Shown here: positions 1 to 64,000 of the stretch, in pieces | How the letters are laid out: every line of letters begins with the position of its first letter | Numbering within the stretch: the first letter of the stretch is position 1 | NCBI RefSeq assembly: GCF_019711495.1 | Contig: NZ_JAIGNM010000001.1 | Coordinates: 1,054,001-1,118,000, forward strand | DNA from: Qipengyuania xiamenensis | GTDB lineage: Bacteria; Pseudomonadota; Alphaproteobacteria; Sphingomonadales; Sphingomonadaceae | DNA: 64,000 bases | Direction: 5' to 3' | Position numbers and translations under genes: made by a program | The notes under the pieces: model-generated | What the model was told of the DNA's origin: nothing | What the model saw: the letters and a program-made list of their open reading frames with translations, nothing else | The model's database searches: none

Positions 1-478
1 CGTCGACCAGGTGCGCCTGGTAGCCGGGGCGGAAGAATCGATCGGTGCCGCAGAACAGGCATTGCGAATGCTCCCCCCACGCCCTTCCCTGTCCGGATTT
101 GAAAGTCTCGACCGATTTCTCGTGCTCTTCATATTGCGAAACGACTGCCTGGATGAAGCCCTGCATGCAGGCAGGCTGACCTTCCCGTCCCATGACGAGT
201 GCCTGCTCGGGGGAAATCGAGAATGTCTCGTTCTCCGGATGGAAGGTTATGTAGCCGGCGGCGCTGACCGAACCGAGCCATTCATGAAGGTATTTCGGAT
301 TGTAGCCCGTTTTCGCGGACAATTGCTCGAGGCTCATGCGTCCCTCGCCGTCGAGTGCGTCGAACAGGCCTGCCTGGTCGCCGATATAGGCCATGAACAG
401 GCTCAAAGCGCCTGCCACATCGCCGATTACCTTGCCGGCGTGCGCCTCTACTTTCGTCATGTCGATCTGCTGGATCAT
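1..478 (-). CDS. SAM-dependent methyltransferase, N-terminal part (cut by window edge)
   Basis: An open frame of 159 codons starts at 478 and runs off the left edge, so the catalytic C-terminal part is not visible. The start is an ATG with GGAGAG a few bases upstream. Residues about 15-100 form a helical winged-helix region (LFDAL..GEGRMSLEQLSAKTG, then LHEWLGSVSAAGYI). This is the N-terminal dimerisation/recognition domain of class I methyltransferases of the Rv2258c type and of O-methyltransferase-like proteins. A CLFCGT segment follows near residue 140. The SAM-binding GxGxG motif would lie beyond the edge, so substrate and activity cannot be judged. The family assignment rests on the N-terminal domain only. 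Confidence 0.6.
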   Translation of the reverse strand, partial: MIQQIDMTKVEAHAGKVIGDVAGALSLFMAYIGDQAGLFDALDGEGRMSLEQLSAKTGYNPKYLHEWLGSVSAAGYITFHPENETFSISPEQALVMGREGQPACMQGFIQAVVSQYEEHEKSVETFKSGQGRAWGEHSQCLFCGTDRFFRPGYQAHLVD

Positions 479-596
479 TTTCGCTCTCCATCACATGGAT
501 AAGCGACCCCGTGCGATCCGGGCGGGCCGGAGCGACTCGCTCTTGGGCGGCGAGCCTGCATGGCTCGACTTTCATAGCACATGCGCGACGCGCATG

Positions 597-628
597 AAAA
601 AGGGGCCGCAGGTAATCCCGCGGCCCCT
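597..628 (-). terminator. Rho-independent terminator of pnp
   Basis: A 9-bp GC-rich stem, aggggccgc at 601-609 and gcggcccct at 620-628, is followed on the minus strand by a run of T (A on the plus strand at 597-601). It lies 25 bases beyond the pnp stop codon. Confidence 0.85.
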
Positions 629-652
629 CTTCATGTGTTTGGTCCGAAAGGC

Positions 653-2932
653 TTAGTCCTTCAGGAAGTCCGGCACGTGGGCTTCACCGCCCCCGTCCTT
701 CTTGCCGCCACCGTCACGGTCACGACGCGGACCACGGCCACCACGGTCGCCGCCACGGCCACCGCGACGATCACCGCCGCCACGCGGGCCACGGTCACCG
801 CGCGGTTCGCGCGGCGGACGGGTGTCTTCCAGCTCTTCGCCGGTTTCCTGGTCGACCACGCGCATCGACAGGCGGACCTTGCCGCGCTGGTCGATCTCGA
901 GGACCTTGACCTTCACTTCCTGGCCTTCCGACACGACGTCGGTCGGCTTCTCGACGCGCTCGTTCTTCATTTCGCTGACGTGGACGAGACCGTCCTTGCC
1001 GCCCATGAAGTTCACGAATGCGCCGAAGTCGACGATGTTGACGACCTTGCCGGTGTAGATCTTGCCGACTTCCGCCTCTTCGACGATGCCTTCGATCCAC
1101 TTCTTCGCGGCTTCGATTTCATCGGCGTTCGACGAGCTGATCTTGATCACGCCTTCGTCGTCGATGTCGACCTTGGCACCGGTTTCGGCGACGATCTCGC
1201 GGATCACCTTGCCGCCCGTACCGATCACGTCGCGGATCTTCGACTTGTCGATCTGCATGGTCTCGATACGCGGAGCGTGCTTCGAAACGCCCGTACGTGC
1301 CGAACCGAGAGCCTTGGCCATCTCGCCGAGGATGTGCTGGCGGCCGGCTTTCGCCTGTTCCAGCGCCTTGGCCATGATTTCCTGCGTAATGCCGGCAACC
1401 TTGATGTCCATCTGCATGGTGGTGATACCAGCTTCCGAACCCGCAACCTTGAAGTCCATGTCGCCGAGGTGATCTTCGTCACCCAGGATGTCCGACAGGA
1501 CCGCGAAGTCGTCGCCTTCGAGGATCAGGCCCATGGCGATGCCGGAGACCGGACGTTCGATCGGAACGCCTGCGTCCATCATCGACAGACAGCCACCGCA
1601 AACGGTCGCCATCGAGCTCGAGCCGTTCGACTCGGTGATGTCCGACAGGACGCGGATCGTGTAGGGGAAGTCTTCGTGGTCGGGCAGCACGGGGTGCAGA
1701 GCGCGCCATGCGAGCTTGCCGTGACCCGTTTCGCGGCGACCGGTGAAGCCGAAGCGGCCAACTTCGCCGACCGAGTACGGCGGGAAGTTATAGTGCAGCA
1801 TGAAGTGATTGTAAGATAGGCCTTCGAGACCGTCGATCATCTGCTCTGCATCCTTGGTGCCCAGCGTGGTGGTGCAGATCGCCTGCGTTTCACCGCGGGT
1901 GAACAGCGCCGAACCATGCGTACGCGGAAGCAGGCCGACCATGGCTTCGATCGGGCGAACCTGGTCGAGCTTGCGGCCGTCGATGCGGGTGCCGTCCTTG
2001 ATGATGGCGCCGCGAACGATTTCCGCTTCGAGCTTCTTCACTGCCTTGTTGGCGACGAGCTGCGTCTGCGCTTCTTCGTCTGCGAAGGCTTCCTTGCCCT
2101 TGGCACGTGCTGCGTTGAGCGCGTCCGAGCGGGCCGACTTGTCGGTCAGCTTGTAGGCAGCGGCGATATCGTCGCCGATGATGCCGCGAAGCTTTTCCTT
2201 GATCGCCGAGGTGTCGTCCGAGGTATCCATTTCCCACGGATCCTTGGCAGCCTGCTCAGCCAGGTCGATGATCGCACCGATGACCTTGCGGCTTTCCTCA
2301 TGCGCGAACATGACGGCGCCGAGCATTTCCTCTTCGGTCAGTTCCTTGGCTTCGGATTCGACCATCATCACCGCGTCCTGCGTTGCGGCGACGACGAGGT
2401 CGAGGCGACCTTCTTCGTCGAGCGCGTTGGCAAGGCTCGGGTTGAGTTCGTATTCGCCATTGCGGAAGCCGACGCGTGCGGCGCCGATCGGGCCCATGAA
2501 GGGCACGCCCGAGATGGTCAGTGCAGCCGAAGCGGCGATCATTGCAACGATATCGGGTTCGGTCTCGCCGTCAAACGAGAGAACCTGGCAGATGACGTTG
2601 ATTTCGTTGTAGAAGCCTTCGGGGAAGAGCGGACGCACGGGGCGGTCGATCAGGCGCGAAGTCAGCGTTTCCTTCTCCGTGGCGCGGCCTTCGCGCTTGA
2701 AGAAGCCACCCGGGATACGGCCCGCGGCGGAGAATTTTTCCTGGTAGTGAACGGTCAGCGGGAAGAAGTCCTGTCCTTCCTTGACGCTCTTGGCGGCGGT
2801 CACGGCGCAGAGCACCACGGTTTCGCCATAGGTGGCCAGTACGGCGCCGTCAGCCTGACGGGCGATCTGACCGGTTTCGAGAGTGAGGGTTTTTCCGCCC
2901 CATTCAATCGATACGGTTTTCTTGTCGAACAT
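653..2932 (-). CDS. pnp: Polynucleotide phosphorylase
   Basis: 3'-to-5' phosphorolytic exoribonuclease and RNA degradosome component, 759 aa, a normal length for the family. Two RNase PH-like domains fill about residues 10-540; [13 protein letters not shown] near 400 and [19 protein letters not shown] near 495 belong to the second, catalytic one. A KH domain ([15 protein letters not shown]) lies near 560-615 and an S1 domain ([20 protein letters not shown]) near 625-695. The last 55 residues are a low-complexity Arg/Gly/Asp tail that ends in HVPDFLKD. The ATG at 2932 has AAGGA at proper spacing. It lies 176 bases downstream of rpsO in the same direction, the order seen in many proteobacteria, and ends in a strong terminator. 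Confidence 0.97.
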
Positions 2933-2948
2933 GTATTTTCCTTATGAA

Positions 2949-2975
2949 CCCGCACGGCCTCATTGCGGTGCGGGG
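2949..2975 (-). promoter_or_regulatory. Stem-loop in the pnp leader
   Basis: Inverted repeat cccgcac (2949-2955) and gtgcggg (2969-2975), a perfect 7-bp stem with a 13-base loop, 17 bases upstream of the pnp start codon. In enterobacteria the pnp leader folds into a stem cut by RNase III, which permits autoregulation. The position here fits such a role, but that is inference. Confidence 0.4.
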
Positions 2976-3072
2976 CCTACAGTGCCGGGTGTACCGTCCC
3001 GGTCCGGTTCGGGGCATTCCATCTGCCCCCTTGAAACTCCCGCGCCGGATTGCGCGAGGTGCCAAATAGCAA

Positions 3073-3098
3073 GAGGGGCGACCTTTTGGCCGCCCCTC
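3073..3098 (-). terminator. Hairpin between rpsO and pnp (partial terminator or processing site)
   Basis: An 11-bp stem with one G-T pair and an AAAA loop lies directly after the rpsO stop codon (gaggggcg... at 3073, ...cgcccctc ending at 3098). On the minus strand the downstream sequence is only weakly T-rich, so it could act as an incomplete terminator that lets some transcription reach pnp, as the t1 attenuator does in Escherichia coli. Confidence 0.65.
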
Positions 3099-3108
3099 CG
3101 AGAAACTC

Positions 3109-3378
3109 TTACTTACGAAGACCCAGCTTCGCGATCAGGGCGTTGTAACGCTCGACATCTTTCTTCTTGAGATAGGCGAGCAGGTTACGGCGCTTATTGA
3201 CCATCATGAGGAGACCACGGCGCGAGTGGTTGTCCTTGTGGTTGGCCTTGAAGTGATCGGTGAGGTTGCGAATACGCTCGGTCAGGATCGCGACCTGGAC
3301 TTCCGGCGAACCGGTGTCGCCCTTGCCCTGTGCGTGATCCTTCATGATTTCAGCTTTACGCTCGGTGGTAACCGACAT
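3109..3378 (-). CDS. rpsO: 30S ribosomal protein S15
   Basis: Primary 16S rRNA-binding protein of the small-subunit platform, 89 aa, the exact family length. It shows the S15 signature [17 protein letters not shown] near residues 21-37, then [13 protein letters not shown]-type helix residues ([20 protein letters not shown]) and a C-terminal [10 protein letters not shown]. The start lies 5 bases beyond the truB stop, so the two are almost certainly co-transcribed. pnp follows after a hairpin. Confidence 0.98.
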
Positions 3379-3383
3379 TCATT

Positions 3384-4304
3384 CTACTCCGCGACATCCG
3401 GTAGGTTGAAACCCCTGACGACCTTGGCCGTCCCACCTTCGAGTTCCATCACTGCCACCGGGGTATTTCCCAGCTTGGCCAGATGAAGCCCATCGGTTTG
3501 GGGCAGTTCCGACAGTACCCGGCCCTGGCGGACCGCCTGCGCGCTGTCGGGTTCGAGGTGAAGGACCGGGATGTCGTCCAGTCCGGCCTCTAGCGGCAGG
3601 AGAAGGTTTTCGATGGCCGCGCCCTTAGCGATTTCCTCGCACTTGTCCAGCGAAATCGCCTGATTTTCGAGGAAAGGGCCGGCCTTGATGCGCCTGAGAT
3701 AGGTAACGTGCCCAAGGCTTCCAAGCGCGCGTGCGATATCCCGTGCAAGCGAACGGATGTATGTGCCCTTCGAGACATGGGCGACGAGGGTCACGCTACC
3801 TTCGTCTGCGCTCTCGATCTCGAGCGAGTGAATGGTCGTCGCGCGCAGCTTCATTTCGACCTGCTCGCCCGCCCGTGCACGGTCGTAGGCGCGCTTGCCG
3901 TCGATCTTGATGGCCGAATAGGCAGGTGGCGCCTGTTCGATTGCGCCGGTGAATTGCGGAAGGACAGCCTCGACCTGCTCTCTGGTGGGCAGGTGGTTCG
4001 ACCGCTCGATCACCTCGCCCTCGGTATCGAGCGTATCGGTCTCCTCACCGAACTTGATCGTGAAGGCGTAGATCTTGCTCGCATCGAGCATGCGGCCTGC
4101 AAGCTTGGTCGCTTCCCCCAGCGCGATGGGCAGCACCCCCTCGGCCAGCGGATCGAGTGTGCCGCCATGGCCTACCTTGGTCTTCTTGTAGCCACCCTGC
4201 CTGAGCACGCGCTTCACCATGCCAACCGCCTGCGTCGAACCGAGCCCGCGCGGCTTGTCGAGCAGCAGCCAGCCGTGGGGTGCGGGTTTGCTTCGTTCGG
4301 TCAT
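3384..4304 (-). CDS. truB: tRNA pseudouridine(55) synthase
   Basis: Converts U55 in the T-loop of tRNAs to pseudouridine; cytoplasmic; 306 aa, typical for the bacterial TruB family. The N-terminal part has the box GWLLLDKPRGLGSTQAV, and the catalytic aspartate lies in the GHGGTLDPLAEGVLPIALG motif near residue 50. The C-terminal portion (from about 240) is the short PUA-like tail. The start overlaps the stop of the M50 protease gene by 4 bases and the stop is 5 bases before rpsO, consistent with an operon. In many alphaproteobacteria truB follows rbfA; here it is about 4 kb away. Confidence 0.96.
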   Translation of the reverse strand: MTERSKPAPHGWLLLDKPRGLGSTQAVGMVKRVLRQGGYKKTKVGHGGTLDPLAEGVLPIALGEATKLAGRMLDASKIYAFTIKFGEETDTLDTEGEVIERSNHLPTREQVEAVLPQFTGAIEQAPPAYSAIKIDGKRAYDRARAGEQVEMKLRATTIHSLEIESADEGSVTLVAHVSKGTYIRSLARDIARALGSLGHVTYLRRIKAGPFLENQAISLDKCEEIAKGAAIENLLLPLEAGLDDIPVLHLEPDSAQAVRQGRVLSELPQTDGLHLAKLGNTPVAVMELEGGTAKVVRGFNLPDVAE

Positions 4305-4990
4305 GCGATGAAGCGCGCGATGCTGTCAGCAAGCGAATAGAACACGCCGGAAAGCCACTGGACCGGCGGATAGACGGTCTTCTCGATCCAGCCTGCGTCG
4401 GGGAAGGCCCATGTCGCGGCGATCAGCACCAGGAACACCAGCATGCCCAATGCCTGAAGGCGTTGCCAATGCGCAGCCCAGCTCCGCGGCAGGAGCCCGC
4501 CTACGATATGCGAACCGTCGAACGGCGGGATCGGCAGCAGGTTGAACAGGGCGAGAAACGCGTTGATCACGATGAACATCGAAAACGCAGTCACCAGCCA
4601 ATCCGGCATGGCGACTCCCCAAGTGATCGCCAGCCCTGCGACGATGCCGAAGCCGACCGCTCCCAAGAGCGAGAGAACGATATTCGTGCCCGGCCCGGCG
4701 GCGGCAACGGCCATCATCCCGAAGCGCGGATTGCGAAGCTCCTTGGCGATGACAGGTACCGGTTTGGCCCAGCCGAAGATCGGTCCTCCCAGCAAGGCCA
4801 AGGCACCGGGCACCAGCAGCGTACCGACAGGATCGACATGCTTGATGGGATTGAGCGACAGACGCCCCTTGTCGCGCGCCGTGGTGTCACCCAGCGCGAG
4901 CGCGGTCCAGCCATGCGCAACCTCGTGGAACACGATCGCCACAATCAGGCACGGCACGAGGATCAGGGCAAAGGTTAGCGTATCGAGCAT
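4301..4990 (-). CDS. Site-2 protease family (M50) membrane metalloprotease
   Basis: A 229-aa multi-pass membrane protein of the small M50B rhomboid-free type (SpoIVFB/YwhC-like). The zinc-binding HEVAH motif lies at residues 22-26 within the first membrane segment, and the second metal ligand is probably the Asp of NLLPIPPFDGS near residue 160. About five or six hydrophobic segments are visible. There is no PDZ domain, so it is not the RseP-type sigma-E protease. Its substrate is unknown. It overlaps truB by 4 bases and starts 39 bases after the tdk stop, so it probably sits in the tdk-truB-rpsO-pnp transcription unit. Confidence 0.85.
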   Translation of the reverse strand: MLDTLTFALILVPCLIVAIVFHEVAHGWTALALGDTTARDKGRLSLNPIKHVDPVGTLLVPGALALLGGPIFGWAKPVPVIAKELRNPRFGMMAVAAAGPGTNIVLSLLGAVGFGIVAGLAITWGVAMPDWLVTAFSMFIVINAFLALFNLLPIPPFDGSHIVGGLLPRSWAAHWQRLQALGMLVFLVLIAATWAFPDAGWIEKTVYPPVQWLSGVFYSLADSIARFIA

Positions 4991-5029
4991 CGCAGCTATG
5001 TAGGGACGGCTTGGGGCGTGCGCACCCCT

Positions 5030-5608
5030 CTAGCCTTCCAGCGCCTCGCAGAAATGCCTGCGACACATGGCGACATAGCGGTCGTTGCCGCCGATCTCGG
5101 TCTGGGCACCTTCGCTGACCGCCTTGCCATTGGCATCGACGCGCAGGTTCATCGTCGCCTTGCGACCGCAGTCGCACACGGCCTTCATCTCGACCAGCGC
5201 ATCGGCAATCCCGAGCAGCGCGGCGGATCCCGGGAAAAGCTCGCCCTGGAAATCGGTCCTGAGGCCATAACAAAGGACGGGGATACCCGCCTTGTCCGCA
5301 AGGCGAGCCAGCTGCCAGACCTGCTCTTGCGTCAGGAACTGCGCTTCGTCCACCAGCACGCAGGCCAGTTCGCTATCTGCGTGTTCACGCAGCACATGCG
5401 CCTCGATATCCGTATCCTGCTCATAGCGATGCGCATCGCTGGCCAGGCCGATACGGCTCGAAATCGCCCCGAAGCCGGGCCGATCGTCCAGCGCCGCCGT
5501 CCAGAGCGACACCTTCATCCCGCGCTCGCCATAGTTGAACGCGGTCTGCAGGAGCGTCGAACTCTTCCCCGCATTCATGCTGGCATAGTAGAAATACAGC
5601 TTGGCCAT
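5030..5608 (-). CDS. tdk: Thymidine kinase (class II)
   Basis: Phosphorylates thymidine for nucleotide salvage; cytoplasmic; 192 aa. The Walker A motif ASMNAGKSS lies at residues 9-17, the Walker B-like VLVDEAQFL near 85-93, and the lasso/zinc ligands are suggested by VCDCGRKATMN near 140 and CRRHFCEA near the end. These mark the small bacterial/human TK1 type rather than the viral type. It is the first gene of the leftward group and is divergent from the AbgT-type transporter gene. The spacer holds a small inverted repeat, ttgggg/ccccaa at 5661-5678. Confidence 0.95.
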   Translation of the reverse strand: MAKLYFYYASMNAGKSSTLLQTAFNYGERGMKVSLWTAALDDRPGFGAISSRIGLASDAHRYEQDTDIEAHVLREHADSELACVLVDEAQFLTQEQVWQLARLADKAGIPVLCYGLRTDFQGELFPGSAALLGIADALVEMKAVCDCGRKATMNLRVDANGKAVSEGAQTEIGGNDRYVAMCRRHFCEALEG

Positions 5609-5710
5609 GGGCAGGGCCTAGCCTGTGCTGCAGGGGCTGTTAAGGAGAGTGACAGACAGGATTGGGGATGACGCCCCAACAAAAGCAGTACGATTATACA
5701 GGGACGATCC

Positions 5711-7339
5711 ATGGCAGAGGCAAACACGGCGCCCGGCGCGCAGACCGGCATTCTCGGTTGGGTAGAACGGACGGGTAACAAATTGCCCGATCCCGTCTTC
5801 ATCTTCTTCTACCTGATCATCGCGCTGATGATCGTTTCGATCATCGCCGCAATGACCGGCGTTTCCGCACTTCATCCTACCGCTATCGACGAAAGCACCG
5901 GCGCGGCCCTGCGCATCGATGCCGTCAGCCTTCTCTCACCCGACAATATCCAGCGGCTCTGGGTCGAAATGCCCAAGACTTTCACCCACTTCCACCCGCT
6001 GGGATACGTGCTGGTCGTGATGCTGGGGGCCGGTATTGCGGAACGCTCCGGTTTCTTCGCGGCTGGCATGTCCAAGGCCGTGAAGAGCGCACCGACCGCC
6101 CTGCTTACCCCTGTGGTCGCGCTGGTCGCCATGATCGGCAACCATGCAGCCGACGCCGGATACGTGGTGCTCATCCCGCTCGCAGGCATCCTCTTCGCCG
6201 CTGCCGGGCGCCATCCGCTTGCCGGTATCGCGGCCGCCTTTGCCGGTGTGTCCGGCGGTTTCTCGGCCAATATCTCGCCCGGCCAGCTCGACGCCCTGCT
6301 CTTCGGCATTACCGAGGAAGCCGTTGGCGCCAGCGCGCTCGACCCGAGCTGGACCGCGAACATCGCGGGCAACTGGTACTTCATTGCCGCGATGACGTTC
6401 CTCTACCTGCCGATCATCTGGTACGTGACCGACAAGATCATCGAGCCTCGCCTCGGCGCATGGACGGGCGGTGCAACAGCCGGCGTCGAAGCCGGTGACA
6501 CGCCTGCCGATCCGGCCGCGAACGACGAAGCGCTGGCCTCCAAGGGCCTGCGTCATGCAGGCCTTGCAGCTTTGTTCGTGGTCGGCCTGTGGACGCTGAT
6601 GGTATTCGCCCCCGGCACTCCGCTGATCGACGAGGCTGCCTGCGATGCAGTGCCGGCTGCCGACTGCTCGATCCACGCGCAGCTACGCCCGCTATACCAG
6701 TCGCTGGTGGCGGGCTTCTTCCTGCTCTTCCTGCTGACCGGCTGGGCCTATGGCCGCGCGACCGGCACGATAAAGAACCACCGCGATCTCGTGAACATGA
6801 TGGCCGAGAGCATGAAGGACATGGGCTATTACCTCGTCCTCGCCTTCGCTGCGGCGCATTTCGTGGCGATGTTCGGCTGGTCGAACCTCGGCCTCATCAC
6901 CGCGGTCCATGGTGCCGCCGGTATCGAAAGCACCGGCCTGCCCCTGCCGCTGGTCCTCGGCCTGATGGTGATTTTCGCCGGCCTGCTGAACCTGTTCGTG
7001 GGTTCGGCGTCCGCAAAGTGGGCGTTGCTTGCCCCGATCCTCGTGCCGATGCTCATGCTGCTCGGCATCAGCCCGGAAGGTGCGACCGCCGCCTATCGCG
7101 TCGGTGACAGTGCGACGAACATCATCACACCGCTGATGGTCTATTTCCCGCTGATCCTGGTGTTCGCGCAACGCTGGGTGAAGGACTTCGGCCTCGGCAG
7201 CCTGACCGCGATGATGCTGCCCTATTCGGTATGGCTGCTCATTTCGGGCGTGCTGCTGATCGTGGGCTGGTTCTATCTCGGCATCCCGCTGGGGCCGGAC
7301 GCACCGGTGGCCTACACCCTGCCGGGCGGTGCGGGCTAA
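5711..7339 (+). CDS. AbgT family transporter (p-aminobenzoyl-glutamate / antimetabolite efflux type)
   Basis: Inner-membrane transporter, 542 aa, with about 12 hydrophobic segments. It has the usual AbgT features: an N-terminal NKLPDPVFIFFYLI segment, the HPLGYVLVVMLGAGIAERSGFF region, and the C-terminal GDSATNIITPLMVYFPLI motif. The family imports p-aminobenzoyl-glutamate or exports sulfonamide-like antimetabolites; the sequence alone does not decide. The ATG at 5711 is the first good start, with AGGGAC upstream. It ends 3 bases from the convergent rbfA stop, with no room for a separate terminator. Confidence 0.9.
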   Translation: MAEANTAPGAQTGILGWVERTGNKLPDPVFIFFYLIIALMIVSIIAAMTGVSALHPTAIDESTGAALRIDAVSLLSPDNIQRLWVEMPKTFTHFHPLGYVLVVMLGAGIAERSGFFAAGMSKAVKSAPTALLTPVVALVAMIGNHAADAGYVVLIPLAGILFAAAGRHPLAGIAAAFAGVSGGFSANISPGQLDALLFGITEEAVGASALDPSWTANIAGNWYFIAAMTFLYLPIIWYVTDKIIEPRLGAWTGGATAGVEAGDTPADPAANDEALASKGLRHAGLAALFVVGLWTLMVFAPGTPLIDEAACDAVPAADCSIHAQLRPLYQSLVAGFFLLFLLTGWAYGRATGTIKNHRDLVNMMAESMKDMGYYLVLAFAAAHFVAMFGWSNLGLITAVHGAAGIESTGLPLPLVLGLMVIFAGLLNLFVGSASAKWALLAPILVPMLMLLGISPEGATAAYRVGDSATNIITPLMVYFPLILVFAQRWVKDFGLGSLTAMMLPYSVWLLISGVLLIVGWFYLGIPLGPDAPVAYTLPGGAG

Positions 7340-7342
7340 GAG

Positions 7343-7741
7343 TTATTCTTCGTCCTCGAGGTCGCGTGCGACCTTGGGGTCGGAGAGCAGCTGTTCGATC
7401 CGGTCGGCCTCGTCGAAGCTTTCATCCGGCTGGAAGCTCAATTTGGGTGCAAACTTCAGCCCCAGACGCTTGGCGACTTCCTTCTGGAAGAAGGCAGTAT
7501 TCGTCCGCAGGGCCTTGAGCACAGCCGCCTCGTCCTGACCCAGCAAGGGTTTCACATAGGCTTTCGCATTGCGAAGGTCGGGCGTCATCCGAACCTCGGT
7601 CACGGCGATATTGGACGCGCTGAGGACATCGTCATGCGCCTCGCCGCGGGCGAGCAATTCGGAGAGGATGTGCCGGACCCGCTCGCCCACCTTCAGGACG
7701 CGGACGGACTGCTGTTCGGGGGTGGACTGGTTGCGGGCCAT
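7343..7741 (-). CDS. rbfA: Ribosome-binding factor A
   Basis: Assists late 16S rRNA maturation of the 30S subunit; cytoplasmic; 132 aa. The KH-like fold is recognisable from [20 protein letters not shown] near residue 13, then [19 protein letters not shown]-like strands ([22 protein letters not shown]) and a [21 protein letters not shown] segment. The start [11 protein letters not shown] at 7741 was chosen over longer frames because it overlaps the preceding stop by one base (TGATG) and matches family length. It is the last gene of the nusA-infB operon. Confidence 0.95.
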
Positions 7742-8154
7742 CAGGTGTCTCCTGCCGGACGTGGTGTGGGAATGGCGGTGCTGGTCGAACGCGCGAGCAA
7801 ATTGCCCTGTTCGTCGAACAATTCGCCTTCGAGGAAGATCACTCGCCGTCCGCGCCGGACCACGCGGCCTTTGCCGATCACCGGCCCGGCCATCACCGGC
7901 CGGAGAAGGGTCATGTTGATTTCCAGATTGAGCGGGGCCTCGACATGGTCGGTTGCCCAGACATGCGCCCAGCCCATGACCTCGTCGAGGAAGCCCGCAA
8001 CCAATCCGCCCTGCACGCTGCCGCGCGGGGTAATGAAGCTGTCTGGCGCATGGAAGCGCAGGGTGATCTCCTCGCGCTCCTTGTCGAAGCTGTCGAATTT
8101 CACGCCCATCAGGTCGGCATGCGCTGCGCCCAGCGCGTGTTCCTTCGGATTCAT
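7741..8154 (-). CDS. PaaI-type hotdog thioesterase (copy 1)
   Basis: A 137-aa single-domain hotdog protein of the PaaI/YbgC-like acyl-CoA thioesterase family. It carries [21 protein letters not shown], the family's catalytic G-G-x-x-A-x-x-x-D-type helix, near residues 45-65, and a C-terminal [22 protein letters not shown] strand. The aligned gene immediately upstream is clearly a paralog. It overlaps rbfA by one base and the upstream copy by 4 bases, so it is translationally coupled within the infB operon. The substrate is unknown. Confidence 0.85.
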
Positions 8155-8582
8155 TCGGCTTTCCCCGGAACAGGTGTCGGCAATGCCGTCGATGTGGCCC
8201 TCGCGAGCAGATTGCCCTCGCGGTCGAAGAGCTCGCCCTCGAGGAAAGCGACGCGCTTGCCCACCCGCACCACACGCCCCTTGGCGGTGATCGTGTCGAG
8301 CGAGACCATGCGCACGAACGTCAGCTTCATGTCGAGATTGAGTGGGAGACGAATACCTTCTTCGCCGAACCTCGTCTCGGTCACGGCAAGCAGCGCGCCG
8401 CCCATGACCTCGTCGAGGAAGCCTGCGATCAGACCGCCCTGCACCGCGCCGCGCGGAGATGCGAAGCTCGGCGGCGGCGTATAGCGCGTGGTGAGTTCGC
8501 CCCTTTCCTCATCGAAAGAGACGAACTCGGAACCCATCAGTTCGGCAGATGGCGAGCGCTGGCTTTCGTAGATCCTAGCCAT
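8151..8582 (-). CDS. PaaI-type hotdog thioesterase (copy 2)
   Basis: A 143-aa hotdog-fold thioesterase, paralog of the adjacent copy. The two share the pattern PRG(S/A)VQGGL(V/I)AGFLDEVMG, LNLxxxxTxxR and [16 protein letters not shown]. Copy 2 has a 4-residue insertion before the LNLDM strand and a different N-terminus ([11 protein letters not shown]). It starts 14 bases after infB. No role in translation is known for this family; co-transcription may simply tie its expression to growth. Confidence 0.85.
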
Positions 8583-8596
8583 TCACCCGAGCCCCA

Positions 8597-11113
8597 TCAC
8601 AGCGTGCGTTCACGCTCCTCGACCTCGAACACCTCGAGCTGGTCGCCCGGCTGGATGTCGTTGGTGTCGGCAAGGACCACACCGCATTCGAGACCGGCGC
8701 GGACTTCGTCCACGTCGTCCTTGAAGCGGCGCAGCGAGGCGATGGTCGTGGCCGAAACGATGACGTCTTCGCGCGTGAGACGTGCATGCAGCCCCTTGCG
8801 GATGACGCCTTCCTCGACCAGCAGGCCGGCGGCCTTGTCCTTCTTGCCCGAACGGAACACTTCCTTGACGGCGGCACGACCGACGACGTTCTCGATCCGC
8901 TCCGGACCCAGCTCGCCCGCCATTTCCTTCGCGATTTCCTCGGTCAGGTGGTAGATGACGTCGTAATACTTCATCTCCACGCCATCGCGCTTAACCAGCT
9001 CGCGTGCCTTCGCATTGGGACGCACGTTGAAGCCGATGATCGGCGCGTTCGAGGCCGAAGCCAGCGTCACGTCGCTCTCGGTGATCGCGCCAACGCCTGC
9101 GTGGAGCACGCGGACCTTGATCTCGTCGTTCGAGAGATTGTGGAGCGCGGTGGTGATCGCTTCGACCGAACCCTGCACGTCGGCCTTCACCAGTACGGGG
9201 AATTCGATCACGTTCGATGCGAGGTTGTTGAACATCGTGTCGAAGCTGGTCGGGGCAAGCGCGGTGCGCTTTTCGGTCGCCTTTTCCTGGCGATAGGCCG
9301 CGACTTCGCGCGCACGCTGTTCGTTTTCGACAACCGTCAGAACGTCGCCGGCGCTGGGCACACCGCCGAGGCCGAGGACCTCGACCGGCATCGACGGGCC
9401 GGCCTTCTTGATCTGCTTGCCCTGATCGTCGACGATCGCACGGACACGGCCGCTTTCGGTACCGACGACGAAGGTGTTGCCACGCTCCAGCGTACCGCGC
9501 GTGACGAGCACGGTGGCAACGGGGCCGCGACCCTTGTCGAGCTGTGCTTCGATGACAGTCGCCTCGGCCATGCGGTCGGGGTTCGCCTTGAGTTCGAGCA
9601 GTTCGGCCTGAAGCGCGATCTTCTCGAGCAGTTCGTCGAGACCGGTCTTGGCCTTGGCCGAGATTTCGACATCCTGCACGTCACCCGACATCGATTCCAC
9701 GATGACTTCGTGTTCGAGCAGGCGGGTCCGTACGTTGTCCGGGTTCGCTTCCGGCTTGTCCATCTTGTTGATGGCGACAATCATCGGAACGCCCGCGGCC
9801 TTGGTGTGATTGATGGCCTCGATGGTCTGCGGCATGATGCCGTCATCGGCCGCGACCACCAGCACCACGATATCGGTGATATTGGCACCGCGCTGGCGCA
9901 TCTGGGTGAAGGCAGCGTGGCCCGGCGTGTCGAGGAAGGTGATCTCGTCACCACCCTTGGTCTTCACCTGATAGCTGCCGATATGCTGCGTGATGCCGCC
10001 AGCTTCGCCCTTGGTGACATTTGCACCGCGGAGCGCGTCGAGCAGCGAGGTCTTGCCGTGGTCGACATGGCCCATGATCGTAACGACCGGCGGACGCGGC
10101 TTGAGGGTTTCTTCCGGATCGACATCCTTTTCATTGGTGATGTCGACGTCGGCCTCGGAGACCTTCTGGATGTTGTGACCGAACTGTTCGACGAGCAGTT
10201 CCGCAGTATCCTGGTCGATGGTCTGGTTGACGGTGACCATCATGTCGAGGTTGAAGAGCTCCTTCACGAGGTCGGCGCCCTTCTCGCCCATGCGCTTGGC
10301 GAGTTCGCCAACCGTGATGGCTTCAGGCACGACCACGTCGCGGACCTGCTTTTCGCGCGGCTTGTTGGAGCCACCACCCTGCAGGCGGCGCTCCTTCTCG
10401 CGCGCACGCTTGAGCGCTGCGAGGCTGCGTGCACGGCGGCCTTCGTCCTCGTTGAGAGCCTTCTTGACCGAAAGCTTGCCCGAACGGCGCTTGTCCGGCT
10501 TTTCCGCACTGCGCTCGGGCTTGTCGTCCTTCTTCTTGCGTTCAGGCTTCTTGATTTCCGGACGCTTGACCGGCGTGAATTTGCGCGCGGCAGGCGTCGG
10601 AGTGCCCTTTTCGGCCGGAGCCTCCTCTGCGGGAGCCTCCTCGACCGTTTCGGCCTTCTTCGGCTTCTTGGCTTCTTCCTTGGCCTTCTTGGCAGCTTCG
10701 GCTTCGGCCTTCTTGTTCTCTTCCGCGCGCTTCTTCTCGTCCGCGGCAGCCTTCTTGGCGTTTTCCTCGTCGCGCTTGCGCGCTTCTTCGGCCAGCCTCA
10801 GGCGCTCTTCCTCGGCCTCGCGCTGGAGACGCGCGACACGCTCCTGCGGAGTTTCCGCATCGGCAGCAGGCTTCTTGGGCGCAGGCTTCTTGGCTGCGGG
10901 CGCAGGTGCGGGAGCCGGAGCAGCCTTGGGCTCGGGCGCAGGCGGCGGGGGAGGCGGCGGCGCCTCGCCCGGCTTCACGAGCTTGCGGCGGCGCTTCACC
11001 TCGACCTCGACCTTGTTGGTGCGGCCGTGGCTGAAGGTCTGCTTGACCTCACCCGACTGCGCGCCTTTCAGGGAAAGCGGTTTGCGGGCAGGTTTCTTGT
11101 CGTCGTCGCTCAT
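8597..11113 (-). CDS. infB: Translation initiation factor IF-2
   Basis: GTPase that places initiator tRNA on the 30S subunit; 838 aa. The N-terminal 250 residues are an Ala/Lys/Glu-rich, low-complexity coiled region preceded by a short IF2-associated domain ([21 protein letters not shown]). The G domain shows [21 protein letters not shown] and [10 protein letters not shown] in order, near residues 345-460, followed by the beta-barrel domains II to IV. The ATG at 11113 (MSDDDKKP) was preferred to an in-frame TTG at 11137 that overlaps the ylxR stop. Confidence 0.97.
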
Positions 11114-11133
11114 TCTAGCTCGTTTCTCTTCGT

Positions 11134-11862
11134 TCAATCGTTCGTATCGTCACCGGCGTGCGCATTGGCGCGCCCGAATTCCTCAGGGATATCCCGTCCC
11201 AGATAATGCTCCAGTCGCATCAAGGGCTTGAGAACCCGCGCAGCAGAAGCATCGTGTGTCAGACCGAGGTGGACGACATTGTCGCGGCCCAATGCCACAG
11301 ACAAAGCGTCGCGGTCCAGTGGCAGTGTCCAGCCACGTTCGCCCGACCCCTCCGCATCGCGCCCGACGCGCCAGGCCTGGTCGAGCTTCTTGCGCCCGTC
11401 CTCGCTGGCGTCGCTCGCGTGGAGAAGCAGCGCTACACCGCCGGCCCGTGCCGTTTCGGCAATGCGCTGCGTGCCCAAGATAAGGGCTCCGACGCGCATT
11501 TCGAGACCCAGCCGGTCAAGAAATACGCGGGTCAGCGCGGCCTCGATCTTTTCGGGGAGATTTTCCGGAATCTCCAGATCGCCGGTCTTGAAGGCACGCG
11601 AAAGGCCAGCCTTCAGCTTGCCGTTCGCCAATGCCTCTTCGATGGCCATGCGCGAGGAACATACCCATGCGCCCCGTCCTGGGGCCTTTTCCTGCGCATC
11701 GGGCAGGACCAGTCCGGACGGAGAGACGGCAAGACGGACCAGCGCATCGCGCGAGTCCGTCTCTCCGGTAAGGATGCAGCGCCTTTCGGGCTCGGAAGCT
11801 TTCCGTGCCTTGGGGGCTTCAGCGATGTCGGGGCTCAGGCGCTCATTGGGTGGAGTCCGCAT
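11134..11862 (-). CDS. YlxR (DUF448) RNA-binding protein fused to an L7Ae-like domain
   Basis: A 242-aa protein between nusA and infB. Residues about 22-100 form the YlxR/DUF448 domain with its hallmark PERRCILTGE and GRGAWVC motifs. Residues about 105-215 resemble an L7Ae/L30e-like RNA-binding domain (SRAFKTG, then GALILGTQRIAETARAGG). Many bacteria encode these as two genes, ylxR and ylxQ; alphaproteobacteria often carry the fusion. The start at 11862 overlaps the nusA end by 20 bases. It probably acts on RNA within the translation/transcription-coupling operon; the exact target is not known. Confidence 0.85.
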   Translation of the reverse strand: MRTPPNERLSPDIAEAPKARKASEPERRCILTGETDSRDALVRLAVSPSGLVLPDAQEKAPGRGAWVCSSRMAIEEALANGKLKAGLSRAFKTGDLEIPENLPEKIEAALTRVFLDRLGLEMRVGALILGTQRIAETARAGGVALLLHASDASEDGRKKLDQAWRVGRDAEGSGERGWTLPLDRDALSVALGRDNVVHLGLTHDASAARVLKPLMRLEHYLGRDIPEEFGRANAHAGDDTND

Positions 11863-13510
11863 CGGCGGCCTCCTGCGTTTCGGTCGCGTCGGCGGCTGCC
11901 GGAGCTTCCTCTTCGTCTTCGAACCAGTGTGCGCGGGCAGCCATGATGATCTCGTTGCCCTGCTCTTCGGTCAGGCCGTATTCGCCCAGCACGCCACCCT
12001 TGTCCTGCTCGCGCATCGGACGATCGCGGCGCATCGGCGGGCCGTCGGCATTGTTGTTGCGACGGCGCGGTGCCTCGCGGCGCTTGGCAATGAGTTCGTC
12101 GGTGGCGAGGTCGGCCACGTCGTCGAGCGTCTTGAGACCTGCCTTGCCGAGCGTGACGAGCATCGCTTCGGTCAGGTGCGGCAGTTCGGCGAGATCGTCT
12201 TCGACGCCCAGTTCGCGGCGCGCCTCGCGATGCGCTGCTTCCTGGCGGTCGAGCGCTTCCTTGGCGCGGTTCTGGAGCTCTTCACCCAGTTCCTCGTCGA
12301 AGCCTTCGATGCCGGCGAGTTCTTCCAGCTCGACATAGGCAACTTCTTCCAGATCGGCGAAGCCTTCGGCCACGAGCAGCTGCGAGAGCGTTTCGTCGAC
12401 GTCCAGTTCCTCTTCGAACATCTTCGAGCGCTCGGCGAATTCCTTCTGGCGCTTCTCCGAGGCTTCTTCCTCGGTCATGATGTCGATCTGGTTGCCGGTC
12501 AGCTGGCTGGCGAGACGCACGTTCTGCCCGCGGCGGCCGATGGCGAGCGACAGCTGGTCGTCGGGAACGACGACTTCGATGCGACCGTCTTCCTCGTCGA
12601 GGACGACGCGGCTGACGGTTGCCGGCTGGAGCGCGTTCACAATGAAGGTCGCGCCGTCATCCGACCAGGGGATGATGTCGATCTTCTCGCCCTGCAGTTC
12701 CTGCACGACGGCCTGGACGCGGCTACCCTTCATGCCGACGCAGGCGCCGACAGGGTCGATGCTGCTGTCGTGGCTGATGACGCCGATCTTGGCGCGGCTA
12801 CCCGGGTCGCGGGCGGCTGCCTTGATCTCGATGATGCCGTCGTAGATTTCGGGTACTTCCTGCGCGAACAGCTTGCGCATGAAATCGGGGTGCGCGCGGC
12901 TGAGGAAGATCTGCGGGCCGCGGTTGTTGCGTTCCACCTTGGTGATCAGCGCGCGGACACGCTCGCCGACACGCGCGGCTTCGCGCGGGATCTGCTGGTC
13001 GCGGCGGATGACGCCTTCGGCACGGCCGAGGTTGACGATCACGTGGCCGAATTCGACCGACTTGATCACACCGGTGATGACTTCGCCTGCGCGGTCCTTG
13101 AATTCTTCGTATTGGCGCTCGCGCTCTGCGTCGCGGACCTTCTGGAAGATCACCTGCTTGGCCGACTGCGCGTCGATACGACCGAGATCGACCGGGGGCA
13201 GCGGATCGACGATGAAGTCGCCGATCTTGGCATCGTCCTGCAGCTTCTGGGCCTGCTTGAGATCGACCTGCTTGAAGTAGTCTTCGACTTCCTCGACGAC
13301 CTCGACGACACGCCACAGGCGAAGGTCGCCGGTCTGCGGGTCGAGCTTTGCACGGATGTCGTTCTCCGCGCCGTAGCGGTTGCGGGCGGACTTCTGGATC
13401 GCCTCTTCCATCGCTTCGATCACGATGGACTTGTCGATCATCTTTTCCGATGCGACGGCGTTTGCAATCGCGAGGAGTTCAGCCTTGTTGGCGGAAATGG
13501 CACTGGCCAT
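11843..13510 (-). CDS. nusA: Transcription elongation/termination factor NusA
   Basis: Binds RNA polymerase and nascent RNA to modulate pausing, termination and antitermination; 555 aa. The order is an N-terminal RNAP-binding domain (1-125), an S1 domain (about 135-200), two KH domains (GVISHDSSIDPVGACVGMKGSRVQAV near 255-280 and AIGRRGQNVRLASQLTG near 330), and C-terminal helix-hairpin-helix/acidic repeats (DLEEVAYVELEELAGIEGFDEELG near 395 and a second near 460). The start overlaps the rimP stop by one base. Confidence 0.97.
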   Translation of the reverse strand: MASAISANKAELLAIANAVASEKMIDKSIVIEAMEEAIQKSARNRYGAENDIRAKLDPQTGDLRLWRVVEVVEEVEDYFKQVDLKQAQKLQDDAKIGDFIVDPLPPVDLGRIDAQSAKQVIFQKVRDAERERQYEEFKDRAGEVITGVIKSVEFGHVIVNLGRAEGVIRRDQQIPREAARVGERVRALITKVERNNRGPQIFLSRAHPDFMRKLFAQEVPEIYDGIIEIKAAARDPGSRAKIGVISHDSSIDPVGACVGMKGSRVQAVVQELQGEKIDIIPWSDDGATFIVNALQPATVSRVVLDEEDGRIEVVVPDDQLSLAIGRRGQNVRLASQLTGNQIDIMTEEEASEKRQKEFAERSKMFEEELDVDETLSQLLVAEGFADLEEVAYVELEELAGIEGFDEELGEELQNRAKEALDRQEAAHREARRELGVEDDLAELPHLTEAMLVTLGKAGLKTLDDVADLATDELIAKRREAPRRRNNNADGPPMRRDRPMREQDKGGVLGEYGLTEEQGNEIIMAARAHWFEDEEEAPAAADATETQEAADADSTQ

Positions 13511-14088
13511 CAGTCGTCTGCCTTTTCTTCTTCGGTGTCGTCGGCACCGCCAATCACTTCCTCTGCTCCGGAAGCGTCGAGCGGCTGGGTGGCGGCAATA
13601 AGCGCGTCGGTCAAGACGAGCTTTGCCGAGTGAATCTGGTCGCGGGGAAGTTTCGCCTCGCCCGCCTTGGCGTCTTCGATCACCACGAGGTCGCCCTCGA
13701 GGCCCTTCAATTCGCCCTTGTAATTGCGCTGCCCGTCATAGCCCTTGGCCATGGAAATCTTGGCTTCGTGGCCGGCCCAGTTTGCGAAATCCTTGGCGCG
13801 GGTGAGCGGACGGTCGATGCCGGGCGAGCTGACTTCGAGGTGATAGGCGCCTTCGATCAGCACTTCGCCCTGCTCTTCCAGCTCGTCGATCCGGTCGGAT
13901 ACGCGGCGCGAGAGCGCGGCGCACTGTTCGATTACCAGCTGGCCCGTTGCGGGGTCTTCGGCCATGATCTGGAGCGCTTCGCCGCCGTCGCCGGCTTCCG
14001 ACGGCATCATCTTCACGCGCACGAGCTCGAAACCCAGCGCCTTTGCTTCGGGTTCGATCACTTCGTTCAAGCGTGCAAGATCAGCCAT
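13510..14088 (-). CDS. rimP: Ribosome maturation factor RimP
   Basis: Needed for 30S subunit assembly; cytoplasmic; 192 aa including a 40-residue C-terminal extension that is mostly acidic. The conserved N-terminal domain shows IEPEAKALGFELVRVKM near residue 10 and YHLEVSSPGIDRPLTRAKDFANWAGH in segments near 82-107. It is the first gene of the leftward rimP-nusA-ylxR-infB-paaI-paaI-rbfA operon, as in most bacteria. A sigma-70-like promoter lies about 100 bases upstream. Confidence 0.95.
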   Translation of the reverse strand: MADLARLNEVIEPEAKALGFELVRVKMMPSEAGDGGEALQIMAEDPATGQLVIEQCAALSRRVSDRIDELEEQGEVLIEGAYHLEVSSPGIDRPLTRAKDFANWAGHEAKISMAKGYDGQRNYKGELKGLEGDLVVIEDAKAGEAKLPRDQIHSAKLVLTDALIAATQPLDASGAEEVIGGADDTEEEKADD

Positions 14089-14189
14089 TCATACTCCGGT
14101 TCAGGACATGGATCACGACAACGGGGTCTTGTGCCGGCCCCTTGCGGCGCCAGCCCCTTCAGTGTCGCGACAATGTCGGGATGGGTGGC

Positions 14190-14218
14190 GAGATAGGCGC
14201 GAGTCCCGAGAAAAGCAA
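14190..14218 (-). promoter_or_regulatory. Candidate sigma-70 promoter of the rimP-nusA-infB operon
   Basis: On the minus strand TTGCTT (14218-14213) and TATCTC (14195-14190) are separated by 17 bases and lie about 100 bases upstream of rimP. The 255-base spacer between rimP and the divergent lipoprotein gene (14089-14343) holds no other clear signal that I can see. Confidence 0.4.
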
Positions 14219-14343
14219 TAGGTTCTGCATTTCGTCACGGTTCGTGGTATGATCGAAGCGCGACCATCATGGCCGCGCCGTGCTCGCCCGGCCGTCCCGT
14301 TTCGCCTGATTGGCCGGGAGAGCCCCGAAGAAGGGGATGCGAG

Positions 14344-14820
14344 ATGAAGTATGCTTGTACAACCATCGCCGCCTTTTTGATGCTGTCAGCCTGCGGCGGT
14401 ACCACCGATGACGAGGCACCCGAGGGACCGCGCGATCGCGATGCGGCCTGGACCCCGGAAGAAGGACTGCCCGATTTCGCCGACCGGCAGGACCCCAACC
14501 CCGGTGTCGGGTCGTGGATGAACCGGCTGGACCCGCAGGAAAGCGAAGCCTGCAACTTTACGGAAAAAGCACCGCAGGACCGCCCGCAGGAATATGTGCT
14601 GACCGCCTGGAGCGGCAATCTGGACCTCTATACTCCGCGCGACACGCTGGAGCACCGGCGCGGTAAGGGCTTTATCGAGTCCGCCTTCATGCATTCGCGC
14701 CCGATCGTGGCCGTACGCCAGGGGATGGACGATCTGTGGATCGAACCCGTCGGTGAGAACGTGGTCCTATATATAGGAGCGGACGAACTCACCTGCCGGC
14801 GCGACGAGGCGGAAGCCTAG
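14344..14820 (+). CDS. Small lipoprotein of unknown function
   Basis: A 158-aa protein with a lipoprotein signal peptide: MKY, a hydrophobic core, and the lipobox LSAC with Cys17 as the acylated residue. The mature part has no domain I recognise. It is acidic and rich in Trp/Pro, with short motifs such as YVLTAWSGNLDLYTPRDTLEHRR and two Cys residues (one in ACNFTEKA, one in LTCRRDE near the C-terminus) that could form a disulfide in the periplasm. The ATG at 14344 is preferred over an upstream in-frame start because it opens the signal peptide and has GAAGGGG upstream. It is convergent with the following gene. Confidence 0.75.
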   Translation: MKYACTTIAAFLMLSACGGTTDDEAPEGPRDRDAAWTPEEGLPDFADRQDPNPGVGSWMNRLDPQESEACNFTEKAPQDRPQEYVLTAWSGNLDLYTPRDTLEHRRGKGFIESAFMHSRPIVAVRQGMDDLWIEPVGENVVLYIGADELTCRRDEAEA

Positions 14821-14839
14821 CGCCGCCGGCCCCCACCTC

Positions 14840-15127
14840 TCAGGGGCAGCCAAGACCCCAGGGGTTCTTGTCACAGTCGACCGCCGGCTGGGCTTTGACG
14901 GCAGCCGGGGCCGCTTCGGCCTTCGGCTTCGCACGTTCTGCGTCCATCGAGGAGACCATGCTGAACATGCCGATAAGGAAAATGCCGGCGAGCACCCCGG
15001 CAACGATAAGCCGGGGAAGAAAGGTCTTTCGCTCGTGCCGTTCACGCTCGGCACGCTGTTCGTCGGATTCCGACGCGTCGCGCGCCATTTCGTACGCATC
15101 ATGCAGATCGAGTAACGAAAATCCCAT
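14840..15127 (-). CDS. Small single-pass membrane protein, unknown
   Basis: 95 aa. Residues 1-35 are charged and helical (HDAYEMARDASESDEQRAERERHERK). One membrane segment follows at about 39-60 (IVAGVLAGIFLIGMFSMVSS), then an Ala/Lys/Pro-rich linker. The protein ends in DCDKNPWGLGCP, which has two Cys. It starts at ATG 15127 with GGGGAAG upstream and lies 77 bases downstream of pspF in the same direction. I recognise no family. Proximity to the psp locus suggests, but does not show, an envelope role. Confidence 0.65.
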   Translation of the reverse strand: MGFSLLDLHDAYEMARDASESDEQRAERERHERKTFLPRLIVAGVLAGIFLIGMFSMVSSMDAERAKPKAEAAPAAVKAQPAVDCDKNPWGLGCP

Positions 15128-15204
15128 CGGTGCTTCCCCTGTAGCAAGACAGAGGGTGGGTTAACCCGCGAAACTGAAAAAAGGCCTAATTAATAGCGGT
15201 TTGA

Positions 15205-16233
<1,029 letters not shown>

Positions 16234-16254
16234 GACCAATATATAGGGATTTTC

Positions 16255-16267
16255 GCCAAGGCTTGGC
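16255..16267. promoter_or_regulatory. Palindrome between pspF and the psp promoter, candidate PspF enhancer site
   Basis: GCCAAG-G-CTTGGC is a perfect 6-1-6 palindrome, flanked by ggga upstream and tccc downstream. It lies about 75 bases upstream of the sigma-54 promoter, a usual distance for an activator site, and 22 bases upstream of pspF, so it could also serve pspF autocontrol. The role is inference. Confidence 0.5.
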
Positions 16268-16332
16268 AATCCCCGCTATGTCGATTTTCACTTACCTACT
16301 TACAGGCTGCGGATTTCTCCCGTTTTTCAAGT

Positions 16333-16349
16333 TTGGCACACCCCTTGCT
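16333..16349 (+). promoter_or_regulatory. Sigma-54 (-24/-12) promoter of the psp operon
   Basis: TTGGCAC-ACCCC-TTGCT matches the consensus TGGCAC-N5-TTGCW exactly, with the GG (16335-16336) and GC (16347-16348) elements 10 bases apart as required. Transcription should begin near 16360, about 30 bases before the first small gene. The divergent pspF gene supplies the activator. Confidence 0.88.
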
Positions 16350-16390
16350 GAACATGGGACAACAACTGATTACGTCCAAGGGAGGACACC

Positions 16391-16543
16391 ATGTACGACC
16401 GCAAGTTCTTCAGCACCCAGCTCGGCAAGGCCGCCATCGCCAGCATCGCAATGATGACGGCATTCGTAGCCCTGAGCTCGCAGATCACGGTCACCACCCC
16501 GATGCCGCTGGTGGCATCGATCCAGCATGTGGAAATCGCGTGA
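16391..16543 (+). CDS. 50-aa membrane/exported protein, first gene of the psp operon
   Basis: A short frame starting at ATG 16391 with GGGAGG at ideal spacing, 40 bases downstream of the sigma-54 promoter. The protein begins MYDRKFFSTQLGKAAIAS and has one hydrophobic stretch, about residues 13-33, that could be a membrane anchor or an uncleaved signal. Almost every third codon position is G or C, as in real genes here. It lies where no gene is found in the enterobacterial psp operon, directly after the promoter. Function unknown; an envelope-stress role is inferred from position only. Confidence 0.75.
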   Translation: MYDRKFFSTQLGKAAIASIAMMTAFVALSSQITVTTPMPLVASIQHVEIA

Positions 16544-16746
16544 GCAATTTCGATCCCCTCGGGCCGGAGCGTTCCAATCCCGGTAGTCCCCCGCGCAAAA
16601 CTGCGCACAAGAACGCTTCGGCCCGCCCCAATACAGTTCGCTTGTCGCGGCTCGATAGTGAGGTAGAACGGCTTCGCCGCTCACCCACTCCGACGCAGGA
16701 CACCAGCAAGCGCACTGCACAGTTTTTTTCCAGTGGAGCACCTTTG

Positions 16747-17433
16747 ATGGGAATCTTCAGCCGTACCCGCGACATCATCGCGGCCAACTTCAACGACATG
16801 CTCGACCAGGCGGACGATCCTCAGAAGATGATCCGCATGATCATCCTCGAAATGGAGGAAACGCTGGTCGAGGTTCGCGCAAGCGCCGCACGCACCATCG
16901 CCGACCAGAAGGAAATGCACCGTCACTCGGTAAAGCTCGAACGGCTCCAGACCGACTGGGGCGAAAAGGCAGCGCTTGCACTGTCGAAAGACCGTGAAGA
17001 CCTCGCACGTGCAGCCCTGGTCGAGAAGAAGAAGGCCGGCGACATGGCCGACCAGCTCAAGCAGGAAATCTCGGTGCTCGACGATGCCCTGCGTGCCTAC
17101 GAAAAGGACATCGCCAAGCTGCAGAACCGCCTGCGCGAAGCTCGCAGCCGCCAGACCGCCATCGCGGCTCGCCTCGAAAGCGCAGAGAACCGCGTCAAGC
17201 TGCGCAGCCTGATGACCGAAGATCGCGTCGACGATGCACTCAGCCGCTTCGACCAGCTCGAACGCCGTGTCGACTACGCCGAAGGCCGCGCCGATGCGCT
17301 GTCGATCGAAGGCAAGGGCCAGCCCAGCCTTTCCGACGAGATTGCCGCGCTCGAAGGCGCCGACGCAATCGATGATGAACTTGAACAGATGAAAAAGGCG
17401 CTCGGCAAGGACGGCGCAAAGAAAGAGGACTGA
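16747..17433 (+). CDS. pspA: Phage shock protein A
   Basis: A 228-aa ESCRT-III-like membrane-remodelling protein that also restrains PspF. It opens with the family start MGIFSRTRDIIAANFNDMLD, and the amphipathic N-terminal helix is followed by EDPQK-type residues (QADDPQKMIRMIILEMEETLVEVR). The rest is a long coiled-coil hairpin (about 30-185) and a short C-terminal acidic helix. The ATG at 16747 has GGAG 8 bases upstream. The frame is also open further upstream to a GTG at 16540, but the spacer does not look coding. pspB follows after 3 bases. Confidence 0.95.
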   Translation: MGIFSRTRDIIAANFNDMLDQADDPQKMIRMIILEMEETLVEVRASAARTIADQKEMHRHSVKLERLQTDWGEKAALALSKDREDLARAALVEKKKAGDMADQLKQEISVLDDALRAYEKDIAKLQNRLREARSRQTAIAARLESAENRVKLRSLMTEDRVDDALSRFDQLERRVDYAEGRADALSIEGKGQPSLSDEIAALEGADAIDDELEQMKKALGKDGAKKED

Positions 17434-17436
17434 CCC

Positions 17437-17733
17437 GTGGACGAGATTTTTGCAATCGTATCGATCTTCATCGCGCTGCCGTGGATCATCCTCCACTACA
17501 TCACGAAATGGAAGACTTCCGCCACCATCACCACCGATGACGAGGCCCTGCTCGAAGAGCTCTACAACCTCGCCAAGCGCCTCGATGACCGCATGGACAC
17601 CGTTGAACGCCTGGTGGCTTCCGACAACCCCGATTTCCGTCCCGCCCGCCTCGTCCATGACAGCGAAGAGGACAACCAGCAGCTGCGCGAACTCGAACAG
17701 CTGATCGCCGAGAAAAAAGGAGCAGCAAAGTGA
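17437..17733 (+). CDS. pspB: PspB, membrane partner of the psp response
   Basis: A 98-aa protein with a GTG start, 3 bases after the pspA stop. One membrane segment spans about residues 4-21 (the end is FIALPWIILHY), followed by a cytoplasmic coiled coil. Residues 48-68 hold the PspB signature RLDDRMDTVERLVASDNPDFR, which compares well with the enterobacterial RMRERIQALESIL..HPNWR. It is about 25 residues longer than enterobacterial PspB at the C-terminus (EEDNQQLRELEQLIAEKKG), where a second coiled coil is predicted by eye. It is thought to work with PspC to recruit PspA under stress. Confidence 0.9.
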   Translation: MDEIFAIVSIFIALPWIILHYITKWKTSATITTDDEALLEELYNLAKRLDDRMDTVERLVASDNPDFRPARLVHDSEEDNQQLRELEQLIAEKKGAAK

Positions 17734-18107
17734 ATAGCCCCCGTACAACCCTCTATCGCGACAAGAGCAATGCGAAGCTGATGGGCGTGTGCTCGGGCAT
17801 CGCGGACTACACGGGCGTCGATGCCTTCTGGGTTCGCCTCGGCTTCCTCGGCCTGACCTTCATGACCGGTGGATCGACGATCCCCTTCTACTTCCTGGCC
17901 GGCCTGCTGCTGAACAAGAAGCCCGCGCATCTCTATTCGGAGCCTGCCGAGCAGAAGTACTGGCAGGGCGTGCGCCAGAACCCGAAGCGCACGGCTCGCG
18001 AGATCCGTAGCCGGATGAAGGACATCGATCGCCGCCTCGCCGACGTCGAGACCTTCTACGTCAGCAACAACCCGCGCCTCACGGCCGAAATCGAACGCCT
18101 TCGCTAA
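17730..18107 (+). CDS. pspC: PspC, membrane partner of the psp response
   Basis: 125 aa, GTG start overlapping the pspB stop by 4 bases (GTGA). Residues 8-62 are the PspC domain: LYRDKSNAKLMGVCSGIADYTGVDAFWVRLGF in outline, then a membrane segment. Residues 96-125 carry a coiled-coil motif (MKDIDRRLADVETFYVSNNP, then LTAEIERLR). That motif corresponds to the C-terminal part of enterobacterial PspC and to the motif repeated in the next five genes. It is probably an inner-membrane sensor that acts with PspB. Confidence 0.92.
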   Translation: MNSPRTTLYRDKSNAKLMGVCSGIADYTGVDAFWVRLGFLGLTFMTGGSTIPFYFLAGLLLNKKPAHLYSEPAEQKYWQGVRQNPKRTAREIRSRMKDIDRRLADVETFYVSNNPRLTAEIERLR

Positions 18108-18133
18108 GGCCGAGAGTAAGGGGAGGAAAGACG

Positions 18134-18439
18134 ATGGATCTCGCTATTTTGATCCCGCTTGCGCCATTCATCATGGTGCTCGGCATCATCTACCTGGTGA
18201 ACCAGCGCAAGCTCGAGGAAAAGCGCATCACCGCAACGGCGGAAGCCAGCTCGGAAAAGGCGGCACAATATGCCAGCCGCGTCCAGCAGCTCGAAGACCG
18301 CGTGCGGGTGCTTGAACGCATCGTCACCGACGAAGGGTACGACGTAGCGACGCAGATCGAAGCCCTGCGCGACGAGCGTCGGGTAGAGGAACAGGGAGCG
18401 GGCGTCCCGCTCGACATCAAGAATTCGGAGAGAGCATAA
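18134..18439 (+). CDS. Small PspB-like membrane coiled-coil protein 1
   Basis: 101 aa. An N-terminal membrane segment (about 3-22, ending GIIYLVNQ) is followed by a charged helix and the motif QLEDRVRVLERIVTDEGYDV at 52-71 continuing to IEALR at 75-79. This matches the cytoplasmic motif of PspB and PspC. It starts at ATG 18134 with GGGAGGA upstream, 26 bases after pspC, and its stop overlaps the next start (TAATG). No family name is known to me. It is likely part of the psp operon and may pair with PspB or PspA through the coiled coil. Confidence 0.8.
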   Translation: MDLAILIPLAPFIMVLGIIYLVNQRKLEEKRITATAEASSEKAAQYASRVQQLEDRVRVLERIVTDEGYDVATQIEALRDERRVEEQGAGVPLDIKNSERA

Positions 18440-18753
18440 TGGACCTGTCGGAAATCCCCGTAGCGATGCTCGCCATTCCCTCGGCCCTCATCGCGCTCGG
18501 CTGGGTCGCCAACACCTGGATCCGCGTGAAGCATGGCTATCCGCTCGAAAACAGCTGGGGCAAGGCGGTGTATCCACGGAACGACCAGGCGGTGGAGCGC
18601 GTGAAGCTGCTCACCCAGGAGAACGCCGAACTGCGCGCAGAGCTCGGTTCGCTCAAGGATCGTCTCGGCAATGTCGAGCGCATCGTGACCGACAGCGGTT
18701 ATCACCTCACCAGCGAAATCGATCGCCTGCGTGACAAGTCGGAGGCAAACTGA
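18439..18753 (+). CDS. Small PspB-like membrane coiled-coil protein 2
   Basis: 104 aa, start overlapping the previous stop. A membrane segment covers about residues 7-25. A loop with HGYPLENSWGKAVYPRN follows, then a long helix (AVERVKLLTQENAELRAELG) that runs into SLKDRLGNVERIVTDSGYHL at 71-90 and IDRLR at 94-98. It has the longest coiled coil of the set. Its stop overlaps the next start as TGATG. Role unknown; coupled translation suggests a fixed stoichiometry with its neighbours. Confidence 0.8.
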   Translation: MDLSEIPVAMLAIPSALIALGWVANTWIRVKHGYPLENSWGKAVYPRNDQAVERVKLLTQENAELRAELGSLKDRLGNVERIVTDSGYHLTSEIDRLRDKSEAN

Positions 18754-19058
18754 TGGACGCCGACCTGATACTCATTTTCGGTTTCATCCTGACCATCGCC
18801 AGCCTTGGCATGCTGACCGGTATCGTCATCCACCGCAGCCAGATCCGTGCCGATGAGCGCAAGCTCGAACTCCAGGCACAGGTCGAGCAGGCAAAGGCCG
18901 ACCAGGCTCGCTTCGGCAATGGCGATTACAGCAAGATGGAGGAGCGCGTCCGCGTGCTCGAACGCATCGCTACCGACAGCAACCATGCACTCGCCGCGCA
19001 GATCGATGAATTGCGCGCGCTGGATGCGGTCGAAGACAAGCGGGAGACTGCTTCGTGA
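18753..19058 (+). CDS. Small PspB-like membrane coiled-coil protein 3
   Basis: 101 aa. The first 27 residues form a hydrophobic membrane segment (LIFGFILTIASLGMLTGIV). Residues 33-52 are helical (DERKLELQAQVEQAKADQAR). Residues 61-88 show the shared motif KMEERVRVLERIATDSNHAL and then IDELR. Of all the copies this one is closest to protein 1 in the motif: RVRVLERI(V/A)TD is almost identical. It overlaps the next gene by 4 bases (GTGA). Confidence 0.8.
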   Translation: MDADLILIFGFILTIASLGMLTGIVIHRSQIRADERKLELQAQVEQAKADQARFGNGDYSKMEERVRVLERIATDSNHALAAQIDELRALDAVEDKRETAS

Positions 19059-19348
19059 GTGGATGGGCCATCGTAGCTGTCGTCGCGATCGTGGTGTGGG
19101 GCATCGTCCAGATGGGCAAGGCTCGCCACCGTGCAGAGCGCGGCATCGTCACCGACGAGCGCGGTAACGAAAGCTTCGGTCAGGCCCGCGATGCGGAGAC
19201 AGAACAGGAAATCGAGGACCTGCGCGAACGGATCAAGGTACTCGAGAGGATCGCCACCGACGGCAATTCGCTCGACGCGCAGGAAACCAAGAGAATTGCC
19301 GCCGAGATCGAAGCGCTGCGCGACAAGCAGCCCGGCAAAGGCGAATAG
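19055..19348 (+). CDS. Small PspB-like membrane coiled-coil protein 4
   Basis: 97 aa, GTG start. A short membrane segment (about 3-20) is followed by a basic stretch (GKARHRAERG). The motif at 55-89 reads EDLRERIKVLERIATDG, then a 7-residue extra segment, and then IAAEIEALRDK. The insertion lies between the two halves of the motif, which suggests that the ERI..TD part and the EIxxLR part are separable. It ends 33 bases before the fifth copy. Confidence 0.78.
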   Translation: MSGWAIVAVVAIVVWGIVQMGKARHRAERGIVTDERGNESFGQARDAETEQEIEDLRERIKVLERIATDGNSLDAQETKRIAAEIEALRDKQPGKGE

Positions 19349-19381
19349 GAAGAGGCACTGGTTCAAGGAGGACATGGGGAA

Positions 19382-19618
19382 ATGTTCGAACCTACATTGA
19401 TTATCGCGGCAGCCAGCCTGACTGGTCTTGTCATTGTCGCAGCGGCCTTGCTGCGCGGCTGGCAGGGCTGGCTGGAGCTCAAGCGTAGCGAGCTCGAAGG
19501 GCATCACGGCCCGCGGGCAGAGGAAGGCTCTTCGATGGGCGCGGCCCGTATCGAACTCGCCGACCTGAAAGAGCGCATCAAGAAGCTCGAGGCCATCGCC
19601 AGCGGAGTGGACCTGTGA
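19382..19618 (+). CDS. Small PspB-like membrane coiled-coil protein 5 (short motif)
   Basis: 78 aa, ATG at 19382. A membrane segment covers about residues 5-24 (LIIAAASLTGLVIVAAALL), then WQGWLELKRSELEG. The shared motif is present only in its first half, ADLKERIKKLEAIASGVDL at 60-78, and the EIxxLR half is missing. Its stop overlaps the GTG of the next small gene (GTGA), so the truncation is natural rather than a frameshift. Confidence 0.72.
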   Translation: MFEPTLIIAAASLTGLVIVAAALLRGWQGWLELKRSELEGHHGPRAEEGSSMGAARIELADLKERIKKLEAIASGVDL

Positions 19619-19791
19619 TCGAGCGGGGCGGAGAAGTCGCCAAGGTCGGCATCGGGATCGGCAGCGCGCTCGCCATCGCGATCTCCTGGACCAAGAACCA
19701 GTCGATCCTGTGGGCCATCTTTCACGGCTTCATCAGCTGGATCTACGTGATCTACCATGCCTTTACCCGCCCGGGCGGCCTGATGGGCTGA
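19615..19791 (+). CDS. 58-aa membrane microprotein at the end of the psp chain
   Basis: A GTG start overlaps the preceding stop by 4 bases. The 58-residue product has a glycine-rich amphipathic stretch (VAKVGIGIGSALAIAIS) and an aromatic hydrophobic stretch (ILWAIFHGFISWIYVIY), ending FTRPGGLMG. It lacks the coiled-coil motif of its neighbours. The tight overlap and high GC at third positions support a real gene. Function unknown; it is probably an inner-membrane partner of the psp chain. Confidence 0.65.
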   Translation: MIERGGEVAKVGIGIGSALAIAISWTKNQSILWAIFHGFISWIYVIYHAFTRPGGLMG

Positions 19792-19833
19792 GATGATGGA
19801 CGCATGCGCGCTCGCAGGCTAGAGGCCGCCGCC

Positions 19834-20241
19834 ATGCGATCCCTTACCGATATCGAAGAAGAGTACGAGTTCCTCGAAGGTGACGAGCGTTATCGCCTCC
19901 TGATCGAACTCGGACGCGAGCTGGACGAGATGCCGGACGCGTTGAAGACCGATGCCACCTTGGTGCGCGGCTGTTCGGCGAGTGTGTGGGTCTATCCCAC
20001 CGGCGATGCCGGAAAGCTCCACTTCCTCGCGGATAGCAATGCCGCGATCACCAAGGGCATCGTCGCGCTGGTGATCTCCGCCGTTCAGGATCGGCCTGCT
20101 AGCGAGGTCGCCGACATGGACATTCACGCCGCCCTCGCCCCATTCGACCTGAAGAACCAGCTGTCGAGCAACCGCACGCAGGGCGTGCCCAACATGATCG
20201 CCCTGGTGAAGGAGCACGCTGCGCGGATCGCAGCGGGCTGA
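19834..20241 (+). CDS. sufE: SufE family cysteine desulfurase activator
   Basis: Accepts sulfur from SufS for iron-sulfur cluster assembly; cytoplasmic; 135 aa. Family features include the start MRSLTDIEEEYEFLEGDERY, the sulfur-accepting Cys in VRGCSASVWV near residue 50, and the DLKNQLSSNRTQGVPNM segment near 109-125. The ATG at 19834 was preferred to one at 19804 because it fits the family N-terminus. No other suf gene lies in the window. The next gene begins one base after its stop. Confidence 0.92.
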   Translation: MRSLTDIEEEYEFLEGDERYRLLIELGRELDEMPDALKTDATLVRGCSASVWVYPTGDAGKLHFLADSNAAITKGIVALVISAVQDRPASEVADMDIHAALAPFDLKNQLSSNRTQGVPNMIALVKEHAARIAAG

Positions 20242-20242
20242 C

Positions 20243-20590
20243 ATGCGCACGATCTACCGCGTCCTCGGCTATATTGCGGTAGCTCTCGGAGCGATCGGCG
20301 CGTTCCTGCCGATCATGCCGACAGTCCCGTTCCTGTTGCTCGCGGTCTATTTCTTCGCCCGGTCGAGCCCCGAGCTGGAGCAGAAGATCCTCGACCACCC
20401 GCATTGGGGGCCGCAAGTCCTCGACTGGCGCGAACGGCGTGCGATCAGCCGCAGGGCAAAGACAATGGCGATCGGCGCCATGTCGACGGGCGCCGTGGTG
20501 ACCTACTTCACGCTGGGACACCCGTGGTACTGGGTGTCGCTGGCAATCCTCGTCATCGCGGGCAGCTGGATCGCGACACGCAACGAGTAG
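20243..20590 (+). CDS. DUF454 (YbaN-like) inner-membrane protein
   Basis: 115 aa with three hydrophobic segments. The N-terminal half has the family pattern LGxIGxxLPxMPTxPFLLLA (ALGAIGAFLPIMPTVPFLLL) followed by FFARSSPELEQKILDHPHWGP. The C-terminal half ends in the ILVIAGSWIATR segment. It is coupled to sufE by a one-base spacer. Biochemical function is unknown for this family. It is convergent with the TIR-domain gene, with only 3 bases between. Confidence 0.88.
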   Translation: MRTIYRVLGYIAVALGAIGAFLPIMPTVPFLLLAVYFFARSSPELEQKILDHPHWGPQVLDWRERRAISRRAKTMAIGAMSTGAVVTYFTLGHPWYWVSLAILVIAGSWIATRNE

Positions 20591-20593
20591 TTC

Positions 20594-22552
20594 CTATTTC
20601 TGCAAAGGCCAGTCGACCGGTGACGGCAGGTCCAGCGAAGCGCCTGCTTCGATCAGGCGAGCCTTGAACCGGGGCGTGGCATCGAGGTCGAAGCCATTGC
20701 CGCAATGGCAAGTGACGATCCCGCTATTGGCGAACCAGATCGGCCCAGCAGGCCGCGCATCGATCTTCGCAGCGTAGCTATTGGCCAGCTCACGATTCCC
20801 CATCAGGGTCGCAACGTGGAGTTTGGCCACATCCGGAGCGCCCTGCTGCTCGTAGCTGTCCAGCTGGGCCTGCAATCCCTCGCGGTCCCCTTCCGCCGCC
20901 AGGATCCAGGTCAAGGCCTGTCCGTGATAATATGCCTGCGGATCCATGCGGTCGAGAACCTCGCGAGCATCCTCGATCCGGTCAGCCGCTATCAGTGCAA
21001 GGACATGGATGCGCAGCATCGCCTCCGACAGATCGCCGGAAGCTTCGATGACATCCAGCGCTTCATCTGCGCGGCCCATGTAGAGAAGGATGGCTGCCAG
21101 CGGCGTCTGGCTCGAAAACGGGTCGCAACGCTGGAGGCGCCTGGAATAGTCGATATACTCTTCCATCAGTCCCAGTCTGATGACCAACCAGTCGTTATAG
21201 CTGGTCGATACGGCGCAGCTCTGGTCCTCCGTCAGCATGCGCTTCACGACCTCCCGCGCATTGGACCAGTCGTTCGAATATTGGATCGCCTGCTGGTCGA
21301 TCGTCGGGTAGGCTGAGCGCGGCGCATGCTGTCGCGCTTCCGACAGGCGGCGCTGGATCTCGAGGCGCGCCTCCTCGGCCACTTCGGGGCCCCCAACGGG
21401 GAAGCCGATGCTGTGATCGGTCAGCAGGTGGCTGTAGCGATCGATGGCCGCAAGCTGCGCGTTCCAGAAACGCGGCTCGAGTTCGAAGGCACGGTCGAAA
21501 TAGGAATTGGCTTCGGCGAGGTTCTCGTAGGTCGCACCGCGATTGTGCTCGGTGCCGAACAGTTCGAGGCCTCGCGCAAACAGTGCATAGGCTTCCGGAT
21601 TGTCGATACCCGCCTCGCCCATGCGCTCGCGTTTTTCGTCGTCGAGCAGCACCCCCAGCGCCTCGGCCGCGCGCTCGGCGATTTCCGATTGCACGCGAAG
21701 AATGTCGGAGCCGGTGACGTCGTAAGTGTCGCTCCAGAGCTGGCTGTCATCTTCGGCGCGGACGAGCTGCGCGGTGACCCGCCAATCCTCGCCGCTACGC
21801 CGGACTGTCCCCTCCACGAAATATTCCACTCCGAGGGTGTCGGCAATCGAACTGGCCGGCTGGTCGGTATCGGCAAAGCGGAAGCTGGCCGTGCGTGCCG
21901 TGACGCGCAGTTCGGATAGAGCGCCTAGGCGGTTGAGGATTTCCTCCGCCACGCCCTCGGCGAAATATCGGTCTTCTTCGTCCTGCGAGAGCGAGCGGAA
22001 CGGCAGGACGGCGACTGACGTGAGCTCGTCCTCGGTCACTGCCTCGGCAGGGTCCGCCGAGCGGCCGGCAAACCACCACGCGCCCAGCCCTGCGAGAAGC
22101 AGGACGGCGCCGACTGCAGCGAAGATACCTACAAGGCTGCGAGAAGGCGCGGCCTGATCTGCACTGGACCAGGCAGGAAGACTGCCCAGCCGATGACCCA
22201 GCGCACGCAGCAGATCGCCGCGTCCGTTCTGGTCGGTCATGTCGATTGCGTGAATCTGTTTGAAACCGATCGGTGGAGGTGTGCCGTCGAGACTGGTCGC
22301 CACCAGCTTTCCGGTTTCAAGTCCTATCCCGGCCTCGTCACGCACCCAGTGAGAGGTGACGCCGTCCTTGGACCACAGAACTAGGACGACCTGTGCTTCT
22401 TCCAGCCTTCGTTCTATTTCCTTGGCGAATTCCGAGCCGCCATCGATGTGGCGGTCCCACCAGACCGAATAACCGGCAGCCTCAAGCTCGGCCGCCAGCC
22501 GCTCCGCACTTTCGCGGTCGGCGCGGGCATAGGATAGGAAGATGTCCCCCAT
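20594..22552 (-). CDS. TIR domain - membrane segment - TolB-like - TPR protein
   Basis: 652 aa. Residues 1-125 form a TIR domain (GDIFLSYARADRESAERLAAEL in outline, VVLVLWSKDG, then SHWVRDEAG). Glu73 is in the position of the catalytic glutamate of NAD-cleaving TIR enzymes. Residues 139-162 are a single membrane segment. Residues about 178-305 form a TolB/FlgO-like domain (SVAVLPFRSLSQ, YFAEGVAEEILNRLG). The rest is helical, TPR-like repeats, with a CHCGNGFDLD segment near the end. The ATG at 22552 was chosen over a TTG at 22561. The architecture resembles the adenylate-cyclase-type sensors of sphingomonads with TIR replacing the effector; substrate and trigger are unknown. Confidence 0.8.
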   Translation of the reverse strand: MGDIFLSYARADRESAERLAAELEAAGYSVWWDRHIDGGSEFAKEIERRLEEAQVVLVLWSKDGVTSHWVRDEAGIGLETGKLVATSLDGTPPPIGFKQIHAIDMTDQNGRGDLLRALGHRLGSLPAWSSADQAAPSRSLVGIFAAVGAVLLLAGLGAWWFAGRSADPAEAVTEDELTSVAVLPFRSLSQDEEDRYFAEGVAEEILNRLGALSELRVTARTASFRFADTDQPASSIADTLGVEYFVEGTVRRSGEDWRVTAQLVRAEDDSQLWSDTYDVTGSDILRVQSEIAERAAEALGVLLDDEKRERMGEAGIDNPEAYALFARGLELFGTEHNRGATYENLAEANSYFDRAFELEPRFWNAQLAAIDRYSHLLTDHSIGFPVGGPEVAEEARLEIQRRLSEARQHAPRSAYPTIDQQAIQYSNDWSNAREVVKRMLTEDQSCAVSTSYNDWLVIRLGLMEEYIDYSRRLQRCDPFSSQTPLAAILLYMGRADEALDVIEASGDLSEAMLRIHVLALIAADRIEDAREVLDRMDPQAYYHGQALTWILAAEGDREGLQAQLDSYEQQGAPDVAKLHVATLMGNRELANSYAAKIDARPAGPIWFANSGIVTCHCGNGFDLDATPRFKARLIEAGASLDLPSPVDWPLQK

Positions 22553-22702
22553 GACCGGCAATTCTGCCAGTATTTCAGCGCATGTCCACTTTCATCCGCT
22601 TCGACGGGCGAATTACGGGAAAACCGAGAGAATTCAGGAACCGCAATTATCCCAGGACGTTAGTTTTTCAGATGGCGGGAGGGTAGACACAAGGAATACT
22701 CA

Positions 22703-22861
22703 ATGGCCATTCTCATTCTTATCGCCACCATCCTGCTTCCCCCGCTCGGCGTTGCCGCGAAGCATGGTCTGGGCGGCACCTTCCTTCTCAATCTCGTGCT
22801 GACGCTGCTCGGATTCATTCCGGGCCTGATCCACGGCCTTTACGTGAATTACGCAAGGTAG
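22703..22861 (+). CDS. Pmp3/YqaE (UPF0057) proteolipid
   Basis: 52 aa, ATG at 22703 with AAGGAA upstream. It has two hydrophobic hairpin segments (MAILILIATILLPPLGVA and TFLLNLVLTLLGFIPGLIHG) and the family end YVNYAR. These tiny membrane proteins are linked to membrane potential and salt or cold tolerance in yeast and plants; the bacterial role is not established. Confidence 0.85.
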   Translation: MAILILIATILLPPLGVAAKHGLGGTFLLNLVLTLLGFIPGLIHGLYVNYAR

Positions 22862-22897
22862 GATCAAGAACCTGGATTATCGAAGCGCCGGGGCGGT

Positions 22898-23416
22898 CTA
22901 CGCTCCGGCGCTTTCGCGTACGACAGCCTCGCCCGCTTCCCGCTGGCGCCTGAGTTCGGCCTTCAGCTTGGTCGGGTCCTGCGCGAAGACGAAGCCGAAG
23001 CTCACGCCGCCTTCCTTGCCGATGGTGGCGTGATGCAGCTTGTGTGCCTGCACCAGGCGCTTGGCATAGCCCTTCTTCGGGACCCATTTGAAATAGCGCT
23101 GGTGGACCAGCCCGTCGTGCACCAGCGTATAGATGATGCCGTAAAAGAGGATGCCGAGCCCGATCCAGGTCGCCGGCCACCAGGCATTAGCGCCGAGCAC
23201 CCATTCGCTGCCGAGCGCAAACATTGAAATGCTCATCGCAGCCCCCACGATCGCGTAGAGATCGTTTTTCTCCAGCACGTTGTCATGCGGTACGTGGTGG
23301 TCGCGGTGCCATGCCCAGCCGAAACCATGCATGATGTACTTGTGGCTCGCCCACGCCACCCATTCCATGGCAGCGACGGTCGCAAGGACAATCAGGATCG
23401 GTGCGATGATTTCCAT
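22898..23416 (-). CDS. crtZ: Beta-carotene hydroxylase
   Basis: A 172-aa di-iron membrane hydroxylase of the CrtZ family that adds 3-hydroxyl groups to beta-ionone rings to give zeaxanthin-type carotenoids. Its histidine clusters are visible: HKYIMHGFGWAWHRDHH near residues 25-41, VHDGLVHQRYF near 104-114, and AHKLHHATIG near 129-138. Four hydrophobic segments are present. Other crt genes are not in the window, so this copy stands apart from a carotenoid operon. It fits a pigmented marine sphingomonad. Confidence 0.92.
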   Translation of the reverse strand: MEIIAPILIVLATVAAMEWVAWASHKYIMHGFGWAWHRDHHVPHDNVLEKNDLYAIVGAAMSISMFALGSEWVLGANAWWPATWIGLGILFYGIIYTLVHDGLVHQRYFKWVPKKGYAKRLVQAHKLHHATIGKEGGVSFGFVFAQDPTKLKAELRRQREAGEAVVRESAGA

Positions 23417-23458
23417 GGTCGCAATATAGGCGCTGCACAGGGGCAGCGCAAAGACTGA

Positions 23459-23881
23459 CTACGCGTCGGGCGATGCCTTGCGGGTGTCGATGCCGAAATA
23501 ATCGCGTGCCACCTCGCGGCTTATCCGCGCGGGCATGTGACTTTCTGCATCGAGGCAGCACCACATGCTCTTCACTTCGGCCAGCACGTCTTCGCCGCGA
23601 CGAATCACGGTGTTGTAGAAGCTGCGCGCTCCCTTGATCTTTTCGAGCACGGTCTCGGCAATGACATCGTCATGCAGGAATGCGGGCTTGCGATAGGTGA
23701 TCTCGTGCTTGAGCGCGACCCACGCCTTGCTGGCCACTTCCTCTGCAGGCGCGAGTTTCTGCCAGTGCGCCAGCACTGTGTCCTGCACCCAGTTCAGGTA
23801 GCGCGCATTGTTCACGTGCCCCATGAAATCGATATCTGCGGGAATGACTTTGATCGGAAAGGAGAATGGTTTTGCTGACAT
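23459..23881 (-). CDS. 4HBT-type acyl-CoA thioesterase
   Basis: A 140-aa single hotdog-domain protein. VIPADIDFMGHVNNARYLNWVQ near residues 12-33 carries the catalytic Asp and the HVNN motif of the 4-hydroxybenzoyl-CoA thioesterase family. The segment ITYRKPAFLHDDVIAETVLEK in outline and RRGEDVLAEVKSMWCCLD complete the fold. It hydrolyses a medium- or long-chain acyl-CoA in related proteins; the substrate is not evident. It is leftward, 42 bases upstream of crtZ, and divergent from leuC. Confidence 0.85.
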   Translation of the reverse strand: MSAKPFSFPIKVIPADIDFMGHVNNARYLNWVQDTVLAHWQKLAPAEEVASKAWVALKHEITYRKPAFLHDDVIAETVLEKIKGARSFYNTVIRRGEDVLAEVKSMWCCLDAESHMPARISREVARDYFGIDTRKASPDA

Positions 23882-23915
23882 GAGTGTAAGTTAGCAGACT
23901 AATTATGACTGTTCC

Positions 23916-23969
23916 ATGATTCTCTTGAGATAAAAGGCAATCTTGGCCCGCCTTTGGTTTTGCCTTTTT
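23916..23969 (+). promoter_or_regulatory. Possible short leader ORF and hairpin before leuC
   Basis: A five-codon ATG frame (MILLR, 23916-23933) holds two Leu codons. It is followed by an 8-bp inverted repeat (aaaggcaa 23933-23940 and ttgccttt 23960-23967) with a T run, and an inner alternative pairing. This resembles a transcription attenuator for leucine genes, but the leader has only two Leu codons and no clear ribosome site, so support is weak. Confidence 0.3.
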
Positions 23970-24002
23970 GCGCATGTCCCAAAGTGAGGCCAAACCACAT
24001 GC

Positions 24003-25439
24003 ATGGCGAGCAAACCGCGCACACTCTACGAGAAGATCTGGGACGCCCATGTGGTCGAACGGCAGGACGATGGCACCTGCCTCGTCTATATCGACCGGCA
24101 CCTGGTCCACGAAGTCACCAGCCCGCAGGCTTTCGAGGCCCTGCGCATCGCCGGGCGCACAGTCCGCCGTCCCGACCTGACGCTGGCGGTCCCCGATCAC
24201 AACCTCCCGACCACGCCGCGTCTCGCGAGCGATGGCTCCCGCCTGCCAATCGCCGACAAGCAGAGCGCCGCCCAGCTTGCCGCGCTCGAGGCAAACGCTC
24301 CGGCCTTCGGGATCGACTATATCGATGCCGTCGCGCCAGAGCAGGGCATCGTCCACGTGGTCGGGCCGGAACAGGGCTTCTCCCTTCCCGGCACAACGAT
24401 CGTCTGCGGTGACAGCCATACCGCAGCCCATGGCGGCATCGGCGCACTCGCATTCGGCATCGGAACCAGCGAGGTCGAGCATGTGCTCGCCACCCAGACC
24501 TTGCTGCTTCGGCCCAGCAAAACAATGGAAGTGCGGGTCGAAGGAGAACTGGGGCCTGGCGTGACGCCCAAGGACCTGATCCTGCACATCATCGGCGTCA
24601 TCGGCACGGCCGGCGGCACCGGTCACGTCATCGAATATCGCGGCCCAGTGTTCGAGCAGATGAGCGTCGAAGGCCGCCTGACCGTCTGCAACATGAGCAT
24701 CGAAGGCGGCGCCCGCGCCGGCCTCATCGCGCCTGACGAAACCGTGTTCGAGTATCTCAAGGGCCGCCCCTACGCGCCGTCAGGTGAGGCATGGACCGAC
24801 GCGGTCGAATGGTGGCGCTCGCTCGCCACCGACGAAGGTGCCAGCTTCGACAAGTCTGTCTTCATCGATGCCGCGGATGTGGAGCCGACCGTCAGCTGGG
24901 GCACGAGCCCCGAAGATGTCGTCGCCATCGGGGGCGCGGTGCCCTCGCCCGACAGCTTTGCCGATCCGTCCAAGCAGGAAGCTGCCCGCAAGAGCCTCGA
25001 CTACATGGGTCTTGCTCCGGGAACGCCGCTGGAGGAGGTCGAGGTCGAGAACATTTTCATTGGTTCGTGCACCAACAGCCGGATCGAGGATCTGCGCGCC
25101 GCCGCCGCCGTGCTCGAGGGGCGCAAGAAGGCTGCGAATGTGCGCTGGGCCATCGCGGTGCCCGGCTCCGGCCTCGTAAAGCGTCAGGCGGAGGAAGAGG
25201 GTCTCGACCGTATCTTTACCGACGCCGGGTTCGAATGGCGCGAACCGGGCTGTTCGGCGTGTCTTGCGATGAACCCCGACAAGGTGCCGCCGGGCGAACG
25301 CTGCGCCTCGACCAGCAATCGTAATTTCGTCGGCCGGCAAGGTCCCGGATCGCGCACCCACCTCCTCAGCCCGGCCATGGCCGCTGCCGCTGCCGTGACG
25401 GGTCGGCTCACCGACGTACGCAAGCTTATGGGCGAGTGA
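24003..25439 (+). CDS. leuC: 3-isopropylmalate dehydratase, large subunit
   Basis: Isomerises 2-isopropylmalate to 3-isopropylmalate in leucine synthesis with LeuD; cytoplasmic, [4Fe-4S]; 478 aa. Aconitase-family motifs are clear: [16 protein letters not shown] at the start, [20 protein letters not shown] near 135-155, [17 protein letters not shown] near 345, and [11 protein letters not shown] near 417, which supplies cluster ligands. It is the first gene of a run with a 52-aa membrane gene, leuD and a quinone oxidoreductase. Confidence 0.97.
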
Positions 25440-25478
25440 CCCCTTGCCCTTCGCATTCGCAAATACCATGAGGGGAGC

Positions 25479-25637
25479 ATGACAAAGCTCCCCAAAGGCA
25501 AGACCGCCATCGCAGGTGCGATCGGTTCCGCCGCCATCGCCGCAGCGCTGCTCTACGCGAACAAGCGCCGTGAAAAGAAAAACAAGCCCAGCCAGCCGGG
25601 GCCGATCCCCTCGGGCGAGAATCCGGAGACCGATTGA
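25479..25637 (+). CDS. 52-aa membrane microprotein between leuC and leuD
   Basis: ATG at 25479 with GAGGGGAG upstream; the stop overlaps the leuD start by one base (TGATG). The product has a single hydrophobic segment (about 9-26, [17 protein letters not shown]), then a basic KRREKKNK stretch and an acidic, Pro-rich tail ([14 protein letters not shown]). This is the topology of a small membrane anchor with a short cytoplasmic tail. No family is recognised. Coupling to leuD suggests co-expression but not an obvious catalytic role. Confidence 0.72.
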
Positions 25638-26248
25638 TGAAACAGGTGTCGACCATTTCGGGCCGCGCTATTCCGCTTGGCCTCAAGAATGTCGACACCG
25701 ACGTCATCATCCCCGCGCACTGGTTGAAAACGGTCAGCCGTGAAGGGCTTGGCAAGGGCGCGTTCGAATCGATCCGCCAGACGCCCGGCAACCCCTTCGA
25801 CGTGGAGGATTTCGCCGGCGCCCCGATCCTGATCGCGGGCGACAACTTCGGTTGCGGCTCAAGCCGTGAACACGCGGCATGGGCCATGCTCGACATGGGC
25901 CTGACTGCGGTCATTGCGCCCAGCTTCTCGGATATCTTCTCGGGGAACGCCTTCAAGAACGGCATTCTGGCCGTCGAACTTCCGCAGGAACAGGTCGACC
26001 GCCTGCTCGAAGTGGCGAAGGATCACCCGATCACCATCGACCTTGAAAACCAGGTCGTCACTACACCATTCCAGGATCGCTTCGCTTTCGAAGTCGATCC
26101 CTTCCGCAAGCATTGCCTCCTCAACGGCCTCGATGAAATCGGCCTGACGCTGGAGCGCGATGCCTCGATTGCAAAGTACGAAGAGACCCGCGCCGCGAGC
26201 CTGCCCTGGCTCGACGCGCCTCATAAAAAACGGAGAGAGCCCGCATGA
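25637..26248 (+). CDS. leuD: 3-isopropylmalate dehydratase, small subunit
   Basis: 203 aa; forms the heterodimer with LeuC. Swivel-domain motifs are visible: [22 protein letters not shown] near 10-31, [18 protein letters not shown] near 71-88, and [18 protein letters not shown] near 97-114. The ATG at 25637 is used; a TTG just upstream is less likely. It overlaps the following gene by 4 bases. Confidence 0.96.
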
Positions 26249-27243
26249 AAGCAGTCCTGTCGAAAGAGACCGGCGGCCCCGAGACCCTGGTAGTCGAAGA
26301 CATTGAAGTCCCCACTCCCGGCAAGGGCGAGGTGCTGATCGATGTGGCGGCCTGTGCGATCAACTTTCCAGACACGCTGATCATCCGGGACATGTACCAG
26401 TTCAAGCCGCCGCGCCCCTTTGCGCCGGGTGGCGAGATCTCCGGCACCATCGAGGCTTTGGGCGAAGGCGTCGAAGGCTTTGCCATTGGTGACAAGGTCA
26501 TCTGCGGCGTGGGCAATGGCGGCCTGCAGGAGAAGGTAGCGGTCGCCGCTGCCCGCCTGTTCAAGGTCCCGGACGGCATCGACCTGGTGCAGGCATCGGC
26601 CCTGCTGATGACCTATGGCACCACGATCCACGGCCTGAAGGATCGCGGCGATATCAAGGAAGGCGAAACCGTCCTCGTATTGGGCGCTGCAGGCGGCGTG
26701 GGCCTCTCGGCAGTCGAACTGGCCAAGGCCTATGGCTGCCGCGTAGTTGCCGCCGTCTCTACCGAGGAAAAGGGCGAGGTCGCGAAAAAGGCCGGTGCGG
26801 ACGAAGTCGTGATCTATCCGCGCGCTCCCTTCGACAAGGACCAGTCCAAGGCGCTGGCGCAGGCCTTCAAGGATGCCGTCGGGCCGAACGGTGCCGACAT
26901 CGTCTACGACATCGTCGGCGGCGATTATTCCGAACCTGCCCTGCGCTCGATTGCATGGGAAGGCCGCTTTCTCGTGATCGGTTTCCCCGCCGGGATCGCC
27001 AAGATGCCGCTCAACCTGACCCTGCTCAAGAGCTGCGACATCCGCGGCGTCTTCTGGGGCGCATTCACTGCGCGCGAGCCGGAGCGCAACAATGCCAATA
27101 TCGCCGAGCTGTTCGACCTGTGGAAAGCCGGCAAGATCAATCCTCTCGTCAGCGAGACCTATCCGATCGAACGCGCACACGAGGCCATCGCCAAGCTGGA
27201 AAACCGCGGGGCGATCGGAAAACTCGTCGTGACGATGGATTAA
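26245..27243 (+). CDS. NADPH:quinone oxidoreductase family protein (zinc-free MDR)
   Basis: A 332-aa medium-chain dehydrogenase/reductase of the QOR type. A GroES-like fold occupies about 1-125 ([18 protein letters not shown]). The nucleotide-binding motif [21 protein letters not shown] lies near 144-164. The cysteine/histidine zinc ligands of alcohol dehydrogenases are absent, which favours quinone or enone reduction with NADPH. It overlaps leuD by 4 bases, so it is probably transcribed with leuCD although unrelated in pathway. Confidence 0.88.
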
Positions 27244-27317
27244 TCGACCGCCACACCCTTGCCGCCTTGTGATGCGATGCCTATTCGGCAAGGCAAGATA
27301 CACCCAAGGGGAAAGAC

Positions 27318-27644
27318 ATGACCGACTTCAAGGATCGTGAACGCGGCGAAGAATCCAAGTTCGCCTTCGACCAGGAAACCGAATTCAAGATCGCTGCGCG
27401 TCGCAACCGCCTGCTGGGCGAATGGGCAGCGGGCCTGATGGGCCTGACCGAAGAGGAAACCGACGCTTACAAGAAGGCTGTCGTACAGGCCGATTTCGAA
27501 GAAGCCGGCGATGAAGACGTCATCCGCAAGCTGCTGGGCGACCTGACCGCTGCCGAATGCGATGTCAGCGAAGCCGACATCCGCGCCAAGCTGGAAGAAT
27601 GCTCGGTCGAAGCGCGCCGCCAGTTCATGAGCGACCAGAAGTAA
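27318..27644 (+). CDS. ATPase inhibitor subunit zeta (DUF1476)
   Basis: A 108-aa helical protein, of the length of the alphaproteobacterial F1 zeta subunit, which blocks ATP hydrolysis by F1F0-ATPase. The N-terminal FKDRERGEESKFAFDQETEF is the inhibitory region of the family, and the four-helix body follows (ARRNRLLGEWAAGLMGL, DEDVIRKLLGDL). It is the first of a short run with bolA and grxD. Confidence 0.9.
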   Translation: MTDFKDRERGEESKFAFDQETEFKIAARRNRLLGEWAAGLMGLTEEETDAYKKAVVQADFEEAGDEDVIRKLLGDLTAAECDVSEADIRAKLEECSVEARRQFMSDQK

Positions 27645-27648
27645 TCCC

Positions 27649-27882
27649 ATGCCGATGCCAGCCGAAGACATCGTCGCGCTGATCGAGGCCGCGCTTCCGG
27701 GCGCGGTCGTCGAAATGCGCGACCTTGCGGGCGACAACGATCACTGGGCGGCCAAGGTCACTGCGCCTCAATTTGCAGGCAAAACCCGCGTCGCCCAGCA
27801 CAAGCTGGTCTACGAAGCGCTGGGTGAACGCATGGGCGGTGAACTCCACGCCTTGCAACTGACCACCCAAGCACCCAACTGA
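27649..27882 (+). CDS. bolA: BolA family protein
   Basis: 77 aa, family length for the short BolA/YrbA type. The class II KH-like fold is seen from IEAALPGAVVEMRDL and the conserved C-terminal helix RVAQHKLVYEALGERMGGELHA in outline, with the His of the AQHK motif as a likely Fe-S ligand. It lies just upstream of a CGFS glutaredoxin, the usual functional partner: BolA-Grx4 heterodimers hold a shared [2Fe-2S] cluster used in iron sensing or cluster transfer. Confidence 0.9.
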   Translation: MPMPAEDIVALIEAALPGAVVEMRDLAGDNDHWAAKVTAPQFAGKTRVAQHKLVYEALGERMGGELHALQLTTQAPN

Positions 27883-27920
27883 CAGCCAGACATTTTCGCT
27901 AATTCAAAGGCAGGGCACCC

Positions 27921-28253
27921 ATGTCCGACGTAAACTCGCGCATTTCCGACATCGTCAAAGGCAACGACGTCATTCTCTTCATGAAGGGCACCCCGCTCTT
28001 CCCGCAATGCGGCTTCTCCAGCCGCGCGGTGGCCATCCTCGACCATTGCGGTGTCGCCTATGACAGCGTCGACGTGTTGCAGGACATGGAAATCCGCCAG
28101 GGCATCAAGGCCTATTCCGACTGGCCGACGATCCCTCAGCTTTACGTAAAGGGCGAATTCCTCGGTGGCAGCGACATCATGATGGAGATGTTCGAGGCCG
28201 GCGAACTGCAGCAGCTCATGGAAGAAAAGCAGGTCGCCAAAGCCGAAGGCTGA
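27921..28253 (+). CDS. grxD: Monothiol glutaredoxin (Grx4/CGFS type)
   Basis: A 110-aa cytoplasmic protein with the CGFS active site in FPQCGFSSRAVA near residue 31, the glutathione-binding WPTIPQLYVKGEFLGGSDI near 71-89, and a C-terminal LMEEKQVAKAEG tail. It carries or transfers a [2Fe-2S] cluster with BolA. It is the last gene before a strong terminator. Confidence 0.95.
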   Translation: MSDVNSRISDIVKGNDVILFMKGTPLFPQCGFSSRAVAILDHCGVAYDSVDVLQDMEIRQGIKAYSDWPTIPQLYVKGEFLGGSDIMMEMFEAGELQQLMEEKQVAKAEG

Positions 28254-28276
28254 AGCCTGACCTAACCAGAAACGGG

Positions 28277-28316
28277 AAAGGCCCGCCCGGGGGACTACCG
28301 GGCGGGCCTTTTTTTG
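28277..28316 (+). terminator. Rho-independent terminator after grxD
   Basis: A perfect GC-rich stem of about 12 bp (aggcccgcccgg at 28279-28290 and ccgggcgggcct at 28298-28309) is followed by a run of T at 28309-28315. It ends the DUF1476-bolA-grxD unit. Confidence 0.92.
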
Positions 28317-28326
28317 TTCGTTCGGG

Positions 28327-28360
28327 GAGGCGGACACAGGAGACCGGGACGGTCCGCCTC
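28327..28360. repeat. Inverted repeat downstream of the grxD terminator
   Basis: gaggcggac at 28327-28335 and gtccgcctc at 28352-28360 form a perfect 9-bp stem with a 16-base loop. A direct repeat tctcgaagac occurs at its right edge (from 28358) and again near 28412. The stretch 28317-28543 has no other feature that I can support. Confidence 0.4.
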
Positions 28361-28543
28361 TCGAAGACCATTGGGACACGGCATTCTATGCATGGTGCGT
28401 GCCAAAAACCTTTTCTCGAAGACTTTCAGGCAGAACGATAGTTAACGCCGAATTGCGGCATTGCCCGAGTGTCAAAATTTCCGACGGGTCGTATTAACCT
28501 TCGCGGCTTGGCAATCCCGCCGGAGATCGGCACACAGTCAGGC

Positions 28544-29326
28544 ATGAGCATCAACCCTGACGCCTCTCCCGAAGGCATCCCCGCAGCAACCGTAGTCATC
28601 TTCCGCAAGGGTGCCGAAGAAGGCCCGCCCGAGATCCTGATGACCATCCGCTCGCGCGAGATGGTCTTCGCCGGCGGCATGGCTGTATTCCCCGGAGGCC
28701 GGGTCGATCCCGCCGATTTCGAACTTGGCGCCATGATGGGCGGGCCGCTCGAACCGGACGAAGCAGCCCACCAGATTGCCGTGGTCAGGGAAACACTCGA
28801 GGAGACGGGGCTCGTGATCGGTCTCTCGGGCGATATCGATGCCGATCGCGCAAGGGCCGCCCGCGCCTATCTTCTCGAGACGGGCGATCTCGCCAGCGTG
28901 CTCGACCACTTCGACTGGTCGCTCGACCTCGACCAGCTGACACCTTTCGCGCGCTGGTATCCGAAGAACGAGCGTATTCCGCGCGTCTACGATACCCGGT
29001 TTTACATCGCCGACCTCGGAACGGGGGCCGTCGAGATCGAGGCCGACCTTTCGGAGAACACCCACCTGTTCTGGACGACCGCGCAAGGCGCGCTGGATGC
29101 AGCGGAGCGCGGTGAGATCAAGGTCATCTTCCCGACGCGGCGAAACCTCGAACGGCTCGCACTCTTCGACGATTTCAGCGCAGCAAAGGAACAGGCAGAC
29201 CGCATCCCCGTACGCACGATCACACCCTACATGGGCGAGCGCGAAGGCAAGAGCTGGCTCGAGATTGGCGAAGACCTTGGCTATCCGGTGACCGGCGAAC
29301 CGCTGGATACCGTTGCGCGGGGATAG
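28544..29326 (+). CDS. NUDIX hydrolase
   Basis: 260 aa. The Nudix helix is AVVRETLEETGLVIG near residues 79-93 with the REtlEETG core, preceded by FAGGMAVFPGGRVDPADFE near 44-62. The large C-terminal part (LTPFARWYPKNERIPRVYDTRFYIA in outline) is typical of the long nudix proteins related to NUDT19 (RP2p-like, CoA diphosphatase). The ATG at 28544 was chosen; an in-frame GTG lies 75 bases upstream. It hydrolyses a nucleoside diphosphate-linked substrate that is not predictable here. Confidence 0.85.
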   Translation: MSINPDASPEGIPAATVVIFRKGAEEGPPEILMTIRSREMVFAGGMAVFPGGRVDPADFELGAMMGGPLEPDEAAHQIAVVRETLEETGLVIGLSGDIDADRARAARAYLLETGDLASVLDHFDWSLDLDQLTPFARWYPKNERIPRVYDTRFYIADLGTGAVEIEADLSENTHLFWTTAQGALDAAERGEIKVIFPTRRNLERLALFDDFSAAKEQADRIPVRTITPYMGEREGKSWLEIGEDLGYPVTGEPLDTVARG

Positions 29327-29406
29327 GACCCGGCCGCCCTCATGCAGCAAAACAGTAGAGCGAAAGCGGCCCTCAAGTAGAGAAGCGGTAGGCCGAAAAA
29401 GAATGG

Positions 29407-29480
29407 CGCGCCCGGCAGGACTCGAACCTGCTGCCTCAAGATTAGAAGTCTCGCGCTCTATCCAGATGAGCTACGGGCGC
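29407..29480 (-). tRNA. tRNA-Arg (anticodon TCT)
   Basis: A 74-base cloverleaf on the minus strand. The acceptor stem is GCGCCCG with CGGGCGC, the D-arm GCTC/GAGC, the anticodon stem CGAGA/TCTTG with loop CTTCTAA (anticodon TCT), the variable loop AGGCA, and the T-arm GCAGG-TTCGAGT-CCTGC. No CCA is encoded. It reads AGA codons, rare in this GC-rich gene set. Confidence 0.96.
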
Positions 29481-29540
29481 GCACCGTGGACGCCATAACG
29501 CGGCTTTGCCTTAGCGCCAATCGGCGATAGGCAGCGCGCT

Positions 29541-30278
29541 ATGGAAAAGACCCAGCCCGCAACGCCCGACGCTGCCCCGCGCTTTCGCTACTACGATCTG
29601 GTGATGGCGGCCTTCGTCACGATCCTGCTGTTGTCGAACCTGATCGGTGCATCGAAGCCCAGTTACGTTAACCTGCCGGTGATCGGGCAGTGGTCTTTCG
29701 GTGCCGGCGTCCTGTTTTTCCCGGTGAGCTATATCATCGGCGACATCCTGACCGAGGTCTATGGCTACGCCCGCGCAAGGCGGGTCATCTGGACCGGTTT
29801 CGCCGCGCTTCTCTTCATGGCGTTCATGGCATGGGTGGTCGTGCAGCTGCCGCCGGCAGAAGGCTGGCCGGGGCAGGAATCCTACGAGTTCGTTTTCGGC
29901 AACAGCTGGCGCATCGTGCTGGCATCGATGGTCGCCTTCTGGGCAGGCGAATTCGCCAACAGCTATGTGCTTGCCAAGATGAAAGTCTGGACAGAGGGAC
30001 GCCACCTCTGGATGCGCACGATCGGTTCGACAGTCGTCGGCCAGGGTCTCGACAGCCTGATCTTCTACCCGCTCGCCTTCTGGGGCCTTGCCGGCTGGCC
30101 GGTCGAACTCCTCTGGCAGGTCGTGCTGTCGCAGTGGCTGATCAAGACCGCATGGGAGGCCCTGCTGACGCCCTTCACCTACTTGGCAGTGAACAAGCTT
30201 AAGCAGGCGGAGGGTGTCGAGATTTTCGACACCCAGACCGACTTCTCCCCCTTCGCATCGTCCAACACCAAGGCATAA
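29541..30278 (+). CDS. Queuosine precursor transporter (YhhQ/VUT family)
   Basis: A 245-aa multi-pass inner-membrane protein that imports 7-cyano-7-deazaguanine or related queuosine precursors in characterised members. The N-terminal segment ILLLSNLIGASKP is typical, as are GVLFFPVSYIIGDILTEVYG near 66-85, the FWAGEFANSYVLAKMK segment near 133-148, and GSTVVGQGLDSLIFYPLAF near 161. About six membrane segments are visible. It is convergent with the TonB receptor gene; the hairpin between them carries its T run on the minus strand. Confidence 0.92.
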   Translation: MEKTQPATPDAAPRFRYYDLVMAAFVTILLLSNLIGASKPSYVNLPVIGQWSFGAGVLFFPVSYIIGDILTEVYGYARARRVIWTGFAALLFMAFMAWVVVQLPPAEGWPGQESYEFVFGNSWRIVLASMVAFWAGEFANSYVLAKMKVWTEGRHLWMRTIGSTVVGQGLDSLIFYPLAFWGLAGWPVELLWQVVLSQWLIKTAWEALLTPFTYLAVNKLKQAEGVEIFDTQTDFSPFASSNTKA

Positions 30279-30306
30279 AAAAGGGGCGACCCGCGAGGGC
30301 CGCCCC
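30277..30306 (-). terminator. Rho-independent terminator of the TonB receptor gene (may work for both strands)
   Basis: ggggcg (30283-30288) and cgcccc (30301-30306) with an inner ccc/ggg extension form a stem of 9 to 10 bp. On the minus strand it is followed by TTTTTT (A run at 30277-30282). The rightward transporter gene ends at 30278, inside this element. Confidence 0.85.
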
Positions 30307-30334
30307 GATTTCCCCTTGTTGAAGACCGAGGGTT

Positions 30335-33238
30335 TTAGAACTTCGCGCCGATGGCCACACCGTAGCGGCGCGGATCGAGCGTGAAGACGTTGGTGAACAG
30401 ACCCGAGCTGGCATCGGTCACGTAGAGACCGGTTACCGAGTCGGAGTCGAAGATGTTCTGCACGAAGGCGCGGACATACCAGTTCTGTTCGGAACTGTTC
30501 AGCTGGATCTGCGCATTCGCCTGCACGAACGGAGCAATCCGGTTCACGCGGCCGTTGAACACGTTACCGTACTGTTCGCCGGTGAAAGCGATGTCGAAAC
30601 GCGGAACCAGCGTCATGCCGTTGCCGAATTCGGCAGTGTACTGGACACCTGCCGACGCCTTCATTTCCGGTGCCTGGGGCAGCTTGTTGCCCTTCAGGTT
30701 GACCTCGACGCCGGGGCTGAGAACCTCGACGCCGCCAAAGGCTGCACCGATGGCCGTAGCCTGCGCATCGAGGACGCTACAGATACTGAAGGCGCCGTTC
30801 GAGGCGATTCCGCCATCGCTCGGGAAGGCCGAGGGTCCCTGAAGACCGAGTCCGCCATTGACCGCAGACACGAAGGCATTGGCACCAGCCCCGGTCACCG
30901 CACACAGCGCACCGTTGGTGATATCCTTGATGATCACCGCATCGGGATCGCCACCACCCGGGTCACGCGGGTTCGAGAAGAACTGGTCACCGGCAACCTC
31001 TGCGTTGAGGAACGAGAGGTTCATGTTGACCAGCCAGTTGTAGTCCGGACGAAGGATCGTCTCGAATTCCAGGCCCCAGATATTTGCATCGATCGTATCG
31101 TTGACCGAAGTACGCGCGATGATGCGGCTGAGCTGCAGATCCTTGTACTTGTAGTAGAACGCAGTGGCGTTGAACTGCAGGTTGCCGTCGAGGAACGAGT
31201 TCTTCGAACCGATTTCGAAAGCATCGATGCTTTCCGAACCGAAGCTGTCCGAAACCTCGAAGATCGGCTGCAGCGGCGGGTTGATACCGCCCGACTTGTA
31301 ACCACGCGAATAGGACACATAGACGTGGTTGTCGGGTGAGATCTCGTAATCGATGACCGCGCGCCCCGTGATCTCGTTGAAGCTAACCGAACGTTCCTGG
31401 ACGAGCTGGTTGCCCGCAGTGCCCGGGTCGGCATCGTAGCTTCCCACGAACGGCGAGTCGAAAGGATCGCCGTTGTTGCTGTAGGGGTTGAGGAAGCTTG
31501 CCAGCGTCGAGCGCGCGGTGATCGACTTGCTGTCGTCATTGTAGCGCAGGCCGCCGGTGAACTTCAGGCGATCGGTAATGTCGAAATAGACTTCACCGAA
31601 GATGCCGTAGCTCTCCAGTTCGAAATCGCGGGTGTTGTTGCGGAAGAACGACGTGCCCAGATAGGACGGCTCAAGACCGGCGCCCAGCGAGGTGAACGAG
31701 CCCAGCACGCCGGTGATGTAGTCGATCGCGAAGGCGTTCACGTAGTAGCTGTTCTCCAGCACCTTCGAGTTCGCGTAGATACCGCCGACGAGGAAGTTGA
31801 TCGGGCCATCGAAGTCCGAGGAAATGATCGCTTCAACAGAGTAGCTCTCGTTTTCCTGGTTCGAGCGGTCGAACTGCGTGCCGTTAGGTGTACAGACGCG
31901 CGACCCTTCGTATGCGCCGGTGTTGTCGAGGTTGGTGTCCGAAACGCACAGGTTCGTGCCATCGAACAGGGCATCGACGATCGGCTGGAAGTAGGACGCG
32001 ACCACCGGACCGACCGCGAGCGGGTCGGCGAAAGTGTTGAGCGTCCCGAATGCCAATGCCGCATTCGGAATTTCGCCCACGCCATTGTTGTAGTCTTGGC
32101 GCGAGTCGACACTGGTTTCCTGATAGGTGCCGGTGATGCCCAGCTGGATATCGCCGAAGCTATGCTCGATATGCGCCTGCAACTGAAGCTCGTCGGCGAA
32201 GTATTCGGGGGTGAACTGGGTGTTCACCTTCCGGAAGTCGGCCGGCTCGTTGAAATTGGCGTAAGCATCCGGGCCATAGAGGCTGTTCAGACCGAACGTC
32301 GCCGGAATGCCGTTGATGGCGAGGAATTCGGACGAACCCAGCGTACCGGTGAAGGTCGAGTTCGAATTGGTCTTGTCGAAATCGAGGCGGTTGTTGAGGC
32401 AGCCTAGCACACCCGTGGGGTCGCGCTGACACAGCTGCTTCTGGATACGCATGCGGTTGTCGTCTTCCTCGAAGTAATACCCCATGAGGTCGATCGTCGT
32501 ATCCGGACCCGGCTCGAAACGAAGCGAACCGCGCACCGCGTACATTTCGCGGTCGTCGATGTCGTTCCCGTCGAACAGGTTCTCGGTATAGCCATCACGG
32601 TCCAGCCAGAAGCCAGCGACACGCAGGCCGATCGATTCCCCGATCGGCAGGTTGACCATGGCTTTCGCCTTGATCGAGTTGAAGTTGCCGTACTCGAAGT
32701 CGGCGGCCGCACTGAAGCCGGACAGATCGGGCTTCGCGGTAACGACGTTGACCACGCCCGACGTCGCGTTGCGACCGAACAGCGTGCCCTGCGGACCGCG
32801 AAGCACCTCGACGCGTTCGAGATCGAAATACTCTGTTTCGAACAGGCGCGTGCCGAACAGCGGCGCGGAGTTGAGGTGGATTGCCGTCGCACTGTCGCAC
32901 GATACGCCCACGCAAAGGTCGCCGATGCCGCGGATGGTGAAGCTCGACGACGTGAAGTTCGACTTGGTGAAGGAGACGTTGGGCAACGTCAGCTGAAGGT
33001 CGCTGGCGTTTTCGATCTGCTGCGCTTCGAGCGCTTCGCTATCGAAGGCACTCACCGCGATCGGCACTTCCTGCAGGCTCTGCGCCTGGCGCTGTGCGGT
33101 CACGATGATGATGCGTTCGTTGGTGGTTTCTTCCGCGATACCGGACTCTTCGCTATCGCCGGTAACATCTTGTGCATACGCGGGAACTGCGAATGCGCCG
33201 GCACAGATTCCGGCCATCAGGGTAGCCCTGATCCTCAT
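30335..33238 (-). CDS. TonB-dependent receptor
   Basis: A 967-aa outer-membrane receptor. The signal peptide is MRIRATLMAGICAGAFAVPAYAQ with cleavage near residue 22. The plug domain follows at about 45-175 (EVPIAVSAFDSEALEAQQIENASDL in outline, then RVEVLRGPQGTLFGRNATSGVVN). The C-terminal beta-barrel ends in the usual aromatic residue (RYGVAIGAKF). The ATG at 33238 is preferred because GGAGAGGG is placed upstream; another in-frame ATG lies 15 bases earlier. No partner gene is nearby, so the ligand is unknown. Two palindromes lie in its upstream region. Confidence 0.93.
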   Translation of the reverse strand: MRIRATLMAGICAGAFAVPAYAQDVTGDSEESGIAEETTNERIIIVTAQRQAQSLQEVPIAVSAFDSEALEAQQIENASDLQLTLPNVSFTKSNFTSSSFTIRGIGDLCVGVSCDSATAIHLNSAPLFGTRLFETEYFDLERVEVLRGPQGTLFGRNATSGVVNVVTAKPDLSGFSAAADFEYGNFNSIKAKAMVNLPIGESIGLRVAGFWLDRDGYTENLFDGNDIDDREMYAVRGSLRFEPGPDTTIDLMGYYFEEDDNRMRIQKQLCQRDPTGVLGCLNNRLDFDKTNSNSTFTGTLGSSEFLAINGIPATFGLNSLYGPDAYANFNEPADFRKVNTQFTPEYFADELQLQAHIEHSFGDIQLGITGTYQETSVDSRQDYNNGVGEIPNAALAFGTLNTFADPLAVGPVVASYFQPIVDALFDGTNLCVSDTNLDNTGAYEGSRVCTPNGTQFDRSNQENESYSVEAIISSDFDGPINFLVGGIYANSKVLENSYYVNAFAIDYITGVLGSFTSLGAGLEPSYLGTSFFRNNTRDFELESYGIFGEVYFDITDRLKFTGGLRYNDDSKSITARSTLASFLNPYSNNGDPFDSPFVGSYDADPGTAGNQLVQERSVSFNEITGRAVIDYEISPDNHVYVSYSRGYKSGGINPPLQPIFEVSDSFGSESIDAFEIGSKNSFLDGNLQFNATAFYYKYKDLQLSRIIARTSVNDTIDANIWGLEFETILRPDYNWLVNMNLSFLNAEVAGDQFFSNPRDPGGGDPDAVIIKDITNGALCAVTGAGANAFVSAVNGGLGLQGPSAFPSDGGIASNGAFSICSVLDAQATAIGAAFGGVEVLSPGVEVNLKGNKLPQAPEMKASAGVQYTAEFGNGMTLVPRFDIAFTGEQYGNVFNGRVNRIAPFVQANAQIQLNSSEQNWYVRAFVQNIFDSDSVTGLYVTDASSGLFTNVFTLDPRRYGVAIGAKF

Positions 33239-33293
33239 AAACCCTCTCCTCATCCCTTTGGTCTTCTCTCAGGAGACCTGCCGCGCAGGCTAT

Positions 33294-33342
33294 CATACAA
33301 TCGTATGCACGCAAGTTTTTGCGCAGGATTCTTGCGCAAGAA
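33294..33342. promoter_or_regulatory. Two palindromes upstream of the TonB receptor
   Basis: CATAC-AATC-GTATG (33294-33307) and a perfect 14-bp palindrome TTCTTGCGCAAGAA (33329-33342) lie 56 and 91 bases upstream of the receptor start codon. Their size and place suit repressor or activator sites. The region 33239-33449 holds nothing else I can identify. Confidence 0.4.
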
Positions 33343-33449
33343 GACGGATTTGGGTTTTCTTGTTGCAGCGCAGCAATTTCATCAAATGCAATTGACGCTA
33401 CGGCATGGCGGAACAGCCGGTGGGTGACGTTACGGCGACCGAGATTGGC

Positions 33450-34475
33450 TCAGATGAGGTCCGAACTTTGCGCGATCTGCGAAATGCCGCGTTTGCCGCT
33501 CGAATCGCGGTTCAACTGCACCACGACATCGATCACGCTGGCGGCATAGGCGATCGTATCGCTGCGCGTCAGGCCGATGCCGGTCTGCATGACCATGAGC
33601 GAAAGCTGTTCGAGCGCACCGCGCAAAGAGTTGGCGTGGATCGTCGAGAAACTACCCGGGTGACCGGTGTTGATCGCACGCAGGAAGGACACGCTCTCCG
33701 CACCGCGCAGTTCGCCAAGGACGATCCGGTCCGGACGCAGGCGCAGCGCTGCCTGGAGCAGCTCGTTGGCAGTGACCTTGGCCTCGCCAAGCTCGCCCTT
33801 CACCGCGACAAGGCCGACGCCGTTTTCACCCGGCAGTTTCAGTTCGGGCGTATCCTCGACCAGCACTACGCGTTCGTGGCGCGGAATCTCGCCGAGCATG
33901 GCGTTGAGGAATGTCGTCTTGCCGGTGCTGGTGCCGCCGGACACGAGGATGGTGCGCCGCTGGCGGACCGCTTCGCGCAGGAATGCGACCGGTTCTGCCT
34001 GCGGATCGGGCATTGCGCCCTGCTCCGCCTTTGCGAGCGGGCCGGAATCATAGGCATCGAGCGGCAGGTCGAGACGGCGGTGGCGACGGATCGCCATGGC
34101 CCAGTGCTTGCGCGCAGCGGGCGGGCCGCAGAACTGGATACGGGCACCGTCGGGAAGCGTCGCACCGAGCAGCGGGTGTTCGCGGTTGATCCCCTGGTGA
34201 CTGACCCGGGCGACCTGCTCTGCAAGGCGCTGGATCAGGCGATCGTCGATCTCCGGACGCAGCACTTTCTGCATGCCGCCCGCAGCCGCATCCTCGACCC
34301 ATACCTCGCCCGGCCGGTTCACGAGAATTTCGGTGACTGTGTCGCGGCCCAGCCATTCGGCAAAGGGCTTCAGATAGGCTTCGAGATAGACGCTGCGCTC
34401 GCCCTGCAGGTCGACATTGGGCGCATCCTCTTCCGGATGATCGTCCGGCAGGAAAGGATGGATGTCGGCGCTCAC
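33450..34475 (-). CDS. virB11: VirB11 ATPase of a type IV secretion system
   Basis: A 341-aa hexameric traffic ATPase at the inner membrane. The N-terminal domain covers about 1-160. The C-terminal ATPase domain has Walker A VSGGTSTGKTTFLNAM near 176-191, the Asp box RHERVVLVEDTPEL near 201-214, Walker B LRLRPDRIVLGELRG near 242, and the His box GSFSTIHANS near 268-277. It is the last gene of the leftward virB cluster, and no terminator is evident after it. In characterised systems it works with VirB4 to power pilus assembly and substrate passage. Confidence 0.95.
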   Translation of the reverse strand: MSADIHPFLPDDHPEEDAPNVDLQGERSVYLEAYLKPFAEWLGRDTVTEILVNRPGEVWVEDAAAGGMQKVLRPEIDDRLIQRLAEQVARVSHQGINREHPLLGATLPDGARIQFCGPPAARKHWAMAIRRHRRLDLPLDAYDSGPLAKAEQGAMPDPQAEPVAFLREAVRQRRTILVSGGTSTGKTTFLNAMLGEIPRHERVVLVEDTPELKLPGENGVGLVAVKGELGEAKVTANELLQAALRLRPDRIVLGELRGAESVSFLRAINTGHPGSFSTIHANSLRGALEQLSLMVMQTGIGLTRSDTIAYAASVIDVVVQLNRDSSGKRGISQIAQSSDLI

Positions 34476-34491
34476 CTCTTATCGACCCTGA

Positions 34492-35610
34492 TCAGTTGAC
34501 GCGCGAGAAATCGAGGTCGCGGGCAGTGAAGATACGGATCGGTTCGCCGATCTTCACCCGCACGGTGGGGCTGCGCGAACCGTCCTGTTCGGCAGCGGTC
34601 GCGGCTGCCGACTGGCTCGCTCCGCCGAGCACGATACCGCCTGCACCGCCAGTGGCCAGCGTGCCTAGGCCGCCAACGACCGAGAGCAGCATGGCCGAGC
34701 CGAAGCGGTTGAAGAAGCCATTGCCCGAGACCTTGCCCTGGAGGCCGGTCGTGCCGTCGAAACCGACCGCCGGCGAAGCGAGGCTGACCGATGCGCCATC
34801 CGGACGGATCAGACGCGTCCAAATCACATAGGCACGCTTCTGGCCGTTCTGCATGCCCGACTGGTACTGGCCGATCAGGCGGCTCGAACGCGGGACGAGC
34901 ACGCGGCTGCCATCGAAGCTGCGCACGTCCTGGCTGACCACGGCGCGGACGTAACCCGGCACGTTGGTGTCGATCGCAGTCTCGAGAATGGCGGGGATCA
35001 GCGTCCCCTGCGTGACAGTGGTCGACGGATTGGTCATCGCCTTGGCCTGCGCCGGAGCGCCGCCGACACCGCCGACGCGGCTTGCGAAATCGGAAGCGGA
35101 ATTGCCCTCGGCAGGCGCGCCGGAAGCAACCGCACCGTCAGCCGTCGGATCGACTGCAAGGCTGATCGGGGCCGTTCCGTCGAATACGACGGTCGGGTTG
35201 TTGAACGGATTGCCCACCGGAACGCTCTCTGGCGGCGCGGAGAGGACAGGTGCGGGTGCAGGCACGGCGCCCGCATCGTCCTGCGCCGGCGGCACGGCAG
35301 CGGGCACGGTAGCAGGCGCAACGACTTGCGCAGGTGCAGGAGCCGCCACTTGCGGATTGCCGATGCCCTGCGGTTCGGGCGTGCGTGCAGCATTCATGCT
35401 CCACAACGTGATCGCACCCAGACCGGCGACGATGGCAATACCTGCCACCATGCCCATGGCATCGCTCTTCCCGCCCTGTCGCGCCACGGCGGGAAAGGCA
35501 TTGCGCTGCGCAAGATCGATGACTTCCGCATCGCTTTCATCGCGCGGATCGATGTCGTTCGCGATATTCGCGCCGCCACCCTTTGTCGGCATCTTCAGCG
35601 TGTTGCGCAT
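34492..35610 (-). CDS. virB10: VirB10 (TrbI-type) channel protein
   Basis: 372 aa. A cytoplasmic N-terminus (1-52) precedes one inner-membrane segment near 53-70 (MVAGIAIVAGLGAITLWS). A Pro/Ala-rich periplasmic linker follows to about 130, and then the conserved TrbI domain (QGTLIPAILETAIDTNVPGYVRAVVSQDVRSFDG in outline, LIGQYQSGMQNGQKRAYVIWTR). VirB10 spans both membranes in core complexes. Its start overlaps the virB9 stop by one base. Confidence 0.95.
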   Translation of the reverse strand: MRNTLKMPTKGGGANIANDIDPRDESDAEVIDLAQRNAFPAVARQGGKSDAMGMVAGIAIVAGLGAITLWSMNAARTPEPQGIGNPQVAAPAPAQVVAPATVPAAVPPAQDDAGAVPAPAPVLSAPPESVPVGNPFNNPTVVFDGTAPISLAVDPTADGAVASGAPAEGNSASDFASRVGGVGGAPAQAKAMTNPSTTVTQGTLIPAILETAIDTNVPGYVRAVVSQDVRSFDGSRVLVPRSSRLIGQYQSGMQNGQKRAYVIWTRLIRPDGASVSLASPAVGFDGTTGLQGKVSGNGFFNRFGSAMLLSVVGGLGTLATGGAGGIVLGGASQSAAATAAEQDGSRSPTVRVKIGEPIRIFTARDLDFSRVN

Positions 35611-36371
35611 CAGCTGTTCCCCCTCTGGGCAAGTGCGGTCTCGGCCGTATTCGTGCTGCGCTGCGGCCCGGTGTTGACCAGCGTCGCGCTGTCATCGCCC
35701 GAACGCAGGATGAGCGAGCGCGGCACGCCATCGATGACGATCGTATCGCCGCGCACGGTGTAGTTGACGGGACCCTCGGTGCCCTTGGCATTGGCGACCA
35801 GAATGGCCGGGACATCGCGCCCCGCAGGCCAGGTCAGGAAGGTGGCTTCGCCATCGTCGAAGGCGCGGTCGGGCAGGAGGCTCGCATCGCCCTCGCCGCT
35901 CCAGGCAAAATTGAGATCGGCCGGGTCGACCGACGAGAACGGATCTTCCGGCTGAGCCTCTGCAGCAGCCTGGGCCATCTCTGCCTTGCGCGCTTCCTCT
36001 TCCAGATCGACCGGATAGTCGAAGCGCAGCACGTAGACCGGCTTCGCATTCGGGCTGGCGACGAGGTCGAACAGATAGGTGCGCTTGCTGGTGACGACCG
36101 TCAGATTGGTCGCGGCACGCGGCTCGAGCGGTTTGACGAAGAGGATGTTGGCGCGCTTATTGGGCGTGACCTGCCACGTCTGCGAATTGCCGATTGCGAC
36201 ATTCTCGATCACCTCGTCATCGCCGAAGACGATGCTGGCCTGCACGTTGACGCGACCCGGCAGGGTGACGACGGAGAACTCGTCATACATGACTTCCTGC
36301 AGGCGCGAATCCGCCACGGCGGGCGTTGCAAGGACTGCGAGCGCGAGCGCCGGAATAAGCGCGCGATTCAT
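35610..36371 (-). CDS. virB9: VirB9 (TrbG-type) core complex protein
   Basis: 253 aa with a signal peptide (MNRALIPALALAVLATPAVA). The N-terminal domain shows SRLQEVMYDEFSVVTLPG and RANILFVKPLEPRAATNLTV. The C-terminal OB-fold-like domain (LNFAWSGEGDASLLPDRAFDDG) contacts VirB7/VirB10 at the outer membrane in other systems. A longer frame upstream is the shadow of virB6; the ATG at 36371 was chosen because it gives a proper signal peptide and overlaps the virB6 stop by 4 bases. Confidence 0.92.
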   Translation of the reverse strand: MNRALIPALALAVLATPAVADSRLQEVMYDEFSVVTLPGRVNVQASIVFGDDEVIENVAIGNSQTWQVTPNKRANILFVKPLEPRAATNLTVVTSKRTYLFDLVASPNAKPVYVLRFDYPVDLEEEARKAEMAQAAAEAQPEDPFSSVDPADLNFAWSGEGDASLLPDRAFDDGEATFLTWPAGRDVPAILVANAKGTEGPVNYTVRGDTIVIDGVPRSLILRSGDDSATLVNTGPQRSTNTAETALAQRGNS

Positions 36372-37543
36372 GACTTCTTCTCCGTAGAACTGTCGAGGCT
36401 GCGCGGCGGAGCCGACTTGAACCGGCTGCCGATGCCCGATGTGCGACTTGGTCCCGCCGTAGCGGGAGAGACCTGAGCGCCACCTGAAGCGGTGGCGTAA
36501 ACCTTGGTAGTGCGAGATGATCCGCCCGCGCTGCTGTCGTTCGCTGCAACGCCGGTGGAAATGGCGGACACGTCGATCCGGCGCGCCTGATCGCTCGCTT
36601 GCGTTGCGGCCTGCGCCTGCGCCAGCGGCTGCGTCACGACCGGCGCGGGAGCGGGCGTGCTCTTGGTATCGGTGCCGCCATCTTCCTTGGAGGGAACGAG
36701 GCCGAATACGGTCCAGCCCGATACCATCGCGGCCGCGACCTTGAAGACCATGACCATCAGCGCGACGTGGACTGCGCCGATCATGAAGAAGGCCATGCCT
36801 GCCTGCGCGGGGACGACGCCCGGCTGTTCGGTCAGAGCGGAAAGGATCGGTACCGAAAGCTCGAGCATGATCGATCCTCCCAGCACCGCGAAGAGCGGCG
36901 CGAGCGCGCACATCACGAGACCTTTGAGCCAGCCGGTGAAGAGCCCGCGCGTGCCGTTGAACAGCGCGAGGACGACGAAAATCGGTCCCAGCGCCACGAG
37001 GATTCCGAGCGCGATCTTGGTCGTGACCAGCAGACCGACGGTGCCGAGCATGAACAGCATGGCGCCGAGCCACATCATGCCGTGCGGGCTGAAGGCCGAG
37101 AAATCCTGGTTGTTGCCGCTCGCTTCCTGGATCGCGATGAAGACCACGTCGATCTTTTGCGCGAAGACATCGGTGGCAGAGCCCTGAGTGCCGGTGAGCA
37201 CTCCCGCGAGATAGTCGGGCGTGCCGACGAACAGGTTCCAGACAACGCTCTGGTAGGCGACCCAGCTGGTGGCGAAGGTCAGCACGAGGCCCAGCGTCAT
37301 CATGCGCGGGATCAGCGCACGCACACCGATATTGGTTCGACCGGTCAGCAGCAGGTAGCCGAAGATCGCCACATAGATCGTCAGGACGATCGTAAGCGTC
37401 GTGCCAAGCGCGCCGCCGGGCGCGAACAGCTTTCCGAAAGCTGCCGCGCTCGCTTCACCGGCAACGCAATCGACGCCGCGCAGTGCTGCTGCGACGCCGT
37501 TGCCTACCTGTCCGGCGACTTCCTGACACGCTGCGCTGGTCAT
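36368..37543 (-). CDS. virB6: VirB6/TrbL-type polytopic membrane protein
   Basis: 391 aa. At least six membrane segments lie between about residues 45 and 290 (LTIVLTIYVAIFGYLLL, GAMLFMLGTVGLLV, then GILVALGPIFVVLALF). The last 90 residues are an Ala/Ser/Thr-rich soluble tail. N-terminal Cys residues (ACQEVAGQ, VDCVAG) resemble those in related VirB6 proteins. The start at 37543 overlaps the virB4 stop by 4 bases. Directly downstream comes virB9; the virB8 gene usual at this place is absent. Confidence 0.9.
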   Translation of the reverse strand: MTSAACQEVAGQVGNGVAAALRGVDCVAGEASAAAFGKLFAPGGALGTTLTIVLTIYVAIFGYLLLTGRTNIGVRALIPRMMTLGLVLTFATSWVAYQSVVWNLFVGTPDYLAGVLTGTQGSATDVFAQKIDVVFIAIQEASGNNQDFSAFSPHGMMWLGAMLFMLGTVGLLVTTKIALGILVALGPIFVVLALFNGTRGLFTGWLKGLVMCALAPLFAVLGGSIMLELSVPILSALTEQPGVVPAQAGMAFFMIGAVHVALMVMVFKVAAAMVSGWTVFGLVPSKEDGGTDTKSTPAPAPVVTQPLAQAQAATQASDQARRIDVSAISTGVAANDSSAGGSSRTTKVYATASGGAQVSPATAGPSRTSGIGSRFKSAPPRSLDSSTEKKS

Positions 37544-39969
37544 TCGGCAGCCTGTCCGATTTCGATATCGTCGTTGGTGTCGTTCGCCCCGCCCGGCCAT
37601 GCCGAACCGGTAAGCGCGGGGAACCAGTCTGCAGGCGCATCGCCCATCGCTTCGCGCAAGCTGTCGAGACGGCGCACCGAGCTTTCGCGGCCCGACAGCA
37701 GCGTCAGGACTTCGGGCGCACCAGAGAGATCGAGACGTACGACCACGCTCGCATCTGGCTGGCGCACGAGGAAGCAGCGGCTGTGCGCAGGCAACGTGCG
37801 GATCAGCGCGAGTTCGTGCGTAGTGAGGCCGAAGCCGTCGCAATAGTCTTCCGGACGCGCGCGCGAATTGGGCATGAAGACCATCGTCGCGGTCTGCTCG
37901 ACCAGCGCGGTCGAAATGCGGCTTTCGAGCGCATCGCGTGCGCTCTGGGTCGCGAAGCCGACGAGGGCGTTGCGCTTACGCAGCGTCTTGAGCCAATCGC
38001 GGATGCGCGCAGCAAAGACATCGTCGTCGAGCGCCTTCCACCCCTCGTCGATGAGGATCATGGTCGGCTTGCCGTCCAGACGCTCCTCGATGCGGTGGAA
38101 GAGATACATCATGGTCGCGGTACGCAGCTTGGGATTTTCCAGCAGCGCGGTCATGTCGAAGCCGAGCACGCGGGCCGACATGTCGAGACGGTCCTCGGCA
38201 TTGTCGAACAGCCAAGCGTGCTCGCCCTCGCCGATCCATGCACCCAGCCTGTCTGCAAGGTCGCCCGGAAGCGGGCGGCGGCTGCCCGAAAGCAGTTCCT
38301 TGAAGTGACGCAGGCGGCGCAGCGAAGCATCGTTCGCATAGGCGGCATCGACTGCGGCTGCGATCGTTGCTTCTTCCTCGGGACCTTCGGCCTTCAGCAG
38401 GACGCCCAGCCAGTCGCGCAGGAAGGCCCGGTTGGTCGGCGTGTCTTCGAGCGACATCGGGTTGAAGCCGGTCGGATGGCCTGCGCGGATGCTGTCATAG
38501 CGCCCGCCGATACCACGCACGAATAGCTCGGCACCGCGATCCTTGTCGAACAAGATCGTGCGGGGCGCGAACTTCTGCGCCTGCGCGGCGAGGAAGTTCA
38601 TCACCACGGTCTTGCCCGAACCAGAAGGCCCGATGACCGAGAAGTTGCCGAGGTCGCCGTGGTGGAAATTGAAGAAGAACGGCGTCGCGCTGGTGGTCTC
38701 CAGCAGCGTGACTGCATCGCCCCAGTGATTGTCGTATGCCTGGCCAAGCGCGAAGCCGTGCAGGCTTCCGAAGCTCGCCATATTGGCGCTGGAGATCAGC
38801 GCGCGGCGCACGAGATAGCCTTCGTTGCCGGGGAACTGGCCCCAGAATGCAGGCTCGAGATTGGTGTCCTCGCGCACGGCGATCGCGCCTGTGTCGGCGA
38901 GAGCGGCGGCACAGGCGGCAGTTGCATCGTCGAGGCGGCCGAGGTCACGTTCCTTGACCATGACGGTCAGGTGGTGGTCGCCGAAACCGACGGCACCCGC
39001 ACCCAGCTCGTCACGCGCGGCCATCATGTCTGCGCGTTCTGCGGCGGCTTCCTCGTCCGCACTCTTCAGGCGGCGGATGGCGAGGTCCATGCGCTCACGT
39101 GCAGTCTGGCGCTCGGTCGGTGCGTAACTTTCGGACACGACCATTTCGAAAGGCAGGCGCAGCAGGCCGTCAAGCAGGCCCGGGCTGGTCGCTTCGGGAT
39201 AGTCCTTAAGGCCGAGGATCGAGGCGAAATCGGGCGAGCCCGACCCGCGCTGCTCGATTGCGTCGAGGCCGAAGCTTACGCGGCGATAGGGCAGCATCAT
39301 GCCGAGATCGACGTCTTCGCTCGGCTTGCGCACGGGGCGCATCTCGCCGTTGTAGAGCGCCGAGAGGAGCTCGAGCATTTCCGAGTTCACATTGCCCTGC
39401 GGGCCTGTGTATTCGCCGAGCACGCTGGCGCCGTAGGACTGAAGCGAGGCGACGAGACCTTGCGCTGCCGCACGCAGCGATCGCAGGTCCTTGGGATCGG
39501 CTTCGAGACGGTCCTTGCGGCCGCGCATCTTCTTGCCGACGCGCTCGACCAAACCAGCCTTGCCCCGAGCCGGACGGCGGATGAGCGTGATGAACTGGTC
39601 GTTCACGAACAGCTGGCCCGAACCGAGCCGTTCCTTCCAGCGCGCATCGATATGGCGGCTGATCGGATCGGGGAACTCGGCATCGAGTTCAACCGAGACA
39701 CGGCGGCGGATGACGTGGTGATAAAGCACGAAGCGCGCGTCGAGCGTGCTGCGCAGCATCACCTCGCGCGTTGCCGCATGAGCGTTGAGTGCGTCGCTAT
39801 CCTCGGTCTCGAACAGCAGCCCGGGGACCTGAATCGCGGTCATCACGCTGCCGTCGCGCAGCAGGACGGTGCTTTCGTCGACCAGCCGCGCATAGGGCAG
39901 GCGGTCGCCGGCACGGGCTTCCTTGGCGCTCCACGAGGCAGGGCCGATCCATTTGCCGTTACGCGGCAT
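37540..39969 (-). CDS. virB4: VirB4 ATPase
   Basis: 809 aa, full family length. The N-terminal VirB4/TrbE domain covers 1-430. The C-terminal ATPase domain carries Walker A VIGPSGSGKTVVMNFL near 444-459 and Walker B TMILIDEGWKAL near 650. The enzyme drives pilus and channel assembly at the inner membrane. It overlaps virB3 by 11 bases and virB6 by 4. Confidence 0.95.
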   Translation of the reverse strand: MPRNGKWIGPASWSAKEARAGDRLPYARLVDESTVLLRDGSVMTAIQVPGLLFETEDSDALNAHAATREVMLRSTLDARFVLYHHVIRRRVSVELDAEFPDPISRHIDARWKERLGSGQLFVNDQFITLIRRPARGKAGLVERVGKKMRGRKDRLEADPKDLRSLRAAAQGLVASLQSYGASVLGEYTGPQGNVNSEMLELLSALYNGEMRPVRKPSEDVDLGMMLPYRRVSFGLDAIEQRGSGSPDFASILGLKDYPEATSPGLLDGLLRLPFEMVVSESYAPTERQTARERMDLAIRRLKSADEEAAAERADMMAARDELGAGAVGFGDHHLTVMVKERDLGRLDDATAACAAALADTGAIAVREDTNLEPAFWGQFPGNEGYLVRRALISSANMASFGSLHGFALGQAYDNHWGDAVTLLETTSATPFFFNFHHGDLGNFSVIGPSGSGKTVVMNFLAAQAQKFAPRTILFDKDRGAELFVRGIGGRYDSIRAGHPTGFNPMSLEDTPTNRAFLRDWLGVLLKAEGPEEEATIAAAVDAAYANDASLRRLRHFKELLSGSRRPLPGDLADRLGAWIGEGEHAWLFDNAEDRLDMSARVLGFDMTALLENPKLRTATMMYLFHRIEERLDGKPTMILIDEGWKALDDDVFAARIRDWLKTLRKRNALVGFATQSARDALESRISTALVEQTATMVFMPNSRARPEDYCDGFGLTTHELALIRTLPAHSRCFLVRQPDASVVVRLDLSGAPEVLTLLSGRESSVRRLDSLREAMGDAPADWFPALTGSAWPGGANDTNDDIEIGQAAE

Positions 39970-40243
39970 AGCTGTTGCACCCCCAGTGCTTGTAGTTCTT
40001 CACCCGCGGGCACTTCGAAACCTTGGTGATCCACAGGTCGAAGATGCGCGGCTCGCGCAAACAGGCGAAGTAACCGACACCATGCATCACGAGCGCTGCG
40101 AACAGCGCCCAGAAACTGCCGGTGATCAGGAATATCTCGGTCGTCACCACCCCGTTGATGATGAAATAGTTGAACGTCACGCCCGCAAACATCTGCGGAC
40201 GCGTGAGCGCTCTGTGGACGGGGTGGCGGACGAGAGCGGTCAT
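39959..40243 (-). CDS. virB3: VirB3 membrane protein
   Basis: 94 aa with two membrane segments (YFIINGVVTTEIFLITGSF, FAALVMHGVGYFA). It shows the family opening HPVHRALTRPQMFAGV and the C-terminal ACLREPRIFDLW. VirB3 binds VirB4 at the inner membrane. The ATG at 40243 was chosen rather than an upstream frame because it begins next to the virB2 stop (one base apart). Confidence 0.88.
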   Translation of the reverse strand: MTALVRHPVHRALTRPQMFAGVTFNYFIINGVVTTEIFLITGSFWALFAALVMHGVGYFACLREPRIFDLWITKVSKCPRVKNYKHWGCNSYAA

Positions 40244-40244
40244 C

Positions 40245-40547
40245 TTACGCAGCGACGCCCTGGATACCGGCAACGATCGAGGCTGCGCCGAAGAGAATGA
40301 AAACGCCGATGATCACGGTCGCACCGAAGCGCCAGTTGAGGCGGCCGGTCAGCATCATGAAGCCGACGGCAGCAACGGCCATCACAGCAACGGCGGTCGC
40401 GACATTGCCGAGGAGCGTACCCTGCAGCCAGCCCAGAGCATTGACGATCGGACCCGAACCGGCCGGATCCTGCTGGACCTGCGCGAGTGCAGCCGAAGGG
40501 CTGAACAGAGCGGCCAGAACGGCCAGCTTGGCGATAATCGATTTCAA
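40245..40547 (-). CDS. virB2: VirB2-type pilin
   Basis: A 100-aa small pilin precursor. The likely start is TTG at 40547, with GGGAG upstream; the frame is open further but without a good start. The signal peptide (KSIIAKLAVLAALFSPSAALAQ) is followed by a two-helix mature part (NVATAVAVMAVAAVGFMMLTG and TVIIGVFILFGAASIVAGIQG), the usual VirB2/TrbC pattern. It stands between virB1 and virB3 as in canonical clusters. Confidence 0.85.
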   Translation of the reverse strand: MKSIIAKLAVLAALFSPSAALAQVQQDPAGSGPIVNALGWLQGTLLGNVATAVAVMAVAAVGFMMLTGRLNWRFGATVIIGVFILFGAASIVAGIQGVAA

Positions 40548-40551
40548 ACTT

Positions 40552-41184
40552 CTACTCCCGTGAGTGATCTGCAAGCCGCCCCATGATCGAGGCGACATAA
40601 TTCTGGGTTTCGCGAATGCGCGGAATGCCGTCGGCACGTTCGACCCGTCCCGGCCCGGCATTATAGGCGGCAAGGGCTTTCTCCAAATCGCCGTCGAACC
40701 GGTCGAGCTGCTCGCGCAGATAGCGTGCGCCGCCTTCGAGGTTCGCAAACGGATCCTTGGGGTCGACACCGAGGTCGCGGGCAGTACCGGGCATCAACTG
40801 CGCGAGGCCCTGCGCACCGACCGGCGAAACGGCATCGTGCCGCCAGCGGCTTTCCTGCCAGACCATCGCCTCGATCAGCGATTCGCTGAGGTCATACTTG
40901 GCCGACAGCTCGGCCACCTTGGCGCGGTATACTTCCGGGACACCGCTGGCATGCGCGACAGGGTCGGCAACGACGATATCCGGCACGAAAATCTCTGCCG
41001 GCACCTCTTCGACAGGCGCGGCAAATGCAGCGTTTACGCTTTGCGCAGCAGGTAAGGCAGTGCCCCCGCCGGCTTTCCAGCGCGCACCGTCACCATCGAT
41101 CTCCATTACATCCGCCTTCGCCGGGAAGGCGGCCAGCGCGGTGCAAATCAATCCCGTCACCAACGCCGGGTGTGTGCGAATCAT
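40552..41184 (-). CDS. virB1: VirB1-like lytic transglycosylase
   Basis: A 210-aa secreted muramidase that opens the peptidoglycan for the channel. The signal peptide is MIRTHPALVTGLICTALAAFPAKA. The SLT domain occupies about 100-200: catalytic Glu in IEAMVWQESRWRHDAVSPVGA near residue 115, then GLAQLMPGTARDLGVDP and LAAYNAGPGRV. The ATG at 41184 has GGAGG upstream. It is the first gene of the leftward virB run, preceded by about 90 bases before the terminator of the next gene. Confidence 0.92.
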   Translation of the reverse strand: MIRTHPALVTGLICTALAAFPAKADVMEIDGDGARWKAGGGTALPAAQSVNAAFAAPVEEVPAEIFVPDIVVADPVAHASGVPEVYRAKVAELSAKYDLSESLIEAMVWQESRWRHDAVSPVGAQGLAQLMPGTARDLGVDPKDPFANLEGGARYLREQLDRFDGDLEKALAAYNAGPGRVERADGIPRIRETQNYVASIMGRLADHSRE

Positions 41185-41274
41185 ATCGTACACCCTCCGT
41201 GCGGCCCCAATGGCCCTCATACATGACAGAAGGGTGACGTAAGCATGAATATGGTTAAATTGCGCCTAAACGAG

Positions 41275-41312
41275 CAAAAAAAGAGCCCATTTCACTAAAG
41301 GAAACGGGCTCT
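41275..41312 (-). terminator. Rho-independent terminator after the secreted TPR-like gene
   Basis: On the minus strand agagcccgtttc (41312-41301) pairs with gaaatgggctct (41293-41282) over 12 bp with one G-T pair, and is followed by TTTTTTT. It separates the upstream gene at 41345-41728 from virB1. Confidence 0.92.
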
Positions 41313-41344
41313 ACTTGGGGGCGTCCCCCTACTGTGTGACAAGC

Positions 41345-41728
41345 TCAGCGGTTGGCCAGCGCCACGTACTGGCTGAACTCGCCGCGATCGATCATCGCAA
41401 GACCGCGACGCGCCAGCACGCGGGAATCGACCCAATCGCCGGTGGCAGTCTCGAGTTCGTAGCGGTCGGCATTCCGGGCAGCGGCAGCGAAGCGTGCGCG
41501 GGCCTCGTCATATTCGCCCACGCGCGCGAGGGCGACCGCGTGATTGATCTGACGGGCAGGATCGTGGTCCGAAAGTTTTTCGCATTCTTCGATAGCCTTG
41601 AGCGCTTCGCGGTCGTGACCGGCGACGAGCTCCTCATATCCGATATCGTATTCGGTATCGGGTGCGGTCACGACAAGTGCAGCCTCGTTTGCGAACACCA
41701 GAAGGGTAGCGGCAGCAATCAGGGACAT
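41345..41728 (-). CDS. Small secreted protein with tetratricopeptide-like helices
   Basis: 127 aa. The N-terminus MSLIAAATLLVFANEAALVV is a likely signal peptide or anchor. The rest is helical: IGYEELVAGHDREALKAIEE, DPARQINHAVALARVGEYDEA and ALARVGEYDEARARFAAAARN read like one and a half TPR units, followed by RVLARRGLAMIDRGEF. The ATG at 41728 (GGAGAAGAG upstream) is chosen over a longer frame. Function unknown. It has its own terminator, so it is not part of the virB operon. Confidence 0.75.
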   Translation of the reverse strand: MSLIAAATLLVFANEAALVVTAPDTEYDIGYEELVAGHDREALKAIEECEKLSDHDPARQINHAVALARVGEYDEARARFAAAARNADRYELETATGDWVDSRVLARRGLAMIDRGEFSQYVALANR

Positions 41729-41856
41729 CTCTCTTCTCCCAAACTTATGGGGAGTGGATATCGCCGCGCCGGACCGGCTGCAACAAAACCGTAACATTGT
41801 CATATTTCTGAAATGTTAGGTTTGGCGCACGAAAGCTGTTGAAACTGCAACACAAC

Positions 41857-41882
41857 GGTCACGAACCAACACAAACTGTCAC
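41857..41882 (+). promoter_or_regulatory. Pho-box-like GTCAC repeats upstream of the lipoprotein gene
   Basis: GGTCACGAACC (41857-41867) and CTGTCAC (41876-41882) lie about 85-110 bases upstream of the start codon. The first 11 bases differ by one from GGTCACAAACC found upstream of the PhoB-like regulator gene (47200-47210, minus strand). The GTCAC units are 20 bases apart here, not the 22 expected for two exact 11-base turns. Confidence 0.4.
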
Positions 41883-41967
41883 ACGGCACCCTTAGCGGGC
41901 GAGTCGCGATCAACGAATTCGCATTCGAAATTCCGATTCTTTCCCGGTTTTTGAGGGGACCGTTTCC

Positions 41968-43545
41968 GTGACCAATTTTCACCGTTCGCTTATTCTCGGC
42001 GCTTCCGCCATTGCCCTGGCCGGCTGCGGCGCAGACGAAATCGTCTCGCCCGGCACCGGCGGCAACGTCACCATCAACAATGGCGGTGGCGGAGGCAGCA
42101 CGCCTACTCCCACCCCGACTGCAGGCACCATGGTGACCCCGGCGGCCGGCTGCCCCACCATCAGCGACCCGCAAGGCCTTACCGACGACGGCACGATCTC
42201 AGGTCCGACCGGGGAATACCGTGTCTGCACCATGCCGGCACGCTTCAACGCCAGCGCCACGCTGCCCTATATCGAAGGCCTGCTTTACCGCATGAACGGC
42301 CGCGTCGATGTCGGCACCGACGGTGGCCCGTCGCCGACCAACTCGGACGGTCTCGACGACACCGATGTCGAACTGACCATCGAACCTGGCGTCATCATCT
42401 ACGCATCGGGTTCGAGCTTCCTCAACGTCAACCGCGGCAACACGATCAACGCCGTCGGCACCGCCGACCGCCCGATCATCTTCACCAGCCGCGACAACGT
42501 CCTCGGCCTCAATAACGACAGTTCGTCGGGCCAGTGGGGCGGCGTCGTCCTTTCGGGCCGCGCACCGGTCACCGACTGCATCGCATCCGGCGCAACGCCG
42601 GGTACGGTGAACTGCGAACGCCAGGTCGAAGGCGCGGCCCAGCCCGCCATCTTCGGCGGCGCGACGCCGGGCGACAGCTCGGGCACGATGAGCTACGTCC
42701 AGATCCGCTACTCGGGCTTCGTCCTGTCGGGCGACAGCGAACTCCAGTCGCTGACCACCGGCGGCACCGGTTCGGGCACCGTCCTCAACAACATCATGAG
42801 CTACAACAGCTCGGATGACGGGGTCGAATTCTTCGGCGGCCGCGTGAATGTGAAGAACATGATCGTGGTTGGTGCAGAGGATGACAGCATCGACACCGAC
42901 ACCGGCGTGAAGGCCAACATCCAGTACCTCATCGCGATCCAACGCCCCGGCGCCGGTGACACGATCATCGAGGCCGACAGCGACAACGCCTTCAACGACA
43001 GCACGCCGCGCCAGAACACGCGCATCTCGAACGCCACCTTCGTCCACCAGAAGGCCGACGACCAGGTCGTTCGTATCCGCGGCTTCGCCGACTACTCGAT
43101 CGCCAACTCGGTCATCGTATCGAACCAGGGCACGCCCTGCCTTCGCATCGACGGTCCGGAAGAGCTGAACCGCGCCGCTAATGCCGGCATCGACGAAGCC
43201 GGCCCGGTCGCCTTCGACTCGCTGGTTCTCGACTGTGCCTCGTCGCCCTTCCGCGACAGCTCGGGCGTTACGGCAGCGGAAATCGAAACCCGCTTCAACG
43301 CCGGCACCAACACCAACTCGGCATTCACCAACACGCTGGCTTCGCTCTTCCTCAACGGAAGCAACGAAGACGCTGTACCGGTATTCGACGTGACCGCATG
43401 GGCCAGCTTCTTCGAGCTTCCCGCCCGCATCGGTGCCGTCTTCACCGAGAACGCAGACTGGGTGAACGGCTGGACCTGCAACTCGAGCACGGTGACGTTC
43501 GACAGCAACGTCAGCGATTGCACCAGCCTGCCGGTCTACAACTGA
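41968..43545 (+). CDS. Lipoprotein with predicted beta-helix, partner of the next TonB receptor
   Basis: 525 aa, GTG start with TTGAGGGG upstream. The signal peptide ends in lipobox LAGC with acylated Cys20. A low-complexity linker (Gly-rich, then TPTPTPT) follows. The body has many short G/N/D-rich strands (VIIYASGSSFLNVNRGN, GTADRPIIFTSRD, SGQWGGVVLSGRAP, SSDDGVEFFGGRVNVKN) typical of parallel beta-helix repeats. Paired Cys occur at several places. I recognise no enzyme motif. Lipoproteins of this type stand beside TonB receptors in Caulobacter- and sphingomonad-type bacteria; the ligand is unknown. A strong terminator lies after it. Confidence 0.78.
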   Translation: MTNFHRSLILGASAIALAGCGADEIVSPGTGGNVTINNGGGGGSTPTPTPTAGTMVTPAAGCPTISDPQGLTDDGTISGPTGEYRVCTMPARFNASATLPYIEGLLYRMNGRVDVGTDGGPSPTNSDGLDDTDVELTIEPGVIIYASGSSFLNVNRGNTINAVGTADRPIIFTSRDNVLGLNNDSSSGQWGGVVLSGRAPVTDCIASGATPGTVNCERQVEGAAQPAIFGGATPGDSSGTMSYVQIRYSGFVLSGDSELQSLTTGGTGSGTVLNNIMSYNSSDDGVEFFGGRVNVKNMIVVGAEDDSIDTDTGVKANIQYLIAIQRPGAGDTIIEADSDNAFNDSTPRQNTRISNATFVHQKADDQVVRIRGFADYSIANSVIVSNQGTPCLRIDGPEELNRAANAGIDEAGPVAFDSLVLDCASSPFRDSSGVTAAEIETRFNAGTNTNSAFTNTLASLFLNGSNEDAVPVFDVTAWASFFELPARIGAVFTENADWVNGWTCNSSTVTFDSNVSDCTSLPVYN

Positions 43546-43559
43546 TCGACCAAATCCGG

Positions 43560-43597
43560 GGCGGGGGGGCGCAGTATCGCGCCCTCCCGCCTTTTTT
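43560..43597 (+). terminator. Rho-independent terminator between lipoprotein and TonB receptor genes
   Basis: A 13-bp stem with one G-T pair (ggcgggggggcgc 43560-43572 and gcgccctcccgcc 43579-43591) is followed by TTTTTT at 43592-43597. It stands only 44 bases before the receptor start codon, so the receptor either depends on read-through or has its own promoter in a very short space. Confidence 0.9.
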
Positions 43598-43640
43598 CGA
43601 ATTGTACCGAATTTCGACCTGAATTGAGGGGGTCAACACG

Positions 43641-46397
43641 ATGTCCACTGGCAAGCAGCTTGCAGGGCTGCTCCTGCTCTCCACCGCCCTGACCTTTCCC
43701 GCTGCCGCCATCGCGCAGAGCACCGGGGCGGAGGGGCCGCCGCCGACCGAAGAGGAAGTTCCCGACCAGGAACTGACCGATGACGTAGAAACGGCCAATG
43801 AAACCGTTCCCGGCGATGTCGCGGAAGAAGGGCAGGCCGAACCGGATATCTCGATCCCGGGCGGCACCATCGTCGTCACCGGACGCCGCACCCGCGACGT
43901 CACCCGCGCCTCGCCGCAAGTTGTCACCGTGCTCGATACGGCCAGCATCGCGCGTACCGGTGAAGGCGACATCGCCGGCGCACTGGGTCGCGTCACCGGC
44001 CTTTCGCAGCAGGGCAACGGCCTCGTCTACGTCCGCGGCCTCGGCGACCGTTATTCACTGGCGCTCCTCAACGGCCTGCCGCTCCCCTCGCCGCAGCCGC
44101 TTAGCCGCGTGGTCCCGCTCGACATCTTCCCGACCAGCGTGGTCGCATCGAGCCTAGTGCAGAAGACCTATTCGGCCAACTTCCCGGGCGAATTCGGCGG
44201 CGGTGTGATCAACCTCACCACCCGCGCGATCCCGACCGAAAGCTTCCTCACCGTCAGCGGCTCGCTCTCGGGCGACAGCGAGACCACCTTCGGCCCCGGC
44301 TACACCTATTTCGGCGGCGACTGGGACTGGACCGGTTTCGACCAGGGCCGCCGCGACGTCGGCAATTACAGTGCTCTGCAGGGCTTCTTCGACAGCGGCG
44401 CCCGCATCAATGACGATAGCGTCGATACGCGCGCCATCCTGCAGGACCTGAACGATCCGAACCTCTACCTCGTGCAGAAGATCGGCGACCTTCCGGCGAA
44501 TTTCTCCGCAGGCGTAACTGCAGGCACCTCGTTCGACGTCGGTTCCGACGGGCTGCTGGGCATCATTGCCACCGGTTCGATCAGCAACAAGTGGCGCAAC
44601 CGCTTCATCACGAAGCAGACCGCCGTGAATGCCGATCTCGATCTCGACACCGACTTCAACGAGTTCGTCACCGACAACCGCGTGCTGGTGAACAGCCTGC
44701 TCGGCTTCGGTCTCGAAATTGGTGAACACAAGTTCCGCCTCACCAACCTCTACATCCACGACACGCTCAAGCGCGCCTCGCTGGAAGAGGGAACCGACTT
44801 TCAGGACGGCGACGATTCGCTGATCCAGGACACCTCGTGGTTCGAACGCCAGCTGTTCAACAGCCAGTTCGTCGGCGAGCTCGAATTCGGCGACCTCTCG
44901 GTGGACCTTCGCGGCGGCTATGCGCAGACCAAGCGTGAAGCGCCTTTCGAATGGACCTTCGAATACGTCCGCACCAACAATGCCAACGATCCGTTCGGCG
45001 ACGTCTATCTCAACACGCTCGATCCGCAGCGTGGCGGTGCGATCGTCTCCTTCTCCGACCTCAAGGAAGACCTGTGGTACGGCGGGATCGACGTCGGCTA
45101 CATCGTGAACGACTGGCTCAATGCCACCGTCGGCTATGCCTATACCGACACCGACCGCTTCTCGACCCGCCGCGAATTCGACATTCGTGCTTCCTCGGGC
45201 TTCCCCGATGCCTTCGGCGCGTTCCGCCCTGACAACCTTCTCGGTGATGCGCTGATCGACTTTGCATTCGATCCCGACGCGCAGGCGGCAGGCGGCATCG
45301 GCCCCTATAATTTGACCATCTTCGAAACCACGCAGTCGGACCCGGCCTTTGCCGCGGCGCTGGAAATCCATGCCGCTTACGGCAAGGTCAATATCCGCCC
45401 CTTCGACACGCTCTCCATCGATGTCGGCGTGCGTTACGAGGATGCGGTCCAGTCGGTCGAGGCAGTCGAGGTCTTTGCAGAGCCTCTCGGTTCGACCAGC
45501 GGCACGCTGCTAGAGAACGATTACTGGCTGCCCGGCGGTACGCTGACCTGGGAGCTGACCGACAGCCTCCAGTTCCGCGCCAGCGCCTCGAAGACCATCG
45601 CTCGCCCGCAGTTCCGCGAACTGATCTTCCAGACCTATTTCGATCCGGAAACCAACCGCCAGTTCAACGGCAACCCGCGCCTCGTCGACAGCGAGTTGAC
45701 GAACTACGAAGCGCGTCTCGAATATTACATCGGCGGCGGCAGCCGTGCGAGCGTGGCCGGTTTCTACAAGGAAATCGAAAACCCGATCGAGGTCTTCACC
45801 AGCTTCTCGGACAACGAGATCATCAGCGGCTTCGCCAATGCCCCGAGTGCCGAGCTGTTCGGCGGCGAGGCAGAGCTGCAGTACAATTACGATCTCATGG
45901 ACCTTGGCGGCTGGTTCGACAGCCAGCAGCTCGTGTTGATCGCGAACTACACCTACACCCAGTCGGAAATCAAAGTCGGACCTGACGACATCGCCAGCGT
46001 CTTCCCCTTTGCCGACCAGCCGGCGACCAACTTCTTCGATGACGGCGTTCCGCTGACCGGCCAGTCCGACCACCTGGTGAACCTCCAGCTCGGCCTCGAG
46101 GATCTCGATCGCCTGAGCCAGTTCACCGTGCTGCTCAAATACGCCAGCGAACGTGTGACCAGCCGCGGCGCAGGCCCCCTGCCCGACATCATCGAAGAAC
46201 CGGGCCTCACGCTCGATTTCGTGGTCCGCCAGGGCTTCGAGGTGTTCGGTGACAAGGAACTGGAACTGAAATTCGAGGCCCGGAACCTGACCGGTCGCGA
46301 CCACGAGGAATTCCAGAGCAACGGCACCAACCGGATCGACATCAACAGCTACGATGTGGGCCGCAGCATTAGCCTGGGCGCATCGATCAAGTTCTGA
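43641..46397 (+). CDS. TonB-dependent receptor paired with the lipoprotein
   Basis: 918 aa. The signal peptide (MSTGKQLAGLLLLSTALTFPAAAIAQ in outline) precedes an acidic N-terminal extension (about 27-75, EEEVPDQELTDDVETANETV) that is unlike most receptors. The plug follows (VVTVLDTASIARTGEGDIAGAL, then YVRGLGDRYSLALLNGLPLP near 125-145, FGGGVINLTTRAIPTE near 190). The barrel ends with the aromatic LGASIKF. The ATG at 43641 has GAGGGGG upstream. No TonB box is certain by eye; the VVTGRRTRD segment is the best candidate. Confidence 0.92.
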   Translation: MSTGKQLAGLLLLSTALTFPAAAIAQSTGAEGPPPTEEEVPDQELTDDVETANETVPGDVAEEGQAEPDISIPGGTIVVTGRRTRDVTRASPQVVTVLDTASIARTGEGDIAGALGRVTGLSQQGNGLVYVRGLGDRYSLALLNGLPLPSPQPLSRVVPLDIFPTSVVASSLVQKTYSANFPGEFGGGVINLTTRAIPTESFLTVSGSLSGDSETTFGPGYTYFGGDWDWTGFDQGRRDVGNYSALQGFFDSGARINDDSVDTRAILQDLNDPNLYLVQKIGDLPANFSAGVTAGTSFDVGSDGLLGIIATGSISNKWRNRFITKQTAVNADLDLDTDFNEFVTDNRVLVNSLLGFGLEIGEHKFRLTNLYIHDTLKRASLEEGTDFQDGDDSLIQDTSWFERQLFNSQFVGELEFGDLSVDLRGGYAQTKREAPFEWTFEYVRTNNANDPFGDVYLNTLDPQRGGAIVSFSDLKEDLWYGGIDVGYIVNDWLNATVGYAYTDTDRFSTRREFDIRASSGFPDAFGAFRPDNLLGDALIDFAFDPDAQAAGGIGPYNLTIFETTQSDPAFAAALEIHAAYGKVNIRPFDTLSIDVGVRYEDAVQSVEAVEVFAEPLGSTSGTLLENDYWLPGGTLTWELTDSLQFRASASKTIARPQFRELIFQTYFDPETNRQFNGNPRLVDSELTNYEARLEYYIGGGSRASVAGFYKEIENPIEVFTSFSDNEIISGFANAPSAELFGGEAELQYNYDLMDLGGWFDSQQLVLIANYTYTQSEIKVGPDDIASVFPFADQPATNFFDDGVPLTGQSDHLVNLQLGLEDLDRLSQFTVLLKYASERVTSRGAGPLPDIIEEPGLTLDFVVRQGFEVFGDKELELKFEARNLTGRDHEEFQSNGTNRIDINSYDVGRSISLGASIKF

Positions 46398-46420
46398 GGA
46401 ACCCTCCTCGGACGACTAAA

Positions 46421-46454
46421 GGGGGCCGCTTCAGCAAGAAGCGGCCCCTTTTTT
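46421..46454 (+). terminator. Rho-independent terminator after the TonB receptor
   Basis: An 11-bp stem, ggggccgcttc (46422-46432) and gaagcggcccc (46438-46448), with a 5-base loop and TTTTTT at 46449-46454. Confidence 0.93.
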
Positions 46455-46471
46455 GTGCTCAGTTCAGAAAG

Positions 46472-47146
46472 TCAGTGGCTGTCGTAGACGTAGCCGAGCG
46501 AGCGCACGGTCCGGATTGGTTCGCCGGCCCCGACATTGCGCAAGGCGCGACGCAGGCGTCCGATCCACACATCGACGGTGCGTTCGTCGATCGGCGGATC
46601 CTGCTTGCCCAAACCGTCGATCAGCTCGTTGCGACTGAGCACGCGGTCCGCGTTTTCGGCGAAGAAACGCAGCAAGCGGAATTCATTGGGCCGCAGCGTG
46701 ATGGGCTTGTCGTCCCAACGCGCCTGCAGGGCTGGCAAATCGATCTCGAGATCGCCCAGCTTGAAGGGCCTCGATCCGACCTGCGCGATACGGCCTGTGC
46801 CGAGCGCAAGGACGCGGTCGAGAACAAGTGTACGATCGACCGGGCCGACCACGTAATCGTCTGCACCGGCAGCCAGTGCGCGCCGCTTGTCTTCGGCATC
46901 GCAGCTTTCGAGGACCATGGTGACATGCGCGTCCGTTGTCCGCGGATCGGCGCGCAAACGACGGCACATCTCGAGGCCCGACAGGTCGTCGAGGACCCAG
47001 TCCACGAATGCGCAGACGGATCCTTCGATCAGGCGCTGCGGTCCTGCCGAAGTGAGGTGGCCGAATGTATAGCGCACCTCGCCATTGTCGAAGTCGTCGA
47101 ATGCGTCGACCTCTTCGGCAGTCATCAGAATATTGATCACGGCCAC
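46472..47146 (-). CDS. OmpR/PhoB-type response regulator with a degenerate receiver
   Basis: 224 aa. The C-terminal winged helix (about 128-222) is clear: ITLRPNEFRLLRFFAEN, SRNELIDGLG, and the recognition helix ERTVDVWIGRLRRAL with the wing IRTVRSLGYVYDS. The receiver half (1-115) keeps an Asp in the phosphorylation position (Asp49 in FVDWVLDD), but the N-terminal acidic pair is absent (ILMTAEEV). The conserved Lys before Pro is Gly101 (DYVVGPVD instead of KPF). It may act without phosphotransfer. It stands between the lipoprotein/TonB pair and the oxidoreductase operon; its upstream region carries Pho-box-like repeats. Confidence 0.85.
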   Translation of the reverse strand: MAVINILMTAEEVDAFDDFDNGEVRYTFGHLTSAGPQRLIEGSVCAFVDWVLDDLSGLEMCRRLRADPRTTDAHVTMVLESCDAEDKRRALAAGADDYVVGPVDRTLVLDRVLALGTGRIAQVGSRPFKLGDLEIDLPALQARWDDKPITLRPNEFRLLRFFAENADRVLSRNELIDGLGKQDPPIDERTVDVWIGRLRRALRNVGAGEPIRTVRSLGYVYDSH

Positions 47147-47192
47147 GCCTGTGTCCTTGTCCCCTGTTACAGGAGCAGCGTTGGCCTATTCA

Positions 47193-47210
47193 TGTGACTG
47201 GTTTGTGACC
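47193..47210 (-). promoter_or_regulatory. Pho-box-like direct repeat upstream of the response regulator gene
   Basis: On the minus strand GGTCACAAACCAGTCACA (47210-47193) contains GTCACA twice at an exact 11-base distance, the spacing of PhoB-type half-sites, 47 bases before the start codon. Autoregulation is a natural reading but is not shown. Confidence 0.5.
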
Positions 47211-47239
47211 CTCTCGCGGGCTTTGTAATACTCCGAAGT

Positions 47240-48262
47240 TCAGCCGTTTTTCAGCGTCACCTTGCCGAACGACGGAGCTGTGGAGACAACGCCGACAGGC
47301 TTCTTGGGAAGGTAGGGTTTTTCGAGCCGTTCGACCTCTTCGTCGGTCAGGTCGAGCGACATCGCATCGACCGCCGCACCGATGTGTCCGGGCTTGGTCG
47401 CTCCGATAATCGGGGCGGTAATGCCCTTGGCGAAATGCCACGCCAGCGCAACGGTTGCACGGGACGTACCGCGCTCTTCTGCAATCGCCCCGACTGCCTC
47501 GATCACTTCGCGATCGGCATCGACATTCTGCGTGTATAGCGTCTTGCCGAAACCATCCGTCTCGCTGCGAACCGTGCTTTCATCCCATGCGCGGGCGAGC
47601 TTTCCGCGGGCGAGCGGCGACCAGGGAATGATCGCAACGCCCTGGTCTTCGCAGAGCGGGATCATCTCGCGTTCTTCTTCGCGGTAAAGCAGGTTCACGT
47701 GGTTCTGCATCGAGATGAAAGACGTCCATCCCATGCTGCGCGCCACTTCCTGCGCCTTGGCGAACTGCCACGCGGCCATGGAGGATGCGCCTATGTAGCG
47801 CGCCTTGCCGGACTTCACGATGTCATGAAGCGCCTCAATCGTCTCTTCGATCGGGGTCGAGGGATCCCAGCGGTGAATCTGGAACAGGTCGACATAATCC
47901 ATCTTGAGACGGCCGAGGCTGTCGTCGATCGCCTGGAACAGGCTCTTTCTCGAATTACCTCCCGCATTGGGCGTATTGCGCCATGGCAGGAAAGCCTTGG
48001 TGGCGAGCACGATCTCGTCGCGATGTGTGAATTCGGGCAGCAGCTTGCCGACGACTTCTTCCGAAGCCCCTTTCGAATACATGTTGGCGGTGTCGAAGAA
48101 GTTGATACCCGCCTCGACAGCCTCGCGGATGAAGGGACGGCTTTCGTCTTCGCCCAGCACCCAGTCGCCATGCCAGCCCCTGGTCGTATCGCCATAGCTC
48201 ATGCAGCCGAGGCACAGGCGCGATACCTTGAGGCCGCTGGGTCCTAAGTTGACGTATTCCAC
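47240..48262 (-). CDS. Aldo/keto reductase
   Basis: A 340-aa NADPH-dependent carbonyl reductase with a TIM barrel. The N-terminal pattern RLCLGCMSYGD, the catalytic Asp/Tyr motif FFDTANMYSKGASEE near 55-70 (Tyr is the acid/base) and WHGAIRP-type residues are visible. The active-site Lys sits in LATKAFLPW near 87, and the NADPH-binding C-terminal region has IIPWSPLARGKLAR near 220. It is related to the YajO/IolS branch. It ends the leftward six-gene run after the halogenase; spacing to the SDR gene is only 4 bases. Confidence 0.88.
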   Translation of the reverse strand: MEYVNLGPSGLKVSRLCLGCMSYGDTTRGWHGDWVLGEDESRPFIREAVEAGINFFDTANMYSKGASEEVVGKLLPEFTHRDEIVLATKAFLPWRNTPNAGGNSRKSLFQAIDDSLGRLKMDYVDLFQIHRWDPSTPIEETIEALHDIVKSGKARYIGASSMAAWQFAKAQEVARSMGWTSFISMQNHVNLLYREEEREMIPLCEDQGVAIIPWSPLARGKLARAWDESTVRSETDGFGKTLYTQNVDADREVIEAVGAIAEERGTSRATVALAWHFAKGITAPIIGATKPGHIGAAVDAMSLDLTDEEVERLEKPYLPKKPVGVVSTAPSFGKVTLKNG

Positions 48263-48266
48263 CGCC

Positions 48267-48998
48267 TCAGTTCCCCACGCTCAGGCCGCCGTCGACGCTG
48301 ATCGTCTGACCGACGACGAAGTCGGCAAGCGGCGAGGCAAGGAACAGCGCAGCCCCTGCCATGTCCTCTGGCAGGCCCAGCCGTCCGCGCGGCGTGGCAG
48401 CGATGGTCTGCTTCTGGAACTTCTCGTCCTTCAGGAACACGTCATTGATTTTGGTATGGACGTAGCCCGGGGCGATGCCATTCACCCTGATGCCTTCCGC
48501 GCCGAAGGCAACGCCGAGGGACTTCACCATGCTGATCGCGCCCGCCTTGCTCGCACCATAGGCCGGGTTGCCGATAAGGCCGCGATAGCCGCCGATCGAG
48601 CTCACGATAATCAGTGAACCGCCGGTATCCGCCAACTTCTGGCGCGTCGCATTCGCGCAGTCGAGCAGGCTGTCGAGATTGACCTCCATCACCGCGTCCC
48701 AGCCCTCGCGGGTGAACTCTTCGCGGCCATAGCGCGCAATGCCCTGACACAGCACCACCACGTCGAGCGTATCGGGCCAGTCGAAAGCATCGACCGCGTC
48801 GCGGTCCGACACATCGAGCGAGTGGAAGGAAAGGCCTTCCATATCGCTATCGGGATAGTCCTCGGCAGAGCCGCGTGTACCCGTCACGTGGACGGTCGAA
48901 CCAGCCTTGCGGAACCCCTGCGCGATGCCGTTCCCGATCCCGCTCGTGCCCCCCACCACGAGGACGGTCTTGCCGGAATAATCGAGCGGATCGGTCAT
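48267..48998 (-). CDS. Short-chain dehydrogenase/reductase
   Basis: 243 aa, classical SDR. The NAD(P)-binding TGxxxGIG appears as VVGGTSGIGNGIA near 14-27 and the catalytic Ser in IIVSSIGG near 130. The active-site Y-x-x-x-K is YGASKAG near 147, with the PGYVHTKI segment after it. The substrate is unknown; it sits between an acyl-CoA dehydrogenase and an aldo/keto reductase, so a catabolic carbonyl/alcohol step is plausible. Confidence 0.9.
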   Translation of the reverse strand: MTDPLDYSGKTVLVVGGTSGIGNGIAQGFRKAGSTVHVTGTRGSAEDYPDSDMEGLSFHSLDVSDRDAVDAFDWPDTLDVVVLCQGIARYGREEFTREGWDAVMEVNLDSLLDCANATRQKLADTGGSLIIVSSIGGYRGLIGNPAYGASKAGAISMVKSLGVAFGAEGIRVNGIAPGYVHTKINDVFLKDEKFQKQTIAATPRGRLGLPEDMAGAALFLASPLADFVVGQTISVDGGLSVGN

Positions 48999-49008
48999 AA
49001 TACTCTCC

Positions 49009-50151
49009 TCAGATTGAGCGGCTGACGACTTCTTTCATGATCTCGTTCGTGCCGCCGTAGATGCGCTGGACGCGGGCATCGCGCCAAAGCCGCGCGATGG
49101 GATATTCGTTCATGTACCCCGCACCGCCATGCAACTGGAGCGCGGCGTCGCAGCACTCCCACTGAAGGTCGGTGTGCCAGAGCTTGGCAGCGCTGGCCTC
49201 GTCCGTGGTCAGTTCGCCCTTCAAGTGACGCTGGATCGCCCAGTCGAGATGCGCCCAGCCGACCTGCAGCTTGGCGGCAAGATCGGCGAGCGTGAACTTG
49301 GTGTTCTGGAACTCGAATACGGTCTTGCCGAAAGCCTTGCGGTCCTTGGTGAAATTCACCGCCTCGTCGAAAGCACGCTGCGCCCCGGCCTGCGCACCGA
49401 CGGCAATCGACAGGCGCTCCTGCGGCAATTCTTCCATCAGGTGGATGAAGCCACGCCCTTCGCCGCCCAGCAGGTTCTCCTTAGGCACGCGGCAGTCATT
49501 GAAGAACAACTCCGACGTATCGGCGGCGTGCTGGCCGATCTTGTCGAGATTGCGCCCGCGCTCGAAGCCCGGAGTGCCTGCATCGACGAGGATCAGCGAT
49601 GTACCTTTCGCACCTTGCGATGGATCAGTCTTGCAGACCACGATCACGCAATCGGCATTCTGCCCGTTGGTGATGTAAGTCTTCGAGCCGTTGATGACCC
49701 ATTCGTCACCATCGAGCTTCGCCGTTGTGCGCACGCCCTGCAGGTCCGAGCCTGCGCCCGGTTCGGTCATGGCAATTGCGGTGATGATGTCGCCCGACAC
49801 CATGCCCGGCAAATACTTCTGCTTCTGCTCTTCGGTGCCGAGGCGTTCGAAGTAGTTGACCGTGATGTCGTTCTGCAGGGTGAAGCCGGCAGACGAGCCC
49901 ATGTAGCTGAGTTCCTCGGCAATCACGCAGTTGAAGCCGAAGTCGAGGCCCAAGCCGCCGTTCTCCTCGGCAACGGTCGGGCAGAGCATGCCCGCTTCGC
50001 CGAGCGCCTTCCACGCCTCGCGCCCGACGATGCCCTCTTCCTCGTGCTTGTCGAGATAGGGGACCATGTGTTCGGCAAAGACCTTGCGCACCGTGTCGCG
50101 GAAAGCCTCGTGGTCATCGTTATAGGCGAAGCGCTTGCTTGTATCGAGCAT
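49009..50151 (-). CDS. Acyl-CoA dehydrogenase
   Basis: 380 aa, FAD-dependent. Family signatures are AMTEPGAGSDLQGVRTTAK near 128 and the C-terminal QLHGGAGYMNEYPIARLWRD near 332-351, followed by RIYGGTNEIMKEVVSR. The terminal motif has the YGGTNEIM form rather than YEGT, which suggests the catalytic base lies on the other helix, as in isovaleryl- or long-chain enzymes. The start MLDTSKRFAYNDDHEAF at 50151 was chosen; the longer frame is non-coding. It is 14 bases after the nitronate monooxygenase-like gene. Confidence 0.92.
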   Translation of the reverse strand: MLDTSKRFAYNDDHEAFRDTVRKVFAEHMVPYLDKHEEEGIVGREAWKALGEAGMLCPTVAEENGGLGLDFGFNCVIAEELSYMGSSAGFTLQNDITVNYFERLGTEEQKQKYLPGMVSGDIITAIAMTEPGAGSDLQGVRTTAKLDGDEWVINGSKTYITNGQNADCVIVVCKTDPSQGAKGTSLILVDAGTPGFERGRNLDKIGQHAADTSELFFNDCRVPKENLLGGEGRGFIHLMEELPQERLSIAVGAQAGAQRAFDEAVNFTKDRKAFGKTVFEFQNTKFTLADLAAKLQVGWAHLDWAIQRHLKGELTTDEASAAKLWHTDLQWECCDAALQLHGGAGYMNEYPIARLWRDARVQRIYGGTNEIMKEVVSRSI

Positions 50152-50165
50152 CGGTGGCGGCTCCC

Positions 50166-51143
50166 TCAGGCTTTCTGCATGCCGGCAAGGCGCTGGGTGA
50201 TGATTTCCTCCGCCTGAGCCATGATCCTGTCGATCAGTTCCTGGCAGGTCGGGATATCGTTGATGAGGCCTGCCACCATGCCGCAAGACCATGCGCCTGC
50301 ATCCATATCGCCTTCGGTCATGATGCGCGGATAGACGCCTGCGACCTGTTCGATGATGTCTTCGAACTTGAGGTCGTCGCCCTTGTCCTTCTCGATCTTG
50401 AGCAGTTCCTCGACCGCGTCATTGGTCATTACGCGCTCGGTATTGCGCAGCGGGCGCATGACGAGGCGGGTGTCGAGTTCGGAAGCCGCGACGATGGCCT
50501 TCTTCACGTTCTCGTGAACCGGCGCTTCCTTTGTCGCGATGAAGCGCGTGCCCATGTTCATGCCGTCCGCACCCATGGCGAGCGATGCCACGAGGCTCCG
50601 CCCGTCGGCCATGCCGCCGCTGGCGACGAAGGGGATTTCCAGCTCGTCCGCAGCGCGCGGGAGCAGGATCATGTTCGGAATATCGTCCTCGCCCGGGTGA
50701 CCGCCGCATTCGAAGCCATCGACCGAGACCGCGTCGCAGCCGATCGACTGCGCCTTCAGGCTGTGGCGAACGCTGGTGCACTTGTGGATCACCTTGACGC
50801 CCGCATCCTTGAAGAAGGGCATGACCTGCGCCGGGTTGTTGCCCGCAGTCTCGACGATTTTCACGCCGCCTTCGATGATGGTGCGCACGAGGCCCGGGTA
50901 ATCGGGCGCATTGACTGTGGGCAGGAAGGTGAGGTTCACGCCGAAGGGCTTGTCGGTCATGTCCTTGCAGCGCGCGATCTCGTTGGCGAGCTTTTCGGGC
51001 GTGCCCTGCGTGAGGCCGGTGATGATGCCGAGTCCGCCCGCATTGGATACCGCTGCCGCCATTTCCGCAAAGCCGACATAGTGCATGCCGCCCTGGATGA
51101 TCGGGTGCTTGATGCCGAACATTTCGGTGATGCGGGTTTTCAT
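50166..51143 (-). CDS. Nitronate monooxygenase family flavoprotein
   Basis: A 325-aa FMN-binding TIM-barrel protein. The FMN-phosphate loop and the NMO/FabK signature are visible: HPIIQGGMHYVGFAEMAAAV near 13-32, then NAGGLGIITG near 34-43, VDGFECGGHPGEDD near 137-150, and VASGGMADGRSLVASLAMGADGM in outline near 173-195. It may oxidise nitronates or act as a related enoyl reductase; the sequence alone does not decide. The start MKTRITEMFG at 51143 was chosen. Confidence 0.88.
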   Translation of the reverse strand: MKTRITEMFGIKHPIIQGGMHYVGFAEMAAAVSNAGGLGIITGLTQGTPEKLANEIARCKDMTDKPFGVNLTFLPTVNAPDYPGLVRTIIEGGVKIVETAGNNPAQVMPFFKDAGVKVIHKCTSVRHSLKAQSIGCDAVSVDGFECGGHPGEDDIPNMILLPRAADELEIPFVASGGMADGRSLVASLAMGADGMNMGTRFIATKEAPVHENVKKAIVAASELDTRLVMRPLRNTERVMTNDAVEELLKIEKDKGDDLKFEDIIEQVAGVYPRIMTEGDMDAGAWSCGMVAGLINDIPTCQELIDRIMAQAEEIITQRLAGMQKA

Positions 51144-51203
51144 GGGGCCTCTCCTCAAGTCTGATTGCGTTTTGCAACCGGTATCGGGGGGAGAGGGGAG
51201 AGT

Positions 51204-51794
51204 CTAGCGCTTCGCGACCCGCTCCAGCGCCTCGAGCAACTGCTGCCCCCGTTCCGTAAGGGAAAGCTTTTCGCCCGCTTCTTCGGCCAGTCCTTCGCGC
51301 TCCAGATCGGCGCCGGTCGGTGCGCGCATGATGCGACCGTACTGGCCGCCGTGGTAGATCAGCGGCTCTGCCTCGCGCCGGTCGAAATCGATGACCTCGC
51401 CGAGGAAGATGGCGTGATCGCCGCCCTCGTATTCGAAGCGCGCGCGGCAACCGAAGCGCGCAGCACAGCCTTCGATAAGCGGAGCGCCCTCGGGGCCGTC
51501 GGCCAATGCAAGACCATCGAACTTGTCGACACCGGGCGTGGCAAAACGGTCGGACATCGGCTGCTGATCGGCAGCAAGCACGTGGACCGCCCAGTTCTCC
51601 GCATCGCGGAAGACCGGGAGGCTGCCGGAATGAAGCGACAGGCTCCACAGCACCATCGGCGGATCCAGGCTGACCGAATTGAAGCTGTTTGCGGTAAGGC
51701 CCACCGGCGCGCCCGACGCATCGCGCGCGGTGACGATGGTCACGCCGGTGGCGAATGAGCCGAGCGCGTTGCGGAAAGCGAGGGGATCGAACAT
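51204..51794 (-). CDS. Flavin reductase family protein
   Basis: 196 aa. FRNALGSFATGVTIVTARD near residues 7-25 and VGLTANSFNSVSLDPPMVLWSLS in outline near 31-53 are the flavin reductase domain start. Its middle part carries FAGEVxxF-type strands (HAIFLGEVIDF near 135). The last 25 residues (KLSLTERGQQLLEALERVAK) look like a winged-helix fragment, an unusual tail. It stands 41 bases downstream of the flavin-dependent halogenase and could supply it with reduced FAD; this is inference from position. Confidence 0.85.
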   Translation of the reverse strand: MFDPLAFRNALGSFATGVTIVTARDASGAPVGLTANSFNSVSLDPPMVLWSLSLHSGSLPVFRDAENWAVHVLAADQQPMSDRFATPGVDKFDGLALADGPEGAPLIEGCAARFGCRARFEYEGGDHAIFLGEVIDFDRREAEPLIYHGGQYGRIMRAPTGADLEREGLAEEAGEKLSLTERGQQLLEALERVAKR

Positions 51795-51835
51795 CTTCGC
51801 AGTCCGCTAGAACGCCTGTGTGCGAAGGGCAAGCG

Positions 51836-53347
51836 TCAGGCAGCGACCTTGGGCGCCGGGCAGTAGCGCTCGAGGTATTCCTTGTGCCCCGGCATGCGCT
51901 GGACGAGCCACTGGATCGACTTGGCCATTTCGTCGATTTCCTTGGCCGAAGCGTCGGCGACGCCATCCGCCATCGGGCTGGTGCCGTCCATCGTGATGCC
52001 CTGGCCGAGCATTACCGCGGCCCAGCTGGTGGTGGTGAAGAGTTCGTCTTCCTCGCGGAACACCTGTCCGTTCGCCTTGAACACCTCGATCTTCTCGGTG
52101 AGGCTGTCGGGCACGTCCATCGTGCGGCAGTAATTCCAGAATTCGGAATCGTCGCGGCGCGTGGCCTTGTAGTGCAGGATCAGGAAGTCGCGAATGCGCT
52201 CGTACTCGCGGACCGTAAGGCGGTTGAAAGTACTCGCCTGCGCTTCCGTGACACCGTCGAGCGACAGGGTAGCGATCAGCTTGTTCACGCCGGTGTTGAT
52301 CAGGTGGATCGAAGTGCTCTCGAGCGGCTCCATGAAGCCCGAGGCCAGACCAAGCGCGACTACGTTCTTGTTCCAGAACTTCTTCCGGCGACCGGTCACG
52401 AAACGCAGGTGGTTCGGATCGGCAGTGGGCTTGCCCGCCATGTTGGCGATCAGGATATCGGTCGCCTCGTCGGCTTCCATGAACTGGCTGCAATAGACAT
52501 GGCCGTTACCGTTGCGGTGCTGCAGCGGCACCTGCCACTGCCAGCCGGCCTTGTGTGCGGTCGCCTTGGTGAACGGCGGCGGCGGCGAGCCGTCGTCGCG
52601 ATTGCATGGAAGGGCAACCGCGCGATCGCACGGCAGGTAGTGGGTCCAGTCTTCATAGCCGGTCTCGAGCGCCTGCTCGATGAGAAGGCCGCGGAAGCCG
52701 GTGCAATCGATGAAGAAGTCGGCCGCGATTTCCTTGCCGCTGTCGAGCGTCAGCTTGGTGACGTAACCGCTCTCGCCGTCGAGGGCGACGTCCTTGACGA
52801 TCCCCTCGTGCCGCACGACGCCGCGCTGCTCGGCATATTTGCGCAGGTATTGCGCATAGGCGGTCGCGTTGATGTGGTAGGCGTAGTTGATCGGCGGCAG
52901 GTCGTCGCGCGCATAATCTTCTGTGCGCGAGAACTTGCCGTAATAGGCCGCCATCGTCTCGAGGTTGAACAGCTGCAGCGGGCGCTTGTCGCCGCGCTCG
53001 TGCATCTTGTGCCAGACCTGGTGGAAGCCGATCCCGCCGATGTCGTAGCCATAGGCACCGAAGGGGTGGATGTAGCTCTCGCCCACCTGGCCCCAGTTCT
53101 CGAACTGGATGCCGAGCTTGAAGCTGCCCTGCGTAAAGGACAGGAAATCGCGCTCGCTGATGTTCAGCGCCTGGTTGAATTCGACGAAGGGCGGGATGGT
53201 TGCCTCGCCGACACCGACAGTGCCGATCTGTTCCGATTCCACCACCGTGATCGCGAGATTGCGCCCGTCACGGATACGGGACAGCGCCGCCGCTGCCATC
53301 CAGCCTGCAGTACCCCCGCCCACGATTACAATATGTTCGATAGCCAT
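51836..53347 (-). CDS. Flavin-dependent tryptophan halogenase-like protein
   Basis: 503 aa. The FAD-binding GGGTAG is at residues 10-15. The halogenase-specific lysine corresponds to Lys77 in GSFKLGIQF, equivalent to the active-site Lys79 of PrnA. The W-x-W-x-x-P fingerprint is WQWQVP at 269-274, and the EPLESTSIHL segment follows. All catalytic landmarks are present. Related genes in Caulobacter and sphingomonads lie beside TonB receptors, but the true substrate is unknown. It is divergent from the TonB receptor and shares a LacI-type operator with it. Confidence 0.9.
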   Translation of the reverse strand: MAIEHIVIVGGGTAGWMAAAALSRIRDGRNLAITVVESEQIGTVGVGEATIPPFVEFNQALNISERDFLSFTQGSFKLGIQFENWGQVGESYIHPFGAYGYDIGGIGFHQVWHKMHERGDKRPLQLFNLETMAAYYGKFSRTEDYARDDLPPINYAYHINATAYAQYLRKYAEQRGVVRHEGIVKDVALDGESGYVTKLTLDSGKEIAADFFIDCTGFRGLLIEQALETGYEDWTHYLPCDRAVALPCNRDDGSPPPPFTKATAHKAGWQWQVPLQHRNGNGHVYCSQFMEADEATDILIANMAGKPTADPNHLRFVTGRRKKFWNKNVVALGLASGFMEPLESTSIHLINTGVNKLIATLSLDGVTEAQASTFNRLTVREYERIRDFLILHYKATRRDDSEFWNYCRTMDVPDSLTEKIEVFKANGQVFREEDELFTTTSWAAVMLGQGITMDGTSPMADGVADASAKEIDEMAKSIQWLVQRMPGHKEYLERYCPAPKVAA

Positions 53348-53420
53348 CCCGAAAACCTATGCCAGCAATTCCGTCCTGTTGCCAGACCGCAACGGTCCTG
53401 TGGTAGGGGAATATTCTAAC

Positions 53421-53449
53421 TTGTGAACGCTCACAACCCTCGATATGTT
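53421..53449 (+). promoter_or_regulatory. LacI-type operator overlapping a sigma-70 promoter
   Basis: TTGTGAACGCTCACAA (53421-53436) is a 16-base palindrome with one mismatch and the central CG typical of LacI-family operators. Its left half is also a -35 box (TTGTGA), followed by 17 bases and TATGTT (53444-53449), so a bound repressor would block the promoter of the TonB receptor. It also lies 74 bases from the divergent halogenase gene. Confidence 0.65.
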
Positions 53450-53503
53450 ACAGTCAGATTGCGGGATTCGTCCTGACAATTACGCTTGGGATAGGGAGGA
53501 ACA

Positions 53504-56500
53504 ATGTCTCAGAAAACCACCGGCGTCGCGCCATTTTCGCGTCGCATTGCAGCGTTGACCACTGCATCCGGTCTCGCACTCGTGGCCGCGCAGCCTGCTT
53601 GGGCGCAGGATGCCGACACGGCCGAAGAACCGGCTGCCGAAGAGGTCGATGAAGAAAACGTCATCATCGTTTCGGGCTTCCGCGAGTCGCTCCGCACCGC
53701 GCAGGACTTCAAGGAACGCGCCGACACCGTAGTCGACGTCATCACGGCCGAAGACATCGGCGCACTGCCCGACCGCTCCGTGGCGGAAACGCTGCAGCGC
53801 GTCCCCGGTGTGAACATCGGTCGCTTCGAAAAGACCTCGGATCCGACCCGTTTCTCGGTCGAAGGTACCGGCGTAATCATCCGCGGCCTTCCCTACACGC
53901 GCTCGGAACTCAACGGACGCGACATCTTCTCGGCCAATGGCGGCCGTGTCCTGAGCTTCGAAGACGTTTCGCCCGAACTCGTGGGCCGTGTCGAAGTCTA
54001 CAAGAACAGCACCGCCGATATGATCGAAGGTCATATCTCGGGCATGGTGAACCTCGTCACGCGCAAGCCGCTCGACAATCCCGGTCTTAATCTCGCCGGC
54101 TCGATCGAAGCCAATTACGGCGATCTGCGCGAAAAGTGGTCGCCCACTTTCAACATCCTTGCTTCCGACACGTTCGATTCCGCCGCCGGCACCTTCGGCC
54201 TGCAGCTGAGCTACTCGAACTCGTCGCTCAAGAGCCGTACCGACGCATCGCAGATCGTTGATCCCTGCTATCGTTCGACCACCGACCTCACCAGCGGCTG
54301 CGTCCGTGCCCAGGTCGTCAATTCGGGCGGTTTCCAGGGCGATATCCTGCTCGGCCCGGATGAATTCCCGGTTGCAGGAACGGGCATCGTGCCCCAGTTC
54401 GCCAACGTCCGCTCGACCACGCTCGACCGCGACCGCGAAGCGATCTCGGGCGTAGCGCAGTTCGAATCCGCCGATGGCGGCCTGCTGATGACGCTGGAAT
54501 ACCTGCGTTCGGAAACCGACTTCTTCACCGAAGAATATGCCATCCTCGGCCGTATCGACGACGGCGTCACTTCGCCGGTCCCGCGTTCCGGTTCGACCTG
54601 GACCTTCGACGAGAACGGTAACTTCGAAAGCGGTATCCTGACCTTCGGCGAAGGCGATGCCTATGCAACGCCGTTCGGCCTGGGCGGTGTCCCGACCGAT
54701 ACGCTGCGCTTCCTTCGTGGCACCAATTCGGTCACGCAGGATCTCTCGCTCGACGTCGACATGGAATTCACCGAGCGTTTCCGCGGCAGCGTGGACATGC
54801 AGTATGTCAATTCCAAGCTGACCCGCGATTCCGTATTCGGTGCGATGAGCACCTGGTCGGATATCGCCATCGATCTCAGCGGTGACATCCCGGATATCCA
54901 GTTCCTGGCTCCTCCGGGCGCCCCGGCTGACTACTTCAGCTCGGGCTTCTACACCTACTATTGGTTCGGTCTCGACAGCCGCGAGAAGAACGAAGGCGAG
55001 CTCTTCAGCCTTGCCGGTGATTTCGAATACGACATCAGCGACGACGGCTTCTTCAAGACGGCCAAGTTCGGTGCTCGCTGGGCTGCGCGCGATCGCGTGA
55101 ACCGCAACACCAACTTCAGCACCTGGGGTAACCTCTCGGCTCCTTGGGCCGGTCGTGGCGGCTGTGCGCCCTGGGGCGAAGGTCCGGGCTGCTTCTCGGG
55201 CCCGGGACCCTATGTTCCCGACTGGGCCGGCTTCACGCCGGGTCGGTTCTACACCGGCCTGCCGGGCCAGGAATTCGCGATCGCAGGCGGCGCCTACGTC
55301 GACGAATTCCCCAATGCTTCGCAGTTCGTCAGCCCGTTTGCCGACAACTTCCAGCGCGGCAACGCCTCGACCCCGATCGCAGGTGGTTCGGCCTGGTTCT
55401 ACGGCGGTGACGATTTCCTTCAGGAATATCTCGACGGCGTAACCGACCAGCAGTGGGACGACATTTCGACCTTCGGCCAGTCGCCCGAGCGCTTCAATCT
55501 CGGCGTTAACGGCCGTACCGGATGCGACATCGACGGTGTCTTCTGCCCGAACGAGATTTCGGACGTTACCGAAATCACCAAGGCAGCGTATGCTCGTGTC
55601 GACTACGGTCTGGACATGGCTGGCGGCTGGACGCTCGCTGGTAACATCGGCCTGCGCTACGTGCAGACCGAAGTCAGCAACGACTCGCTGGTCCGGTTCC
55701 CTGATCCCGAGCAGTTCGACGCTGTCGCCAACGGCGGCAACGGCGACGGCGTCGTGCAGGTTTCGGAGATCACCGACTCCTGTCCGCCCACGCCTCCGGG
55801 AGGCTTCGCGCCGGACATCCTCTACTGTCAGCTGACGGGTGCGCGCCTGGCCGAATACGCCTCGCTGTTCACCGGTGAGTTCGTGCCGGATACGCAGGAC
55901 ATCACGTTCGATCACTTCCTGCCGGCGTTCAATATCCGCCTCGACAGCGGAACGGGCTGGGTCATCCGCGGTGCGGTATCGAAGGCGATTTCGCGTCCCG
56001 ACCTCAACCTGTTCAATGCAGGCGGTACGCTCGGCTTCAGTGGCAATGTCGATAGCGGTCCGCTGCTGTCGATCCGCACGGGTAACCGGAATATCCGGCC
56101 TATCGAATCGTGGAACTACGATCTGAGCGCCGAATGGTATTTCGACGACGTCGGCTCGCTTACCGCTGCGTTCTTCATCAAGGACATCGACGGTATCGTG
56201 CAGAACGGCCTCGGCCTGGTGAACTACACGGCACCCAGCGGCCTTTCGCAGGATGTCATCATCAACGGTCCGGCGAACGATATCGATGGTACGCTGAAGG
56301 GCGTCGAACTCGCCTACCAGCAGACCTATGATTTCCTTCCCGGCCTGCTGAGCGGACTGGGTTCGCAGTTCTCCTACACCTATGTGGATGGCGGCGACTT
56401 CCCGAACCCGAACATCTCGAGCATCGGTTCTCCCTCGGTCAATTCCGACGGCGCCCCGATCAACGCGGGTCCGTTCGTCAGCCAGCTGCCGCTGGCCGGC

Positions 56501-56830
56501 ATTTCGGAGCACACCGTCAACGCTACGGTGTTCTACGAGAAGGGACCGATCTCGGCTCGTGCCGCCTACAACTGGCGTAGCGAGTTCGTGGTCACCGTCA
56601 GGGACGACCTCTTCCCGTTCTCGCCGATCTACCAGGAATCGGGTGGACAGCTTGATGCGTCGATCTTCTACAGCGTGACCGACAACATCAAACTGGGTGT
56701 CCAGGGCGTGAACCTTCTCGACGAAGTTACGCAGCTCTCGACCGTGGTCGACTACGACGGAACGCGCGTGAACAGCGCAGCATTCCGTAACGACCGCCGC
56801 TACACCTTCATCGCTCGCTTCAACTTCTGA
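53504..56830 (+). CDS. TonB-dependent receptor of the Xanthomonas/Caulobacter type, candidate glucan oligosaccharide importer
   Basis: 1108 aa. The signal peptide ends in QPAWAQ near residue 35, followed by an acidic stretch and the TonB-box-like ENVIIVSGFRESLRTAQ. The plug has VITAEDIGALPDRSVAETLQRVPGVNI in outline and FSVEGTGVIIRGLPYTRSELNGRD near 115-140. The barrel ends in TFIARFNF. This matches the TIGR01782-like receptor family (from memory of the pattern). It opens the sugar locus and lies opposite the halogenase. The LacI operator overlaps its promoter. Confidence 0.93.
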   Translation: MSQKTTGVAPFSRRIAALTTASGLALVAAQPAWAQDADTAEEPAAEEVDEENVIIVSGFRESLRTAQDFKERADTVVDVITAEDIGALPDRSVAETLQRVPGVNIGRFEKTSDPTRFSVEGTGVIIRGLPYTRSELNGRDIFSANGGRVLSFEDVSPELVGRVEVYKNSTADMIEGHISGMVNLVTRKPLDNPGLNLAGSIEANYGDLREKWSPTFNILASDTFDSAAGTFGLQLSYSNSSLKSRTDASQIVDPCYRSTTDLTSGCVRAQVVNSGGFQGDILLGPDEFPVAGTGIVPQFANVRSTTLDRDREAISGVAQFESADGGLLMTLEYLRSETDFFTEEYAILGRIDDGVTSPVPRSGSTWTFDENGNFESGILTFGEGDAYATPFGLGGVPTDTLRFLRGTNSVTQDLSLDVDMEFTERFRGSVDMQYVNSKLTRDSVFGAMSTWSDIAIDLSGDIPDIQFLAPPGAPADYFSSGFYTYYWFGLDSREKNEGELFSLAGDFEYDISDDGFFKTAKFGARWAARDRVNRNTNFSTWGNLSAPWAGRGGCAPWGEGPGCFSGPGPYVPDWAGFTPGRFYTGLPGQEFAIAGGAYVDEFPNASQFVSPFADNFQRGNASTPIAGGSAWFYGGDDFLQEYLDGVTDQQWDDISTFGQSPERFNLGVNGRTGCDIDGVFCPNEISDVTEITKAAYARVDYGLDMAGGWTLAGNIGLRYVQTEVSNDSLVRFPDPEQFDAVANGGNGDGVVQVSEITDSCPPTPPGGFAPDILYCQLTGARLAEYASLFTGEFVPDTQDITFDHFLPAFNIRLDSGTGWVIRGAVSKAISRPDLNLFNAGGTLGFSGNVDSGPLLSIRTGNRNIRPIESWNYDLSAEWYFDDVGSLTAAFFIKDIDGIVQNGLGLVNYTAPSGLSQDVIINGPANDIDGTLKGVELAYQQTYDFLPGLLSGLGSQFSYTYVDGGDFPNPNISSIGSPSVNSDGAPINAGPFVSQLPLAGISEHTVNATVFYEKGPISARAAYNWRSEFVVTVRDDLFPFSPIYQESGGQLDASIFYSVTDNIKLGVQGVNLLDEVTQLSTVVDYDGTRVNSAAFRNDRRYTFIARFNF

Positions 56831-56853
56831 AGCCTTCGATAGTGTGATTTGGG

Positions 56854-56890
56854 ACGGGCCTCGGTTGCAAGACCGGGGCCCGTTCTTTAT
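56854..56890 (+). terminator. Rho-independent terminator after the TonB receptor
   Basis: A 12-bp stem with one G-T pair (acgggcctcggt 56854-56865 and accggggcccgt 56872-56883) and a T-rich tail TTCTTTATT. It isolates the receptor gene from the LacI gene. Confidence 0.85.
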
Positions 56891-56982
56891 TGTAAAACAC
56901 CAAGATGCCCTGCTGGCGGGTGCCTGCGTGATGTTACGGGATCATGCGCACGCCATTTTCGCATGGGATGGGGGATGTGAAT

Positions 56983-58044
56983 ATGGGTCGGCGGCGCCAG
57001 TCGGTGACAATCAAGCACGTGGCAGCCGATGCTGGGGTTTCGCTCCAGACGGTGAGCCGCGTCATCAACAACGAACCGAACGTGCGCCCCGCAATGAAAG
57101 AGCGGGTCCAGGCGAGTATCGACAAGCTGGGATACGTCCCCTCGATCGCCGCCCAGCGCATGAGCGGATCGCGTTCCTACCTGATCCTTGCGATCAACGA
57201 CCGCGACCTGACCATCGCCGACTGGAAGGCACGCGAAGGCCGCGACTGGGTCGACCAGATGCTGCTCGGCGGCATGCTGACCTGTGCCGAACATGGCTAC
57301 CGCATGCTGATCGAACTGGTCGACACGCATAGCGATCACGTGGAACGTGAGCTTAGTGCGGCGATCGCTGCGCTGCAACCGGACGGCGTCATCCTGACCC
57401 CGCCCCACTCCGAAAATGCGCTCATCACCGGCCTGCTTGCCGAAAAGGGCATCCCGTTCGCGCGCATCGGCTCGAAACAGGAAGGCCCGGGCATCGCGAT
57501 GACCATGGGCGACAGCCACAATGCGCGGCTGGCGACCGACCATTTGATCGAGCTTGGACACGAGCGGATCGGCTTCATCGCCGGTCCGGAAGATTTCAGC
57601 CTGTCGGGTTGGCGTATGGAAGGCTGGGCCTCCGCGCTCGACGATGCAGGCTTTTCCTCCGAAGGCTTGTGCGAACGCGGTGATTTCGGGTTCGAAAGCG
57701 GCGCGAAGGCAGCCGAACGACTGCTCGACCGCGACCCTGCCCCCACGGCGATTATCGCCAGCAGCGACCAGATGGCGCTTGCCGTGCTGGAAGTCGCGCG
57801 CCGTCGCGGCTTGAACGTGCCGAAGGATCTCTCGCTGGTCAGCTTCGACAATTCGCCCATCGTGCGCTTCACCCAGCCTCCGCTGACGGCAATCGACCAG
57901 CCGATCGCCGCCACTGCGGCGCGTGCGGTAGAACTGCTCATCGATGCCCGCAAGAAACCCGCTCCGATCAAGCCCGTGCAAATCCAGGGCGAACTGGTGG
58001 TGCGCGGATCGACGGCGTCGGCCAGGGTAGATGCAGGAAACTGA
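56983..58044 (+). CDS. LacI family transcriptional regulator
   Basis: 353 aa. The N-terminal HTH (TIKHVAADAGVSLQTVSRVINNEPNVRP near 8-35, in outline) has the usual VSxxTVSRVLN form. The hinge helix is SIAAQRMSG, and the ligand-binding domain follows (LILAINDRDL, GVILTPPHSEN, FIAGPEDFSLSGWRMEG, then VSFDNSPIVRFTQPPLTAI near 275). The start at 56983 was selected among three in-frame ATGs because it precedes the HTH by seven residues and has GGGGG upstream. It overlaps the MFS gene by 14 bases. It probably represses the locus through the two operators seen at 53421 and 59269. Confidence 0.92.
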   Translation: MGRRRQSVTIKHVAADAGVSLQTVSRVINNEPNVRPAMKERVQASIDKLGYVPSIAAQRMSGSRSYLILAINDRDLTIADWKAREGRDWVDQMLLGGMLTCAEHGYRMLIELVDTHSDHVERELSAAIAALQPDGVILTPPHSENALITGLLAEKGIPFARIGSKQEGPGIAMTMGDSHNARLATDHLIELGHERIGFIAGPEDFSLSGWRMEGWASALDDAGFSSEGLCERGDFGFESGAKAAERLLDRDPAPTAIIASSDQMALAVLEVARRRGLNVPKDLSLVSFDNSPIVRFTQPPLTAIDQPIAATAARAVELLIDARKKPAPIKPVQIQGELVVRGSTASARVDAGN

Positions 58045-59230
58045 CGCTCGTCCGGAGCAGCGCCAGTCGCTTCGCTTTCTGTGGCTCTACGCGCTTGCTG
58101 CTGCAGGCGGAGCGGTATCCTACGTCCCGTTCCTGACGCTTCTGCTGCCGGTTCGCGCCGAAAGCATGACAGGCGCAAGCACAATCGACCTGCTCGCCTA
58201 TTGTGCTTTTGCCGGAGCGAGCGCGGCCAGCCTCGCCAATATCGGTTTCGGTTGGGCTAGCGACCGCACAGGTACCCGCAAGCCGTGGATCCTCGGCGGG
58301 CTGGTGTGGTCCTGCGCACTTCTTGTCTCGCTCCCCGTCGCCAAGGATCCGCTGCAATTGGTAGGGCTCATCGTCTTGTGGCAGATCGGCCTGAACATGA
58401 TGCTGGGACCGCTGGCGGCATGGGCCGGCGATGTCGTTCCCGACGGGCAGAAGGGCATGCTGGGCGGCTTGCTGGCCTTCGCACCCGCGCTTGGTGCCGC
58501 TTCAGGCGCGCTGGTGACTGTTCCGGACCTCGCCGGACCGGACGCAAGATTGACCATTGTCGCCTGCCTCGTAGCGCTCATGGTCCTGCCGGTGCTGCTG
58601 TTCGGCAAGCCGCGCCCCATGCCCCACCTTGCCGAAGACGTTCCGGAAAAGGCACCCGAGGTCCGGATCGCAGCTCGCGGTGCCGTTGCCCGAATGTGGC
58701 TTGCGCGGTTGCTGGTCCAGATCGCCGAGGCCGCCCTCTTCGCCTACCTGCTGATCTGGTTTCTTTCGGTCGATCCGGCTTTCACCGACAACGACACGGC
58801 GCGCATCTTCGCGCTGGTTCTCGCACTCTCGGTCCCGCTGGCCATGCTTGCCGGGCGCTGGTCGGACCTCAAGGACCGGCCGATACTCCCGCTGGTGCTG
58901 GGCGCCGCGCTGGGCGCTGCCGGCCTGCTCGTCATGGCATCGGTCGAGGGCATCGAGGAAGCGATTGCCGGATATCTCGTCTTCGGCCTGTCCACCAGCG
59001 TCTTCCTCGCCCTGCATTCGAGCCAGACCCTGCGCGTCCTGCCCAAGCCTTCGACGAGGGGCCGCGACCTTGGCATCTTCAATCTGACCAACACGGTTCC
59101 CAGCCTCATCATGCCGTGGCTCACGCTCGCGCTCGTCCCGGTATTCGGCTTCAGCGGCCTGTTTATCGTCCTCGCCGTGTTGACCGTCCTTGCAACACTC
59201 CTTCTGGCGACCATGCCCCGCCTCAACTAG
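58031..59230 (+). CDS. MFS transporter
   Basis: A 399-aa inner-membrane protein with about 11 to 12 hydrophobic segments. The loop between helices 2 and 3 shows the MFS pattern GFGWASDRTGTRKPWILGG near residues 73-91, and the middle loop is short and basic (FGKPRPMPHLAEDV). The start ATG lies inside the LacI end, which implies translational coupling. The substrate is probably a sugar or oligosaccharide, given LacI and GH3 neighbours, but no specificity residue can be named. Confidence 0.87.
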   Translation: MQETDARPEQRQSLRFLWLYALAAAGGAVSYVPFLTLLLPVRAESMTGASTIDLLAYCAFAGASAASLANIGFGWASDRTGTRKPWILGGLVWSCALLVSLPVAKDPLQLVGLIVLWQIGLNMMLGPLAAWAGDVVPDGQKGMLGGLLAFAPALGAASGALVTVPDLAGPDARLTIVACLVALMVLPVLLFGKPRPMPHLAEDVPEKAPEVRIAARGAVARMWLARLLVQIAEAALFAYLLIWFLSVDPAFTDNDTARIFALVLALSVPLAMLAGRWSDLKDRPILPLVLGAALGAAGLLVMASVEGIEEAIAGYLVFGLSTSVFLALHSSQTLRVLPKPSTRGRDLGIFNLTNTVPSLIMPWLTLALVPVFGFSGLFIVLAVLTVLATLLLATMPRLN

Positions 59231-59268
59231 CCGCTTGCTTTTGAACCGAACGCATGGCAGTTTTCACT

Positions 59269-59284
59269 TTGATAACGTTCTCAA
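59269..59284 (+). promoter_or_regulatory. Second LacI-type operator, in front of the GH3 gene
   Basis: TTGATAACGTTCTCAA is a palindrome with one mismatch and a central CG. It agrees at 12 of 16 positions with the operator at 53421-53436. It lies 30 bases before the GH3 start codon. Confidence 0.65.
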
Positions 59285-59313
59285 TCGGGAGAGGACGCGG
59301 AGGGATGAGAGAC

Positions 59314-61689
59314 ATGAAAGCGTTTTGGTTGGTGTCGGCTGCAGCAGTGGCCCTGGCAGGTTGCAACACCGTTCCGGCAGAAGTCGAAAGTACGCCGGTA
59401 GCAAGCGCCAGCACGAGCGAAGATGCACGGGTTGCCGACCTCGTTTCGCGCATGAGCCTCGAACGCAAGGTCGCCCAGCTCATCCAGCCGCAGATCAACA
59501 GCTTCACGCCGGAAGACATGCGCCGTTACCGTTTCGGCAGCTATCTCAACGGCGGCAATGGCGGCCCCTATGGCGACGAGTACGCCGAAGCCAGCGAATG
59601 GCTGCGCTATGCCGACGAGATGTATCTCGCCTCGGTCGAACCCATGGAAGGCGACGAGCCCGTCATTCCGACCATGTGGGGCACCGATGCGGTCCACGGA
59701 CACACCAACATCATCCGTGCAACGATCTTCCCGCATAATATCGGACTGGGCGCGACGCGCGATGCCGATCTCATCCGCCGGATCGGTGCAGCGACCGCGG
59801 TCGAGATCGAAGTGACCGGCATCGACTGGAACTTCTCGCCCACCGTGGCCGTCGCGCGTGACGACCGTTGGGGCCGCACCTACGAAAGCTATTCGGAAGA
59901 CCCCGCCATCGTCGCACCGCTCGGCGCTGCACTCGTCGAAGGCCTGCAGGGCCGCAAGGGCGATGCAAACCGCCTCGGCGCAGGCCATGTTATCGCCACT
60001 GCCAAGCACTTCTTCGGTGACGGCGGTACCGACCAGGGTGTCGACCAGGGCGATGTGAACGGCGACATCGAAGAATTGAAGGCGGTCCACGCCGCGCCCT
60101 ACCCCGCGACCATCGAGGCCGGGGTGGAAACCATCATGGCCAGCTTCAATTCGATCAACGGCCGCAAGATGCATGGCAACAAGGACATGCTGACCGATGT
60201 GCTCCGAGGCGAACTCGGCTTCGACGGCCTCGTCGTCGGTGACTGGAACGGCCACGGCCAGGTTGCCGGCTGTACCAACACCGATTGCCCGCAGTCGCTG
60301 CTGGCGGGGCTCGACATCTACATGGTCCCCGACGACTGGAAGGGCCTGCTTGAGACGCTGGTCTCGCAGGTCGAGGACGGCACCATCCCGATGGCCAAAC
60401 TCGACGAGGCGGTGAGCCGCGTGCTGCGCCTCAAGATGCGTGCAGGCCTGCTCGACGAATTCGTGAAACCTTCCGATCGCCCCAATGCCGGCAATTACGA
60501 CCTGATCGGTTCGGCAGAACACCGTGCCATCGCGCGCGAGGCCGTCGCCAAGTCGCAGGTCCTCCTCAAGAACAACGGCGTCCTGCCCCTAAAGGAGGGC
60601 GCGAGTGTTCTCGTGGCAGGCGGCGCGGCCGACGATATCGCGCAGGCTGCAGGCGGCTGGACGCTGACCTGGCAGGGTGGCGGCGATCTCGACAACAGCT
60701 ACTTCCCCGGCGCAACCTCGATCTGGAGCGGCCTCAAGACCGCGGTCGAGGAAAGTGGCGGCAGCGCCACGCTGTCGGCCGATGGCAGCTATTCGGACAA
60801 GCCCGATGTCGCCATCGTCGTCTTCGGCGAGGAACCTTATGCGGAATTCGCCGGCGACCGGAAGCATCTCGGCTTCACCGACGAGGAAGGCCTCGAACTC
60901 CTGCAAAAGTTCAAGTCCGAAGGCGTGCCGACCGTCGCCGTCTTCCTCTCGGGCCGGCCGATGTGGGTGAATCGCGAACTCAATGCTGCTGACGCTTTCG
61001 TGGCCAGCTGGCTGCCGGGCGGCGAAGGCGCGGGTATTGCAGACGTTCTGACGGGCGCGATGCCCGCTACCGGAAAGCTGGGCTTCAGCTGGCCTGCAAC
61101 CTGCGACTACGGCCCGCTCAACGGCCCCGAAGGTGCGCTCTTCACCGTGGGCTACGGCCGTTCGTTCGACGATCTCAGCCCGTTGCCGACACTCGATGAA
61201 AATTGCGCCCCGCTCCAGCAGGGCGCGGCGAAGGACTGGTATGTCAACGGCCGCCTTGCCGATGGCGTGCTTGCCAACACTGCGACCGGAAAGCTCGACA
61301 ATCTGCGCGGCGAAGCCGGCGGCATTTTCGCTATCGGCCTCGATCGCAACGCGCAGGAAGATGCCCGGGCGATCAGCTTCGGCCCCGGCGCCTATCTCGA
61401 GCTGGCACAGGGCGGCGGCGACAACGGATATGGCTATCGCGTCATCTACGAAGTCCAGACCCGCCCCTCCGCTGCCGTCTACCTGAAGGTTGGCGCAGGC
61501 GAGCCGCTGGACATCACGCAGCAGCTCTCCGTCGCGGAAGGCAAGGGCTATCGCGAGATGATCATCACCGATGCCTGTGTCGCCGATCTTGGTCCGTCGC
61601 TCACCTTCACGTCGCAAGGGCCGTTCAAGATCAACATCGGTAGCGTCGTGCGCGAGGAATTTGCCGAAGGCACCGACTGCTCGTTCTGA
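59314..61689 (+). CDS. Glycoside hydrolase family 3 beta-glucosidase lipoprotein (exo-glucanase type)
   Basis: 791 aa. It has a lipoprotein signal (MKAFWLVSAAAVALAGC, Cys17), so it is anchored in the periplasm or outer membrane. The GH3 N-terminal domain shows MWGTDAVHGHTNI near 127-139, KHFFGDGGTDQGVDQGD near 230-246, and GLVVGDWNGHGQVAGC near 305-320, where Asp is the nucleophile. The C-terminal alpha/beta sandwich follows (KNNGVLPLKEGASVLVAGGAA; VIVVFGEEPYAE-like residues). A family-specific extra C-terminal domain covers about 650-791. It is most similar to exo-1,3/1,4-beta-glucanases of marine gammaproteobacteria. Two in-frame ATGs exist; 59314 has GGAGGG at good distance. Confidence 0.93.
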   Translation: MKAFWLVSAAAVALAGCNTVPAEVESTPVASASTSEDARVADLVSRMSLERKVAQLIQPQINSFTPEDMRRYRFGSYLNGGNGGPYGDEYAEASEWLRYADEMYLASVEPMEGDEPVIPTMWGTDAVHGHTNIIRATIFPHNIGLGATRDADLIRRIGAATAVEIEVTGIDWNFSPTVAVARDDRWGRTYESYSEDPAIVAPLGAALVEGLQGRKGDANRLGAGHVIATAKHFFGDGGTDQGVDQGDVNGDIEELKAVHAAPYPATIEAGVETIMASFNSINGRKMHGNKDMLTDVLRGELGFDGLVVGDWNGHGQVAGCTNTDCPQSLLAGLDIYMVPDDWKGLLETLVSQVEDGTIPMAKLDEAVSRVLRLKMRAGLLDEFVKPSDRPNAGNYDLIGSAEHRAIAREAVAKSQVLLKNNGVLPLKEGASVLVAGGAADDIAQAAGGWTLTWQGGGDLDNSYFPGATSIWSGLKTAVEESGGSATLSADGSYSDKPDVAIVVFGEEPYAEFAGDRKHLGFTDEEGLELLQKFKSEGVPTVAVFLSGRPMWVNRELNAADAFVASWLPGGEGAGIADVLTGAMPATGKLGFSWPATCDYGPLNGPEGALFTVGYGRSFDDLSPLPTLDENCAPLQQGAAKDWYVNGRLADGVLANTATGKLDNLRGEAGGIFAIGLDRNAQEDARAISFGPGAYLELAQGGGDNGYGYRVIYEVQTRPSAAVYLKVGAGEPLDITQQLSVAEGKGYREMIITDACVADLGPSLTFTSQGPFKINIGSVVREEFAEGTDCSF

Positions 61690-61795
61690 CGGCGTATTCG
61701 TATTCGCTTTGTGCGCCGGAAAAAGGCTGGCAAACAGGGCATAGAAACAAACCGGGCGTCTTGGGATCGCACCGGGACTTGGGAGGACAATTGAA

Positions 61796-63268
61796 ATGGC
61801 ACTGGCACCCGACGTTGCGTCGAGCACCGATCCGAATCCGATAGAAGTCGACGACGACAGCCCACCCGTAGACGCGCCGGGCCTGCAGTATTTCGTCTTC
61901 GGCCTGTTCTTCATCTTCGGCGGCATCACCTCGCTCAACGACGTGATCATCCCGAAGCTGAAGGAGCTCTTCACGCTGAGCTGGACCGAAGCCATGCTCA
62001 TCCAGTTCTGCTTCTTCATGGCCTATTTCATCGTCGGCATCCCCGGCGCGAAGCTGGTCAAGAAGCTGGGATACATGCGCGGGGCCGTGGCCGGTCTCGT
62101 GACCATGATGCTCGGCTGCCTGCTGTTCATTCCCGCCAGCCAGACGGCGACTTACGGCATCTTCCTGCTGGCGCTCTTCGTGCTCGCCAGCGGTGTGGTG
62201 ATCGTGCAGGTCGTTGCCAATCCGCTCATCAGCCTGCTCGGCGCACCGTCGACGGCCCATAGCCGCCTGACCTTCGCGCAGGCTTTCAACTCGCTCGGCA
62301 CCACGATCTTCCCGATCGTCGGCACGATCGTGATCCTCGGCAGCCTCGCGACCGTTACGGCAGACCAGCTGTCCGGCCAGGCGCTGGTGGAATACCGCCA
62401 AGCTGAAAGCGAGGCGATCTGGAAGGGCTACCTCGGCGTTGCCGGACTGATCGGCATCGTGGCGCTGGCCGTCTGGTCGTTCCGCAACCGCCTGCCCCAT
62501 GACCCGAAGATCATGGGCGATTCCGCATTCGTCACCAACAAGCGCTACGGAATGGGCCTCGCGGTTGCCGCAATCGGCGGCGTGACCGCGCTCCAGTTCA
62601 GCCCGCTGATCGGTCTTGCGCTGATCTGCCTTGCACCTGCTGTCTGGCTCTACGACAACGACCTGATCAAGCGTACGCGCTTCGGTTTCGGCGCGCTGTG
62701 CATCTTCCTGTACGTGGGCGGTGAAGTCGCGATCGGTTCGGTCATCATCAACTACCTCACGCAGGAAAGCGTGATGGCGAACGGCGGTCCGGTGACGTCG
62801 TTCCTCAACGGCCTCTTCGGCTTCGAATCCAACGAAGTCGAATGGATGATCGGCCTTTACTGGGGCGGCGCGATGGTTGGCCGTTTCATCGGCTCCTACT
62901 TCCTGCGCATCTTCTCGCCGGGCAAGATCCTCGCCTTCAACGCGACCATGGCGATCCTGCTTATCCTGCTGTCGACCAACAGCACGGGCGAACTGGCAGG
63001 CTTCTCGCTGCTGGCAGTCGGCCTCATGAACTCGATCATGTTCCCGACGATCTTCTCGCTGGCTTGCGAAAAGCTGGGGCCGCGCGCAGCAGACGGTTCG
63101 GGCATCATCAACGTCGCCATCTTCGGCGGCGCAGTGGTCCCGCTGCTCTACGGCGTGGTTGCCGACGCAACCGGCGGCGACCTCGCCCTCGCAATGGCAA
63201 TACCGATCGTCTGCTACGCGGTGATCGCCTGCTACGGGATCTTCGCAAGGCGTCCCGCCACCGCGTAG
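61796..63268 (+). CDS. Sugar MFS transporter, glucose/galactose (FucP-like) type
   Basis: 490 aa with about 12 membrane segments. The FHS family pattern is visible: LFFIFGGITSLNDVIIPKLK near 40-59, YFIVGIPGAKLVKKLGYMRG near 77-97, and VVANPLISLLGAPSTAHSRLTFAQAFNSLGT in outline near 140-170. Later motifs are GGEVAIGSVIINYL near 307 and GGAMVGRFIGSYFL near 355. It probably carries glucose released by the GH3 enzyme with protons. No LacI operator is seen in the 106-base spacer, so it may be read from the GH3 promoter. Confidence 0.9.
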   Translation: MALAPDVASSTDPNPIEVDDDSPPVDAPGLQYFVFGLFFIFGGITSLNDVIIPKLKELFTLSWTEAMLIQFCFFMAYFIVGIPGAKLVKKLGYMRGAVAGLVTMMLGCLLFIPASQTATYGIFLLALFVLASGVVIVQVVANPLISLLGAPSTAHSRLTFAQAFNSLGTTIFPIVGTIVILGSLATVTADQLSGQALVEYRQAESEAIWKGYLGVAGLIGIVALAVWSFRNRLPHDPKIMGDSAFVTNKRYGMGLAVAAIGGVTALQFSPLIGLALICLAPAVWLYDNDLIKRTRFGFGALCIFLYVGGEVAIGSVIINYLTQESVMANGGPVTSFLNGLFGFESNEVEWMIGLYWGGAMVGRFIGSYFLRIFSPGKILAFNATMAILLILLSTNSTGELAGFSLLAVGLMNSIMFPTIFSLACEKLGPRAADGSGIINVAIFGGAVVPLLYGVVADATGGDLALAMAIPIVCYAVIACYGIFARRPATA

Positions 63269-63286
63269 AATTCGAAATCAGAGACC

Positions 63287-63340
63287 TTTTCGGGGGTTCG
63301 CAAGGAGGCTTCGGTCTGCCATGCGGCCCCCGAATTCTTT
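63287..63340 (+). terminator. Possible terminator after the sugar transporter
   Basis: ttcggggg (63289-63296) and cccccgaa (63327-63334) form an 8-bp stem with a 30-base loop and a short T-rich tail. It is weaker than the other terminators because of the long loop. Confidence 0.45.
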
Positions 63341-63376
63341 TGCGGGCTATCGATCCGCCAGCTTCAGGGACCGCCA

Positions 63377-64000
63377 ATGACCGACGCCGAACTCGCCGCC
63401 CACCTCGCCGAGGTTGCAGGCAAGATCCTCATCCAGGTTCGCGAGAGCGGCATGTTCGAAGGCAAATCGCTCGGCAAGGCGGGTGATGAAACCGCGAACC
63501 AGTTTCTGTGCCACGCGCTTCGCCAGCAGCGTCCCGAGGACGGCCTGCTGTCGGAAGAGGAAAAAGACAACCACGCGCGGCTCGACAAGGAGCGCGTCTG
63601 GATCGTCGATCCGGTCGACGGCACGCGCGAATATGGCGAGGCCCGCAGCGACTGGGCGGTGCATGTGGCGCTATGCGTGAACGGCAAGCCGGAAACCGGT
63701 GCAGTCGCCCTGCCCGGTCTCGACACCGTACTGCGGACCGACGCACCGATCGACGTTCCCGCGGCCGCGCAGAAGCCCCGCATGGTCGTCAGCCGCACGC
63801 GCCCCGCCAAGGAAGCGGTGTCGGTGGCGGAAACCATCGGCGCAGAGCTCGTCGGCATGGGCTCGGCTGGCGCCAAGGCCATGGCCGTGGTTCGCGGCGA
63901 GGCGGAAATCTACCTCCACACCGGCGGCCAGTACGAATGGGACAGCGCAGCGCCCGCAGCGGTCGCTCTTGCGCATGGCATGCACGCCAGCCGCATCGAC
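63377..64000 (+). CDS. cysQ: Inositol monophosphatase family protein, CysQ-like (cut by window edge)
   Basis: The first 208 residues of a gene that runs off the right edge. It starts at ATG 63377 (MTDAELAAHLAEVAG). Metal-binding motifs of the family are present: the Glu pair in DGLLSEEEKD near 55-65, WIVDPVDGTREY near 75-86, and QYEWDSAAPAAVALAHG near 187-203. The WDSAAP form and the DPVDGT form fit 3'(2'),5'-bisphosphate nucleotidases, which remove the 3'-phosphate from PAP made in sulfate assimilation, but inositol monophosphatase cannot be excluded. Confidence 0.8.
   Translation, partial: MTDAELAAHLAEVAGKILIQVRESGMFEGKSLGKAGDETANQFLCHALRQQRPEDGLLSEEEKDNHARLDKERVWIVDPVDGTREYGEARSDWAVHVALCVNGKPETGAVALPGLDTVLRTDAPIDVPAAAQKPRMVVSRTRPAKEAVSVAETIGAELVGMGSAGAKAMAVVRGEAEIYLHTGGQYEWDSAAPAAVALAHGMHASRID

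Follow-up and report, generated by a model that had tools for sequence, protein, structure and literature searches.

The window, a stretch of 64,000 nucleotides from the marine bacterium Qipengyuania xiamenensis, contains a flavin-dependent halogenase gene placed between a block of sugar genes on the opposite strand and five redox genes on its own strand. The features of the locus are as follows:

47240-48262, minus strand: aldo/keto reductase of the redox cassette (PF00248)
48267-48998, minus strand: SDR of the cassette (Pfam)
49009-50148, minus strand: acyl-CoA dehydrogenase of the cassette (Pfam; start chosen by us, the listed open reading frame starting at 50292)
50166-51158, minus strand: NMO-family protein of the cassette (PF03060; nearest solved protein PA1024)
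51204-51794, minus strand: flavin reductase, first gene of the probably separate redox cassette (PF01613)
51806-51832, minus strand: promoter-like element of the flavin reductase, TTGCCC ... TAGC, recognized by conservation, inside the 41-base gap between halogenase and reductase
51836-53347, minus strand: BrvH/Xcc4156-type flavin-dependent halogenase, 503 aa (PF04820, 630 bits, Pfam)
53421-53436, no strand: predicted operator TTGTGAACGCTCACAA, a 16-bp lac-like palindrome between the divergent halogenase and receptor genes
53504-56830, plus strand: TonB-dependent receptor (TIGR01782), divergent from the halogenase, in conserved synteny
56944-58044, plus strand: LacI-family regulator (Pfam), probable repressor of the regulon
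58031-59230, plus strand: MFS transporter (Pfam)
59269-59284, no strand: second operator-like palindrome TTGATAACGTTCTCAA, upstream of the GH3 gene
59305-61689, plus strand: GH3 beta-glucanase/glucosidase (inferred start at the MRDMKAFW methionine; 59254 in the list of open reading frames)
61796-63268, plus strand: last gene of the sugar block, a second transporter, which we take from its sequence to be of the MFS type
63377-64000, plus strand: inositol-monophosphatase-family gene (family from the homologue in locus L134; runs off the window)

The halogenase and its closest relatives

The protein encoded at 51836-53347 has the feature set of PF04820 halogenases, including the FAD motif GxGxxG at residues 10-15 (G10, G12 and G15), the WxWxxP motif at residues 269-274, and the catalytic residues K77 and E343 (E343-S-T). 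The initial annotation had described Lys77 and WxWxxP as intact, and both were found (K77 and W269-x-W271-xx-P274). Of 57 halogenase orthologues, 56 retain K77 and all retain E343, S344, T345, W269, W271 and P274; at loci of this kind, K77 or WxWxxP has been lost from some paralogues.

The three solved structures closest to the halogenase model are Xcc4156 from Xanthomonas (PDB 6Y1W; 46% identity, 491 aligned residues, Z 55.0, rmsd 1.6), the Pseudoalteromonas sp. L11 halogenase (PDB 9LUQ; 485 residues, Z 51.8, rmsd 1.8), which also scores highest by sequence (504 bits) of all solved proteins, and, in third place, BrvH from Brevundimonas BAL3 (PDB 6FRL; 43% identity, 487 aligned residues, Z 49.8, rmsd 1.8). 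The catalytic Lys and Glu are common to BrvH, Xcc4156 and the Q. xiamenensis protein. Substrate loops 1 and 2 of BrvH align with it without a gap, and near loop 1 it is six residues longer than Xcc4156. The nearest sequence and modelled fold, together with substrate loops of BrvH length, point to a BrvH/Xcc4156-type enzyme with a predicted open site.

The best-known members of the wider halogenase class come from natural-product pathways. The tryptophan halogenases PyrH, PrnA and RebH share with the Q. xiamenensis protein the fold, FAD motif, WxWxxP and catalytic Lys and Glu, at about 31-34% identity. Relative to it, PyrH has about 14 extra residues (net) ahead of its YAYH motif, and their alignment in the substrate-loop region shows two gaps in the Q. 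xiamenensis halogenase, of 15 and 4 residues, and one of 5 in PyrH. Assignment as a free-tryptophan halogenase was rejected, as the loop lengths are those of BrvH and not those expected of a long substrate-covering loop that holds the amino and carboxyl groups of Trp (PyrH being the enzyme compared at residue level).

According to the available portions of the two papers, BrvH and Xcc4156 are brominases of indole-type compounds (PMC5945002, PMC7336383), and the loops of BrvH are short (PMC7336383). The activity of BrvH against indole was low, and its authors doubted that indole is the natural substrate (PMC5945002, available text). The native substrates of BrvH and of the Xanthomonas halogenases are stated to be unknown in the accessible part of PMC7336383, whereas the Q. 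xiamenensis halogenase can be assigned to a probable regulon and has an identifiable receptor as its neighbour.

The probable glucan genes and the predicted shared operator

As initially annotated, the halogenase gene diverges from a sugar TonB receptor gene, the TIGR01782 receptor being followed on the plus strand by the LacI, MFS and GH3 genes. In 53 of 54 orthologue loci, such a receptor is found upstream of the halogenase at a distance of no more than 800 bp. The nearest solved relative of the GH3 protein is an exo-1,3/1,4-glucanase, and those of a distant GH16 gene (G000:C3:39248) are endo-1,3-glucanases/laminarinases; of 48 named loci, 28 include a GH16 gene. A predicted endo-1,3-glucanase (GH16) and exo-glucanase (GH3) under apparent common control suggest a set of laminarin-utilization genes. 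GH3 also matches 1,4-acting enzymes, and the GH3 and GH16 sequences are no proof that laminarin is the sugar.

BglR-type/TonB carbohydrate loci contain GH3 genes. The BglR regulators of beta-glucoside use belong to the LacI family (PMC4052901, available text), as does the regulator found here, and the TonB receptor has a counterpart in Shewanella, where the TonB transporter OmpBgl was predicted together with the inner-membrane BglT (PMC2996990, available text).

Of 55 halogenase orthologues, 46 are preceded by the 53421-53436 palindrome with at most two mismatches (0 of 1100 shuffles), and the other nine had no site within two mismatches. In the window alone, one such palindrome at this threshold is at chance level (0.96 expected), and it is the cross-species conservation that goes beyond chance. 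Related sites with up to three mismatches lie upstream of GH3 in 42 of 44 loci and of GH16 in 22 of 30 (eight rows without a site). In the Q. xiamenensis genome, zero-mismatch matches to the regulon pattern, which was built from the same sites that it finds, occur at the halogenase/receptor pair, GH3 and GH16 only, and one mismatch added no place elsewhere in the genome. The operator that the initial annotation assigned jointly to the halogenase and the sugar locus is thus conserved and, because halogenase and receptor share it and GH3 and GH16 have related sites, the proposed sugar control of the halogenase is likely. The LacI gene in the locus and the conserved palindromes upstream of several genes suggest a LacI-family regulon.

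Further regulon members were sought genome-wide and rejected: three places were found at zero or one mismatch, and the two-mismatch sites look like noise, the pattern at this threshold giving 15 rows compared to 18 for a reversed control and hence being no commoner. The starch locus L123 was also rejected as a target of the common operator, having no site within two mismatches. With a looser pattern, one two-mismatch site is seen eight bases before the starch-locus halogenase (G000:C2:360269).

The redox cassette as a probably separate neighbouring unit

The six minus-strand genes belong to the families initially named and are closely spaced, with successive gaps of 41, 45, 17, 10 and 4 bases from the chosen coordinates, the flavin reductase lying 41 bases past the halogenase as reported. 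The further claim of a six-gene redox operon with the halogenase at its head, FADH2 coming from the adjacent reductase and the remaining enzymes making or processing a halogenated metabolite, did not hold up, and we consider it very unlikely. It draws on the short same-strand gaps (4-45 bases), on the lack of a terminator-like site between halogenase and reductase, and on the adjacency of the cassette to the halogenase in 20 of 31 genomes with an orthologue (Q. xiamenensis included). It is also favoured by six of the 12 fetched loci without the type-2 arrangement described below (L135 and L138-L142), where NMO is present away from the sugar block and phosphatase, and neither a flavin reductase nor a phosphatase match accompanies it; these six gave no information about the site itself. 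However, 33 of the 36 distinct sequences upstream of the reductase, drawn from all three gene arrangements, carry the promoter-like element, and 36 of 63 genomes have NMO but no orthologue of the halogenase. The phosphatase gene at 63377 is the direct neighbour of the flavin reductase in six relatives without the sugar block, in which reductase, NMO and phosphatase are found without any halogenase. In named orthologue loci, the reductase is directly downstream of the halogenase in 12 of 57 and not beside it in 45. On this distribution we also rejected the reductase as an obligate partner, and a role as dedicated FADH2 source is not supported; it may supply FADH2 like any other reductase.

The halogenase is therefore probably a transcription unit separate from the cassette and not its head. 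Transcription could continue past the halogenase into the cassette, and given the adjacency in 20 of 31 genomes such co-transcription could be selected in this clade. A consensus scan of 51700-53600 for sigma-70 promoters found none, and conservation is the basis for the promoters proposed in this text. The locus gives a warning that gene adjacency does not equal a halogenase/reductase pathway, the neighbouring reductase having a promoter-like element of its own and a separate history.

From gene order, the conserved operator, the promoter-like element before the reductase and the alternative arrangements, we consider it probable (roughly 0.78) that a LacI-type regulon for beta-1,3-glucan (laminarin-like) includes the halogenase as a receptor-linked member, and that the halogenase forms a transcription unit apart from the redox cassette. 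It is grouped with the glucan genes and not with the redox genes because the operator is conserved and related sites are present at GH3 and GH16. For the regulation, we infer that without inducer the LacI-family protein would bind 53421-53436, whose two TTGTGA arms appear to double as the -35 boxes of both divergent promoters, so that binding would shut off receptor and halogenase together; the related sites would repress GH3 (59269) and GH16 (G000:C3:39248). A glucan oligosaccharide would release the repressor, the receptor would bring in glucan, GH16 and GH3 would cut it, the MFS proteins would take up the sugar, and the halogenase would be produced simultaneously with these proteins. With FADH2 from any cellular flavin reductase, hypohalous acid would form at the FAD and pass to K77/E343, and an electron-rich aromatic group would be halogenated in the open site. 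The redox cassette would be an independent neighbour beside which the sugar block sits.

We found no paper linking BrvH-type halogenases to TonB glucan loci in the openly licensed literature, which is weak evidence of novelty because the search covered only such papers. TonB is not mentioned in the available portions of PMC5945002, PMC7336383 and PMC8269204, nor halogenase in those of the main texts of PMC4052901, PMC2996990 and PMC1790865. If the BrvH-type subfamily is assigned to glucan regulons of TonB receptors, for which an operator, an inducer class and a receptor are predicted, the role of the halogenase becomes a question of growth conditions, and its apparent co-control with laminarin-like sugar genes offers a concrete route to the natural job of this class.

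Candidate substrates and the receptor link

The enzyme might halogenate small aromatics arriving with algal glucan (phenols, indoles or glycosidic aglycones), serving detoxification or interference against competitors. This possibility is tentative: it agrees with the beta-glucan context and with the bromination of indole-type compounds by BrvH and Xcc4156 cited above, but the indole activity of BrvH was low and indole was doubted as its natural substrate, and same-family halogenases also occur in starch-type loci with GH13/GH97, where an aromatic aglycone is not expected. A flavin monooxygenase or oxidase that retained the halogenase fold, with no halogenation in the cell, appears improbable. 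The loss of K77 or WxWxxP from some paralogues in such loci speaks for this reading, whereas the near-complete conservation of K77, E343, S344, T345 and WxWxxP in the orthologues and the reported brominase activity of the first and third structural neighbours argue against it.

Modification of a receptor-associated protein or peptide, either the receptor itself or a partner, is rather unlikely. In all eight fetched type-2 loci, the receptor and the halogenases vary jointly, with the LacI gene and most sugar genes retained, and in a mirror-tree analysis, supportive as a whole, halogenase-receptor distances correlated beyond LacI, MFS and GH3 (partial correlation 0.42; 0 of 500 permutations). 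The BrvH-length loops are compatible with a peptide substrate, already suggested for such enzymes (PMC7336383, available text), and SapC and Cupin_8 genes are found beside halogenases. However, the halogenase/receptor asymmetry disappeared when the comparison was confined to the 27 loci with LacI away from the receptor (partial correlations 0.21 against 0.24), receptor-LacI correlations also exceeded most permutations (1, 8 and 0 of 300), linkage alone could move the receptor-halogenase pair, and no modified protein is known. A broader version, which we regard as doubtful, would see the BrvH-type halogenases in marine Alphaproteobacteria as enzymes dedicated to TonB glucan receptors and not to secondary metabolism. 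Each receptor would bring one or more halogenases of its own, frequently accompanied by SapC and by a Cupin_8 (JmjC-like) oxygenase, to modify chemically the receptor or a receptor-specific protein upon induction of the glucan regulon. Among 40 paralogous halogenase loci, hand-picked down a ranked list with several from one genome and some of type 2 (L194 and L190, by gene order), a TonB receptor lies within 5 kb in 37 (a raw count, not an enrichment over random genes) and glucan-hydrolase homologues are present in 32.

Gene content of the locus and distribution of the redox cassette

All six genes which the initial annotation had assigned to a single halogenase-headed redox operon are present at their places with the expected families (scan of the window with Pfam and other databases), and the intergenic gaps within them are 41, 45, 17, 10 and 4 bases. 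Genes for a receptor (TIGR01782), LacI, MFS and GH3 run divergently from the halogenase:

47240-51794, minus strand: redox cassette (aldo/keto reductase, SDR, acyl-CoA dehydrogenase, nitronate monooxygenase-like protein (NMO), flavin reductase)
51836-53347, minus strand: halogenase
53421-53436: lac-like palindrome, putative operator
53504-56830, plus strand: TonB receptor, followed by LacI and MFS
59305-61689, plus strand: GH3, followed by a second MFS ending at 63268

The genes are real but the proposed unit is wrong: most likely the halogenase forms a unit with receptor and glucan genes. It is probably not the head of a redox operon, since the flavin reductase is directly downstream in just 12 of the 57 named loci (orthologues with at least 60% identity). 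By comparison, 53 of 54 loci have a TonB receptor no more than 800 bases upstream (exception L084; those of the 57 with more than 1 kb upstream, receptor orientation not imposed). Among the matches listed, a halogenase orthologue (at least 66% identity) was found in 31 genomes, the own one included, with NMO adjacent in 20, elsewhere in 7 and without a match in 4, and an NMO orthologue (at least 78%) in 63 genomes, 36 of them without a halogenase orthologue. The cassette itself is variable: acyl-CoA dehydrogenase, SDR or both are absent in the relatives' loci L034, L036, L136, L137 and L145. In L042, L066 and L080 (Aurantiacibacter) the cassette is absent and a response-regulator gene adjoins the halogenase, and in six fetched loci (L135, L138-L142), five from genomes with a halogenase elsewhere, NMO is present without flavin reductase.

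A promoter-like element, TTGCC...TAGC, precedes the flavin reductase in 33 of 36 distinct sequences from all three arrangements described below (missing in L007, L118 and L131), with the end of its TAGC 8-14 bases ahead of the ATG; the pattern was composed after inspecting the sequences and occurred in 5/18000 shuffles. In the window it occupies 51832-51806, within the 41-base halogenase-reductase gap, where no terminator-like site was found, so transcription could still read through from the halogenase into the cassette.

The NMO-like protein (50166-51158) is highly conserved in the genus (mostly 88-98%, minimum 83%, among the matches listed), and its nearest solved structure is PA1024. Beside the cassette, a response regulator, a TonB receptor and a 525-aa protein without a Pfam match (41968-47146) form a second conserved block in many relatives. 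Genes at 37540-41220 are presumably type IV secretion-like (VirB4-like ATPase, VirB2-like small protein, lytic transglycosylase).

Putative operator sites and glucan genes

Of the 55 named loci with an orthologue (the 57 minus two with missing starts), 46 contain the 53421 palindrome with at most two mismatches, and 0/1100 shuffles, which preserve composition only, gave as many. The spacing between palindrome and start codon ranges from 87 to more than 200 bases. We take the TTGTGA arms of the palindrome to correspond to a half-site of the lac operator, and the recognition helix of the LacI-family regulator (VSLQTVSRVI) presumably resembles that of LacI. Our interpretation of 24 hand-chosen, aligned upstream regions suggests that each arm may act as a -35 box, followed at a distance of 17 bases by an AT-rich hexamer, one per divergent gene. 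Towards the halogenase, at about 23 bases from the operator, a second palindrome (TATGAACGTTCACA) occurs in many of the orthologous loci; it is not recognisable in the window (53380-53420).

Related palindromes with up to three mismatches are found 5' of GH3 in 42/44 loci (shuffles 0; loci with GH3 below 60% identity or cut starts left out) and 5' of a distant GH16 (G000:C3:39282, own genome) and its homologues in 22/30 rows (shuffles 0.02; own gene and second copies included). In the own genome, a pattern derived from these same three kinds of site matched without mismatch only at halogenase/receptor, GH3 and GH16, with no further place at one mismatch; at up to two mismatches it was no better than the reversed control (15 versus 18 rows). 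The distant GH16 is similar to solved endo-1,3-glucanases and laminarinases, and GH3 to a solved exo-1,3/1,4-glucanase. A GH16 gene is located within the locus, between LacI and receptor, in 28/48 named loci, the L042 copy being laminarinase-like. The halogenase is most likely a member of a glucan regulon, which makes its natural substrate testable.

Possible receptor pairing, locus arrangements and paralogues

Comparison of the fetched loci revealed three arrangements of the reductase-NMO genes. Type 1 has the window order, halogenase | receptor-LacI-MFS-GH3. Type 2 (L126-L133; 13 genomes by coordinates) has a different receptor (23-29% identity to receptors of the own genome) and halogenases with 25-50% identity to the own genome's first or second; in L126, which was scanned, SapC and Cupin_8 accompany them. 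Behind these comes the same downstream part, with LacI (78-81%) in 8/8, MFS in 7/8 and GH3 in 7/8 loci (the L133 sequence stops before GH3); a two-mismatch site is found between reductase and receptor in 8/8, and L130 has no match to the flavin reductase. Type 3 (L134, L136, L137, L143, L144, L145) has no sugar block, and the flavin reductase adjoins a gene for an inositol monophosphatase that shares 79-88% identity with the window gene at 63377. Thus, the genes from the halogenase up to the second MFS form a block, flanked by two genes which elsewhere adjoin each other.

All five proteins are present in 32 of the 57 named loci. There, the distances of the receptor correlated with those of the halogenase (0.42) versus 0.08-0.13 for LacI, MFS and GH3, and the receptor-halogenase partial correlation was also 0.42 (0/500 permutations). 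Over 45 loci the receptor partials were 0.51 with halogenase and 0.02 with LacI. They were 0.60 and -0.10 in 18 loci with LacI adjacent, versus 0.21 and 0.24 in 27 loci with LacI not adjacent, where the near-equal values mean that the asymmetry is not general. These correlations and the type 1/type 2 difference suggest that halogenase and receptor may function as a pair.

The other two halogenases of the own genome are in a starch-type locus (L123, G000:C2:344000-363500, at 7819-19377) with the order:

TonB receptor, halogenase, two GH13, GH97, halogenase

In 40 loci of paralogous halogenases (L176-L215; ~45-55% identity), picked by hand from relatives, a TonB receptor was by raw count located within 5 kb of the halogenase in 37, 32 of them within 200 bases (open-frame distances, thus lower bounds); the others are L184, L190 (a 6.8-kb contig) and L210. 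Homologues of GH13, GH97, GH3 or GH16 were present in 32/40. Genes for SapC and for Cupin_8 (JmjC-like) are repeatedly found next to halogenases, in 6/40 and 12/40 of these loci, respectively, and in L126-L133.

Halogenase structure and conserved motifs

As initially annotated, the halogenase motifs K77 and W269xW271xxP274 are intact, as are G10xG12xxG15 and E343-S-T. Among the 57 named orthologues, 56 have K77, which is N in L072, and all 57 have E343, S344, T345, W269, W271 and P274; the L081 orthologue has an internal stop. The nearest solved proteins by sequence are 9LUQ, Xcc4156 (6Y1W) and BrvH (6FRL). An AlphaFold model (built from an alignment of 26 sequences with 52-88% identity to the window protein; mean pLDDT 89.4) was closest in fold to Xcc4156 (Z 55.0, rmsd 1.6, 491 residues, 46% identity), followed by 9LUQ (Z 51.8, rmsd 1.8, 485 residues) and BrvH (Z 49.8, rmsd 1.8, 487 residues), with tryptophan halogenases at Z 48.5 and lower. 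The protein aligns without gap to BrvH at both substrate loops, in contrast to PyrH (gaps of 15 and 4 residues in the window halogenase, one of 5 in PyrH). Passages of two reports give indoles rather than tryptophan as substrates of BrvH and Xcc4156, with bromide as the preferred or sole halide and the native substrates unknown (PMC5945002, PMC7336383). In several multi-halogenase clusters (e.g. L178, L181, L187, L197), a divergent copy without K77 is found beside other copies; K77 is replaced by R in 7 of 85 aligned open frames (L176-L215), and WxWxxP is often lost too.
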